Part shown: piece by piece, positions 1-42,705 of the stretch | Layout: each line of letters begins with the position of its first letter | Position numbering within the stretch: the stretch's first letter is position 1 | DNA from: an uncultured Ruminococcus sp. | GTDB lineage: Bacteria; Bacillota; Clostridia; Oscillospirales; Acutalibacteraceae | Assembly (NCBI GenBank): GCA_902794395.1 | Contig: CADBHB010000021.1 | Coordinates: 1 to 42,705 of the forward strand | DNA length: 42,705 nucleotides | Direction: 5' to 3' | Translations under genes and position numbers: made by a program | The notes under the pieces: generated by a model | Told to the model about the DNA's origin: nothing | The model's input: the letters and a program-made list of their open reading frames with translations, nothing else | The model's database searches: none

Positions 1-110
1 CAAGACGAGGCGAAGGACGCCGCAAGGCTGGCGCCTTGCAAGGACGACAACGAAGTATTGCGGAAAACAGACCGCAAAGATTGTCTGTTTTTTATTTGAG
101 TTTAGTATAA
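1..110 (-). repeat. MITE-like repeat, copy cut by the window edge
   Basis: This is almost identical, in reverse orientation, to the element at 19615-19778. Both share an end reading TACTAAACTCAAATAAA, then a hairpin around CAGACAATCTTTGCGGTCTG, then a GC-rich block ending at the window edge. The terminal-repeat end lies at about 92-110. No coding capacity is seen. The rest of the element should lie left of the window. Confidence 0.75.
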
Positions 111-161
111 GGACTTGGATAGCCGCGCCGTTTGTGATATGATAGGACTGAGGTGAGGCAG

Positions 162-875
162 ATGTATCTCAGAATAAACGGTGACGATTACGGCATGACC
201 GAAAGCTGCTCGCGGGCTATAGCCGAAGCTTTGGCGCGGGGGCTGATAACCCATGCCACGGTGATGGCTACGGGCGAGTGGTTCGACGAGGCGGCGGCTC
301 TGGCGGCTGAGTCGGGCTTTTGCGACAGGCTGGGCATACATTTCAACCTGACGCAGGGCAGACCGCTCACAAGGGATATATGCGGCGTAAAGGCGTTTGT
401 CAGGGACGGCTGCTTTCACAAGGATTATCTCAGGCAGCCCCGACAGCTAAGCGAGGCGGAGCGGCGCGCGGTGCTTGCCGAGCTGTCGGCGCAGGTCGAG
501 CGCCTCAAGCGCGCGGGGATAACGCCCGCCCACGCCGATTCGCACCACTATATACACACGTTTTTGTACCTTGCGCCCCTGGTCGCTTCGGTTTGCCGCG
601 AGCAAGGCATTTCGAGAGTGCGGCTTGACCGCACCTTTGACACCTCGTCAAGACCGCGCGTCACCGAGGGCAGGATAGACAACGGCTGGTGGCGAAAGCA
701 GGGCTTTGTTACCACCGCGCACTTTGGCAGGATGTCGGATATTGTCCCGGGGCAGGTGCCCGACGACACCGAGATAATGGTGCACCCCGACTATGACAAA
801 AACGGCGTGCTTATAGACAGAACGGGCATGAAGGACGGTTTTCCCGCGGGCGAGCCGCCGGCGCGTCTGCTGTGA
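162..875 (+). CDS. ChbG/YdjC-family carbohydrate deacetylase
   Basis: The protein has 237 residues. The N-terminus INGDDYG carries the paired aspartates of the YdjC fold, followed by GIHFNLTQG (His60) and HADSHHYIH (about residues 124-132), which supply the metal-binding histidines. Family members such as ChbG remove acetyl groups from N-acetylated sugars or chitooligosaccharides using a divalent metal. I chose the ATG at 162 because AGGTGAGG lies just upstream; a GTG at 153 overlaps that ribosome binding site. The gene stands alone, with a repeat element on each side, so its substrate cannot be inferred from neighbours. Length matches the family (about 240-250). Function within the family is inferred. 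Confidence 0.88.
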   Translation: MYLRINGDDYGMTESCSRAIAEALARGLITHATVMATGEWFDEAAALAAESGFCDRLGIHFNLTQGRPLTRDICGVKAFVRDGCFHKDYLRQPRQLSEAERRAVLAELSAQVERLKRAGITPAHADSHHYIHTFLYLAPLVASVCREQGISRVRLDRTFDTSSRPRVTEGRIDNGWWRKQGFVTTAHFGRMSDIVPGQVPDDTEIMVHPDYDKNGVLIDRTGMKDGFPAGEPPARLL

Positions 876-882
876 CACGGGT

Positions 883-1009
883 TTAAGGCAACACCGCACA
901 ATTCGCGGCGCACGCCTTGCTTGAATATTGTTCCGTCAGCCTGCCCAAAAAATCTCGGCAAGGCGTCAGCCTTACCTCAATATTGCCTTAATACTAAACT
1001 CAAATAAAT
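883..1009 (+). repeat. Intergenic repeat element, second type, sharing a MITE end
   Basis: The stretch starts with TTAAGGCAACACCGCA, which recurs exactly at 1572-1587, and ends at 988-1009 with the same TAATACTAAACTCAAATAAA end as the element at 19615. Its interior (CACGCCTTGCTTGAATATT and GGCAAGGCGTCAGCC) differs from that element, with short inverted pieces around GCCTTGC. It holds no gene. Confidence 0.55.
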
Positions 1010-1037
1010 AAATAAAAAAATTGTTTTTATTTTGTTG

Positions 1038-1066
1038 TTGATTTGTTGTACTTGGTTTGATATACT
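1038..1066 (+). promoter_or_regulatory. Vegetative-type promoter for the 1147 gene
   Basis: TTGATT (1038-1043) and TATACT (1061-1066) are separated by 17 bases. The start codon follows about 80 bases later behind a strong ribosome binding site, GAGAAGGAG. Confidence 0.55.
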
Positions 1067-1146
1067 GTAATCACAGTCAAGGGAACAGACAAAACACAAC
1101 CGTGACTACAAATCTGTGAAATTTTTAAGAGAGAAGGAGAACAACT

Positions 1147-1575
1147 ATGAAAAAGAATGTAAAAGGTTTTATCGGCTTATTCGCGGGAATCGCGTCGTTT
1201 GTGCTCACCGGAGTGGCGGCGTCAGTCCTCACCAACAAAATCGAAGGCACTAAGATAGCGCTCCACGGCGACATTAACGTAACAATGGCGCTCATCGCGG
1301 CAGCGCTCGGCTTGGTGGCTATTGTGTTCGGCATCCTCAGCATAAAGCACAAGGATCAAAAGGGTCCCCGCAAGGCAGGCATCATCGTCGGCGTGTTCGC
1401 TGTAATAATCGCTCTTGCCGCGGCAGGCATCTGCGCCCTTACCCGTGAAATCGCCAACTACGCCAACGGCGTTCCCGGCAACGCTATCGCTCAGATGGAC
1501 GAATCCCAGCGCGAGTCCATCGATGAGTTCATCAAGAACATTCGCACCGACGCGGCTACTTCCCAGAACGGTTAA
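1147..1575 (+). CDS. Small hydrophobic membrane protein, function unknown
   Basis: The protein has 142 residues and three clear hydrophobic segments, at about residues 7-30, 45-66 and 78-98. A short basic loop (KHKDQKGPRK) lies between the second and third, followed by an acidic, polar C-terminal tail (DESQRESIDEFIKN). The arrangement resembles DUF4190-like small membrane proteins, but I cannot place it firmly. It has its own promoter (1038-1066) and a terminator at 1617, so it is transcribed alone. The stop codon overlaps a 16-base string that also occurs at 883. No catalytic motif is visible. Confidence 0.7.
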   Translation: MKKNVKGFIGLFAGIASFVLTGVAASVLTNKIEGTKIALHGDINVTMALIAAALGLVAIVFGILSIKHKDQKGPRKAGIIVGVFAVIIALAAAGICALTREIANYANGVPGNAIAQMDESQRESIDEFIKNIRTDAATSQNG

Positions 1576-1616
1576 GGCAACACCGCAAGGTTTGGGTTTC
1601 CCTAAAAAAGCATAAC

Positions 1617-1661
1617 ACAAGGCGGCGCTGCGGGCAAACGCGGCGCCGCTTTCATATTTTT
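1617..1661 (+). terminator. Rho-independent terminator after the 1147 gene
   Basis: A GC-rich stem pairs GCGGCGC with GCGCCGC across an 11-12 base loop, followed by TTTCATATTTTT. Confidence 0.6.
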
Positions 1662-1758
1662 GGCTGATAGTAATAATCCGCCCGTTGCCGCATATACTAA
1701 AGCAGACAACAAAGGCGGCACGCCCTTGGCGGAGCTGCCCGAAAGGTGAGGGTCAGTG

Positions 1759-2232
1759 ATGTCTGCAACCATCGATTGGAAAAAAGTAAAAATCTACGCG
1801 ATCTCGATTTTGATACCCGTAGCGGCGGGTGCGCTGATAGGGCTTATCACTTCGCGGTCAATGGATTACGACGCCCTGCAAAAGCCGGCTTTGGCGCCGC
1901 CTCCGGTGCTGTTCCCCATAGTGTGGAGCCTGCTTTATGTGCTGATGGGCGTGTCCTACGGAATGCTCAAAAGCCAAAAGCTTACAGACACCGCGGTAAA
2001 CGCGGTCTACTACGCGCAGCTCGGGGTAAACCTGCTGTGGCCGATCTTTTTCTTTGTCCTTAAATGGCGGCTGTTCGCCTTTATCTGGATACTGCTGCTG
2101 GCGGCTTTGGTCATAGCTATGACGGTGCTGTTTTACCGCAGGCACCGCACCGCCGGACTGCTGCAGCTGCCGTACGCGGCGTGGACGGTTTTCGCGTCCT
2201 ATTTAAACCTGTTCATAGTTCTGCTGAACTGA
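1759..2232 (+). CDS. tspO: TspO/MBR (BzrP) family membrane protein
   Basis: The protein has 157 residues with five hydrophobic segments, the usual count and size for TspO. Family signatures are visible: the first helix with AGALIGL, the loop KPALAPPPVLFPIVW, then LLYVLMGVSYGM, and the QLGVNLLWPIFFF segment corresponding to the family's Q-x-x-x-N-x-x-W-x-x-x-F helix. TspO proteins bind porphyrins and related tetrapyrroles in the membrane; their role in Clostridia is unsettled. ATG at 1759 follows GAAAGGTGAGGG; a GTG three bases earlier is in frame and less likely. A TATACT hexamer lies at 1693-1698, but I see no good -35. Transcription ends at the terminator at 2246. Confidence 0.88.
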   Translation: MSATIDWKKVKIYAISILIPVAAGALIGLITSRSMDYDALQKPALAPPPVLFPIVWSLLYVLMGVSYGMLKSQKLTDTAVNAVYYAQLGVNLLWPIFFFVLKWRLFAFIWILLLAALVIAMTVLFYRRHRTAGLLQLPYAAWTVFASYLNLFIVLLN

Positions 2233-2245
2233 CAGCGCCGCCTGT

Positions 2246-2278
2246 CTCCTCCCGCTGGGTCGGGGGGAGGTTTTTTTT
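2246..2278 (+). terminator. Rho-independent terminator after tspO
   Basis: CTCCTCCC pairs with GGGGGAGG and is followed by a run of eight T. Confidence 0.85.
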
Positions 2279-2304
2279 CGGGTGCGGTTTTCCCGAAAAA
2301 ACTC

Positions 2305-2333
2305 TTGAAGAAAGCCGTGCACCGTGGTATACT
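2305..2333 (+). promoter_or_regulatory. Promoter of the nucleosidase gene
   Basis: TTGAAG (2305-2310) and TATACT (2328-2333) lie 17 bases apart, directly after the tspO terminator and about 50 bases before the start codon. Confidence 0.6.
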
Positions 2334-2379
2334 AAAGTCGGAAACAGCAAAATTTTAACATCGGAAAGGAGAATAATTA

Positions 2380-3078
2380 ATGATCGGCATTATCTGTGCG
2401 TTAAAAATCGAAGTGGACGGTCTGAAAGCGCTTATGGAAAACGCCCAAACCACCCAAAAGGCGGGGCTTGAGTTTTTCAGCGGCAAAATTTTTGACAAGG
2501 ACATCGTGCTGCTTGAGTGCGGAGTGGGCAAGGTGAACGCCGCCGTGGGCACTCAAATAATGATCGACCTCTTCAAGCCGGAGATAGTTATCAACTCGGG
2601 CATCGCGGGCAGCCTTACCAAGAAGCTCACGGTCGGCGACATCGTCATCTCTACCGACTGTGTGGAGCACGATATCAACTGCACCGAGCTGGGTGAACCG
2701 CGCGGTCAGATCTGGTTCACCGACGAAAAGCGCATCGGCATCCCCGCGGACAAGGAGGTCTGCGAAAAGCTGGCGGAGTGCTGTCAGGGGCTGGGCTCTC
2801 ACGTTATGACGGGCAGGATAGCCACGGGCGACATCTTCATCACCTACCGCGCCAAGCGCGAATTTGTCGCCTATGAGTTTGACGCGCTCTGCTGCGAAAT
2901 GGAGGGCGGCGCCGTGGGTCACGTGTGCTACATGAACAAGGTGCCCTTTGCCATCCTGCGCTCCATCAGCGACGACTTCAAGTTCAACAAGGTGGAGAAT
3001 TACGAGGAGTTCAAGCAGCTTGCGGCGGACAGAGCCATAAAGGCGCTCAAAAAATTCATTCGGCTTGAGAATACCTGA
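2380..3078 (+). CDS. mtnN: 5'-methylthioadenosine/S-adenosylhomocysteine nucleosidase
   Basis: The protein has 232 residues, the family length. It opens with IGIICALKIEVDGL, has the phosphorylase-fold glycine motif NSGIAGSL, and carries CCEMEGGAVGHVCY (ribose-binding Glu) and RSISDD, whose aspartate is the general acid in this family. The enzyme hydrolyses MTA and SAH to adenine and the thioribose sugars, recycling the by-products of SAM-dependent methylation and polyamine synthesis. It has its own promoter, an AAAGGAG site six to seven bases before ATG, and a shared terminator at 3093. It stands alone. The call is secure; alternative futalosine use cannot be excluded. Confidence 0.93.
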   Translation: MIGIICALKIEVDGLKALMENAQTTQKAGLEFFSGKIFDKDIVLLECGVGKVNAAVGTQIMIDLFKPEIVINSGIAGSLTKKLTVGDIVISTDCVEHDINCTELGEPRGQIWFTDEKRIGIPADKEVCEKLAECCQGLGSHVMTGRIATGDIFITYRAKREFVAYEFDALCCEMEGGAVGHVCYMNKVPFAILRSISDDFKFNKVENYEEFKQLAADRAIKALKKFIRLENT

Positions 3079-3092
3079 TAATTTAATCACAG

Positions 3093-3141
3093 ACAAAAAC
3101 ACGGGAACGTGACGCAAACGCGCCGCGCTCCCGTGTTTTGT
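3093..3141. terminator. Bidirectional terminator between convergent genes
   Basis: AAAAACACGGGA pairs with TCCCGTGTTTT, giving A-runs and T-runs on both sides. It separates mtnN (plus) from the lipoprotein gene (minus). Confidence 0.8.
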
Positions 3142-3150
3142 TATACAGGC

Positions 3151-4782
3151 TCAGGCTGTGCAGCTCTTTACCCATTCAATAAAGTTTTCGCCGTTGTCGC
3201 CGGTGCGCTCCGCTTCGGTGTGGTCCTGGTCCCAAACGGTTTCAAAATCGACGCCCTCAACGCCGGGGCAGTGCTCCAGCGCCAGCGCAAGGTTCACCTC
3301 GGTGGTGATCGAGGTCAGGGTCTGCGCTATGCCCGAGCGTATGCGCCAGTATTTGGCGACCGCCGAGGTGCCGAAGCCCTCGCGGGTGTCCATAAGGTAG
3401 TATAGCGGCGAGTACATCTCAACGCGCTTTATCGTGTTGTTGCCCACGGCGTCCGTCTTTGCCAGATCGGCGTTGTAGGCGGCGGCGTATTCGCTGTTTT
3501 GCTCCGTGAGTATCTGAGCGAGCTTCGCGTCGTAGTGAGAGGGCTTGCCGTCGCCTGTGCCGAACAGGTTGTTTTGGCTTTGCGGCTGGTCAAAGGCGAC
3601 TATCAGATCCGAGGCGGGCTTGCACTTTATTGAAAAGTCCGCCACGCTAGTTATGGTCGCGGTGTTTGTGTTTTTGTCGTAGGTTACCCAGTTTTTTTCC
3701 TCGTTAAGACCGTCTATGTAAGCCTGCGCCTCGTCGGGCGTGAACCCGCTGTCCGACAGGTAGTGGTCAAGCGAGGTCTCGATAACGCTCTTTATATAGT
3801 CGTAGTAGCTGCCCGCCTGATAAATGCCCTGTGAGGAGGTCTCGAGCAGCAGAGAGTTGCCGTCCTTGTCCTTAAAGCCCGCTGAGTTCACGTACTCGGC
3901 ATAGGCGTTAGCCAGAGCGTTTGAAAGCGAGGTTTCAAACTCGGGGCGTTCGGGGCGCGAGGCGCCCATCATCCATTCGTATTCCATGTCGGCGGTGTCA
4001 AGGCTCATTATCGGGCACCAGTCCATCGAGCCGCAGATGGCGTCGGATACCCCCTGCACCGCGCCTATTTTGTCTAGGTAGGGGCGGTAAAGCTCGCTGT
4101 CGCCCGAGGCGCCGAGTATAGCCGCCTGCGCGCCGCCGCCGCTGGAGCCGAAGGCGAAGATGCGCTCGCTGTCGCCGGGTATAACGTCGTCGCAGTAGCG
4201 CAGATAGCGCACAGCCGCCTTAAGGTCGGTGACTCCCGTGGGAGCGCCCTCGTTCAGACCGCGGCAGCCCGCGAAAACGTATACAAAGCCCTGGTCGGTG
4301 AAGGTGGGAATGGGGTCAAAGGCGTTCAAAAACATTCCCAGGTCGTCCTCGGTCATAGCCTCCGCGTCGTAGTAGCCGGGCGTAATCACGGGGAATACTA
4401 TGGGCGCGGTAGCGGCGGTGTAGCCGTTCACATTCGCCGAGGCGGCGGTTGAACAGGTGTAGGTGCCGTCGCCGTTGTCTGTGGCGTCAAAATAAGCCGC
4501 GGGCACAAACACCGCCAGCTTTTCGTGGATTTCGTCTGCGGGCGTTTCGCAGTAGGAAATGCCCAGCTGGTAGTATATTTTCTGTTCATCCAGATATTTC
4601 CACTTGGTCATATCCGTTTTGGGAAGGTTGGTAGTGACGGCAACGGTGGTCTCCGGCACTGTTGTTGCGGCGGACTCCGCCGAGCCTTGCGGCTTCGATT
4701 CTTTTTTGCTGCCGCTGCAGCCGGTCGCCGCGTATAAGATACAGCACAGCGCCAGCGCGGTAGCCAGGGGCTTTTTGAACAT
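3151..4782 (-). CDS. Secreted lipoprotein alpha/beta hydrolase, tannase-like esterase
   Basis: The protein has 543 residues. Residues 1-22 form a lipoprotein signal with lipobox AATGC, and a Ser/Thr/Lys-rich linker follows. The nucleophile elbow is FAFGSSGGGAQA, with the likely catalytic serine at about 214. FVYVFAGCRGLNEGAPTGVTDLKAAVRYLRY before it and WDQDHTEAERTG near the C-terminus (likely catalytic His) recall bacterial subtype-A/B tannases and feruloyl-esterase-like hydrolases. The product should sit on the outer membrane face and cleave an ester. The substrate is inferred only by resemblance. A promoter lies at 4859-4887 and the shared terminator downstream, so it is monocistronic. Confidence 0.75.
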   Translation of the reverse strand: MFKKPLATALALCCILYAATGCSGSKKESKPQGSAESAATTVPETTVAVTTNLPKTDMTKWKYLDEQKIYYQLGISYCETPADEIHEKLAVFVPAAYFDATDNGDGTYTCSTAASANVNGYTAATAPIVFPVITPGYYDAEAMTEDDLGMFLNAFDPIPTFTDQGFVYVFAGCRGLNEGAPTGVTDLKAAVRYLRYCDDVIPGDSERIFAFGSSGGGAQAAILGASGDSELYRPYLDKIGAVQGVSDAICGSMDWCPIMSLDTADMEYEWMMGASRPERPEFETSLSNALANAYAEYVNSAGFKDKDGNSLLLETSSQGIYQAGSYYDYIKSVIETSLDHYLSDSGFTPDEAQAYIDGLNEEKNWVTYDKNTNTATITSVADFSIKCKPASDLIVAFDQPQSQNNLFGTGDGKPSHYDAKLAQILTEQNSEYAAAYNADLAKTDAVGNNTIKRVEMYSPLYYLMDTREGFGTSAVAKYWRIRSGIAQTLTSITTEVNLALALEHCPGVEGVDFETVWDQDHTEAERTGDNGENFIEWVKSCTA

Positions 4783-4858
4783 CCTGTCATCTCCTTGTGT
4801 TTTGGTGTGTTATTGATTTGTTTACCGGCTTCGACATTCGCGCCGGACCTTTTAGATG

Positions 4859-4887
4859 ATTATAACATAATAACCGCGCGCGCGCAA
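4859..4887 (-). promoter_or_regulatory. Promoter of the lipoprotein esterase gene
   Basis: Read on the minus strand, TTGCGC (4887-4882) is 17 bases from TATAAT (4864-4859). The intervening DNA is an alternating GC run. Confidence 0.5.
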
Positions 4888-4907
4888 GGAAAAAACGAGG
4901 CTATGCT

Positions 4908-5516
4908 TCACGCACCGCCCCGACTTTTTTTCAGCAGCAAAAGCCCCTTTATCACCAAAAGCGCAAAGCAGATTACCCCCGCGTAGGGCTGCCTTGTGAC
5001 GATGAACAAAAACACGTCAAAAACCGACAGCGCCGCTCCCGCTGCCGTAAAGCGACCGTTTAAATCGGGGCGCTCAAGGCGGCTGAGTATGACCGCGCAT
5101 ACGCCGCCGCACACCGTTGCGCCGAGCGCCGCGGCGTACAGTACCTTTATCCACAACACCGCATGGCTCAAGCCGAACAGCGGCACGGCGGCTCCTTCGC
5201 CGTTGCCGAATATCGGCAAAAAGAACAGCAGCGCGGTAATAATGTCCAGCAAGCCGCAGATAAGCGCGGTGTATTTGCCTATGGCTTCCCGCTTTTCGTT
5301 TTCGGCGGCTGTTATTATCTCTTTGGGGCAGATAAGCTCGTCTATCGACACCCCGAAGAAGCGGGATATTTCTTTTAAAGAATCAATATTCGGGTAGCCG
5401 CGACCCGATTCCCATTTGGATACCGCTGTTCTCGACACAAAAAGCTCCTGCGCCAGCTCCTCCTGGGTCAGCCCCCTGTCTTTTCTAAGCTCCTGCAGTT
5501 TTTCGTTGAATTCCAT
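4908..5516 (-). CDS. XRE-family regulator with membrane-spanning C-terminus
   Basis: The protein has 202 residues. Residues 5-60 are a helix-turn-helix of the XRE/HTH_3 type (GLTQEELAQELFVSRTAVSK, then WESGRGYPNIDSL). After a short linker (ICPKEIITAAENEKRE) come four hydrophobic segments from about residue 82 to 197, ending in a basic tail KKSRGG. This makes it a membrane-tethered DNA-binding protein, a type common in Clostridia. The start follows GAGGAAAGAGC. Its first 32 bases overlap the end of the PAP2 gene upstream, so the two are translated from one message and are probably coupled. Its targets and signal are not evident. Confidence 0.82.
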   Translation of the reverse strand: MEFNEKLQELRKDRGLTQEELAQELFVSRTAVSKWESGRGYPNIDSLKEISRFFGVSIDELICPKEIITAAENEKREAIGKYTALICGLLDIITALLFFLPIFGNGEGAAVPLFGLSHAVLWIKVLYAAALGATVCGGVCAVILSRLERPDLNGRFTAAGAALSVFDVFLFIVTRQPYAGVICFALLVIKGLLLLKKSRGGA

Positions 5517-6177
5517 GCTCTTTCCTCTCGTCGGTAAATCTCACAGCCGCCGCGTAAAGCGCGAACAAGCCGAAGCTCAGCAGCACCGAGCCTATTATGT
5601 CCGTAGCCCAGTGCACGCCCGCCATCAGTCTGCCTATGACCATGAACGCCGAAAACGCCGCCGCAAAAATATGCAGGGCGGTTTTTGCAGCCTTGCTTTT
5701 GCACCTGCGCTCGGCTTGCAGCGTCAGAGTGGGCATGACCGACAGCACCAAAAGCGCGGTAGAGGACGGGTAGGACGCCTCCATGCAGCCGTCTATCGGT
5801 ATGGGTCGGTAGTTTATGGGTACGGCTTCAAATAACAGGTAGCAGGCTGTCACCAAAATATAATACGCCCCCAAAAGCAGGATGTCGGGGTCAACGGCGA
5901 TAAGGCTTTTGCGGCGGATAAGCTGCGCAAGCCCCAACACGCCGAAGCAGACGCAGATGAATACCGGCACCAGCCCGAGCCAGTCGGTCACGTAGTACAA
6001 CCACAGGTGTACGCCCGTCAGCCTGTGGAACCCTGTGTTAAAGTCCGCAAAGCCCACCGCGGTGCCCCTTTGACCCACGTGCTTTACATCGACGCTGATT
6101 GTCAAAAGCGTCCACAGCGCGAACGCGGCAAGCAAGCCCGGGCCGAGCAGCAAGATTTTTTTTGATCTCATTTTCAT
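5485..6177 (-). CDS. PAP2-superfamily integral membrane phosphatase-like protein
   Basis: The protein has 230 residues with about six membrane segments. PAP2 motifs are recognisable but not all canonical: NYRPI for motif 1 (the usual lysine is absent), SYPSSTALLV for motif 2 (threonine where the family has its histidine), and GRLMAGVHWATDI for motif 3 with Arg, His and Asp intact. Family members dephosphorylate lipid phosphates or undecaprenyl pyrophosphate at the outer face of the membrane. The motif-2 change makes activity uncertain. The ribosome binding site is GAAAGGACAG. The gene overlaps the downstream XRE regulator by 32 bases, which suggests shared regulation. Confidence 0.78.
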   Translation of the reverse strand: MKMRSKKILLLGPGLLAAFALWTLLTISVDVKHVGQRGTAVGFADFNTGFHRLTGVHLWLYYVTDWLGLVPVFICVCFGVLGLAQLIRRKSLIAVDPDILLLGAYYILVTACYLLFEAVPINYRPIPIDGCMEASYPSSTALLVLSVMPTLTLQAERRCKSKAAKTALHIFAAAFSAFMVIGRLMAGVHWATDIIGSVLLSFGLFALYAAAVRFTDERKEHGIQRKTAGA

Positions 6178-6298
6178 TCTGTCCTTTCGTTTGTGTTATG
6201 CTTTGAAAGTAACAGAAGGTAATAAAAAAGTAAAGGATCGCGCCGTCACATCGGTGACACTAAGCGTGTCGTCGGCGTTTTCGGCGCTTTGCGCGGGC

Positions 6299-6589
6299 TT
6301 ATGCGCGGCTTTCGTCGTATTCCCGCAAAAGCTCCCACAGCCCGTCCTCCGACAGCACGCCGCGTTTCAGGTCGTCGGGGAGCAGTCCCGCCTCGTCGGC
6401 TTCAAAGTCCCCTCGCCACCGCGCGCTGCCGTAATAGGCTTCCAGCTCTTTTATCAAAAAGCTCAGCCGCTCGTCCTGTTCGGGCGTGGGCTGCAAGCTA
6501 AGCAGCTTTTGCGCCTCGTCCATGTAGCTCTCGTATTTTTTAATGCGCCTTATCCGCGTCTGCCTCTCTCGGGGCGTGTTCCTGCCCAT
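6299..6589 (-). CDS. DUF4298-family protein
   Basis: The protein has 96 residues from the ATG at 6589, which follows AGGAG at good spacing; the frame stays open upstream for 30 codons without a ribosome site. It contains RIRRIKKYESYMDEAQKLL, a helical segment, then YYGSARWRGDFEADEAG and LPDDLKRGVLSEDGLWELL. This pattern matches the DUF4298 family of small soluble proteins, whose function is unknown. It lies between the divergent PAP2 gene and the preQ1 operon, in the same direction as both, with no clear partner. Confidence 0.75.
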   Translation of the reverse strand: MGRNTPRERQTRIRRIKKYESYMDEAQKLLSLQPTPEQDERLSFLIKELEAYYGSARWRGDFEADEAGLLPDDLKRGVLSEDGLWELLREYDESRA

Positions 6590-6711
6590 AACATCACTCT
6601 CCTGCGGTTTTGCGCCGGGCGGTCTGCCTCGCCGCGGCGGGTATGGTATTATAATATCAGAATCAGCCAAGGTTTTCAACAGGCTGCCCGCCCTTGCAGG
6701 GCGCTGCCGAC

Positions 6712-6742
6712 AAAAAACACGGTCGGCTCGCGTGAGCCGACC
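6712..6742 (-). terminator. Terminator of the preQ1 operon
   Basis: On the minus strand GGTCGGCTC, a four-base loop and GAGCCGACC form a perfect nine-pair stem, followed by GTGTTTTTT. It lies just after the queF stop. Confidence 0.9.
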
Positions 6743-6748
6743 GCTTTC

Positions 6749-7231
6749 TTAACGGTTATCTACTTTTTCGGGGTAGAGGTCATGGTGCGCCAAACGCTCC
6801 CACGCCAGCTTTTCGTACTTTGTGCCCTTCATGCCGTAGTTGCAGTAGGGGTCGATGGAAATGCCGCCGCGCGGCAAAAACTTCCCCCACACCTCAATGT
6901 ATTTCGGCTCCATAAGGCGGATAAGGTCCTTCATTATGATGTTTACGCAGTCCTCGTGAAAGTCGCCGTGGTTGCGGAAGCTGAACAGGTACAGCTTGAG
7001 CGACTTGCTCTCCACCATCCGCTCGTTGGGGATGTAGGAGATGTATATTGAAGCGAAGTCGGGCTGTCCCGTGATGGGGCACAGCGAGGTGAACTCGGGG
7101 CAGTTGAACTTTACGAAGTAGTCGTTGTCGGGGTGCTTGTTTACAAAGGTCTCAAGCACGTCGGGGTCGTAGTCGTCGCTGTAGCGCACCTGCCTGTTGC
7201 CCAGCAGGGTAAGGCTTTCCTGTTCTCTCAT
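6749..7231 (-). CDS. queF: NADPH-dependent preQ0 reductase
   Basis: The protein has 160 residues and is the short, single-domain (YkvM) type. [14 protein letters not shown] gives the thioimide-forming Cys51 and Asp58. [21 protein letters not shown] is the NADPH and substrate-binding signature. The enzyme reduces the nitrile of 7-cyano-7-deazaguanine to the aminomethyl group of preQ1, the last step before insertion into tRNA. Its ATG overlaps the queC stop by four bases, so the two are translationally coupled. It is the last gene of the operon and is followed by a strong terminator. Confidence 0.96.
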
Positions 7232-7920
7232 GTGGCGTCTCCTTTCATAAGCGGGTCCGAAACTCCGTTTGCTTCAAAGGCGGCAAGGCGGTCGCGGCAG
7301 GTGCCGCAGACCCCGCAGGGCTGCTCTTTGCCCTCGTAGCAGCTCCAGGTAAGCTCGTAGGGAACGCCGAGCGCCATACCCTTGGCTACCACCTGCGCCT
7401 TTGTAAGCCCGATAAAGGGCGCGGTGACGCGCAGCGTGTCGCCGCTGCCTACATAGATGGCGCGGCTTATGCTGTCGTTGAAGGCGGCGCTGCAGTCGGG
7501 ATAGGCGTTGCCCGCCGCGTCGTCGCTGTGCGCGCCGTAGTAAATCTCCTCGCAGCCGTGTGCCAGCGCCACGCTTGCCGCGCAGGAAAGGAAAAGTCCG
7601 TTGCGGAAGGGCACGTAGGTGGACACGGGCGCGCCGTTTGTTTTTTTGAGCTGTTCGGCGTAGCTTTCGGCGGGAATATCCGCGTCGGAGCTTTGCAGCA
7701 GCGAGCAGTCGCTGCCCTCGAATATCGCCGACAGGTCAAGGGTCTTTAGCCTAACGCCGTAGTGCGCGGCAACAGCGCGCGCGGCAATAAGCTCCCTGCT
7801 GTGCTTTTGACCGTAGCTTACGGAAAGCGCCAGCACCTCGTCGGCGCCGAAGCGTTTTACGGCTATCGCAAGGCAGGTGGTGCTGTCCACTCCGCCGCTG
7901 CACAATACCAATGCTTTCAT
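7228..7920 (-). CDS. queC: 7-cyano-7-deazaguanine synthase
   Basis: The protein has 230 residues. It starts with the PP-loop ATP-binding motif [10 protein letters not shown], contains [11 protein letters not shown] and ETVPF-like [12 protein letters not shown], and ends with the zinc-binding cysteines in [15 protein letters not shown]. It uses ATP and ammonia to convert 7-carboxy-7-deazaguanine into preQ0. It is the fourth gene of the operon, between folE and queF, with a short gap after folE and an ATGA overlap to queF. Confidence 0.96.
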
Positions 7921-7930
7921 AAAAAATCTC

Positions 7931-8488
7931 CTATATCACAAGACTCTGCAAATGTCTGTCCTCTTTAAATCTGCCCGCGAAGGTGGTGGTCATGGTTTGG
8001 GCGGAGGCGTTGCGTATGCCTCGGGCGGTCATGCAGCTGTGGCTGCCGCGTATAACCACGCCCACGTCGGGCGTGCCCGCCGCTTCGCTTATTATCTCGC
8101 AAATGTCGCTGCCCAGCCGCTCCTGCAATTGCAGCCGCTTTGCCGCCATGTCGCAAATACGGGCTATCTTGCTCAGCCCCAGCACCCTGCCGCGCGGCAC
8201 ATAGGCTACGTTCACCGTCATGTCGTACATAAGCGCAAGGTGGTGCTCGCAGTAGCTGAACACGGTTATGTCCTTCATAACCACGGTGCTGTCGGCGCCG
8301 CCCTCGGCCGAAAAGGTCTTGCCGAACATCTCGGCTATGTCATGGTTTGAGTAGGCGGTGCCCTCAAGCACCTCCTCCAGCATGCGGGCGACGCGCTCGG
8401 GAGTTTCCTTAAGTCCCTCGCGGTCGGGGTCTTCGCCTATAGCCTCAAGCAGTCCCCGCACGTGGTATTCTATCGCGTTGATGTCCAT
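7931..8488 (-). CDS. folE: GTP cyclohydrolase I
   Basis: The protein has 185 residues. The start at 8488 (MDINAIEY) has AGGTG seven bases upstream; the frame is open farther upstream, but that part lies within queE in another frame. Zinc ligands are visible in FSYCEHHLALM and SHSCMTARG, with VPRGRVLGLSKIARICD between them. It converts GTP to dihydroneopterin triphosphate, the first step toward both folate and queuosine. Placement inside the que operon suggests that this copy is dedicated to preQ1 supply. The queE stop lies one base away from its start. Confidence 0.94.
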   Translation of the reverse strand: MDINAIEYHVRGLLEAIGEDPDREGLKETPERVARMLEEVLEGTAYSNHDIAEMFGKTFSAEGGADSTVVMKDITVFSYCEHHLALMYDMTVNVAYVPRGRVLGLSKIARICDMAAKRLQLQERLGSDICEIISEAAGTPDVGVVIRGSHSCMTARGIRNASAQTMTTTFAGRFKEDRHLQSLVI

Positions 8489-8489
8489 T

Positions 8490-9155
8490 TTACACACCTC
8501 TTTTGTCAGAGTCCCAGATGAATTTGTGAAGCTGCAGTTGCAGGCGCACGCCGTCCATGTCGTTGTCAAGCATGAAGCGCACCATTTCGGCAGGCTCAAG
8601 CTTGCCGAAAACGGGGCTTAGGTATACGTGGCAGCGCTCGTATAGCCTGTGGTTGTCTATTATCTCCTTGGCGCGCACCAGGTCGCTCGGGCTGCCCGCC
8701 ACGAATTTAACGGTGTCGTGGGCGTTAAGCAGGCGAAAATTGTCGCGGCGCATGGCGCTCTCCATTCCGCTGTAGGGCAGCTTGTAGTCCATGGTGAAAA
8801 CGGGGCGGTAGGGGGCGCTTGCCAGGCTGTTCAGCGGCATACTGCCGTTTGTTTCTATCTCTACGCGGTTGCCCTGCGCGTACAGCCTCGCCACCAGCTC
8901 GGGCAGCTCCTCCTGCAGCAGCGGTTCGCCGCCTGTAAGGGTCACGTTTTTAAAGCTTTTGTCCCGCACCCACTGCGCCAGCCGCTCGGGGGTGTAGTTG
9001 ACCGCGTCGGCTGTGGGGCGGTTTGCCCATTTGGTGTCGCAGTATACACAGCCCAGGTTGCAGCCCTTGAAGCGTATGAATATCGCAGGCTCTCCCGCGT
9101 GGGCGCCCTCGCCGTTTATGCTAACGAATTTTTCGGCTACTTCCAACATCCTCAT
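8490..9155 (-). CDS. queE: 7-carboxy-7-deazaguanine synthase, radical SAM
   Basis: The protein has 221 residues. The cluster-binding motif is CNLGCVYC (Cys32, Cys36, Cys39), a standard CxxxCxxC, preceded by SINGEGAHAGEPAIFIRF, the typical QueE N-terminus. LTGGEPLLQ is the SAM-binding glycine motif. The enzyme uses SAM and a 4Fe-4S cluster to contract the ring of 6-carboxytetrahydropterin to 7-carboxy-7-deazaguanine. Its start overlaps the queD stop by four bases, behind GAGGAGG. Confidence 0.95.
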   Translation of the reverse strand: MRMLEVAEKFVSINGEGAHAGEPAIFIRFKGCNLGCVYCDTKWANRPTADAVNYTPERLAQWVRDKSFKNVTLTGGEPLLQEELPELVARLYAQGNRVEIETNGSMPLNSLASAPYRPVFTMDYKLPYSGMESAMRRDNFRLLNAHDTVKFVAGSPSDLVRAKEIIDNHRLYERCHVYLSPVFGKLEPAEMVRFMLDNDMDGVRLQLQLHKFIWDSDKRGV

Positions 9156-9571
9156 ACCTCCTCAAAGCTTGCTCGGTTGTCGGGGGTCTCATATACCGTC
9201 ACGCGCTTTACGGGCAGCGTTTTGCCAAGCTCCTCGTAAAACACCCTCGCAAAGTTTTCGGCGGTGGGGCGCAGGGGAAACTCGGTAAGCGAAAAGCCCT
9301 CGTCCCTCAGCGCCGCCAGGGTGCTGCTTTTAAGGCTGTCCCGCTCGTAGATAAGGGTGTGGTCATAGCGGTCGGCAAGCGCCCTCACCTCGCGCTTGAG
9401 GTCGGAAAAATCCAGCACCATGCCGCGCTTTTCGCCCGCCTCAACAAGGTTGTCCGCGGCGACCGTCACCTCTATTTTCCATGTGTGTCCGTGCAGATTG
9501 GCGCATTTGCCGCGGTAGCCCGCCAAAAAATGGGCGCTGTCAAAGGCAGCGGCGGCAGTCAGCAAATACAT
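9152..9571 (-). CDS. queD: 6-carboxytetrahydropterin synthase
   Basis: The protein has 139 residues from the ATG at 9571, which follows GGAGGTGA six bases upstream. An open frame reaches 9643 but would run back through the attenuator hairpin. FDSAHFLAGY (His14) and CANLHGHTW (Cys23, His27, His29) give the zinc histidines and the catalytic cysteine. It converts dihydroneopterin triphosphate to 6-carboxytetrahydropterin. It is the first gene of the preQ1 operon, so expression of the whole set depends on readthrough of the terminator at 9584-9617. Confidence 0.94.
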   Translation of the reverse strand: MYLLTAAAAFDSAHFLAGYRGKCANLHGHTWKIEVTVAADNLVEAGEKRGMVLDFSDLKREVRALADRYDHTLIYERDSLKSSTLAALRDEGFSLTEFPLRPTAENFARVFYEELGKTLPVKRVTVYETPDNRASFEEV

Positions 9572-9583
9572 GAAGTCACCTCC

Positions 9584-9617
9584 GAAAAAATAATACGCCT
9601 GCCAAAAGGGCAGACGC
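9584..9617 (-). terminator. Leader terminator (attenuator) before queD
   Basis: On the minus strand GTCTGCC, CTTTT and GGCAGGC form a hairpin followed by a T-rich run containing ATTATTTTTT. It ends just before the queD ribosome binding site, so it can only make sense as a controlled terminator. Its 5' arm (9617-9608) can pair instead with 9654-9645. Confidence 0.82.
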
Positions 9618-9644
9618 ATCCTGAAAACAAATAGGCGCGGCAAA

Positions 9645-9694
9645 GCGCATGCCCTGGTTTTGTTTATAGACAGGATGGCGCAAACGAACTGTCT
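9645..9694 (-). ncRNA. Candidate preQ1-I riboswitch with antiterminator arm
   Basis: On the minus strand AGACAG (9694-9689) and CTGTCT (9673-9668) form a six-pair P1 stem around a 15-base loop. The loop ends in C just before the 3' arm, the position that contacts preQ1 in known aptamers. A-rich ATAAACAAAACCAGGGC follows (9667-9651), close to the tail of the Thermoanaerobacter class I aptamer. The tail's final GGGC continues into GGGCATGCGC (9654-9645), which pairs with GCGTCTGCCC of the terminator arm in nine of ten positions counting one G-U. Ligand binding would therefore hide the antiterminator and switch the operon off. The loop is longer than usual, hence less than full confidence. Confidence 0.72.
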
Positions 9695-9710
9695 GTTCTT
9701 TTTGGCTAAA

Positions 9711-9739
9711 AGTATACCATATCCCGCGGCGGCTGTAAA
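9711..9739 (-). promoter_or_regulatory. Promoter of the preQ1 operon
   Basis: On the minus strand TTTACA (9739-9734) and TATACT (9716-9711) are 17 bases apart. Transcription would begin near 9704, about ten bases before the aptamer. Confidence 0.72.
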
Positions 9740-9771
9740 GTAAAATATTGCTCACACAGGCGCGTTTTGTG

Positions 9772-9800
9772 GTGACAAAAGGGAAATGATGGTGTATAAT
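9772..9800 (+). promoter_or_regulatory. Promoter of the peroxiredoxin gene
   Basis: GTGACA (9772-9777) and TATAAT (9795-9800) are 17 bases apart and back to back with the preQ1 operon promoter. Confidence 0.7.
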
Positions 9801-9855
9801 GTTTACGATACCCGAATATCGGGGACGAGAAATATATAAACGGGAGGAAACAAAT

Positions 9856-10311
9856 ATGCTGGAAGTCGGAACACAGGCGCCCGAGTTCACGCTGCCCGAC
9901 CAAAACGGCGAGCCGCGTTCGCTGGTGGACTACAGGGGGCAAAAGGTGATACTGTACTTTTATCCCAGGGACAACACACCCGGCTGCACCAAGCAGGCGT
10001 GCTCATTCGGAGAGCTTTATCCGCAGTTCCGCGAAAGGGGAGCGGTGGTGCTGGGCGTTAGCAAGGACAGCGTAGCTTCGCACAAGAGGTTCGAGGAAAA
10101 GTACGGCTTGCCGTTCACTCTTCTCTCCGACACGGATAAAGAGGTCATACAGGCGTACGACGTGTGGAAGGAAAAGAAAAACTACGGCAAGGTGAGCATG
10201 GGCGTGGTGCGCACCACCTACCTTATCGACGAAAACGGAGTTATAATCAAAGCCTTCGGCAAGGTGAAGGCGGCGGATAACCCCGCACAAATGCTCGGTG
10301 AGCTGGAATAA
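9856..10311 (+). CDS. bcp: Thiol peroxidase, Bcp/PrxQ peroxiredoxin
   Basis: The protein has 151 residues. YPRDNTPGCTKQACSF holds the peroxidatic Cys44 and the resolving Cys49, five residues apart, which defines the Bcp/PrxQ class. VSKDSVASHKRFEEKYGLPFTLLSD is the usual mid-region. The enzyme reduces hydrogen peroxide and organic hydroperoxides with electrons from thioredoxin. The ATG at 9856 follows GGGAGG at good spacing; the longer open frame begins inside the promoter. It is monocistronic and followed directly by repeat arrays. Confidence 0.94.
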   Translation: MLEVGTQAPEFTLPDQNGEPRSLVDYRGQKVILYFYPRDNTPGCTKQACSFGELYPQFRERGAVVLGVSKDSVASHKRFEEKYGLPFTLLSDTDKEVIQAYDVWKEKKNYGKVSMGVVRTTYLIDENGVIIKAFGKVKAADNPAQMLGELE

Positions 10312-10313
10312 GT

Positions 10314-10392
10314 CCTTGGCTTAGCTTTCCTTGGCTTAGCTTTCCTTGGCTTAGCTTTACTTATCTTAACTTATCTTATCTTATCTTATCTT
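10314..10392. repeat. Short tandem repeats: 15-bp unit x3 and 5-bp TTATC runs
   Basis: CCTTGGCTTAGCTTT occurs three times in tandem (10314-10358). It is followed by a run of TTATC/TTAAC units to about 10392. The run begins three bases after the bcp stop and leads into the 11-bp array. Confidence 0.9.
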
Positions 10393-10401
10393 GTGCGGAC
10401 A

Positions 10402-10731
10402 TTTGGTTGCCACTTGGTTGACATTTGGTTGACATTTGGTTGCCACTTGGTTGACATTTGGTTGCCACTTGGTTGACATTTGGTTGACATTTGGTTGCCA
10501 CTTGGTTGCCACTTGTTTGACATTTGGTTGCCATTTGGTTGCCATTTGGTTGACATTTGGTTGCCATTTGGTTGACATTTGGTTGCCACTTGGTTGACAT
10601 TTGGTTGACATTTGGTTGCCACTTGGTTGTCAATTGGTTGCCATTTGGTTGACATTTGGTTGCCACTTGGTTGTCAATTGGTTGACATTTGGTTGACATT
10701 TGGTTGACATTTGGTTGTCCATTGGTTGCCG
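10402..10731. repeat. 11-bp minisatellite, 30 tandem units
   Basis: The units are variants of YTTGGTTGMCA with exactly 11-base spacing for 330 bases. Variation is confined to the first base and to the ACA/CCA/TCA position, and the two are linked: GACA is always followed by T and GTCA always by A, while GCCA is followed by C or T. Because 11 is not a multiple of three, all three minus-strand frames stay open and spell the same 11-residue peptide repeat. I do not regard those as genes. Confidence 0.95.
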
Positions 10732-10787
10732 TTCGTTAATGATTAACTATCCGCGGCGTCAAAGCGCAACAGCTCTGCAAAAATATT

Positions 10788-11774
10788 TCAAACAAGCGCC
10801 TTTGATATTTGCCAATCCGTAATGCCCTTAATATCCCACGGATAAAACACGTACATGCCTATCTGTACAGCTTCTTCCTCAACGCCGAATTCATGAAGGC
10901 AGTATTCAGCCGGCAGATGGGAGGCAAAGCCGTAGAACACTTCGTTTTCGGCGGTAGTCAGTATGACCGCTTTTCCTTCATAGCTGCATAAATCGTCATG
11001 GGTATTGACGCTTTCCGTTTTCGTCAGGACGGCGGATTTCAGAAACGCGGGATAAACAAAGCTTATAGGTTCGGAAGCAAATCTGCACACAGCCGAGTTG
11101 CCGTCATAACAGCCGCACCCGATTATCTTATCTTCATAGACCATCACCCACAACGGCTCTTTCTTTGCCGACGCAGTATCGGGAGCGCATGCGGCAGGCA
11201 CTTGTTTCAGCTCGTCCTCTGTCGCGATATGTATGGCAAAATCCTCATATCCATCGGCGGCAAGCTGTAAAAATCTGTCTTTGACTTTTTCTGTCGGCAG
11301 AGTTTCGCACACAACGTCCTTTACCAGCTTGCGATAGTCGTCGTTTAGTTCCTCCGGCATGAGCTGATGAAATTCCATCGAGAGCATCTGGTCGTCTATC
11401 TCGAAAATTATTTCCTTCTCGTCCGCTGTCAGCTCTCTGCCGATAAAGTGCCGCCAGATGGCGTTTTGCAAGCTGTCCTCCGCTTGCAGATACTGCGGCA
11501 AATCCTTCTTTATGGGGCGTGTAACGTCTGACAAATACGCTTCGCTCGCGTCATGCAGCAAGCACCCCATCACAACGATCGGCGTGCAGCCTCTTTCAAA
11601 GGCTTCCTCGGCACAGGCGATACTGTGCTGCGCGACGGAATAAAAGGTCCTGATGTGTCCGTTGCCGCGGCACATCAGCGACAGCGCATGCGCAATATCC
11701 AAAATGTCGATTTCCTGCTCCGCAGGATCCATCGGGTCAAAATGCTTGCCCGTAACAGTTGTGATATAGCTCAT
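10788..11774 (-). CDS. HD-domain phosphohydrolase-like protein with extra C-terminal domain
   Basis: The protein has 328 residues. The first 190 resemble YfbR-type HD proteins: VAQHSIACAEE (His50) and CLLHDASEAYLSDV (His74, Asp75), followed by PIKKDLPQYLQ. These enzymes typically remove phosphate from nucleotides. Residues about 205-328 form a second domain rich in beta strands (EPLWVMVYEDKIIGCGCYDG and so on) that I do not recognise. The start at 11774 is chosen because the preceding codons GGAGAGG form the ribosome binding site. It is transcribed away from the RiPP-like operon and ends just before the minisatellite. Confidence 0.78.
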   Translation of the reverse strand: MSYITTVTGKHFDPMDPAEQEIDILDIAHALSLMCRGNGHIRTFYSVAQHSIACAEEAFERGCTPIVVMGCLLHDASEAYLSDVTRPIKKDLPQYLQAEDSLQNAIWRHFIGRELTADEKEIIFEIDDQMLSMEFHQLMPEELNDDYRKLVKDVVCETLPTEKVKDRFLQLAADGYEDFAIHIATEDELKQVPAACAPDTASAKKEPLWVMVYEDKIIGCGCYDGNSAVCRFASEPISFVYPAFLKSAVLTKTESVNTHDDLCSYEGKAVILTTAENEVFYGFASHLPAEYCLHEFGVEEEAVQIGMYVFYPWDIKGITDWQISKALV

Positions 11775-11789
11775 AAAAACCTCTCCCAA

Positions 11790-12103
11790 AACACTATGAT
11801 TCTATTCTACAACGGTCAAACAATTTGTCAAGAGCCGTTACAAATCCCAATGACTCATTACATAGTTTGATACACATTAACACTAAATAACCCCAAGCCG
11901 GGGGTTTTCAGCCTGATTCGGCTGTTGCAAAACGGTACAAAAACAAAGAAAAGCCTTAAAAACGGCTTGAATAAGCCGTTTTTAAGGCGATCTGTTTGGC
12001 AAACAGCTCACAAAATGCTGCACATCCGTATCCCGACGAGGGATACACAGCGGGGGATTGTGTGATCATTGACAGGGACTAAACCTCACCAATAAAACAT
12101 GCA
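11790..12103. other. Gene-free stretch with inverted repeats
   Basis: No ORF with a ribosome binding site is seen. It holds CCCC/GGGG pairing at 11891-11905, the long palindrome at 11953-11988 (listed separately) and GTATCCC/GGGATAC at 12028-12046. It is the 3' region of the minus-strand peptide operon and the upstream region of the HD-domain gene. Confidence 0.5.
11953..11988 (-). terminator. Terminator of the peptide operon
   Basis: A perfect 16-base-pair inverted repeat (GCCTTAAAAACGGCTT and its complement) encloses a four-base loop. On the minus strand it is followed by TTTTCTTTGTTTTTG. Confidence 0.75.
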
Positions 12104-12238
12104 TCAGTGACCAATATAACATGGATCATCTCCCGAGGGGTTAAAAAATCTACAAGTATTGCCGCTGGATGTTGTGATGACATCCTCTGAATCCACACTT
12201 TCCACCTGAATGGAAATCTTGGTATATTCTTCCTTCAT
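12104..12238 (-). CDS. 44-aa candidate RiPP precursor peptide
   Basis: A short ORF with a near-perfect GGAGGTG site eight bases before its ATG. The N-terminal part, KEEYTKISIQVESVDSEDV, is acidic and leader-like, followed by ITTSSG and a C-terminal part with two cysteines (NTCRFFNPSGDDPCYIGH). The string EDVITTS and a later FNP also occur, in the same order and spacing, in the 46-aa peptide at 23518. It lies 75 bases after the radical SAM gene in the same direction, and a PqqD-like gene opens the operon. I infer that it is the substrate of that maturase, with modification in the C-terminal half. The modification type is unknown. Confidence 0.72.
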   Translation of the reverse strand: MKEEYTKISIQVESVDSEDVITTSSGNTCRFFNPSGDDPCYIGH

Positions 12239-12313
12239 CGTTTTCACCTCCTTACAGCTGATAAAAGAATTTGATTATTTGAAAACAGTATCGGCGATAT
12301 CGTCAATGCCGCT

Positions 12314-13646
12314 TTATTTGCCGTTAAAATATGTCCTGACGCTTCGGTCAAGGAAGTGGTTCAGATCCTCTTGCAGGATCGCTTTGCACTGCTTGGAAGC
12401 GTTCTTGACCGGGCACAAATCAAAGGTAGAGCACTTCGGAAGGAAAAAGCAGCCCGAGCATTTTTCGGAAACAGGCGGACGCGAGGTGTATCTCTCAAAA
12501 ACGTCGCGTTTGGTTACGCCGTCGAATACGTTGCCGAAATCGGTGCCTTTGTTACAGTGTTCGCAGGCAAACAGCCTGCCGTCCGCCGCGATCACCACGG
12601 CTTTATCCGGCGTTTGAGCCATGCAGTAGGTCACTTTTAAATTGTTTTTTTGTTCTCGCGGCGTCTTGGCAAAGCCTTTTGCCGAGGCTCTTTTGTTCCA
12701 AGCAAATCTCTCCCTGTACAGGTTCAGCTCATCGTTCGTTCCGTGAATTTGATACAGTGGTACAAATTCAAGTGAAAGGAGATTTTTGTCGGGAAAACGG
12801 CGGTCAAGGTCGTCGAGCATATTATCCAGCGACGGCAGATTATCACGGTCAAAATTGCACCGCAGGTTGACCCGAATACCCGCCCGATTCAGCAATCCGA
12901 CGTTATCCCGAGCCTTGAGGGGACACATAAGCCTTGCGGCGGTCGTATTCCGCTTGGTCGCCGTCAACGGTGATCTGAACATAGTTCAGCTTCCACTCGT
13001 CCTTCATTCTTTGAACGAGGGCGGGCGTGATCAGACTGCCGTTGGTAGTTAAATTTGATACAAATTCGACGCCGCTTTCGCGCAAAGCGGAACATATCCT
13101 GTCGATGATATCCGCCCTCACCAGCGGCTCTCCGCCGAACCACGACAGGGTGATTTTTCCGTTGCGCTTTGTTTTCAGGATATAGTCGATCGTCGCTTTG
13201 ACGGTATCATCGGACATCGTCACTATCTCCATGCCCTTTTCAAAGCAGTAAAAGCACCTCGCGTTGCAGGCGGTGGTTGGGAGTATCGTGTAACTCGAAT
13301 ACCCCTTTTCGCGCTTGCCGTACATCGCGATCACCAGCTCTATGAGCTGCTCGTAGGCTTCGTCCTCGTTTTGGTCTTCCTCAACCAAAAAGTAATCCAT
13401 GGCAAGCTGTTTGAGGCTTTCGTTTTCCATCAGCTCCGCGGCGGTGTACAGGCGGTCTTTTTCAAAAACAACTTCGCCGTTTTCAATTTGATAAAGCTGT
13501 GTGGATAAATTGTTGTATACAAAAACCCTGCCGTCCTTTTTATAGTCGCACACAAAGCACGACCATTTGTATTTTTTGCTTTGTACAAGCTCATGGCGGG
13601 TCAAAAGCTTTGCCGTGATTTTCTCCTTTGGCAATACTTCTATCAT
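12314..13646 (-). pseudogene. Radical SAM/SPASM peptide maturase, frameshifted
   Basis: Two frames together make one protein of about 440 residues. The first part (13646 to 12903) has the cluster motif CNARCFYC, WFGGEPLVR (SAM binding) and TTNGSLIT, and ends at a TAA just after AYVSPQGS. The second part (to 12314) resumes with DNVGLLNRAGIRVNLRCNFD and carries the SPASM cysteines CEHCNKG, CSGCFFLPKC and CPVKNASKQC. One extra base (or two missing) near 12906-12912 explains the break. Such enzymes install carbon-carbon or thioether links in peptides. All other hallmarks are intact, so the break may be recent or a sequence error. The start follows GGGAGAAACACAGAG. Confidence 0.85.
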
Positions 13647-13711
13647 CTCTGTGTTTCTCCCTTCAAACAATCGCGGCATAGAAGCCGTTTTTTTCGATCA
13701 GTTCCTCGGGA

Positions 13712-13978
13712 CTATTCATCTAACAGATCAGAGCTGCGGAGAATCGCTAAGAATTCGTCAAGATCGGCTTTTATGGTTTCCTCGGTCGCGTTGTATTTTT
13801 CAAGCAAGCCTTTAACAACTTCGTCATAGGTGACGTCGCTTTCCATCAGACCCCACGCATACGCTCCGCTGGGGTTCAGCGTAACCAAAACATTGTTGTT
13901 GTCCGCAGCGTCTTCCGCGGCTAAAGCGATATACTTATCGGCAAATTTTCTCAGGACATAACCGTCTTTGATCTTCAT
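13712..13978 (-). CDS. PqqD-like protein (RiPP recognition element)
   Basis: The protein has 88 residues. GYVLRKFADKYIALAAED, VTLNPSGAYAWGLME and the C-terminal helical part DVTYDEVVKGLLEKY with LDEFLAILRSSDLL match the PqqD fold, which binds leader peptides and delivers them to a modifying enzyme. It is the first gene of the operon with the radical SAM maturase and the 44-aa peptide, with a 65-base gap to the maturase. AAAGGAG precedes the ATG. A second PqqD-like gene, only distantly similar, lies at 23829. Confidence 0.85.
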   Translation of the reverse strand: MKIKDGYVLRKFADKYIALAAEDAADNNNVLVTLNPSGAYAWGLMESDVTYDEVVKGLLEKYNATEETIKADLDEFLAILRSSDLLDE

Positions 13979-14253
13979 TGTTGCTTCTCCTTTATTATGT
14001 TCAGAGCCGTGAAAGCGGCGTCGTCAAGGTAACATACCAAACTATAATACACTGTAAATCAAATATTATTGTAGCATAAATGCCGGAACAATACAATAAA
14101 AACCACAAAAAAACAAACAGATGGCAAAATCGTCCGCTTATTATGGGAATGCGGTATCCCGTTGTGCTCCGTTTTGCGCGGTGTCGGCGATTCTGAGCGC
14201 TTTTGTGATTCCCGAATTATCCTTTGACGAAACAGAATAATCGGGTATAATAA
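13979..14253. other. Intergenic region upstream of the peptide operon
   Basis: AT-rich DNA that should hold the promoter of the PqqD-like gene on the minus strand; TACAAT near 14070 is a possible -10, but the -35 is poor. Near the right end, TTGACG (14224) and TATAAT (14246), 16 bases apart, form a plus-strand promoter facing the relic at 14254. No convincing gene is seen. Confidence 0.35.
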
Positions 14254-14493
14254 AAACAGAAGGGAGATTATCACAGCGAATCTGATGTAGATATTCTTCT
14301 GACAGTTGATAAATCGCAGGAACAAATATCTCGGTGCCGCATGGCTGTTGCCGAGATAGCAAGCGATCTAAGTCTTGAACATGATGTTACGGTTTCAATC
14401 TCGGTCAAGTCAGCCGAATTGTTTGAAAAATATCAAAACGTATTGCCTTTCTATCAAAACGTGATAAGGGAAGGAGTCAAGTATGCAGGCTGA
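14254..14493 (+). pseudogene. 5'-truncated MNT-type nucleotidyltransferase (antitoxin relic)
   Basis: About 80 codons remain without a start. GDYHSESDVDILLTVD is the catalytic segment of minimal nucleotidyltransferases (G-S motif lost, D-x-D kept). It is followed by SDLSLEHDVTVSISVKSAELFEKYQNVLPFYQNVIREG, the usual C-terminal half. It overlaps the HEPN relic by 11 bases, the arrangement of MntA/HepT-type toxin-antitoxin pairs. The beginning is destroyed and an in-frame TAA stands at 14251, so it is not functional. Confidence 0.75.
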
Positions 14494-14685
14494 CGATAAA
14501 AAAGCATTGGCGGTTGTACGCCTTGACCGCGCCAAGGAATGCCTGACAGAAGCAAGCGACTTATACAACGCGGAAAAATACCGCGGCGCGGCAAATCGAT
14601 TGTATTATTCTATCTTTCATGCTATGCAAGTTGTTTCGTAGATGCGATTGATAGCTATTTGAAGTCACTTAATATTTTACAATAA
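14483..14685 (+). pseudogene. HEPN-domain (HepT-like) toxin relic with internal deletion
   Basis: The first 52 codons (RLDRAKECLTEASDLYNAEKY then RGAANRLYYSIFHAMQ) are a classic HEPN N-terminal half, with the start behind AAGGAG. A TAG follows, and another frame reads FVDAIDSYLKSLNILQ to a stop at 14685, which fits the C-terminal helix of the same domain. The middle, including the RNase R-x-x-x-x-H motif, is missing. Partner of the nucleotidyltransferase relic. Confidence 0.7.
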
Positions 14686-14691
14686 ATTGAA

Positions 14692-14728
14692 GGAGTTGTC
14701 TGATGATCCTCAGACAACTCCGTTTTTT
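14692..14728 (+). terminator. Strong terminator between the relic and the sigma gene
   Basis: GGAGTTGTCTGA and TCAGACAACTCC form a perfect 12-pair stem, followed by GTTTTTT. It survives although the genes before it are broken. Confidence 0.88.
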
Positions 14729-14768
14729 GCGCCCTGTTTCGCGGTGTCTTCGGCAATCAGGGGAGCCG

Positions 14769-16496
14769 TCAGCGGACGTCCGGCCGCACCAAATCGCCGT
14801 TCTGCTCGATAAAGCCTGCCTCTCTTAACGCGCGGTCGCGTTCCGCCTCGGTCAAGCCCAGCGTTTTTGCAGTATCATAAGCCGTTTGTTTGGTGGTTTT
14901 TCCGTTGTATACATATGCGTCGTCAATTCTATATTCCAAAAACGCGCAATATATGGAATAAAACGTGTCGCCCTTAAACAGCGTTTCGCCGATCACGTTA
15001 CCTGACAATGTGATTCGCACAGGCGTTGCGTAAACCGCAGGATCGGCATTTACCCACTCCGCAATATCGCAGGTTTTATCGGTATCAACGAAGTTTTCTA
15101 CGCGTCCCCCCGTTAAGTAAGCCATATCGCCGAGGCAATCGTTCCCGATGATAAGTTCACAGGATTGTTTTGCCGAATCCCAATCAGCCGAAAATATTAC
15201 CCCATAGGCGTTGTTGTCATCCATAGAGAAGCCGTATTGAGCGCCTTTTTCCGCGACATCATATGACCATATGTTATTGCCTTCATCGGTCATTCTGCCT
15301 TTTTTGCTTCCCCAGGCTATCGGGATGTTGTTATTTGTATCATATAAATATATATCTATGTATTCATAATCATGCCACAATGCGGGATCGGCGTAAAAAT
15401 AGATCTTGTTGTCGCTGCGCTTTTGCCATTCGGGCGGATTGCCGCGGTCGTATGTGCAGCTGTATGGCGTTACCTTCTGCCCGTCGTTGCGCATGGCGGG
15501 CAGCGCAAAGCCGAAAAAGCCTACCGAGCCGGCGGAAACCGCCACAGCGCCCGCGGCTATCAAAGCGACTGCCTTTGCGGAAACAGCTGCGCCTACGGCA
15601 GCTCCTGTAGTTGTACCTGCTGCGGCGCCTGTCGAAACGCCTGCCGTTGTACCCGACACGGCACCCGCAGCAGCGCCCGCGGAAACACTTGACGCGGTGC
15701 CTGCCGCAGCGGCGGCGCCTGTCGAAACGCCTGCCGTTGTACCCGACACGGCACCCGCAGCAGCGCCCGCGGAAACACTTGACGCGGTGCCTGCCGCAGC
15801 GGCGGTGCCTGCCGCGGCGCCGATCGCGGCGGACATAGGATGGACCGCCACCGTGCCGGCAAACTCACGCAGCATCCAGATGAGGAACGGAATGACAGTA
15901 ACAGCGGAAACGCGCAGCTTGTAGCCCTTCTTTTCCATATCCTCCGCCTGAGCGCGCATTTTCTTCTTTCCGTAGCTCATGCGGCTTTTAACGGTGTTTT
16001 CGCTTATGTCAAGCGCTTCGGCTATCTCTTTTATAGACATATCCTGAACGTAGTACATCAGCAGAACCATCTTCTGGTCGGCGGGCAGGTTGTCGAGCAT
16101 TTCGGCTACAAGGCGTTTTGTGTCGCTGTAGTCGGCGCGCTCCTCGGGCCGGAAGGCGGTGCTTTCGTCCTCAAATTCAAGCTCTAAGGAATCCTCGCCG
16201 TTGTCGTACTCCATGTCGGAAAACATGATGACGTTCTTTTTGCTGCGCAGAAAATCTCTGCACTTGTTGGCGGTAATCTTGTTGAACCACGGAATGAAGC
16301 CGGAAGGGTCGGTTAGCTGATCCAAGCTGTTGAACGCCTTGATGTAAGCGTCCTGCAAAACGTCAAAGGCGTCGTCCTCGTTGCCTGTCATCTTGAAGGC
16401 TACGGCGTAGGCGGGCTTGTAGCTTATGTTATAAAGCGCGGTTAAAGCCTGTTGATTGCCTTTTTGGGCGAGTATTACCAATTCTGCAATTTCCAT
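14769..16496 (-). CDS. ECF sigma factor fused to membrane segments and an outer domain
   Basis: The protein has 575 residues. Residues 10-85 are sigma region 2 (NEDDAFDVLQDAYIKAFN and IPWFNKITANKCRDFLR) and 130-185 are region 4 (LPADQKMVLLMYYVQDMSIK, then EIAEALDISENTVKSRM). A hydrophobic stretch (VIPFLIWML) follows at about 203-212, then a low-complexity Ala/Gly/Ser/Thr linker containing two identical 30-residue repeats, a clear membrane helix at about 303-328, and a 245-residue C-terminal domain (FYADPALWHDYEYIDIYLYD) resembling carbohydrate-binding-like modules of Ruminococcus. Fusion of a sigma factor to its own membrane sensor is unusual. The start follows AGAAGGGA and is preceded by a coupled 41-aa ORF. 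Confidence 0.85.
   Translation of the reverse strand: MEIAELVILAQKGNQQALTALYNISYKPAYAVAFKMTGNEDDAFDVLQDAYIKAFNSLDQLTDPSGFIPWFNKITANKCRDFLRSKKNVIMFSDMEYDNGEDSLELEFEDESTAFRPEERADYSDTKRLVAEMLDNLPADQKMVLLMYYVQDMSIKEIAEALDISENTVKSRMSYGKKKMRAQAEDMEKKGYKLRVSAVTVIPFLIWMLREFAGTVAVHPMSAAIGAAAGTAAAAGTASSVSAGAAAGAVSGTTAGVSTGAAAAAGTASSVSAGAAAGAVSGTTAGVSTGAAAGTTTGAAVGAAVSAKAVALIAAGAVAVSAGSVGFFGFALPAMRNDGQKVTPYSCTYDRGNPPEWQKRSDNKIYFYADPALWHDYEYIDIYLYDTNNNIPIAWGSKKGRMTDEGNNIWSYDVAEKGAQYGFSMDDNNAYGVIFSADWDSAKQSCELIIGNDCLGDMAYLTGGRVENFVDTDKTCDIAEWVNADPAVYATPVRITLSGNVIGETLFKGDTFYSIYCAFLEYRIDDAYVYNGKTTKQTAYDTAKTLGLTEAERDRALREAGFIEQNGDLVRPDVR
15622..15801. repeat. 90-bp tandem duplication inside the sigma-factor gene
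   Basis: Two consecutive 90-base units (15622-15711 and 15712-15801) are identical in the bases I compared and encode 30-residue Ala/Gly/Ser-rich repeats of the linker. Being in frame, loss or gain of a unit would change only linker length. Confidence 0.92.
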
Positions 16497-16498
16497 AT

Positions 16499-16624
16499 CT
16501 ATCCCTTCTTTGGAGGTTTTAGCTGCTCCAGAATGAGTTGAAGCAGCATTTTTGCCCGTGCTTCATCGGGTGTTGTGTCGGCGCAAATGTCGCGCAGCAC
16601 GGTTTTTAGAAAGCTGTCATTCAT
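16499..16624 (-). CDS. 41-aa ORF upstream of the sigma gene
   Basis: A short ORF (MNDSFLKTVLRDICAD, later PDEARAKMLLQLILEQLK) preceded by AGAGGTGAG. Its last codons AAGAAGGGATAG contain the ribosome binding site of the sigma factor, whose ATG lies two bases after its stop. The peptide is probably a single amphipathic helix. It may simply couple translation, or may bind the sigma factor. Similar leader ORFs ahead of ECF genes are known to me from Clostridia only as unnamed proteins. Confidence 0.6.
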   Translation of the reverse strand: MNDSFLKTVLRDICADTTPDEARAKMLLQLILEQLKPPKKG

Positions 16625-16641
16625 GCTCTCACCTCTTTCAT

Positions 16642-16674
16642 TTATATAACGAATGAAGCGAGAAAAATGTTTTA
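16642..16674 (-). promoter_or_regulatory. ECF-type promoter of the sigma operon
   Basis: On the minus strand TAAAAC (16674-16669), 17 bases and CGTTATATAA (16651-16642). This matches exactly the layout of the plus-strand promoter at 16871. The AAAAC and CGTT elements are typical of ECF promoters. A sigma-A-like alternative, TTGCAA (16716) with TATTAT (16693), lies further upstream. Confidence 0.68.
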
Positions 16675-16870
16675 TATTGCAATAAAAATAATATCATAGT
16701 ATTTCTGAGTTTGCAATACTTATAAAGGCGTATGATACTTAACGGCACGCAGATCTTAAGTGCAAATATGGGAAAAGACAGCTTTTATGCAGAGGTTATT
16801 ACGTCGATACGGAAGGCTTGTCAGGCAAAGCGAAAAAAATTTAAAAAAATCAAAAAAATTTTCAAAAACT

Positions 16871-16903
16871 TAAAACTTTTTTAAAAAACCCTCCGTTATA
16901 TAA
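16871..16903 (+). promoter_or_regulatory. ECF-type promoter of the 16958 membrane gene
   Basis: TAAAAC (16871-16876), a 17-base spacer and CGTTATATAA (16894-16903), followed by GTGA. The element and spacing equal those before the sigma operon, while the spacers differ. Confidence 0.68.
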
Positions 16904-16957
16904 GTGACCGAACAAAATCGGCGAATAACAAATTACTATTTTTAAAGGAGAATTATT

Positions 16958-17416
16958 ATGAAAAAGGTAAACCTGATTGAAGAAACAATGTTTAGCAGTG
17001 TCGAGGCAGCTCAGAGAGAAGTAAAATTTGCAAAGGTTAATTTGATCCGCATACTTATCGGAACCGGTTTTGCTGTTCTTTCTACAATTTTGCTGCTTAT
17101 TGCATTTTTCGGAAAGAACTCACAATACTATACATTTGCCGCGCTGCCCGCAATACCTGCCTACCTTATCGGCGGCGGCATCGGAAAGGCGGTTAAAGCC
17201 GCTTGGAAGATCACCAAGATAGGCTGGTTTTTGATCCCCGTATTCCCCGCTGATGTCTTGTTAGCTTTCGCGTTTTTCATCATATCGCTTTTTGCGTTCT
17301 TCTATATTCCGATCGTTTTTGTCGGCATGAATTACGTTGACCACAAAAGATCATTGAAAGCAGCCGAAGAATTTCTGATGCAGTATGCTCCTTCTGCGGT
17401 GGCACAGCCGTGCTGA
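16958..17416 (+). CDS. Membrane protein, probable target of the adjacent sigma factor
   Basis: The protein has 152 residues. A polar N-terminus (VNLIEETMFSSVEAAQREVK) is followed by hydrophobic segments at about 29-50, 58-75, 85-100 and 103-125, and a charged tail (DHKRSLKAAEEFLMQYAP). I do not recognise the family. It is transcribed divergently from the sigma operon, and its upstream region carries the same promoter elements, so I infer that it belongs to that regulon. AAAGGAG precedes the ATG by a good distance. It could be an anti-sigma or envelope-stress protein, but nothing in the sequence proves this. Confidence 0.65.
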   Translation: MKKVNLIEETMFSSVEAAQREVKFAKVNLIRILIGTGFAVLSTILLLIAFFGKNSQYYTFAALPAIPAYLIGGGIGKAVKAAWKITKIGWFLIPVFPADVLLAFAFFIISLFAFFYIPIVFVGMNYVDHKRSLKAAEEFLMQYAPSAVAQPC

Positions 17417-17489
17417 CAGGCAACCGCCGAAAATCAGCGCACACACAGCACTAACCATAGAAAAGCACCCCTTACGGCAGAATAAAAAC

Positions 17490-17529
17490 ACAGCGTGCAA
17501 GCAGCGAGAAATCGCCGCCTGCACGCTGT
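17490..17529. repeat. Conserved hairpin element, copy 1
   Basis: ACAGCGTGCA and TGCACGCTGT enclose an inner stem GCAGCGA/TCGCCGC. The element recurs at 34009 and 36902. Compared with copy 2, a C-G pair in the inner stem has become T-A on both sides, a compensated change. TTTTT follows on the plus strand and ACAAAAA-type T-runs on the other strand. Confidence 0.85.
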
Positions 17530-17532
17530 TTT

Positions 17533-17577
17533 TCAGCATATCGTAAAGTATTCGGGCGCGACATATCTCGACTGCCG
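17533..17577 (-). pseudogene. 3' remnant of a kptA gene
   Basis: The minus-strand frame reads QSRYVAPEYFTIC and stop, nearly the same as the end of the intact KptA at 34052 (QAKFVAPEYFTIC). The adjacent hairpin is shared too, so about 80-90 bases are homologous between the two sites. Nothing upstream resembles the rest of the gene. Confidence 0.8.
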
Positions 17578-17627
17578 CCCTGAACATAAAGCGAAAAAAT
17601 GATAATATGCTTTTGTCAAGGGGATGT

Positions 17628-17640
17628 TACCAGAATGGAA
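17628..17640 (+). promoter_or_regulatory. Candidate operator, copy 1
   Basis: TACCAGAATGGAA is the reverse complement of TTCCATTCTGGTA, one base from the perfect palindrome TTCCATTCTGGAA at 19891. It lies just upstream of the -35 of the HTH-receiver gene, a position suited to an activator or autoregulator. Confidence 0.55.
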
Positions 17641-17662
17641 ACGCCTAATTTCCATAAAACTA

Positions 17663-17692
17663 TTGTTTTTTTGTTCGGATTTAGTTTATAAT
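17663..17692 (+). promoter_or_regulatory. Promoter of the HTH-receiver/kinase operon
   Basis: TTGTTT (17663-17668) and TATAAT (17687-17692) with an 18-base spacer, about 40 bases before the start codon. Confidence 0.6.
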
Positions 17693-17730
17693 GATAAAAA
17701 AGTATTATAACTAAGCGACGGAGCATAAAA

Positions 17731-18321
17731 ATGAGTCAATTCTTTTCGGATACATTAAAGAAACTGCGAACAGAAAAAGGAATTTCACAGCAGGAATTAG
17801 CGGATAAGGTGTACGTTACCAGAGCCACGGTATCACGTTGGGAATCGGGCAATCGTTTACCTGACGCGATGATGATCTCTCGACTCGCAAAGGTTTTGGG
17901 CGTGGACGGCAGTATACTTTTCGCCGCGGTTGAACAGAGCGACGATTGTCCCAACGTCATTATGGTGGATGACAACAAGATCATCCTAAGCGGAGGCTTG
18001 CCCATCTTGCAGGAGGTGATGCCGAACGCCTCGGTTGCTGCCTTTACAAAACCGAAGGACGCGATTGAATACATAAAGGCAAACCGTGTGGCGCTCGTGT
18101 TCCTCGATATAGAGATGGGAACAATCAGCGGTCTGGAAGTGTGCCGCGAAATGCTTAACGTCAATCCGCGGCTCAACGTGGTGTATCTGACCGCGTATCG
18201 GGACTATTCCTTTGACGCGTGGAGCACGGGTGCGTGCGGCTTTATGTTGAAGCCGCTGACCGTCGAGGGCGTAAGAGAGCAGCTTAGTCGCCTGCGTTAT
18301 CCTATAAGGGGGCTTAACTGA
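17731..18321 (+). CDS. XRE helix-turn-helix fused to a response-regulator receiver
   Basis: The protein has 196 residues. Residues 6-62 form an XRE domain (GISQQELADKVYVTRATVSR, WESGNRLPDAMMIS), and 74-190 form a receiver domain (VIMVDDNKI, phosphoacceptor LVFLDIEMGT at Asp126, YLTAYRDYS, FMLKPL). The order, DNA-binding domain first and receiver last, is the reverse of ordinary response regulators. It is followed one base later by a LytS-type kinase, its likely partner. Two copies of a palindrome, one before this gene and one before the secreted protein at 20183, are candidate binding sites. Confidence 0.88.
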   Translation: MSQFFSDTLKKLRTEKGISQQELADKVYVTRATVSRWESGNRLPDAMMISRLAKVLGVDGSILFAAVEQSDDCPNVIMVDDNKIILSGGLPILQEVMPNASVAAFTKPKDAIEYIKANRVALVFLDIEMGTISGLEVCREMLNVNPRLNVVYLTAYRDYSFDAWSTGACGFMLKPLTVEGVREQLSRLRYPIRGLN

Positions 18322-18322
18322 G

Positions 18323-19591
18323 ATGGCAGTGAATACCTACGCAAATATCTGCATAGCGGGAGCGGCGACTGCAATAGCGGTAATCGGACTGATACTGTCT
18401 ATCAGCGCCCGTTATACCAAACAGGTTTACAAAAATTATTTGGTCACTGTTTTTTCACTGCTTACGGCGTATACCGTGAGCAATCTTGTGCTGTGGAACA
18501 TCCCGGAAGAGAACGGGAATGTGTTTGTTTCATACTTTTTCCTGTTCTGTGAGTCGCTGTTCTCGTCAATGATATTGCCTGTTCTTAACAGTTTCTTACT
18601 ATTCTGCGCCGAAAAACAGCAGCGTAAAAATCCTTTCGTTTATTTCGCCGTTTCGCTATGGGGCGTTTACTTCATTCTGCTTGTGATCGCTCAGTTCACA
18701 AAATGGATATACTATTATACCCCCGACAACGAGTATTTTAGGGGGCCGTTGTATCCTGTTCTGCTGGTTCCGCTTGTACTGCTTATGGTTGTCAATCTGT
18801 TCGCGCTGTTTAGGTACCGAGCGGAATTATCCCGAAGATACCGCATAGCGTTCACGGTGTACTTTCTGGTTCCGCTTCTGTGTATGGTAGTGCAGATGTT
18901 TTACTCGGATGTGCTCATGGCGGTGCTCGGCTCGGCTGTATCGGCGCTGATTATGCTGCTGATTATTGTTATGGATCAAATGGACAGACAGGTAGCTCAG
19001 GCGCGTGAGATCGCTATGCAAAAATCGAGTATCAATGTTCTGCAAATGCGGCCGCATTTCATCTATAACACCATGATGAGCATTTACTACCTCTGCAAGC
19101 AGGATTCGGATAAAGCACAGCAGGTAACGCTGGATTTCACCTCTTACCTGCGCAAGAATTTCACCGCGATCGCGAGCGAGGATACCATTCCTTTCCGTGA
19201 TGAACTGGAGCACACCCGCGCCTACCTCGCCGTAGAGCAGGCTCAGCATGAGGGCAGGCTGTTTGTGGAATTCGATACTCCGCATACACAATTCCGTCTG
19301 CCTCCGCTTACATTACAGCCCCTTGTGGAAAACGCGGTCAAGCACGGCATGGATCCTGACGGCGATCCGCTTCATATTTCCGTTATAACCCGCTGCATAA
19401 AGGGCGGCAGCGAAATCATCGTTAAGAACGACGTAGCAAAGTATGATCCCTCCGATGAAAATGAGCCGCATATCGCGCTGAACAATATCCGACAGCGGCT
19501 CGAAACGTTGTGCAAGGGCACGCTTAAGATCACGCCGCACGAGGAAGGCGGCACGACGGTCAAGGTGACCATACCCCTGACAGGCAAATAA
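18323..19591 (+). CDS. LytS-type sensor histidine kinase
   Basis: The protein has 422 residues. About seven hydrophobic segments occupy residues 8-220. The His_kinase domain follows with LQMRPHFIYNTMMSIYYL (phosphorylated His245), then DELEHTRAYLAVEQ and an ATPase domain with LQPLVENAVKHGM (N box) and ALNNIRQRLETLCKG. This arrangement is that of the LytS/YehU family, which senses membrane or small-molecule signals. It starts one base after the HTH-receiver gene, so the two form a two-component operon. The stimulus is not evident. Confidence 0.9.
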   Translation: MAVNTYANICIAGAATAIAVIGLILSISARYTKQVYKNYLVTVFSLLTAYTVSNLVLWNIPEENGNVFVSYFFLFCESLFSSMILPVLNSFLLFCAEKQQRKNPFVYFAVSLWGVYFILLVIAQFTKWIYYYTPDNEYFRGPLYPVLLVPLVLLMVVNLFALFRYRAELSRRYRIAFTVYFLVPLLCMVVQMFYSDVLMAVLGSAVSALIMLLIIVMDQMDRQVAQAREIAMQKSSINVLQMRPHFIYNTMMSIYYLCKQDSDKAQQVTLDFTSYLRKNFTAIASEDTIPFRDELEHTRAYLAVEQAQHEGRLFVEFDTPHTQFRLPPLTLQPLVENAVKHGMDPDGDPLHISVITRCIKGGSEIIVKNDVAKYDPSDENEPHIALNNIRQRLETLCKGTLKITPHEEGGTTVKVTIPLTGK

Positions 19592-19614
19592 GGCAAACGA
19601 TAAACGCGTGGCGT

Positions 19615-19778
19615 TTAATACTAAACTCAAATAAAAAAACAGACAATCTTTGCGGTCTGTTTTCCGCAATACTTCGTTGTCGCCCTTGCAAGGCGCCAGC
19701 CTTGCGGCGTCCCTCGCCTCGTCTTGCGAAAAATATCCTTGCAAATCTTTGTCCACTTTTTATCTGAGATTAGTATAA
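19615..19778 (+). mobile_element. MITE-like element with terminal inverted repeats
   Basis: The 164-base element begins TTAATACTAAACTCAAATAA and ends with the imperfect complement TTATCTGAGATTAGTATAA. The interior holds a CAGACAATCTTTGCGGTCTG hairpin and a GC-rich block. The copy at 1-110 matches it closely over about 105 bases in opposite orientation. It carries no transposase, so it would depend on an enzyme elsewhere. Confidence 0.72.
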
Positions 19779-19817
19779 GGCGGCACCTCGTGCTTATTTG
19801 CGGTGCTGCCTTTTTTG
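19777..19817 (+). terminator. Terminator after the kinase gene
   Basis: AAGGCGGCACC and GGTGCTGCCTT form a stem followed by TTTTTT. It abuts the MITE end. Confidence 0.8.
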
Positions 19818-19890
19818 TTTGTGCTGTTTTTCGTTAATAACATTATAGACAAATGTCAATAGCCGAAAGAAAAAAACTGTAAAAAAATGT

Positions 19891-19903
19891 TTCCATTCTG
19901 GAA
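19891..19903 (+). promoter_or_regulatory. Candidate operator, copy 2
   Basis: TTCCATTCTGGAA is a perfect five-base palindrome with a three-base centre. It lies in the 365-base gap before the secreted-protein gene. That gap otherwise holds AT-rich DNA and a TTGTTC/GAACAA hairpin at 19965-19980; the promoter is not obvious. Copy 1 is at 17628. Confidence 0.55.
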
Positions 19904-20182
19904 CCCCCCTTTAATTTCGTTAAACATTATTGTAAAATAAAATCGGAGGATTATGTAATTTTTTTGTTCAAAAGAACAATAGCAACCATTTGTTTATTTG
20001 TTCGGCAACAGCCGATGTTCGGTATAAAAATCATACGCGGTCAGCGGACAGAACTAAATAAGCACTTGTTATAAAAATGGAAATAGAGGGTCGGCTCTGC
20101 CCGCACCGGAATATAAATCGGAGCAAAGCGACCCGCAATTTTCAATTTTCAACTTTCAATTTGAAAAAAAGGAGGAATTACT

Positions 20183-23100
20183 ATGATTTCAAAAATCAAA
20201 AAACCCGTGAGCATCCTGTTATCACTCATCATGGTATTCAGCCTGTTCACCATCGTGCCGCTCTCGGCGAGCGCGGCATTCGGCGATGTTCTGTCGGAGT
20301 ATGATTATCTGACCTTCACGGCGGAAGAAGCCGGCGCTACGGTTACGCTGAATGTTTATTCCGGCAGTGATTTTCAGTATGATCTGAATGGAACCGGTTT
20401 GAACGATTATACTCCCGGCACGCCGATCACGCTCGAAGACGCGGGCGATTATGTTCGTTTTAGCGGAAAAGATACTACATTCAATTACAGTAATCACGTT
20501 TCGCTCACCGGAACAGTAGCGTGCAGCGGTAATGTCATGTCGCTGCGGCTCATTTGCGACATGGTCCACGGCTTGACCTACTCTTGCTTCGATTCTATGT
20601 TTTTGGGATGCACCGGATTAACATCAGCACCGGAGCTGCCTGAAACAGAGCTGGAGGATTCTTGCTACTGCCGAATGTTTTCCGGCTGCACCAACCTGAC
20701 CAAAGCCCCCGAGCTGCCTGCAACAAATCTGGCGTATGGCTGCTACGACAGTATGTTTGTGGGCTGCACGAGCCTGACCGAACTCCCCGCGCTTCCTGCG
20801 ACAACGCTGGCGGCAGAATGCTACTGCAATATGTTTTATGGCTGCTCGAAGATTTGTATTTCTGACCAGGCAGGTACCTTTGGTGATATTACATATTCAG
20901 CCGCATACAGGATCCCGGCCACAGGCGAGGGAACTTCGGCGTCTGATGCACTCTCATATATGTTTGCGGGCACCGGCGGTCAATTTACAGGAACCCCGGA
21001 CATCAACACGACCTATTATGTTCCTGCTCCCGCTACCGCGACCTACACCGTCACATGGAAGAACTGGAACGGCGATGTGCTTGAAACCGACGATAATGTA
21101 GCGGCAGGCACAACCCCGACCTATGACGGCGAAGTACCCACCAAAGCGGAGGACGAAACCAACACCTACACCTTCGCGGGCTGGCGCGACGGCAACACCA
21201 CCTACGGTCTTTCCGACACTCTCCCCGCGGTCTCCGGCGACGTGACCTACACCGCACAGTTTACCGAGACTGCGAAGCCACTCCCCGAGGTCATCAAGGA
21301 TTGTACCTATCAAAAAGCTGATTCCGGAAACTTTGCCAATGTTCCGTTTATGCCTGACGATGCCAGCGATTATTCTTCTCTCTTAGACGGCGCCATAAAC
21401 GTTGCATTCGACTCCGGAATGATTAGGCTGGCTGACGCAAAGGAATATTCGTATAAGTTCTATGATCAGACCGGAACGGAGATCGCTGCTACTCTAAGCA
21501 ATAGCTCAGAAGTCCCCGGCTCAGAAGCAGGGTTCAGCGACAATGTAACGTTTTATGTGAAGACTTTCACTCTTACACTCCCTGAAAACTTAGATAAATT
21601 ATACATCGTAGCGACCGAGCCTGCACCCGCTCCTGCAATGCTCATCCTCAACGTCGGCGAGAACGGCAAGGTCGTGATGGACAACGGCACCTTCGGCAAC
21701 GCGACCGATGCAAGCAATATTACTGAAATACCCGCTCCTTGTAATATTATTAACGGCTCCAATGCCACTATTGTTGACGGTCACACTTGTAATATTGTAG
21801 AAGGCGGTTCGATCAATATCGCCACAGGCGGCAGGGTTTCGTTCTATCCCTCTGCCGACAACACCGGTGTGATCACCGCGATACCCGACGAGGGTTATAT
21901 CTGCACCGGCTGGTACAACGGCGATACCCTCTACTCCTCCGACGCTGCTCTCAGCTATCAGAGCATCAGCGAGGATATGACCCTGACGGCGAAGTTTGCT
22001 CCCGCGCCCACCTACACCGTCACATGGAAGAACTGGAACGGCACAGAGCTTGAAAAGGACGAGAACGTAGCCGAAGGCGCAACCCCGACCTATGACGGCG
22101 AAACTCCGGTAAGACCCGAGGACATGAAAGCTACCTACACCTTCGCGGCATGGGACGACGGCACTACCACCTACGTCCTCGGCGTAGATGATCTGCCGCC
22201 CGTGACAGGCGACGTCACCTACACCGCGGTCTTTACGGCTGAAGCAAAACCCCTCTTTGTCGCTCATTCCGTCACCCTCGGCGGCGACATCGGCGTGAAC
22301 TTCTATCTGGATTCTGCTGTTCTTGATGCCTACGCCGGAACCAAGACCGTGAAATTCACCTGTGACGGCAAAGAAACTACTGTTGATGTTCCCGCGACCG
22401 CCACAGCTGACGGCTACAAGGTAACCCGCAACGTGGTAGCCGCTCAGATGGCGCACACCATCACCGCGACTCTCTATGTTAACGGTGAACCGGTGGATAC
22501 AGACGAATACAGCGTACGGGAATACGCCGAGAAGGTATTTGCGAACCCCGCAGCTTATGACAACAAGAACAAGCCCGAACAGCTCAAAGCGCTGGCGGCG
22601 GCTATGCTCCACTACGGCGGTGAAGCTCAGACCGTGTTCGCTTCCTCTTTGAACGAGCACCCCGACCGCGCAGACAGCAACCTTGACGATGCTGCCGATT
22701 ACTCCGGCGTTACCGCCAAGGCGGTCGCCGCTAAGATCAACGGTATAGCTTCCGATCTGAACGAGGTCGCTACAGCGCTCGACGCGGAGTTCTATACCAG
22801 CTCCCTGATCTATCTGCAGAACAACACCCTGCGCCTTTACTTCACGCCCGCGTCAAAGACGGTCGGCGCGCTGGACGGTAAGGGCTTCAGCGGCAATCTG
22901 TCCGACTACTATTACTATGTAGACCACGCGGACATTCCCGCGGCGAATCTTGACGATCAGCAGAGCTTCACCGTTGACGACGGCACCTTCAACTACTCTC
23001 CGCTCGATTATGTCAAGGCGGTTATTGAAAGCGCCAACATGACCGAACAGCAGAAGAACCTCGCAAAGGCTCTGTTCCTCTACAACCAGGCTGCGAACGC

Positions 23101-23503
23101 GTACTTTGACGCGGCTCCGGCTCCGGCTGAGAACGAAGTCTTCAGCAGCGGATCTATCGAAGATTTCTCCACACTAAACGTCGGTGACTATATTGCCAAA
23201 GGTGTAGAATATGCTGCTGATAATGATTATAAAGTTGTTCTGACAGGCGGGACATACGGCACAGAAAGTCGCGACGGTATTGTTGTCCGTAACGGTGATT
23301 ATAATTTTAACGCAGGTGAATACGGCATGGGTACCTATGGAACACACTATCCGCAACCAAACGTTTTCATTGAGGATTATAATGAAAACTTGAAATTATA
23401 TCCTGTCGTGGACGGTGTTGAGGGTAATGCATTTGTTGTTGTTGCAAAAGACGATACCCAAAAAATTATCACCATCGCCGGCGCGAATGTCACCCAGAAC
23501 TGA
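20183..23503 (+). CDS. Large secreted protein with BspA-like repeats and B-repeat-like modules
   Basis: The protein has 1106 residues. Residues 1-33 are a signal peptide ending SASAAFG. At about 138-225 there are three and a partial 26-residue repeats of the pattern MFxGCTxLTxxPELPxT, close to BspA-type leucine-rich repeats. Two copies of a B-repeat-like module (YTVTWKNWNG) lie at about 286-362 and 610-686, with a related piece between them (GYICTGWYNGDT). A large domain beginning HSVTLGGDIGVNFYL spans about 690-970. No dockerin, LPxTG or membrane anchor is visible, so the product may be released or held by another domain. AAAGGAGGAA precedes the ATG. The 46-aa peptide gene follows 14 bases after the stop. 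Confidence 0.88.
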   Translation: MISKIKKPVSILLSLIMVFSLFTIVPLSASAAFGDVLSEYDYLTFTAEEAGATVTLNVYSGSDFQYDLNGTGLNDYTPGTPITLEDAGDYVRFSGKDTTFNYSNHVSLTGTVACSGNVMSLRLICDMVHGLTYSCFDSMFLGCTGLTSAPELPETELEDSCYCRMFSGCTNLTKAPELPATNLAYGCYDSMFVGCTSLTELPALPATTLAAECYCNMFYGCSKICISDQAGTFGDITYSAAYRIPATGEGTSASDALSYMFAGTGGQFTGTPDINTTYYVPAPATATYTVTWKNWNGDVLETDDNVAAGTTPTYDGEVPTKAEDETNTYTFAGWRDGNTTYGLSDTLPAVSGDVTYTAQFTETAKPLPEVIKDCTYQKADSGNFANVPFMPDDASDYSSLLDGAINVAFDSGMIRLADAKEYSYKFYDQTGTEIAATLSNSSEVPGSEAGFSDNVTFYVKTFTLTLPENLDKLYIVATEPAPAPAMLILNVGENGKVVMDNGTFGNATDASNITEIPAPCNIINGSNATIVDGHTCNIVEGGSINIATGGRVSFYPSADNTGVITAIPDEGYICTGWYNGDTLYSSDAALSYQSISEDMTLTAKFAPAPTYTVTWKNWNGTELEKDENVAEGATPTYDGETPVRPEDMKATYTFAAWDDGTTTYVLGVDDLPPVTGDVTYTAVFTAEAKPLFVAHSVTLGGDIGVNFYLDSAVLDAYAGTKTVKFTCDGKETTVDVPATATADGYKVTRNVVAAQMAHTITATLYVNGEPVDTDEYSVREYAEKVFANPAAYDNKNKPEQLKALAAAMLHYGGEAQTVFASSLNEHPDRADSNLDDAADYSGVTAKAVAAKINGIASDLNEVATALDAEFYTSSLIYLQNNTLRLYFTPASKTVGALDGKGFSGNLSDYYYYVDHADIPAANLDDQQSFTVDDGTFNYSPLDYVKAVIESANMTEQQKNLAKALFLYNQAANAYFDAAPAPAENEVFSSGSIEDFSTLNVGDYIAKGVEYAADNDYKVVLTGGTYGTESRDGIVVRNGDYNFNAGEYGMGTYGTHYPQPNVFIEDYNENLKLYPVVDGVEGNAFVVVAKDDTQKIITIAGANVTQN

Positions 23504-23517
23504 CAGAAAGGACGTAC

Positions 23518-23658
23518 ATGAATATGAATAAAGAAACTTACGAGCGTCTGCAAATGGACGTGACAACCATTGACATTGAGGATGTTATCACGACCTCGGG
23601 TGTTGAACCTGTGGGCTTTAATCCCGAAAATCCGTGGGAGATGCCTAACAAGCCTTGA
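23518..23658 (+). CDS. 46-aa candidate RiPP precursor peptide
   Basis: The ORF starts at ATG 23518 (or 23524) behind AAAGGA and ends at 23658. It reads NKETYERLQMDVTTIDIEDV, then ITTSG and a Pro/Asn-rich tail with VGFNPENPWEMPNKP. The EDVITTS string and the later FNP match the 44-aa peptide at 12104, including their spacing; the rest differs and this one lacks cysteine. It lies 14 bases after the secreted-protein stop and about 170 bases before a PqqD-like gene. I infer a leader-core peptide handled by the downstream proteins. It could alternatively be a regulatory or signalling peptide. Confidence 0.7.
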   Translation: MNMNKETYERLQMDVTTIDIEDVITTSGVEPVGFNPENPWEMPNKP

Positions 23659-23713
23659 TTCTTTTTGATAGGCAAACTGTTGATTGCTGAACAAGAATCC
23701 CTGTAAATTACCA

Positions 23714-23757
23714 TTTGCGCCGCCGTTTGGCCGCAAAACACTAAACGGCGGCGCAAA
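23714..23757 (+). promoter_or_regulatory. Stable hairpin between the peptide and the PqqD-like gene
   Basis: TTTGCGCCGCCGTTT and AAACGGCGGCGCAAA form a perfect 15-pair stem with a 14-base loop. No T-run follows, so it looks like a partial terminator or an RNA-stabilising structure that could raise peptide output over the downstream genes. Confidence 0.7.
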
Positions 23758-23828
23758 AACCATACCGATATTCAATAGGAATCATATAGTTGATTTTTAT
23801 TGAATGTTTGTATCAAGGAGCGTTATCA

Positions 23829-24089
23829 ATGAAACTGAACAGCAGCTTTGTATATTATCAGCTCGACGGTCAGACGGTCATCGTTCCGACAACCGGCGCG
23901 CAGTTCCACGGCTTGGTGCAGGGCAACAAGACGCTCGCGGCTATTGTTGACTGCTTGTCGAGCGAAACAACAGAGCAGAATATCGTCGATAACCTCTGCG
24001 CGCGCTTTGACGGCGACAGAGCTGTTATCGAGGCAGACGTTCGTGAAGCAATCCAAAATTTCAGAGAGATCGGCGCAATAGATGAATAA
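23829..24089 (+). CDS. PqqD-like protein, second copy
   Basis: The protein has 86 residues from the ATG at 23829, which follows AAGGAG. VIVPTTGAQFHGLVQGNKT, AAIVDCLSSETTEQNIVDNL and VREAIQNFREIGAIDE follow the PqqD pattern (short beta sheet, then three helices with a final I-x-x-L/I-G). It overlaps the next gene by eight bases, so the two are coupled. Presumed role: binding the leader of the 46-aa peptide. It is not a recent duplicate of the 13712 protein. Confidence 0.78.
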   Translation: MKLNSSFVYYQLDGQTVIVPTTGAQFHGLVQGNKTLAAIVDCLSSETTEQNIVDNLCARFDGDRAVIEADVREAIQNFREIGAIDE

Positions 24090-25569
24090 GAAGTTTGAGG
24101 AGATCATCGCCGAGCAGGGCAGGCTGGTCTATACCAATGTGGGCGACAGCATGAATCCCGTCATCCGCGAGGGCAATCTGCTGGTGATCGAAGCCGTAAA
24201 AAAGCCGCTGAAGGTCGGCGACGTACCGCTGTATAAGCGCGACAGCGGACAATATGTGCTGCACCGTATCGTTAAGATCAAAAACGGCAAATATATGATG
24301 AAGGGCGACAACCGCGACTTTATCGAAAAGGGTATCACGGACAGGCATATCATCGGCGTGCTGACGCAGATCGTCAGGGACGGCAGGACCTTTCCTGTTG
24401 AAACGCCGGAGGAATACTTCCGAAGAATGACGATGGATATGGTCTATCTCGTATCCTGTGCCGTGAATACCGAAAAGCCCGATTATGAAAGGGTCGAAGC
24501 GTTGGATCTGCGCGGTATTCTTTCTCTGTCCCAAAAGCATATGCTGTCTGCGGCCGTCGCCTTTGCGCTTGAAAAGACTATACCTTTGCCTTACGCCTTT
24601 GACCAAGTCAAAAAGAATGCGATACGTAAACTGACATTATTCGAGGTTGAACGCGCGGTGATCACACGGGAATTAGAATCCAAAGGGATACGTTATTTGC
24701 CGCTGAAAGGCAGCCTGCTAAAAGACGATTATCCCAAATCCGCCATGCGCGAAATGACCGATATCGACATTTTGGTCGACAGCTCCCGCATGGATGAGGT
24801 AAAGCAGATAATGCTCAGGCTGGGCTATTCCGGCGGAGATTATCAGAAAGATCACGACGTTGTCTTTACGAAACCCCCGTCGCTTGTGTTTGAAATGCAC
24901 AACCGCCTGTTTGATAAAGAATCCCATCCGCTGTATGCCGCATACTTCCAAAGTGTTTGGGAGAGAGCGATCCCGATTCAGGGTACGCAATACGGATACC
25001 GAATGACGGACGAGGATTTTTATGTGTATCTGATCTGTCATATATACAAGCATTATCAGTACACAGGAACCGGCTTGCGTTCTCTGCTCGATGTTTTTGT
25101 CTTTTATAAAAAGCACGGTGACGCGCTTGACATAGCTTATCGGGACGCTGAGCTGAAAAAGCTGAAACTGACAGCTTTTGAACGCGGTATACATACTCTT
25201 GCAGACAAAGTGTTTACCGGCTCCGACTTGTCACAGAAAGAGAAAGCCGAGCTGGAACACTTTGCGGGTTCGGGTGTTTTCGGAACCGAAAAAAGCGCAG
25301 TACAATATAGGGTATCAAAATATTACAAAAAAGACGGCGGCAAAAAATCAGTATGGAACTATTATTTTCGCCGCGCGTTTGTTTTGTCGGAAAAAGATTT
25401 GGAAAAGTATTTTCCGTTTTTTTACCGACATAAATTCTTATTACCCGCCTTGCCGGTTTATCGGTTGGCAAAGGGTGTTGTAAGACACCCAAAGCGCCTT
25501 GTTTCCGAGTACAAAGCGGTCAAACATTTTGCTCCGTCAGACAGCGACGTGAATAAAAGTATAAAGTAG
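24082..25569 (+). CDS. Signal-peptidase-like domain fused to a nucleotidyltransferase
   Basis: The protein has 495 residues. Residues 15-110 resemble the S24/S26 (SipW-like) fold: VGDSMNPVIREGNLLVIE (Ser23), YVLHRIVKIKNGKYMMKGDN (His61, GDN at 75-77). The serine and histidine correspond to the Ser-His pair of ER-type signal peptidases. Residues about 130-430 match the uncharacterised nucleotidyltransferase family (PF14907 type): RYLPLKGSLLKDDYP and EMTDIDILVDSSR, with the metal-binding D-x-D. Such nucleotidyltransferases accompany several RiPP clusters. No transmembrane helix is obvious. I infer leader cleavage plus peptide modification by the same polypeptide, not shown. Confidence 0.8.
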   Translation: MNKKFEEIIAEQGRLVYTNVGDSMNPVIREGNLLVIEAVKKPLKVGDVPLYKRDSGQYVLHRIVKIKNGKYMMKGDNRDFIEKGITDRHIIGVLTQIVRDGRTFPVETPEEYFRRMTMDMVYLVSCAVNTEKPDYERVEALDLRGILSLSQKHMLSAAVAFALEKTIPLPYAFDQVKKNAIRKLTLFEVERAVITRELESKGIRYLPLKGSLLKDDYPKSAMREMTDIDILVDSSRMDEVKQIMLRLGYSGGDYQKDHDVVFTKPPSLVFEMHNRLFDKESHPLYAAYFQSVWERAIPIQGTQYGYRMTDEDFYVYLICHIYKHYQYTGTGLRSLLDVFVFYKKHGDALDIAYRDAELKKLKLTAFERGIHTLADKVFTGSDLSQKEKAELEHFAGSGVFGTEKSAVQYRVSKYYKKDGGKKSVWNYYFRRAFVLSEKDLEKYFPFFYRHKFLLPALPVYRLAKGVVRHPKRLVSEYKAVKHFAPSDSDVNKSIK

Positions 25570-25586
25570 ATTCCGGAGGTTTGAAA

Positions 25587-25955
25587 ATGAAAAGAATAGT
25601 TGTGATAGCTTTTGCTGTGATTTGTTTGTTTGCTGCTATCGTTATTAGCCTGCCGGTATCTGCCGCAGGCGGTTATCTTCGCGGCGACGCGGACGGCGAC
25701 GGTAATGTGAATATCAAGGATGTTACGACGATCCAACGGCACCTTGCCGACATTGATCGTCTCAGCGGCAATCGTATCAAAGCCGCCGACGTGGACGGCA
25801 ACGGGCTTAATATTGACGACGCGACACGGATTCAGCGGTATCTGGCGGAGTTTGAAAATATTTATCATATTAACGAAACGGTTACCGTTCCCGATCCGAC
25901 AACACCTCAACCGACGAGCGATCCTTTCGAGCTGCCGGTTGTTCCCAAAAAATAA
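25587..25955 (+). CDS. Small secreted dockerin protein
   Basis: The protein has 122 residues. A signal peptide (about 1-28, ending LPVSAAGG) is followed by a dockerin with two calcium-binding repeats: DADGDGNVNIKDVTTIQRHL and DVDGNGLNIDDATRIQRYL. The tail is Pro/Thr-rich (PDPTTPQPTSDPFELP). It contains no catalytic module, so it can only dock to a cohesin or present its tail. The ATG at 25587 has GGAGGT six bases upstream; a TTG at 25581 is in frame. It is 17 bases after the fusion gene and probably in the same transcript. Confidence 0.88.
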   Translation: MKRIVVIAFAVICLFAAIVISLPVSAAGGYLRGDADGDGNVNIKDVTTIQRHLADIDRLSGNRIKAADVDGNGLNIDDATRIQRYLAEFENIYHINETVTVPDPTTPQPTSDPFELPVVPKK

Positions 25956-25988
25956 GATAGTACAGTAAGTTTTATTGCTGAGGTTACT

Positions 25989-26313
25989 ATGTTTAAGAAA
26001 TTATTGACGATTCTTGCCGCGCTCGCGCTTTGCGCCGGTCTGCTTGTCGGCTGTGGAAAAGATAATAAAAACAGCTCAGAAGAAGCAACCGAATCAAGAC
26101 TACTATATTGAGCTGTTGAAGGAAACAAAAGCTATCCCTGAATTCGTTGCAGATGATTTGCTCGCGGATTGCGAAACAATCAGACAAGCACTTAAACCGA
26201 TCATGGAAGGATACCGCGGCGAATATGATGATATGCCGGATGACGAGTTTTACGATTGGCTAAATGAAGTGTTCGGCGACGGCGAGGAACAGGATGAAGA
26301 TTTTGATTTATGA
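25989..26313 (+). pseudogene. Small lipoprotein, frameshifted
   Basis: The first frame gives a lipoprotein signal (MFKKLLTILAALALCAG with lipobox LVGC) and a short Ser/Glu linker, then stops at about 26111. The second frame, from about 26085, continues PNQDYYIELLKETKAIPEF and ends GEEQDEDFDL at 26313. The joined product would be about 105 residues and acidic. One base change in length near 26085-26100 restores it. No family is recognised. Confidence 0.65.
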
Positions 26314-26334
26314 CGAGAAATAATGATTGACAAC

Positions 26335-26380
26335 GCCCTTTTGATTTGCTATACTAAAAGCAGCAAAAGGGCATGGCTTT
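26335..26380 (+). terminator. Terminator after the lipoprotein gene
   Basis: GCCCTTTTG and CAAAAGGGC form a nine-pair stem with a 20-base loop, followed by ATGGCTTTTTAAATTTT. Confidence 0.65.
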
Positions 26381-26564
26381 TTAAATTTTCAGCTTTGTTT
26401 TCAACTGTTTATTACCGTTTATGCAAGTGAACCTTAGTAAACATATTTTAACAAAGAATTAAATTTAATCTGTTTTGTCTGACAACGTTGCTTTCCCGGG
26501 AGGAAGTATAGCTTGTTGGACTTTTTTGTGCCTTTTTGTATAATTTACAGAGAGGTGTTTTTTT

Positions 26565-27641
26565 ATGAACGAAAGTCAAAAAGCATTCATTCAGGAGCAA
26601 ATCGGTTATCGGTTTAAAAATCCGTATTTGCTTGAGCAGGCTTTCACCAGAAGGTCGTATTCCGAGGAAAACGGCGGCGAAAACAACGAGGTGCTGGAGT
26701 TTATCGGAGACAAGGCGCTGGATTTAGCTGTTGTACGTTATCTGACGGAAGAGTACTGTTTTATGAATGGAGAAAAAAGTCAATTCAAATCAAATCTTAA
26801 TGAAAGCGATTTGACGGAATTAAAACGGCGTTTGGTGGAACGGAGCGCACTTGCAGATCGCATAGATTGGCTTGATTTATCTGTCTACCTGATTATGGGT
26901 GAAGGCGACAGAAAAAACAGGGTAGATGAAAAAGAGTCTGTCAGAGAGGATCTGTTTGAAGCTATATTCGGCGCGGTCGCACTTGATTGCAATTGGGATT
27001 CGGCAAAGCTGCTTGAAGTTTTCCAAACAATGCACGAACCCGAGAGTTATTTGTTTGACGATGACAGAGAGAACTTTGTTTCGCTGATTCAGAAGTGGAC
27101 GCTTCAAAAACAAGGAGCGGTTCCTTATTTCTATTATGATAGGGAGACTGCTAGATATGGGTATAGCAATAAGCTGAGAGTTAACGGAAGAGTTATTAGT
27201 TGTAAGGAAGCTCGGGATCCTTATTGGGTAAACGCACAACAATACTATTGCCTGATGAAGCTGGGCGATTTGGGAACGTTTTTTCTTGGTTATGGTAAAT
27301 CAAAAAGTGGAGCGAGAAAAAGTGCCTGCAAAACAGCATATGAATACTTAAAAAAGAATCATCTTTGGTTTTCCATTAAAGATGAAATAGAAGAACCAAG
27401 CGAATTAATGGCAATCAATCAGCTTGAAATACTTGCGCGGCGGGATTATTTTGACTTGCCCGAGTATAAATATACGGAAACCCACGATAAAGACGGCAAT
27501 CCCGAATGGACAGTGACTTGCAGTATTAACGATTTTGATGATGATTTTTCAAGTAAATCCAATTCCAAAAAAGCAGCTAAGAAAAAAGCGGCATTTAAAA
27601 TGCTGATTTACATTTTAGAAAACTATGACGAGGAGGAATAA
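26565..27641 (+). CDS. RNase III-family nuclease with two dsRNA-binding-like domains
   Basis: The protein has 358 residues; ordinary bacterial RNase III has about 230. The nuclease domain (1-155) has NEVLEFIGDKALDL (Glu45, Asp49) and REDLFEAIFGAVALD (Asp129, Glu132), so all four catalytic acids are present. Residues about 165-265 form a dsRBD-like region ending SKSGARKSACKTAYEYLKK, and residues 280-355 a second (LEILARRDYFDLPEYKYTET, then SKKAAKKKAAFKMLIYIL). It is probably an accessory paralogue rather than the housekeeping enzyme. The start follows AGAGAGGTG; an acidic repeat protein follows in the same operon. Confidence 0.85.
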   Translation: MNESQKAFIQEQIGYRFKNPYLLEQAFTRRSYSEENGGENNEVLEFIGDKALDLAVVRYLTEEYCFMNGEKSQFKSNLNESDLTELKRRLVERSALADRIDWLDLSVYLIMGEGDRKNRVDEKESVREDLFEAIFGAVALDCNWDSAKLLEVFQTMHEPESYLFDDDRENFVSLIQKWTLQKQGAVPYFYYDRETARYGYSNKLRVNGRVISCKEARDPYWVNAQQYYCLMKLGDLGTFFLGYGKSKSGARKSACKTAYEYLKKNHLWFSIKDEIEEPSELMAINQLEILARRDYFDLPEYKYTETHDKDGNPEWTVTCSINDFDDDFSSKSNSKKAAKKKAAFKMLIYILENYDEEE

Positions 27642-27643
27642 AT

Positions 27644-27919
27644 ATGTTTTTCGATATTTTCAAAGGTAAACACGGCTTTGATTTTTCAGACGATATGGGA
27701 ATGGACTCCGACGGCGACATGATGATGCGCGTGGGAGACAACATGGCGATGGATATAGATTCCGGCGAGCTGCACATGGTATCCGGCTGGGATGACGACG
27801 ATGACGATCACGGCTTTCATTCATCGTGGAATGATAATAACAGCGGTTTCGGCTCATCGTGGAATGATAATAACAGCGGCTTCGGCTCATCGTGGGACGA
27901 TGACGACGATGATTGGTAA
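27644..27919 (+). CDS. Acidic Asp/Asn/Ser-rich repeat protein
   Basis: The protein has 91 residues. The first 45 are Met/Asp-rich (DFSDDMGMDSDGDMMMRVGD), and the rest contains GWDDDDDD, two 11-residue repeats of GFGSSWNDNNS and a final SSWDDDDDDW. The DNA repeat is 33 bases long. The protein is extremely acidic and probably disordered. Its ribosome binding site GAGGAGG lies in the last codons of the RNase III gene, two bases before its own start region, so the two are coupled. It might be a nucleic-acid mimic or metal-binding partner; this is inference. Confidence 0.7.
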   Translation: MFFDIFKGKHGFDFSDDMGMDSDGDMMMRVGDNMAMDIDSGELHMVSGWDDDDDDHGFHSSWNDNNSGFGSSWNDNNSGFGSSWDDDDDDW

Positions 27920-27937
27920 ATAAACGGTATATATTAT

Positions 27938-27966
27938 GCGGACAGCCATGTGACTGTCCGCTTTTC
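27938..27966 (+). terminator. Terminator of the RNase III operon
   Basis: GCGGACAG and CTGTCCGC pair around an eight-base loop, followed by TTTTC. Confidence 0.75.
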
Positions 27967-28129
27967 TAATGCTTTTTCTGCTGATGGATCTCATTCAAAA
28001 CCTCACATTTATTTCGGGTTAGATTATCATATACGAAAACCGGTTTTTGATATTTTAGCTTATCGACCTCCAAATCGACCTCGCGCATTTAAACCTCATC
28101 CCTGCGCGGATGATTTTTCGTTAAACCCA

Positions 28130-28158
28130 TTGATTTCAAAGAATTCTTGAAGTATAAT
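28130..28158 (+). promoter_or_regulatory. Promoter of the HTH/phosphorelay operon
   Basis: TTGATT (28130-28135) and TATAAT (28153-28158) with a 17-base spacer. The gap from 27967 to this point shows no gene. Confidence 0.7.
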
Positions 28159-28201
28159 TAATTATCAGCTTAGATAATTTATTGCAAACGAGGTGAACCG
28201 A

Positions 28202-28423
28202 ATGTTGATCAACAACGTTGAGGTAGCCGTAAAGACCAAATGCATCGAAAACCGGACCACGCAGTTGAAAATTGCAGAAGCGATCGGCAGTCCCTCGTCA
28301 TACGTGAACCGGTTGATCAAAAAACCGGGCGGGATTATCAACAAAACCTTTATTCAGATGATGGAAGCGTTCGGCTATGACGTTGGGTTGAGATATATCA
28401 AGCGCGAAGAAAAAACCAAATGA
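28202..28423 (+). CDS. Small XRE-like DNA-binding protein
   Basis: The protein has 73 residues from the ATG at 28202; a GTG nine bases earlier lies in the AGGTGA ribosome site. The helix-turn-helix is TTQLKIAEAIGSPSSYVNRL, followed by NKTFIQMMEAFGYDVGLRYI. It is a single-domain regulator. It is the first gene of a transcript that continues after 37 bases into the hybrid kinase, so it may regulate that operon. Confidence 0.78.
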   Translation: MLINNVEVAVKTKCIENRTTQLKIAEAIGSPSSYVNRLIKKPGGIINKTFIQMMEAFGYDVGLRYIKREEKTK

Positions 28424-28460
28424 TCGCTATGCCGTAAAGTAAAAAACAGGAGTTTTAAAC

Positions 28461-31400
28461 ATGAAGAATTTTAAGAAAAAAACCGTCGTGATCATAACGG
28501 TCTGCGGCGTGTTCATAGTATTGCTCCTCGTACTAGGAACTCTCTGGATGGGGCAAAGAACAAAAAACGATACGGATACGGCTGTACGGACGGTCAGTCT
28601 GCTTTATCTTGACGAGCTTGCCGGACGCCGCGAACAGGTCGTGGAAAACAATCTTAACGGCAACATCAATACGATCCGCGTCGCCATAGATCTTCTGACG
28701 GAAGAGGATCTTCGCGACAAAGCGCATCTGGAAGCGTATCAGTCCCGAATGAAAAAACTGTATGAGCTTGACAAGTTTGCTTTCGTCGACACCGACGGTC
28801 TGATCTACACCGCAACAGGCACGCAAAGCAATATCGACGAATACGGTTTTAATTACAAAACCATATCGGAACCGGAAATATCCGTTTTGAATCCGCAAAG
28901 CACGGAAAAAAAGGTCATCATAGCCGTACCGGTAACCATTCCGTTTGAAAGAAAGACGCTGTCGGTCTGCTTTATGGAGATCGATATCAAGGTGATGCTT
29001 GCCGGCGCTTCGATGTACTCCGGAAGCGACGGCGCGACGTTCTGCAATATCTATACGAAGGACGGTATCGCTTTAAGCAACACGGTCTTAGGCGGTCTTT
29101 CGGCGGACGACAATCTGCTTGACGCCATGAAGAATGCGGAATATGAAAACGGTTATTCGTACGCTTCGTTTATCGACAGTTTTCAATCCGGCAAAAGAGG
29201 CGAGGTCTCGTTTACCTACAAAGGGATCCGCGAAACGCTCAGTTACGTCCCCGTAAGCGGCACCGACTGGCTGCTCACGTACCTGATCCGCGAGAGCGTG
29301 ATCTCCGAACAGATCAGCCCTGTTTCTGACCGTATCGTTTCAAGAAGCGCGTTGATATCCGGCGTTGTCGCTTTGCTCCTGTTCGCAATGTTCGTCTTTA
29401 TCATTTATCAGACGAGAAAGAACGCGAACCTCAACCTTGCGCACGAGACTGCGGAAGCCGAGGCGAGAGGCAAGCAGGAGGAACTTGAGAAGCGGATCGA
29501 GCTTCAGGAGGAGCTTCTGGCGGAGGAGCGGCGTCATAAGGAGCAGGACAGTATGATCACCGCGATGGCGTCGGATTACCGCAACGTCTATTACGTCGAT
29601 CTCGACGCGGACGACGGGGTGTGCTACCGCTCAGATCCGAACGACAGCGACCAGACTCCCGAGGGGATACATTTCAAATTCACAGAAAGATTTCGTTATT
29701 ACGCCGAAGCCCACGTGGATAAGGATTACCGCGAGGAGTTCCTTAAATACATTAACATCGACAATATCCGCGAGATGCTCGCAAAAGAAAATATCGTTGC
29801 TTTCCGCTATCTTGCCAGACACGGCGATAACGCATACTTTGAAATGCTTCGTATGGCGGGCGTACGTCACCCGGCGGACAGATCCGATCATATCGTCCAC
29901 GCGGTAGGCGTAGGTTTTACGGTTATCGACGCGGAGATGCGCGAAACGATGGCTAAAAGTCAGGCGCTGGCCGAAGCGCTGACCGTGGCGGAAGAGGCGA
30001 GCAACGCAAAAACGGTGTTCCTCTCCAACATGAGTCACGAGATCAGAACGCCGATGAACGCGATCATAGGACTTGACAGTCTCGCTCTGCGCGATGAAAC
30101 GCTTTCCGACAAAACGCGGGAATACCTGCAGAAGATCGGCGGAAGCGCCAAGCACCTGCTCGCGCTGATCAACGATATCCTTGATATGAGCCGTATCGAA
30201 TCCGGCAGACTTGTCCTGCGCAAGGAAGAATTCTCATTCCGCGAAATGCTGGAACAGATCAATACGATGGTCATGGCGCAGTGCAGCGAAAGAGGACTCG
30301 CGTTTGAATGTCATATCAACGGACACGTTGACGATTACTATATCGGCGACGATATGAAATTAAAACAGGTGCTCGTCAATATTTTAAGCAACGCAGTGAA
30401 GTTTACCAATTCGCCCGGAAGCGTTTCGCTGTCCATTGAAAAAACAAACGATTACGACGGTCGGTCCACCCTGAGGTTCTCCGTGAAGGATACCGGTATC
30501 GGCATCAGCAAAGAGTTCCTTCCGAAGGTGTTCGATTCCTTCGCGCAGGAGGACGGCACGCGCAATAACAAATACGGCAGCACGGGTCTCGGTCTGGCTA
30601 TCACAAAGAACATTGTCGAGCTGATGAACGGTACGATCACGCTCGAATCGGAAAAAGGCGTCGGCACGGAATTTGTCGTCGTTGTCACTCTGAATAACTG
30701 CGAAAATCCGCATACCGAGATCGATACGGTCAGCACAAAAGATATGCACGTTCTCGTTGTTGACGATGATCTGATCGCCTGCGAGCACGCGCGGCTGGTG
30801 CTTGAAGAATCCGGCATCAGAACCGATACCTGTACGAGCGGCAACGAAGCGCTTGAGATGCTTGAAGTCTGTCATGCCAAGCACGAACCGTATAACCTTG
30901 TGCTTCTCGACTGGAAAATGCCCGATATGGACGGCGTCGAGACGGCAAAGGAGATACGCAAGCGTTACGACAACGAGACGACAGTGATCATCCTGACGGC
31001 GTATAACTGGGACGAGATCATGGACGAGGCGCTCCACATCGGCGTAGACAGCTTCATCGCAAAACCGCTTTTTGCCTCGTCTGTCATCGACGAATTCATG
31101 AGGATCGCCAGACGTAACAGTATGAGCGCACTGAACGAAAAGAGGCGCGCCGATCTGAAAGACCGACGTATATTGCTTGCCGAAGATTTCATCATCAACG
31201 CAGAGATCGTAAAAGAGCTGATGGATCTGAAAGGTGCGTCGGTAGACCACGCCGAAAACGGCAAGATAGCCGTAGAAATGTTTGAGAAGAGCGAGCCGGG
31301 ATATTACGACGCAATCCTGATGGACGTGCGTATGCCCGAAATGGACGGACTCGAAGCGACGAGAGCGATACGTGCGTTGCAAAGGCCCGACGCCAAGACG

Positions 31401-31562
31401 GTGCCCATCGTCGCAATGACGGCGAACGCCTTCGACGAGGACGTTCAGCGGTCGCTTCAGGCGGGTATGAACGCACATCTGTCAAAGCCGGTCGAGTCGG
31501 TACATTTGTATAAGACGCTCGAAGAGTTGATCTGGGAAAAAAACAACAGAACCGAATCGTGA
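28461..31562 (+). CDS. Hybrid sensor histidine kinase with two receivers
   Basis: The protein has 1033 residues. Membrane helices lie at about 8-30 and 293-316 and enclose an extracellular sensor of the Cache type. A coiled coil (about 322-370) and a PAS-like segment (370-490) lead to the dimerisation domain NMSHEIRTPMNAIIGL (His526). The ATPase domain has LVNILSNAVKFT, DTGIGIS and GSTGLGLAITK. Receiver 1 has LLDWKMPDMDG (Asp817) and receiver 2 LMDVRMPEMDG (Asp955). It should autophosphorylate and pass phosphate through its receivers to the separate Hpt protein at 33348 and on to the EAL protein at 31621. Confidence 0.93.
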   Translation: MKNFKKKTVVIITVCGVFIVLLLVLGTLWMGQRTKNDTDTAVRTVSLLYLDELAGRREQVVENNLNGNINTIRVAIDLLTEEDLRDKAHLEAYQSRMKKLYELDKFAFVDTDGLIYTATGTQSNIDEYGFNYKTISEPEISVLNPQSTEKKVIIAVPVTIPFERKTLSVCFMEIDIKVMLAGASMYSGSDGATFCNIYTKDGIALSNTVLGGLSADDNLLDAMKNAEYENGYSYASFIDSFQSGKRGEVSFTYKGIRETLSYVPVSGTDWLLTYLIRESVISEQISPVSDRIVSRSALISGVVALLLFAMFVFIIYQTRKNANLNLAHETAEAEARGKQEELEKRIELQEELLAEERRHKEQDSMITAMASDYRNVYYVDLDADDGVCYRSDPNDSDQTPEGIHFKFTERFRYYAEAHVDKDYREEFLKYINIDNIREMLAKENIVAFRYLARHGDNAYFEMLRMAGVRHPADRSDHIVHAVGVGFTVIDAEMRETMAKSQALAEALTVAEEASNAKTVFLSNMSHEIRTPMNAIIGLDSLALRDETLSDKTREYLQKIGGSAKHLLALINDILDMSRIESGRLVLRKEEFSFREMLEQINTMVMAQCSERGLAFECHINGHVDDYYIGDDMKLKQVLVNILSNAVKFTNSPGSVSLSIEKTNDYDGRSTLRFSVKDTGIGISKEFLPKVFDSFAQEDGTRNNKYGSTGLGLAITKNIVELMNGTITLESEKGVGTEFVVVVTLNNCENPHTEIDTVSTKDMHVLVVDDDLIACEHARLVLEESGIRTDTCTSGNEALEMLEVCHAKHEPYNLVLLDWKMPDMDGVETAKEIRKRYDNETTVIILTAYNWDEIMDEALHIGVDSFIAKPLFASSVIDEFMRIARRNSMSALNEKRRADLKDRRILLAEDFIINAEIVKELMDLKGASVDHAENGKIAVEMFEKSEPGYYDAILMDVRMPEMDGLEATRAIRALQRPDAKTVPIVAMTANAFDEDVQRSLQAGMNAHLSKPVESVHLYKTLEELIWEKNNRTES

Positions 31563-31620
31563 AGTCTGCGGGAAAACACGTGTGGGTGCCGCTGCGCTTA
31601 GCAGCACGGAGGAAAACGAT

Positions 31621-33321
31621 ATGACCGATAATCAATCAAATTTACGGTTCTCCGGGGAAAAAAGAAGGATATTGCTCGTTGAGGACGATATCATCAATCA
31701 GGAGATGATCAGGGAAAGCGTGAGCGGTACCTACGACCTGACCGTCGCAGAGACCGGCGAGGAGGCGCTCGCAATCATCAGCGAGCGGTATGAAACGCTG
31801 AGCATCGTTCTGCTCGACCTGAATCTTCCCGGCATAAAAGGGATCGAGGTTCTGAAAACAATCAGGAGCGTTCCCGCGTATTCCCGTCTGCCGGTAATCG
31901 TTATGACGTCCGACAGCGAGGCGGAAGTGGAATGTCTGTCGCTTGGCGCGGTCGACTTTATTCCGAAGCCCTATCCGGCTTCAAAAGTCGTTCTCGCCCG
32001 TATTCTCAGAACGGTAGAACTTTTTGAAAACCGTGATATACTGCGTTTTACGGAACGCGATCACCTTACGGGGCTGTATAACAAAGAGTTCTTCTATCGC
32101 TACGCGGAACAGCTCGATCTGTATCACAAAGACGCGCCGACGGACGCGATCGTATTCGATATAAACCGCTTCCGCACGATCAACGACCGCTTTGGCAAAA
32201 CGCACGGCGACGAGATCCTGAAAAACATTGCAAGAAAGGCGCTCGACATCGTAAACGAAGCAGGAGGCATCGTCTGCCGGAGCTACGCGGATAAGTTTAT
32301 GATCTATTGCCCGCATCGTGCGGATTACGGCGTTATTCTGAACGCTCTTTCCGTACCGCTCGGAGACGGTGAAAATCACGTTCGGCTCAGAATGGGCGTT
32401 TACTCCGACGCGGACAAAACGCTTGACATCGAGCGCCGATTCGACCGTGCGAAAATGGCGTCGGACAGCGTATGGGACAATCTGGCAAGCCCCATAGGTA
32501 TTTACGATAACTCTATGCGCGAGGCGGAGATGCTTGCCGACCGGCTGATAAACGATTTTTCGGCTGCCATTCGGGACAAGCAATTTGTCGTATTTTATCA
32601 GCCAAAGTTCAACGTGCGCGGGGACGAGCCGGTTCTGAGCAGCGCCGAAGCGCTTGTTCGCTGGAAACACCCGAAGCTCGGCGTGGTCAGCCCCGGCACG
32701 TTTATACCGCTGTTTGAAAAGAACGGACTGATACAGGAGCTCGACCGTTACGTATGGTCCGAAACGGCTGCGCAGTTAAGCGACTGGAAAAAGCGGCTCA
32801 ACGTTTCCATACCGGTATCGGTGAACGTTTCCCGAATAGACCTATATGATCCGGACCTCACCGACAGGCTTCTAGGCATCGTCAAAGCAAACGGACTGAG
32901 CGTTGAAGAACTGCTGCTTGAGATCACGGAATCCGCGTATACGGAAAACTCGGACCATATCGTTGAGAAGGTGAAAAAACTACGCAAGCTCGGATTTAAG
33001 ATCGAAATAGACGATTTCGGTTCAGGCTATTCGTCTCTCAGCATGCTGTCGTATATGCCGATCGACGCTCTTAAACTTGATATGCAGTTTATTCGGAGCG
33101 CTTTTGGAGAACGTATCGACACGAGATTGCTCGAAGCGATGATACGTCTTGCGGATTCCTTCGGCGTCCCGACGATAGCCGAGGGCGTCGAGACCGCCGA
33201 GCAGGTCTCCGTATTGAAACGGATGGGGTGCGATATCATCCAGGGGTATTATTTTTCACGTCCGCTTCCCGCAGATGAATTTGAAAAGTTCATCAAAGTC
33301 AAACAGCCTGTTCTCGTGTAA
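31621..33321 (+). CDS. Receiver-degenerate GGDEF-EAL c-di-GMP phosphodiesterase
   Basis: The protein has 566 residues. The receiver (12-130) has LVEDDIIN and LLDLNLPG (Asp66). The GGDEF-like domain (145-290) keeps DHLTGLYNKEFF but reads YADKF (222-226) at the active site, so cyclase activity is unlikely. The EAL domain (310-560) is complete: AEALVRW (EAL at 343-345), LLEITES, IEIDDFGSGYSSL, KLDMQFI, IAEGVET and QGYYFSRPL. It should cleave c-di-GMP under control of phosphorylation. The ATG at 31621 follows GGAGGAAAACG. It lies between the kinase and the Hpt gene. Confidence 0.93.
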   Translation: MTDNQSNLRFSGEKRRILLVEDDIINQEMIRESVSGTYDLTVAETGEEALAIISERYETLSIVLLDLNLPGIKGIEVLKTIRSVPAYSRLPVIVMTSDSEAEVECLSLGAVDFIPKPYPASKVVLARILRTVELFENRDILRFTERDHLTGLYNKEFFYRYAEQLDLYHKDAPTDAIVFDINRFRTINDRFGKTHGDEILKNIARKALDIVNEAGGIVCRSYADKFMIYCPHRADYGVILNALSVPLGDGENHVRLRMGVYSDADKTLDIERRFDRAKMASDSVWDNLASPIGIYDNSMREAEMLADRLINDFSAAIRDKQFVVFYQPKFNVRGDEPVLSSAEALVRWKHPKLGVVSPGTFIPLFEKNGLIQELDRYVWSETAAQLSDWKKRLNVSIPVSVNVSRIDLYDPDLTDRLLGIVKANGLSVEELLLEITESAYTENSDHIVEKVKKLRKLGFKIEIDDFGSGYSSLSMLSYMPIDALKLDMQFIRSAFGERIDTRLLEAMIRLADSFGVPTIAEGVETAEQVSVLKRMGCDIIQGYYFSRPLPADEFEKFIKVKQPVLV

Positions 33322-33347
33322 ATAATTCTTTATCGGAGGAATACTAT

Positions 33348-33689
33348 ATGCTTACCGTTGGAAAACTGAAGGAATACGGCGCCGACGTCGAAAAGGGATT
33401 GTCCCGCTGCGCAAACAACGAGTCGCTTTATCTGCGCCTTGTAAAGATCTGTATACAGGAGATCTCAGCCGACGCGCTCGGCGCGGCTTTGAAGGAAGGC
33501 GATCTTGACCGCGCGTTTGAAGTCGCTCACAAGTGGAAGGGCGGGGTAAACAATCTTGCGCTTGATCCGATCGCCGCTCCCGTGTGCGAGTTGACCGAGC
33601 TTCTCCGGAGCAAAACGCCCGGCGATTATGAAAAACTACACGGGGATATCCTCAAGGAGACGGCGGTTATTGCTTCTCTGATTAACTGA
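33348..33689 (+). CDS. Histidine phosphotransfer (Hpt) protein
   Basis: The protein has 113 residues, almost all helix. AHKWKGGVNNLALDPIA holds the phosphorylated His61 (family pattern A-H-x-L-K-G). It starts 26 bases after the EAL gene behind GGAGG. Together with the hybrid kinase and the receiver-EAL protein it completes a His-Asp-His-Asp relay ending in c-di-GMP degradation. Confidence 0.9.
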   Translation: MLTVGKLKEYGADVEKGLSRCANNESLYLRLVKICIQEISADALGAALKEGDLDRAFEVAHKWKGGVNNLALDPIAAPVCELTELLRSKTPGDYEKLHGDILKETAVIASLIN

Positions 33690-33825
33690 CCGCGTCGGAA
33701 TACTTCTTCTGTACAAGAGCTAAAGAATATGACCCCGACAAACCGGGATTTGTGTGAGGAAATATAAGTTGAAAATTGAAAATACTATTTTGAAATATTA
33801 TTTGAAAAACGTATACTTTAACGTC

Positions 33826-33876
33826 GCGCTCACTGATATTTATGTTTCCGTAGTAAAGTTCATCAAGAATACTCAT
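33826..33876 (-). pseudogene. 5' fragment of a DUF6809-like gene
   Basis: The minus strand reads MSILDELYYGNINISER behind an intact AAAGGAGTTG site, the characteristic beginning of small Clostridial proteins of the DUF6809 type. After that the frame runs on without resemblance to the family. The rest of the gap 33690-34008 is AT-rich and shows no other gene. Confidence 0.55.
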
Positions 33877-34008
33877 GTAATCAACTCCTTTAACCATTAC
33901 CGTACCATATCAATCTATACACAGCAAGCAACATTACACATACACTGGTACGAAAGGTCATATTGTTACAATTGAGGATTGATTATGACAACTTAATCAG
34001 AATGGATA

Positions 34009-34048
34009 ACAGCGTGCAAGCAGTGAGAAATCACCGCCTGCACGCTGT
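34009..34048. repeat. Conserved hairpin element, copy 2
   Basis: Same outer arms (ACAGCGTGCA and TGCACGCTGT) as copy 1, with the inner stem GCAGTGA/TCACCGC in place of GCAGCGA/TCGCCGC. It lies immediately after the stop codon of kptA (minus strand), as in the relic at 17533. TTTTT follows on the plus strand. Confidence 0.88.
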
Positions 34049-34051
34049 TTT

Positions 34052-34567
34052 TCAGCAAATCGTAAAGTATTCGGGTGCGACGAATTTTGCCTGCCACACG
34101 CCGTTTGACGAACGGTATAGCTCGTTGCCGTCGTTCTTAAAATCCCTTGCACGTATTTTTAGTATAACCGGCTTGCCGTGTCTGCTGCCTACCTTTACGG
34201 CTGTTTCATAATCGGGCGAAATGTGTACAAATTGCCGCGACATCGGCTTCAAGCCCTCTTTCATGATAGAGTCGAGAAAACGGTAAGTCGTGCCGTGATA
34301 TAAAAATTCAGGAGGTTCGGGCGACTCCATTTCTATCACTACGCCGGGTATCGAGTGCCCTTGATTCGCGCGGATTTTCGCGCCTGTTTCATCGAAAGAA
34401 TACCGCCCCTTTTCGTCCTGAGCGACAATCAAATCTAACGTCTCGCGGTCAAAGTCGGGGAATCTTTCTTGAAGCGCTTTGATGATGACATCGGCATCAG
34501 CCCAACCTCCGTTGAGGTCGATATAACGCGGCGACTGACAGTGCCGCAGCATCCACGACAGCTTCAC
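34052..34567 (-). CDS. kptA: RNA 2'-phosphotransferase (Tpt1/KptA)
   Basis: The protein has 171 residues. MLRHCQ (Arg8, His9), IRANQGHS (about 65-72), LYHGTTYRFLDSIMKEGLKPMSR, KVGSRHGKPVIL and YRSSNGVW match KptA throughout. Family enzymes move a 2'-phosphate from RNA to NAD+, yielding ADP-ribose cyclic phosphate and nicotinamide. The start used is GTG at 34567; the frame is open eight codons more, to the stop of the preceding gene, so a non-ATG start further up is possible. It follows the nucleoside phosphorylase by 11 bases. The RNA substrate in bacteria is unknown. Confidence 0.92.
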   Translation of the reverse strand: MKLSWMLRHCQSPRYIDLNGGWADADVIIKALQERFPDFDRETLDLIVAQDEKGRYSFDETGAKIRANQGHSIPGVVIEMESPEPPEFLYHGTTYRFLDSIMKEGLKPMSRQFVHISPDYETAVKVGSRHGKPVILKIRARDFKNDGNELYRSSNGVWQAKFVAPEYFTIC

Positions 34568-34578
34568 GCTGATTTTTT

Positions 34579-35352
34579 TCAGGTTCGTTTTGGTTCACCG
34601 CTTTCTATCATCTCCGCGATTTTCACGGCGATGCGGAAATTATCAAGGCAATGATTTGCCTCCGACAGGCCCTCGACCTCATATTCTTCTCCGTCGAGCA
34701 CGTCTCCCGTCATCAGGAAGCTGTACAGCTCGAGCCCGTGAAAATCACAGACTGCCTGCACACCCGCAAGCTCCATTTCCACCGCGATGCAGCCGTCGCT
34801 TTTTCTTTTCTCAACGGCTGTTTTGGTTTCGCGGTACGGCGCGTCCGTTGTCCAGACACGCCCTTTGACAAACGGTAGGCGCAGCTGTTCCAATATGCGG
34901 GCAAGGCGGTCGGCGTTTTTGATGTCCATGTAATCCGACGGCGGCGCGTAGTGATAGGACATCCCCTCGTCGCGGTACGCCTGTGTCGGGACAATGTATT
35001 TTCCGTTGGTCGCCTCGCTGTCCAATGCGCCGCAAGAGCCGAAGACGATCAGGCTTTTGACGCCCGTTTGCCACTCCATTTCGATGATTTCGGTTCCGGC
35101 AAGGCAGGCGCCGATCGACGACAAATAAAATACGATCTCCATGCCGTTGATATCAACGGCATAGATCGCTTTGTGTCCGTTTGCCGAGCCGATATACGCG
35201 ACCTCGCGGTGAGGGTATCTGTCGATGACCGCCTGAAAGATCTTGCCCGAAAAGGTGATGATCGCGGTATCGCAGAGGTGTTTCCGTTCGCCAAAAAAAG
35301 TGCTCGGTGAAAACAGCGATTCTCTTTCCTCGCTGTAGGATTCCGTTATCAT
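34579..35352 (-). CDS. Nucleoside phosphorylase, Udp/PNP family
   Basis: The protein has 257 residues. IITFSGKIFQAVIDR, YLSSIGACLAGTEIIEME, IVFGSCGALDSEATNGKYIV, CIAVEMELAGVQAVCDFHG (ribose-binding Glu) and FLMTGDVLDG show a phosphorylase of the uridine/purine type. These enzymes split nucleosides with phosphate into base and ribose 1-phosphate. The start has GGAGG nearby and overlaps the metallophosphoesterase stop by four bases. Being between that gene and kptA, it may act on nucleosides from NAD or RNA breakdown; this is inference. Confidence 0.88.
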   Translation of the reverse strand: MITESYSEERESLFSPSTFFGERKHLCDTAIITFSGKIFQAVIDRYPHREVAYIGSANGHKAIYAVDINGMEIVFYLSSIGACLAGTEIIEMEWQTGVKSLIVFGSCGALDSEATNGKYIVPTQAYRDEGMSYHYAPPSDYMDIKNADRLARILEQLRLPFVKGRVWTTDAPYRETKTAVEKRKSDGCIAVEMELAGVQAVCDFHGLELYSFLMTGDVLDGEEYEVEGLSEANHCLDNFRIAVKIAEMIESGEPKRT

Positions 35353-35930
35353 GATAAAACCTCCTGATGCGTTTTTGTTTCATACTCATTTGTGTTGGCG
35401 GCAAGTATTTCATCCAGCGTCCTCGGCGTGTAATCCATATATTCCATCATGCAGCCGACGTTGATGATTCTCGCGGGGATGCCGATGCGCCACAGCTCCC
35501 GCTGCCATTTCTCAACAAGCTCCCATTCTTTTGTGTTGTGCACATGACCGTAGAGCATCACCGCGCCGTCGTGCTGATGATTGTAGAACATCATCGGGTA
35601 ATGGCTCAGCACGACCAAACGCTCTCCGTCCCTAAGCTCCTCATATTCGCTGAGGGACTCCCATAATTTCAGCAGCTTGCCGTTATTGCGGTCGTGATTT
35701 CCGCGGATCAGGTGCTTGTGACCGTTCAGGCGCTTCATGATGGCAAGGCTTCTTTCCTCGCCCTTGAAAAACGCGTCGCCGAGAACATAGACGGTATCAT
35801 TGTCACCAACGCGCTCGTTCCACCTGCGGATGATCTCCTCGTCCATCTGCTCCGTATCGGCAAAAGGACGCTTGTCATATTTGAGTATGTTTTTATGCCC
35901 GAAGTGCATGTCGGCGATGTAGTAGATCAT
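35349..35930 (-). CDS. Calcineurin-like metallophosphoesterase
   Basis: The protein has 193 residues. All metal motifs are present: IADMHFGH, VLGDAFF, IRGNHDRN, LSHYPMMF and LYGHVHN. Small bacterial members act as phosphodiesterases or phosphatases on nucleotides. It is the first gene of a three-gene operon with the nucleoside phosphorylase and kptA, behind a strong promoter at 35960-35987. Opening the cyclic phosphate made by KptA is an attractive role, but this is only suggested by position. Confidence 0.9.
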   Translation of the reverse strand: MIYYIADMHFGHKNILKYDKRPFADTEQMDEEIIRRWNERVGDNDTVYVLGDAFFKGEERSLAIMKRLNGHKHLIRGNHDRNNGKLLKLWESLSEYEELRDGERLVVLSHYPMMFYNHQHDGAVMLYGHVHNTKEWELVEKWQRELWRIGIPARIINVGCMMEYMDYTPRTLDEILAANTNEYETKTHQEVLS

Positions 35931-35959
35931 AGCGATTCCCTCAAAAGATTTATAAATCT

Positions 35960-35987
35960 ATTGTAACCTTATCGTCAGAAAAGTCAA
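35960..35987 (-). promoter_or_regulatory. Promoter of the metallophosphoesterase-kptA operon
   Basis: On the minus strand TTGACT (35987-35982) and TACAAT (35965-35960) with a 16-base spacer. Confidence 0.72.
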
Positions 35988-35990
35988 GGC

Positions 35991-36019
35991 TTGACGGACG
36001 GTTCATAAACGGTTATCAT
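35991..36019 (+). promoter_or_regulatory. Promoter of the DUF89 gene
   Basis: TTGACG (35991-35996) and TATCAT (36014-36019) with a 17-base spacer, back to back with the promoter at 35960. Confidence 0.6.
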
Positions 36020-36037
36020 AGAATCGGGGTGAGTATA

Positions 36038-36880
36038 ATGCAAGTGATCGAAAGCTGCGCCGAGTGCCTTTATAAAAGGCAGCTTCGCAAGACGGATAAC
36101 GAGGAGTGTCTGGCGGAGATCAGGGCGGTCATTGACAATCGAACGGATGACGATCCCGCGCCGTATCTGGTGTATCAATTCAATCAGATATACCTGAAAT
36201 ATTTCGGGAGCGTCGCGTCTTTTAGTGACGAAAAGAAACAGTACAACGACCTCGTGCTCTCGATGGAGGACGCGTTGAGAGAGAAGATCAACCGATCGGA
36301 CGATCCGTTGCTGACCGCGTTTTCCTACGCGCGCGCCGGCAACTACATCGACTTCGGCGCGTTGAGCGACGTGGACGAGGAAACCTTCCTTTCGCTTTTG
36401 GAGCGCGACGAGCTGTCAGACAACGATTTGCAGACCTTTGAAGCGTTCACCGATCAGTGCAAGACCGCGAAAAGCCTGCTGCTGCTGGCGGATAACTGCG
36501 GCGAGATCGTGCTCGATAAGCTGTTTTTGGAACAACTAAAAAAGCGATATCCTCAGTTGAAGCTGTCGGTCATGGTGCGCGGCGGCGAGGTGCTAAATGA
36601 CGCGACCGTTGAGGACGCGGAGTACGCGGGACTCGGCAGCGTTGCCGAGATAATCTCCAGCGGAGTCGGCGTTTCGGGAACGGTGTATAAAATGCTCTCG
36701 GACGAAGCAAAAAGCGCCCTTGACAACGCGGACGTCATTCTGTCCAAGGGACAGGGAAATTATGAAGCCCTCAGCGGTCAGGGACGGCATATCTTCTACT
36801 CCTTCCTCTGCAAATGCGAGCGGTTTACCACAAGATTCGGCGTCCCGAAGCTGACGGGAATGTTTGTCGAGGAAAAATGA
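36038..36880 (+). CDS. DUF89/ARMT1-like damage-control phosphatase
   Basis: The protein has 280 residues. It begins with CAECLYKRQ, typical of the bacterial DUF89 subfamily, and has LLLADNCGEIVLDKLFLEQL (metal-binding Asp and Asn, with a second Asp), MVRGGEVLNDATVEDA and ILSKGQGNYEAL. Family members are metal-dependent phosphatases thought to remove damaged or toxic sugar phosphates. ATG 36038 follows GGGGTGAG. A decayed partial copy in the same orientation lies at 39939. A hairpin element follows the gene. Confidence 0.88.
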   Translation: MQVIESCAECLYKRQLRKTDNEECLAEIRAVIDNRTDDDPAPYLVYQFNQIYLKYFGSVASFSDEKKQYNDLVLSMEDALREKINRSDDPLLTAFSYARAGNYIDFGALSDVDEETFLSLLERDELSDNDLQTFEAFTDQCKTAKSLLLLADNCGEIVLDKLFLEQLKKRYPQLKLSVMVRGGEVLNDATVEDAEYAGLGSVAEIISSGVGVSGTVYKMLSDEAKSALDNADVILSKGQGNYEALSGQGRHIFYSFLCKCERFTTRFGVPKLTGMFVEEK

Positions 36881-36901
36881 GCAAGCACAAACAGATGAAA
36901 T

Positions 36902-36946
36902 ACAACGTGCAAGCAGTGAGCAATCACCGCCTGCACGCTGTTTTTT
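36902..36946 (+). terminator. Conserved hairpin element, copy 3, acting as terminator
   Basis: ACAACGTGCA and TGCACGCTGT with the inner stem GCAGTGA/TCACCGC, then TTTTTT. Apart from one unpaired base in the outer stem and one loop change it equals copy 2. It sits between convergent genes, here without kptA next to it. Confidence 0.85.
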
Positions 36947-37499
36947 ATTGCCGGTTTTTTATTTCGCGGTTCAGTATATCCTCCGCGTCGTTGCCAATGA
37001 TGTCGAGCATTTCGGCTTTGATAAGGTGTGTATTCGGGATCCCGATAAATGTTTTGCAAAGGCTCTCGATATAGCCATAGCTGTAGGTCGGGTCATAGGG
37101 ACCGCCGGCGGTGGTGACGTAGTAGAGATGATTTGCTCTGCACAATCCTCTCGGCATCCCGTTTTCATCATATTCCGAGAGGATTCCCGTGACGTAGATG
37201 TTTTCGATATAGATTTTGAGCGGTGCGGGAAAAGAAGAATCCCAATACGGCGCGGCTATCACGATCGTATCGGCATTTGCAAATTGCTTGGCATAATCAA
37301 ACATCCTGTCGCTGTAGTCGCCCTGTTCAACCAAAGCAGTTCGCTTATTTAAGGCTTCCGCGTCAAGCGGACGGAGGTTTTCCTCATAGAGCTTCAGCTC
37401 CGTATATTCTTCGCCGAGCTTTTGTAAAACGGCTTTTGCCAGCCTGTTTGTCCTTGATTCTTTTCTGACGCAGCAGTTAATGTAAAGTATCATAACCAT
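36945..37499 (-). CDS. Flavodoxin-like NAD(P)H-dependent oxidoreductase
   Basis: The protein has 184 residues (182 if the second ATG at 37493 is used; AAAGGA fits that one better). ILYINCCVRKESRTNRLAK is the phosphate-binding loop of the flavodoxin_2/azoreductase fold; IVIAAPYWDSSFPAPLKIYIE and VTTAGGPYDPTYSYGYIES contact FMN and nicotinamide. It should reduce quinones or azo compounds. It is at the end of a minus-strand group of small enzymes and relics. Confidence 0.88.
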   Translation of the reverse strand: MVMILYINCCVRKESRTNRLAKAVLQKLGEEYTELKLYEENLRPLDAEALNKRTALVEQGDYSDRMFDYAKQFANADTIVIAAPYWDSSFPAPLKIYIENIYVTGILSEYDENGMPRGLCRANHLYYVTTAGGPYDPTYSYGYIESLCKTFIGIPNTHLIKAEMLDIIGNDAEDILNREIKNRQ

Positions 37500-37511
37500 G
37501 TTCCTTTCTTC

Positions 37512-37598
37512 TTACAGAAGATCAATATTGGTGTGCCAAACGATATGCCAGACTTTTTGTGCGTCGTCGGGCGTAGCTTTTCTGAATTGCGTTTTCAT
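37512..37598 (-). pseudogene. N-terminal fragment of a GNAT acetyltransferase
   Basis: Twenty-eight codons (KTQFRKATPDDAQKVWHIVW) look like the start of a GNAT domain and then stop. The remaining 120 or so residues are missing. Confidence 0.5.
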
Positions 37599-37613
37599 TA
37601 TTTCAATCCAATC

Positions 37614-37875
37614 TTACCTGAATAATTCGGTTATCTCCGCCAAACTATTGACTATATAACCCGGTTTTTCTTCAACTGCTTTAGGCTCTGTGTTCTGCGG
37701 CGACTGACACGATCGGCTTCGGGCTGGTTTTGGCGCGCTGTTTTACCTTTTCGACAAACTCATTTCTGTTGATATGATTACTTTGCGTTATTTCCTCGAT
37801 CCTGTTTTCATAGACCGCACTTTCGTCAACCAGTGTCGAGCCGATATCAAAGAAAATCCATTCGGGTTTTTTCAT
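37614..37875 (-). pseudogene. HAD-family hydrolase with internal deletion
   Basis: The N-terminus KKPEWIFFDIGSTLVDESAV has the catalytic DxGxT-type motif (D-I-G-S-T). About 60 codons later the frame stops after PIVSVAAEHRA. The next frame reads KAVEEKPGYIVNSLAEITEL to a stop at 37614, which resembles a HAD C-terminus. The middle is lost. Confidence 0.7.
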
Positions 37876-37898
37876 AAGTATTATCTCAACCTTCCATA

Positions 37899-38360
37899 TC
37901 ATATACTTTCCGTTTCGCAGAACGAGTGTTTTGTCATCAAAATCATATTGTCGGAAGAAACAAATCCTCTTTTGCTGTAGTAGCCTTCCGTTTTATCGCC
38001 CTTGGAGGTGATCAGATAAATGTTGGAAACGCCGATTTCCGACAACGCCTTCTCCAACGATTTCAGCAGCGCGCTTCCGAAGCCCTTGTTTTGTTCCGAC
38101 GTTTTGACACAGAATTCCTCAATATGAAAATGCGTCCCGTTGTAATACTGCTTTTTCTGTCCACAGATTAGTCCTTGCAGCTCGTTGCCGGCATAAAGAG
38201 CCTTTCCGATGAACGTGTCTGTTTTCATCATATTTTCAATTCTGATTTGAGCCGTTTCTTTTGTCCATGAATCGTTCCACGGCTCGGCATTAAAAACTGA
38301 AACGAACAATTCAGCGTATTCGGCGATATCAGAAAGCTCCATGTCTTTTATATTGCTCAT
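37899..38360 (-). CDS. GNAT-family N-acetyltransferase
   Basis: The protein has 153 residues. IEEFCVKTSEQNKGFGSALLKSLE includes the acetyl-CoA-binding pattern Q-x-x-G-x-G, and YYSKRGFVSSDN is the usual C-terminal motif. The start at 38360 follows AAGAAGGAAAT. The frame is open further upstream into a Nudix-like leader (38361-38408). Substrate unknown; neighbours include an aminoglycoside-phosphotransferase-like gene and other acetyltransferases. Confidence 0.85.
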   Translation of the reverse strand: MSNIKDMELSDIAEYAELFVSVFNAEPWNDSWTKETAQIRIENMMKTDTFIGKALYAGNELQGLICGQKKQYYNGTHFHIEEFCVKTSEQNKGFGSALLKSLEKALSEIGVSNIYLITSKGDKTEGYYSKRGFVSSDNMILMTKHSFCETESI

Positions 38361-38408
38361 TATATTTCCTTCTTTATCGTACAGATCCCATAATTCAGTT
38401 TTTGCCAT
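38361..38408 (-). pseudogene. N-terminal scrap of a Nudix hydrolase gene
   Basis: The codons directly upstream of, and in frame with, the acetyltransferase read MAKTELWDLYDKEGN, which is the typical beginning of Nudix hydrolases of the isopentenyl-isomerase-like type. No Nudix box follows. The fragment ends in the ribosome binding site of the next gene. Confidence 0.5.
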
Positions 38409-38429
38409 TTTGCACCTCATGTCCTTTTA

Positions 38430-39275
38430 TCAAAACAACTCATCCAGCAAGTAGTAATACCTGTATTTTTCCTCATTCATTTCCACTCTCAGAGCGTCTA
38501 AAAACATCTGCGGTCTGAAATCAAATATAGGCTTACCGTTAAAATATCTGCCGTCAAAATTATGATCTAAACTTCTGATAGCGATCGCTATATCCTGCCA
38601 GCGGTCGGCAGGTCCTGCCTTGCCGAGATCAATAAAACCGCTGATGCGATCCCCTTTGGCAAAGATATTCGGCAGGCAGTAATCGCCGTGCGTCAGAACG
38701 ATATCCTCCGGAGGACGGTTGTTTTTCAGCCAATCGAGAAGCTCTGCGGGATTTTTAAAGCCGCCTTTTCCGAAGGTCTCCGGCTCTGTGTTTTCAATAT
38801 CAACAAGACCGTGAGCGACATTGTATTCGGCTGCCATCAAACGGTTTGTAAGCCTGCTCACACTGCACGGACAATCGTTCACATCCGTTTCCCACAGCAT
38901 TTTCAGCCCTCGTGCCGCAATATCTATCACAAGCTCAGGCGTTTTAAGATAATCCATATCGCAAAGCATTTTGCCCTCGGCTTTGGTCATCAGCGTATAG
39001 GAAAACCCGTTATGAATCTCATACGCCGGTATGGAAGGAACCGGCAGACGACGGTTAAGCCATCTTACAAATTGATATTCATTATCTGTTTCCGGGCTTC
39101 GGGGCTGGATTTTCAATACATAATTGTCGTATATCCTGACCTCGGATGTGGATTCCCCGATTTTATCAACCGTATATTTTTCTGTTCCGACAGCTTTTTG
39201 GATTACTTCGGGCAAAACAGAACCTTTCATTTTTTGATTCTCCGTTCTGTTATCTTTGATTTCTCTTATTACCAT
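38430..39275 (-). CDS. Aminoglycoside 3'-phosphotransferase-like kinase
   Basis: The protein has 281 residues, against 264-271 for APH(3') enzymes. VLKIQ (Lys55), LTHGDYCLPNIFA (catalytic Asp198, Asn203) and GFIDLGKAGPADRWQDIAI (metal-binding Asp216) follow the APH(3') pattern very closely. These kinases phosphorylate the 3'-hydroxyl of kanamycin-type drugs. It is clearly divergent at the N-terminus, so resistance is plausible but not certain. AGGTGAAAT precedes the ATG, and the upstream GNAT gene ends nine bases before it. Confidence 0.85.
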   Translation of the reverse strand: MVIREIKDNRTENQKMKGSVLPEVIQKAVGTEKYTVDKIGESTSEVRIYDNYVLKIQPRSPETDNEYQFVRWLNRRLPVPSIPAYEIHNGFSYTLMTKAEGKMLCDMDYLKTPELVIDIAARGLKMLWETDVNDCPCSVSRLTNRLMAAEYNVAHGLVDIENTEPETFGKGGFKNPAELLDWLKNNRPPEDIVLTHGDYCLPNIFAKGDRISGFIDLGKAGPADRWQDIAIAIRSLDHNFDGRYFNGKPIFDFRPQMFLDALRVEMNEEKYRYYYLLDELF

Positions 39276-39284
39276 TATTTCACC

Positions 39285-39752
39285 TTATCTGAACTTTTCC
39301 AACCGATACATTTGTTCCTCATCGGGGCGGTCAACGCCGTTTTTATAATTATATCCTAATTTCCTGTAGAAGTTAACGGCTGTGATCGACGCAGGAATTT
39401 CTATGCGTTTTGCTCTGAGAAAATACTCGTCCTGTTCAAGCGTTTCAATGATTTTTCTGCCGATACCCATACCTTGATATTCCGGCAAAACAAATATCGT
39501 AAACAGACTGCTCTCGGTTTCACTGCCCCAATAAGGTCCGATCGCGCCGCAGCCGATGATCGAATCATTATCCTCAACAACATAAAAATGTGTCCAACCG
39601 GCACGCTCTAAAATATGCGAGGGCTGCAGTTGCCTTTCAAAAGCGTTGATCGCCTCTTCGGAATAATCCTTGCTGTTTGTCGTTTTTAAGGTGCGGATTA
39701 TCAGTGATGATACTTTTTCCGCGTCATTCTCTGTAAAACGTCTGATGATCAT
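39285..39752 (-). CDS. GNAT-family N-acetyltransferase
   Basis: The protein has 155 residues from the ATG at 39752 behind GGAGGGAAC. FTIFVLPEYQGMGIGRKIIETLE gives the acetyl-CoA loop, and AVNFYRKLGYNY the end motif. It is the first gene of the enzyme group running to 36945 on the minus strand. Substrate unknown. Confidence 0.88.
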   Translation of the reverse strand: MIIRRFTENDAEKVSSLIIRTLKTTNSKDYSEEAINAFERQLQPSHILERAGWTHFYVVEDNDSIIGCGAIGPYWGSETESSLFTIFVLPEYQGMGIGRKIIETLEQDEYFLRAKRIEIPASITAVNFYRKLGYNYKNGVDRPDEEQMYRLEKFR

Positions 39753-39794
39753 ATTGTTCCCTCCGAGTATCTTGTTTTTCACTTTTATGATAAC

Positions 39795-39814
39795 AGACAA
39801 AATCAGATTTGTCT
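39795..39814 (-). promoter_or_regulatory. Inverted repeat, candidate operator before the acetyltransferase group
   Basis: AGACAAA and TTTGTCT are separated by six bases, about 45 bases upstream of the start codon. A TATGAT lies just before it on the minus strand. Regulator unknown. Confidence 0.4.
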
Positions 39815-39938
39815 ATATCATACCGATACCTAAGCAAGGAGAAAAACTGCTTGCACGCTTTGTGTTTATGCATTTATATATAGACAAACCAAAGATTTTC
39901 GGGTATCATTAAAGCAGAATGAGTCGGGAGTGAGTAAT

Positions 39939-40548
39939 ATGAGAGTGATCAAAAGCTGCGCCGAGTGCCTGTATAACAGGCAGCTTCGCAAGACGGATAA
40001 CAAGGAGTGTCTGGCGGAGATAAAGGCGGTCATAGATAATCTAACTGATGACGATCCCGCACCGTAACTGGTGTATAGGTTCAATCAGATATACCTCAAA
40101 TATTTCGGGAGCGTCGCGTCTTTCCGTGACAAAAAGATAAAAATATAATGACCTCGTGCTCTCTACGGAGAACGCGTTGAGAGAGAAGATCAACCGGTCG
40201 GACGATCCGTTGCTGAACGCTTTTTCCTATGCGCGCGCCGGCAACTACATTGACTTCGGCGCGTTGAGTGATGTGGACGAGGAAACCTTCCTTTCGCTTT
40301 TGGAGCGCGACGAGCTGTCAGACAAAGATTTGCAGACCTTTAAAGCGTTCGCGGATCAGTGCAAGACCGCGAAAAGCATGCTGCTGTTGGCGGATAACTG
40401 CGGCGAGATCGTGCTCGATAAGCTGTTTTTGGAGCAGCTCAAAAAGCGATATCCGCAGCTGAAGCTGTCGGTCATGGTGCGCGGCGGCGAGGTGCTCAAT
40501 GACGCGACCGTTGAGGACGCGGAGTACGCGGGACTCGGCAGCGTTGAC
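39939..40548 (+). pseudogene. Decayed partial copy of the DUF89 gene
   Basis: It begins CAECLYNRQLRKTDNKECLA, matching the intact gene at 36038, but a TAT codon has become TAA (about 40066), the frame shifts near 40137, and after GLGS the sequence leaves the family at about 40548. The stretch 40156-40548 is nearly identical to the other copy. The metal-binding DNCGEIVLD remains. The last 80 residues are absent. Confidence 0.88.
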
Positions 40549-40554
40549 ATAAAA

Positions 40555-40586
40555 ATGCTGACACCGATAAACGTTGGTGTCAGCAT
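40555..40586 (-). terminator. Terminator of the 40600 membrane gene
   Basis: On the minus strand TGCTGACACC and GGTGTCAGCA form a stem followed by TTTTTATG. Its position exactly at the broken end of the DUF89 copy suggests that this gene arrived with its terminator. Confidence 0.75.
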
Positions 40587-40599
40587 TATATTTTGTCTG

Positions 40600-41355
40600 T
40601 TATTTACGAACAGCAAAAATGATTTTTCCGATAATAAACAGGATGACCGAGAGTGCCGCGAAAATCAGTACGAAGGCGTTGACCTCTGCTGTCCGGCCCA
40701 TCCAAAGAACGACAGCATCTCCGACTGCCATGATCACGAACGGGATCCATAAGAGAAGGTTATCTCCGCGACCTAAAAACAAACGGCGCAGCATAAAGGT
40801 AAATGAGAATACCAAGGCGAACATAACGCAGTATTCGATAATATGAAAAAGCGTTGCGTTCGTAAGCGTATAATGCTTGTAGACCACTGGTATCGCCATT
40901 GAAAAAACGGTCAGGTAAATCAGCGAATACCATAGCCCGAAGCGGTTTTTGCTTTCGGGCATAAGCTGTACCGCGCGGAGGATCATAGCGACGATCAGCA
41001 TGCCGTAGGACGCGAACTGGATCGCCGGTATGGTGTATTCCGTGTGTATCATTCCCGATACGAGTATCACGCCTGCCGTGACGGTCATCATAGCGTAATC
41101 AGGCTCCGCTTTGCCGCCCAGCGATTTCCAAAAAGGCTTATTGAATAACACAAGCAGCACAACGGCGGATAAAAGCGAAAGCGAAACGATCATGCTCGCT
41201 ACACTCTCAAACGTGTCCATAAAAAACTGATTTGCAGATACCGCGCGAAGAAGACTTTGCAGCCGTTCGGCAAACAGTATCAAAAAATACATCAGGAAGA
41301 ACCATGATATGACGGCGTGTGGGATTTTTACTTTTGATTTTGTCAAGAAAATCAT
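40600..41355 (-). CDS. Polytopic membrane protein of unknown function
   Basis: The protein has 251 residues with about seven hydrophobic segments (for example ISWFFLMYFLILFAERL, IVSLSLLSAVVLLVLF, AVVLWMGRTAEVNAFVLIF). I recognise no family; the seven-helix, compact pattern with short loops recalls YhhN/lysoplasmalogenase-like proteins, but signature residues are not clear. A loose AAAGGATG lies before the ATG. It follows the broken acetyltransferase at 41381 in the same direction. Confidence 0.6.
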   Translation of the reverse strand: MIFLTKSKVKIPHAVISWFFLMYFLILFAERLQSLLRAVSANQFFMDTFESVASMIVSLSLLSAVVLLVLFNKPFWKSLGGKAEPDYAMMTVTAGVILVSGMIHTEYTIPAIQFASYGMLIVAMILRAVQLMPESKNRFGLWYSLIYLTVFSMAIPVVYKHYTLTNATLFHIIEYCVMFALVFSFTFMLRRLFLGRGDNLLLWIPFVIMAVGDAVVLWMGRTAEVNAFVLIFAALSVILFIIGKIIFAVRK

Positions 41356-41380
41356 CCTTTCTTTGTTTGTTTGCCGGAGG

Positions 41381-41899
41381 TTAAAAGTTTAATTCAAACA
41401 GGTCAAATACAGGGACTTCGGGAGTATTTCTCTTTAAATCTTTTGTTCCTGCAAATGTAAATCCGGTTTTTTGATATAATCGTTCGGCGGGAATATTGCC
41501 CGGTACCACATCAAGCCTCAACGCTTTATAGCCGCCTTCTTTGGTAAGTTCAATGCACCGTTCAACAATGAATCTGCCCGCACCCTTACGTTCCAGCGTG
41601 GGGTCAACAGCTAAAGCGTGGATAACGAGGTATTCTCCGGCATTTAGATTTTTGCTCCAATCTCCGGCTTCATAATATCAGTCCGGATTTTCGCTCAACA
41701 CGACTGCACCGATCACTCTGCCGTTTTCGCAACACACATATTGCTCACCGCTCATGACGGCGTCGGAAATGCTTTGGTCACTCGGATGTGCCGGCGACCA
41801 CTTGGGATAGTTGATGTTCGCTTCCAGATATTTTATTGTCCGGTGATATAACGATGTTACACTATTGATGTGCGTGGTGTCGCATTTTATCAGTTCCAT
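41381..41899 (-). pseudogene. GNAT acetyltransferase interrupted by one stop codon
   Basis: The whole frame of 173 codons is intact except for a TGA after VVLSENPD. Before it is a normal N-terminus, MELIKCDTTHINSVTSLYH. After it come YYEAGDWSKNLNAGEYLVIH, ALAVDPTLERKGAGRFIVER (acetyl-CoA loop) and RLYQKTGFTFAGT. No frameshift is needed. This looks like a single point mutation or a read error. Confidence 0.85.
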
Positions 41900-41978
41900 A
41901 ATATTGTTCCCTTATTCTTTCTCATATCAAAATTATACCAAACAAATCATTAATTGTCGATACCCTAATAAAATACGG

Positions 41979-42017
41979 AAGCCTCTAAATCACCACGGAC
42001 TCAGAGGCTTGATTATT
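41979..42017 (+). terminator. Hairpin, probable terminator
   Basis: AAGCCTCT and AGAGGCTT pair around a 16-base loop, followed by GATTATTTCGTTTTT. The gene it once served is not visible; it precedes the recombinase relic. The rest of 41900-42126 shows no gene. Confidence 0.5.
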
Positions 42018-42126
42018 TCGTTTTTACGCTTCAGACATCCGTTACAAACGTGTTGTCATGAGTTCTGTTTTATTATCCTTGATATTCAGTGAAGGTAGAA
42101 ATATTGCCATCTACCGTATTTCAGGA

Positions 42127-42681
42127 GGAGGTCGCAGAAGCTGATCTTCCTTGATGGCATGACACCCGCAGGAATTTGCACGGAGCTTGAGAAACGCAAA
42201 ATACTGACGCCGGGAGGAAAGACAGACCGGAGTGCTTCAACCGTATGGAGCATTCTGAAAAATGAAAAATATAAGGGTGATGCGCTCCTTCAAAAAACCT
42301 TCATGGTCGATTTCCTTACTAAAAAAACAAAGATTAACGAAGGAGAGGTTCCCCAGTATTATGTCACTAATAGCCATGAGGCAATTATCGATCCTAAAGA
42401 ATGGGGTTTGGTTCGCTATGAAATTGATCGCAGGAAGAGAATCGGACGTTCTTATAGCGGCACAAATGTCTTTTCCTCAAAAATAGTATGTGGTGATTGT
42501 AACGGCTACTACAGCAACAAGACGTGGCATTCCAATTCAAAATACAAAAAAGCGTCAGAGCAAACTTGACCGTGACCACGAATTAGAGTTGTTTATAGAG
42601 GGTTTGAGATATTCACCTTTGGCTGTTTCGGAATGGCAGGCAAGGCTATGGATACTCTATCTTTTCATCGAGCAGTTTTGA
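42127..42681 (+). pseudogene. Large serine recombinase relic
   Basis: The first frame (about 42127-42569) reads KLIFLDGMTPAGICTELEKR and STVWSILKNEKYKGDALLQK, the recombinase domain, then AIIDPKEWGLVRYEIDRRKR and the start of the zinc-ribbon region (IVCGDCNGYYSNKTW), with the second cysteine pair lost. A second frame (to 42681) contains LFIEGLRYSPLAVSEWQARLW, resembling the C-terminal F-I-x-x-L ... E-F-x-x-x-L-W helix. The catalytic N-terminal resolvase domain is absent. It marks a former integrative element. Confidence 0.8.
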
Positions 42682-42705
42682 ATAGGCGGATATCTTCCGA
42701 AATGT

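Follow-up and report, generated by a model that had tools for sequence, protein, structure and literature searches.

What are the two short peptides encoded in this stretch of DNA from a gut Ruminococcus, and which enzymes may act on them? They were spotted by a common string, EDVITTS, and each lies beside a PqqD-like gene, i.e., a stand-alone RRE. "The window" here means the whole stretch analysed, 42,705 nucleotides long; the two peptides and their loci are called a and b (Table 1). The closest known system is that of the linear polyphosphorylated peptide (LPP) RiPPs (Nat Commun 2026, PMC13381572). We take the peptides to represent an LPP-like RiPP system in a new variant, tied to surface proteins. 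Computation shows the family, its neighbouring genes, the pairing of Cys cores with radical SAM genes and the likeness of the tails; leader binding, cleavage and modification, action in trans, export and a role at the surface are what we infer.

Table 1. Features of the two peptide loci in the window
Feature	Position	Strand	Basis or remark
Peptide a, Cys-core type	12104..12238	minus	44-aa ORF; MKEEYTKISIQVESVDSEDVITTS; SGNTCRFFNPSGDDPCYIGH
C-terminal (SPASM) part of a frame-broken radical SAM/SPASM gene	12314..12982	minus	Pfam SPASM E 0.0065; NCBIfam TIGR04463 E 2.4e-6, TIGR04085 E 1.2e-5; all under curated cut-offs
N-terminal portion of this radical SAM gene	12903..13679	minus	Pfam Radical_SAM E 8.7e-14
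PqqD-family stand-alone RRE, locus a	13712..13978	minus	Pfam PqqD E 9.5e-14
Large protein with CTD, signal-peptide-like start and repeats	20183..23503	plus	InlB-like match under cut-off
CTD (C-terminal domain), unnamed, conserved, in two parts	22262..23110	plus	Alignments; AlphaFold2 model, pLDDT 94.7
Peptide b, Cys-free type	23524..23658	plus	MNKETYERLQMDVTTIDIEDVITTS; GVEPVGFNPENPWEMPNKP
PqqD-family stand-alone RRE, locus b	23790..24089	plus	Pfam PqqD E 3.7e-9
SipW/archaeal-type signal-peptidase-like domain fused to NTP_transf_5	24082..25569	plus	Pfam NTP_transf_5 E 1e-43, Peptidase_S24 E 5.5e-6; NCBIfam TIGR02228 E 4.3e-11, under cut-off
Small secreted dockerin protein, PT-rich linker	25581..25955	plus	Tail DPFELPVVPKK; Pfam Dockerin_1 E 7.9e-8
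Lipoprotein-like start	25989..26111	plus	Lipobox LVGC; stop after 40 aa

Both ORFs translate as originally predicted, and both are preceded by a ribosome site, GGAGG in the case of peptide a and AGGA in that of peptide b. For the latter, the start first proposed (23518, 46 aa) and the one at 23524 are equally likely. The likeness of the two leaders goes beyond chance. Both read Y...DVITTS; peptide b as the sole query finds peptide a with E = 0.005 among the 12 places listed in the 2.2-Mb genome, and a profile of the family matches 3 of 398 genomes of the phylum at E ≤ 1e-5, this genome counted. A later FNP, which had also been considered common to both, is a coincidence and has to be struck from the motif, as the ends of relatives reveal: GGDPCYVCYM (L130) and GGDPCWVCYM (L129) in close relatives of peptide a, DNPWEMPAGM in one of the relatives of peptide b (L153, of the loci L151-L155).

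The genome contains 12 leader peptides, each with a ribosome-site match, the finding of which is favoured because starts were chosen partly by such a site. In the genus, the family is found in 36 of 60 genomes, again including this one. Leaving aside the six weakest (E > 0.002) of 122 matches gave 116 peptides, reduced to 114 distinct ones for neighbour and core counts. Conserved in the 116 are Y(-20) in 112, F(-10) in 100, D(-6) in 115, T(-2) in 106 and S(-1) in 112; the counts for D, T and S are favoured, since positions were set by best fit to DVITTS. The seven leader peptides compared with NCBIfam and Pfam matched no model there, and no published account of the family was found in the literature searched, with bioRxiv and most subscription papers lying outside its scope.

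The family appears to employ two sets of modifying enzymes, each going with its own kind of peptide tail. Cysteine is present in the core of all nine peptides adjacent to a radical SAM gene, versus one of the 105 others (Fisher p 1.5e-12, relatives being treated as independent). A search that started from the radical SAM proteins met a leader peptide at 16 of 20 loci (20 of the 30 radical SAM matches were given loci) and at least one Cys core at each of the 16, six of which repeat the earlier set. The relatives of peptide a in L129 and L130 likewise adjoin radical SAM genes. These counts support the original idea of one leader type serving two enzyme sets, with cores whose type follows the adjacent enzyme. 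Radical SAM RiPPs of the sactipeptide or ranthipeptide type likewise have cores with Cys next to a radical SAM/SPASM gene. Three radical SAM proteins beside Cys-core peptides have TIGR04463, TIGR04280 and the PapB ranthipeptide maturase NF047865 among their best NCBIfam matches, all far under the curated cut-offs. Within one leader family, the agreement of Cys cores with radical SAM genes makes a clean case of two unrelated chemistries sharing a leader.

Does the motif keep company with an RRE or a modifying enzyme throughout? Only in part. Of the 114 peptides, 25 have PqqD within 5 kb, against an expectation of about 1 to 2 by our own estimate from about three PqqD genes per 2-Mb genome, and 17 have an NTP transferase within 5 kb. 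Yet only 31 have any of PqqD, NTP transferase or radical SAM that close, and 83 have none, although some neighbours will have been missed where contigs end. Most of the peptides would thus have to be processed in trans. Genus genomes both with and without a peptide have PqqD (60 of 60) and NTP_transf_5 (59 of 60). In other genomes, cassettes combine a CTD protein, a peptide, a dockerin protein and/or a lipoprotein, PqqD, a peptidase-like gene and an NTP transferase.

A more constant partner than the enzymes, missed in the original prediction, is a secreted protein with either the CTD or a dockerin; it is found within 5 kb of 100 of the 114 peptides. The end of a CTD gene lies -60 to 400 bp upstream of 72 of the 116 peptides, with a median gap of 15 bp and 58 cases between -5 and 30 bp; in the genome of the window, 10 of the 12 leader peptides stand behind a CTD gene. 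Starting from the best 80 of 296 CTD loci, a peptide is met behind the CTD at 66 of 77 usable ones, a figure that includes a weak match of 9 bits (L177) and is not fully independent, since some of these loci apparently coincide with contigs from which the second profile was built. The CTD itself is confidently modelled and exceeds the cut-off of no family in Pfam or NCBIfam. No close solved relative was found: a profile search of solved structures yielded parts of cellulosome scaffold proteins at best (E 0.033), a fold search just weak Ig/FN3-like matches (best E 0.035). For 107 pairs of CTD and peptide, a matrix test gave a higher partial r for CTD with leader (0.37) than for CTD with core (0.22). 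Linkage explains the latter equally well, so that nothing points to a direct coevolution of CTD and core, and this idea was dropped.

The close association with CTD proteins invites a different reading, which we consider unlikely: the peptides could be small cytosolic partners of these proteins (chaperones, adaptors or regulators of expression), perhaps through coupled translation, the RiPP enzymes nearby being incidental or recruited. The short gaps, the outcome of the CTD-first search, the covariation of leader and CTD and the 83 peptides without a near enzyme all agree with it. It is at odds, however, with the Cys-radical SAM match, which is what one predicts for a radical SAM substrate, and with the enrichment of PqqD. 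Moreover, 15 of the 116 peptides follow a dockerin gene and lack a CTD upstream, and peptide a stands behind a radical SAM gene.

Lipoproteins and small dockerin proteins near some of the peptides end in core-like tails. The similarity of tails was tested on 17 pairs of core and lipoprotein, 32 of core and dockerin and 17 of lipoprotein and dockerin; in each test the observed mean was reached in 0 of 400 permutations, 10 of 27 lipoprotein candidates having been removed beforehand by a linker-composition filter and "dockerin" rows without a tail retained. At L100, a single tail is found on three carriers (DELPFVPAN, DELPFVPAD and DELPFVPAR), and at L084 and L098 the CTD proteins themselves bear tails. 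The small proteins consist of a signal peptide, a type I dockerin (PF00404), a linker and the tail; the three scanned revealed no enzyme domain. In the genome of the window, 5 of 57 dockerin matches fall into frames of at most 150 aa, all five at peptide loci. Such frames also account for 5 of 108 dockerin matches in four peptide-free genomes; mini-dockerins are therefore not exclusive to genomes with a peptide.

One could turn the argument round and regard the tails as primary, i.e., as a short C-terminal sorting or anchoring tag that lipoproteins, mini-dockerins and some few CTD proteins bear, while the leader peptide would be the carrier that offers a copy of the tag to cytosolic enzymes. 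The three carriers at L100, the permutation tests and the tailed CTD proteins suit this proposal, which we nevertheless rate as improbable: the tails fall into several unlike groups, and at L010 in the same genome the peptide ends in PYEDDETSRIK, the adjacent dockerin protein in YELPFIPY.

How far does the comparison with LPPs carry? According to PMC13381572, LPP loci comprise a stand-alone RRE, a SipW-like leader peptidase with Ser/His/Asp motifs (LppS), an NTP transferase, an HprK-like kinase and an MsbA-like exporter; the leader motif is YxxPxVLxHQxIxFETxxS, and Ser3 of the core is polyphosphorylated. In both systems the N-terminal leader is conserved and the C-termini vary. A stand-alone RRE lies beside both window peptides, and locus b adds the NTP transferase and a predicted SipW-like peptidase with the motifs GDSM, LHRI and KGDN; at locus a, no SipW-like peptidase was found. 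Some leaders even read Y..P...IxFET, e.g., at L224, where P and IxF stand, however, three residues closer together than in LPPs. As a rule the leaders differ: Y or W(-20) occurs in 110 and F(-10) in 98 of the 114 genus leaders, whereas [YW]xxP at the fixed position is seen in 4 of them and in 10 of 62 named leaders. A kinase-like gene is present in 4 of 25 peptide-bearing loci with PqqD and absent from the window cassettes. Its name is tentative: the matches to HprK models reach E 0.003 to 0.1, far under cut-off, with ScmC the best in most. A weakly HprK-like gene does occur elsewhere in this genome (L028:6759-7511), clustered with PqqD, peptidase and NTP transferase genes, where scanning for the motif among short ORFs preceded by a ribosome site disclosed no precursor. 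An ABC-transporter-like ORF, detected by regular expression, accompanies 1 of the 25 loci. The rarity of these three features, the many peptides without enzymes, the enzymes of peptide-free genomes and the lack of a sign of CTD-core coevolution count against an LPP-like explanation. Also in contrast to LPPs, the precursor genes are dispersed and keep company with CTD proteins, lipoproteins and mini-dockerins, and there is a radical SAM branch with Cys cores. The main text of PMC13381572 contains no words beginning with clostridi-, ruminococc-, surface, lipoprotein, rumen or radical, and its Discussion calls the role of LPPs and paeninodins unknown.

Lasso peptides of the paeninodin/pseudomycoidin type share the RRE, a YxxPxL-like leader with Y and L spaced by five and Thr(-2) (PMC10368454), and kinase and NTP transferase as tailoring enzymes (PMC9266682), and 57 of the 114 often acidic cores here begin with Gly; that the peptides are lasso precursors is nonetheless very improbable, since half of the cores lack the initial Gly, many are not of lasso form, and the leader peptidase B2 (PF13471) exceeded the cut-off in none of the 32 genomes searched out of the 36 that bear the peptide (one sub-threshold match, E 9.7e-5), a result in keeping with LPPs.

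We thus lean, if only slightly, towards a RiPP family that operates in the manner of the LPPs, with the two peptides among its precursors; it would be linked to the surface and have a second, radical SAM branch. The common leader, Y-x4-[LMI]...F...D-V-I-x-T-S, would be held by the PqqD-type RRE and removed in the cytosol by the SipW-type signal-peptidase-like protein, which at locus b is fused to the NTP transferase. The latter would modify the peptide, for which the near-invariant Ser/Thr of D-V-I-T-T-S is a possible site, perhaps aided by the weakly HprK-like protein that a few loci have and that this genome encodes elsewhere. In the second branch, the same leader would bring Cys cores to the radical SAM/SPASM enzyme, whose task is probably to form thioether bonds. 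About ten scattered precursors could be served in trans by one or a few enzyme cassettes. Because most precursors stand behind a secreted CTD protein and core-like tails occur on a lipoprotein and a small dockerin protein in some loci, the product, presumably exported, probably acts at the cell surface, as the soluble counterpart of the ligand displayed by the lipoprotein and the dockerin protein.

A reading that is conceivable but rather doubtful makes the whole system part of the cell surface: one leader would serve LPP-like and radical SAM enzyme sets, most precursors would be paired with a secreted protein bearing the new two-part domain, and the core would be the tail of a lipoprotein and a mini-dockerin in a soluble, enzyme-modified version. 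The products would then serve the cell's own surface assembly or signalling and not be bacteriocins. Still, most precursors are tied to secreted proteins, and at some loci also to tail-bearing lipoproteins and dockerins, which suggests where a role could be sought: in the surface assembly of Ruminococcus.

Some details of the window deserve mention. An Rfam scan gave no match. The PqqD gene of locus b more likely starts at the ATG at 23829, which has a ribosome site upstream. Near the relatives of the truncated lipoprotein frame (L152, L153) there is a full lipoprotein whose tail resembles the one on the dockerin protein. The radical SAM gene of locus a is broken by a frame change into two overlapping frames; a relative in another genome, 54% identical to the N-terminal part, has an open frame of 460 aa.

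The two short reading frames for which a common leader had been claimed, peptide a with a Cys-type core and peptide b free of Cys, are indeed found in the window and read MKEEYTKISIQVESVDSEDVITTSSGNTCRFFNPSGDDPCYIGH and MNMNKETYERLQMDVTTIDIEDVITTSGVEPVGFNPENPWEMPNKP. As the original prediction had it, each is preceded by a ribosome site and neighboured by a gene of the PqqD family. Locus a, the gene group around peptide a, contains PqqD and a broken radical SAM/SPASM gene; its split is due either to real decay or to an assembly error. Locus b, around peptide b, contains PqqD, a signal-peptidase-like domain fused to NTP_transf_5, and a small dockerin protein.

Features of the window with their coordinates
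Feature	Position	Strand	Remarks
11-bp tandem array	10398-10728		about 30 copies; several frames open
Peptide a	12104-12238	-	
Radical SAM/SPASM gene, locus a	12314-13679	-	broken, two overlapping frames; single-open-frame relatives exist
ECF sigma factor fusion	14769-16496	-	one fusion of ECF sigma factor, long Ala/Gly/Ser-rich stretch and C-terminal part, the latter with a carbohydrate-binding match below cut-off
90-bp repeat	15622-15811		within the ECF sigma fusion gene
Peptide b	23518-23658 (start at 23524 equally likely)	+	
PqqD-family gene, locus b	23829-24089	+	
Signal-peptidase-like/NTP_transf_5 fusion, locus b	24082-25569	+	
Lipoprotein-like start	25989-26111	+	stops after 40 aa; relatives L152 and L153 have a full tail-bearing lipoprotein nearby

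With peptide b as query, 12 places matched in its own genome (2.2 Mb, 51 contigs). All are short ORFs with the leader, spread over 9 contigs. The gene of a secreted protein with an unnamed, two-part C-terminal domain (CTD) lies close upstream of 10 of them; the exceptions are peptide a, which follows the radical SAM gene, and the C36 peptide, which follows a small dockerin protein. A profile built from these 12 peptides detects the family in 36 of 60 genomes of the genus, its own included, with at most 9 peptides in any other genome. With a broader profile, 3 genomes out of 398 across the phylum are positive, again including its own, so the leader string marks a specific, mainly genus-level family.

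The neighbourhoods of 116 leader peptides, 114 of them distinct, were taken from the own-genome loci and from 95 stretches around genus matches (122 matches minus the six weakest). In 108 of the 116, the start follows 4 or 5 bases that match a ribosome site, a count in which the choice of start was partly guided by that very site. For 72 of the 116, a CTD gene ends upstream at a distance of -60 to 400 bp (median gap 15 bp); outside these 72, a dockerin gene is found within 120 bp of 19 peptides, and in 15 of these cases it precedes the peptide on its own strand. When the 5 kb around each of the 114 distinct peptides are considered, CTD genes occur at 76, dockerin genes at 52 and either one at 100, while PqqD is seen at 25, NTP_transf_5 at 17, radical SAM at 10 and any of these three at 31; the 5-kb and upstream counts are lower bounds, because contigs end and the profiles were home-made.

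The CTD matches no Pfam or NCBIfam family above cut-off. Its AlphaFold2 model (pLDDT 94.7, 52-row alignment) has two halves, each made of a sheet plus helix. A profile search against solved structures reached a best E of only 0.033, and Foldseek yielded weak Ig/FN3-like matches only (best E 0.035). The N-terminal portions of the CTD proteins differ: LRR_5 and InlB-like domains score above cut-off, beta-helix and cohesin below. Because these parts vary, CTD and peptide together behave as a portable module. CTD similarity predicts leader similarity better than core similarity. When the CTD (motif LxG[DN]I[GA][VLI]N[FY][YF]) was the sole query against the collection of named species, 296 relatives were confirmed. 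The loci returned are the best 80 of these 296, with titles mostly of Ruminococcus or other Clostridia and two of Alistipes; 77 of them extend far enough to show what follows the CTD frame, and 66 of these have a leader peptide in the next 600 bp on its 3' side, 11 do not, and 3 further loci end too early to judge. Records of Ruminococcaceae bacterium P7 and strain MSJ-17 carry no MAG label and may come from cultured relatives. When the two profile searches are compared over 60 genomes, the CTD is in 30 and the peptide in 36 (both 29, CTD only 1, peptide only 7, neither 23). At two loci, L084 and L098, the CTD protein carries a terminal tail of its own that resembles that of the next peptide (EYEDDMV, EYEDDMI). 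At four others (L068, L081, L085, L095) the large protein upstream of the leader peptide has an ending with GGCY..YN in place of the CTD.

A Cys core is present in all 9 peptides that lie no more than 1.5 kb from a radical SAM gene. Among the remaining 105 distinct peptides there is one Cys core, and its locus, L099, also has a radical SAM gene. The Fisher p of 1.5e-12 for this association overstates independence, 6 of the 9 peptides being related, with a common KYxKA leader. Relatives of the radical SAM protein are present in 25 of 161 genus genomes. A search starting from them, covering 20 of 30 matches, met a leader peptide at 16 of 20 loci, 6 of the 16 already counted in the first set, and no leader match at L131, L135, L145 and L146. 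At each of the 16, one peptide or more has Cys in its core; L129 has two peptides, one without Cys. Peptide a groups with those of L129 and L130, a small group ending in GGDPC[WY]VCYM.

At some loci, the short tails of adjoining lipoproteins and small dockerin proteins resemble the peptide core. At locus L100 the three tails, one from each kind of carrier, are SDPDELPFVPAN, TDEDELPFVPAD and RDPDELPFVPAR; at L197, one of the named loci, DEDELPWVPANE is paired with EEDELPWIPA. For each of three pairings (core-lipoprotein, 17 pairs; core-dockerin, 32; lipoprotein-dockerin, 17), the mean within-locus tail similarity was higher than in any of 400 permutations, 10 of 27 lipoprotein candidates having been removed beforehand. 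In other loci, e.g., L010, the tails are unlike each other. In the window the core ends in NPWEMPNKP and the dockerin tail is DPFELPVVPKK, beside which the lipoprotein gene is cut short.

The closest known system is that of the linear polyphosphorylated peptides (LPP; PMC13381572). Peptide-bearing cassettes elsewhere are complete to different degrees; their components are CTD protein, peptide, lipoprotein, dockerin, kinase-like gene, PqqD, signal-peptidase-like gene and NTP transferase, the last two fused in some and separate in others. The 25 loci with peptide and PqqD include NTP transferase in 16, a peptidase-like domain in 16 and the kinase-like gene in 4. The kinase label is a weak one, because HprK models match these proteins below cut-off only and ScmC scores better in most. 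Complete peptidase-like domains retain the Ser, His and Asp motifs; the LPP study shows the Ser/His/Asp triad of LppS to be necessary (PMC13381572). Among the leaders here, 4 of the 114 from the genus and 10 of the 62 from named loci retain the LPP feature [YW]xxP. Predicted cleavage could occur after F-x-T or after T-T-S; in the former case D-V-I-T-T-S would fall in the core, its near-invariant Ser being a candidate target.

Leader, neighbours, the match of Cys cores with radical SAM and the likeness of tails are computed results. Binding, cleavage, modification, export and role of the peptides are inferred. The best explanation, somewhat more probable than not, is a RiPP family that resembles LPP and has a radical-SAM branch; it would be partly processed in trans, and its product would go with the secreted CTD proteins and with surface proteins that bear tails. 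The family is not classed as an LPP member, since three cluster features of LPP (leader motif, kinase and exporter) fail here, though it probably works like one.

Related genes also occur elsewhere. Stretch L028 of the own genome has, at 6759-11085, genes for a kinase-like protein, PqqD, a signal-peptidase-like protein and an NTP transferase, next to a polysaccharide flippase gene (PF01943); no precursor was found in this cluster among short ORFs with a ribosome site. Capsule loci with such gene sets are described in the LPP study (PMC13381572). On stretch L027, where NTP transferase is absent, a PqqD and signal-peptidase-like pair (7663-10507, minus strand) adjoins the genes of Cpn60 and Cpn10.
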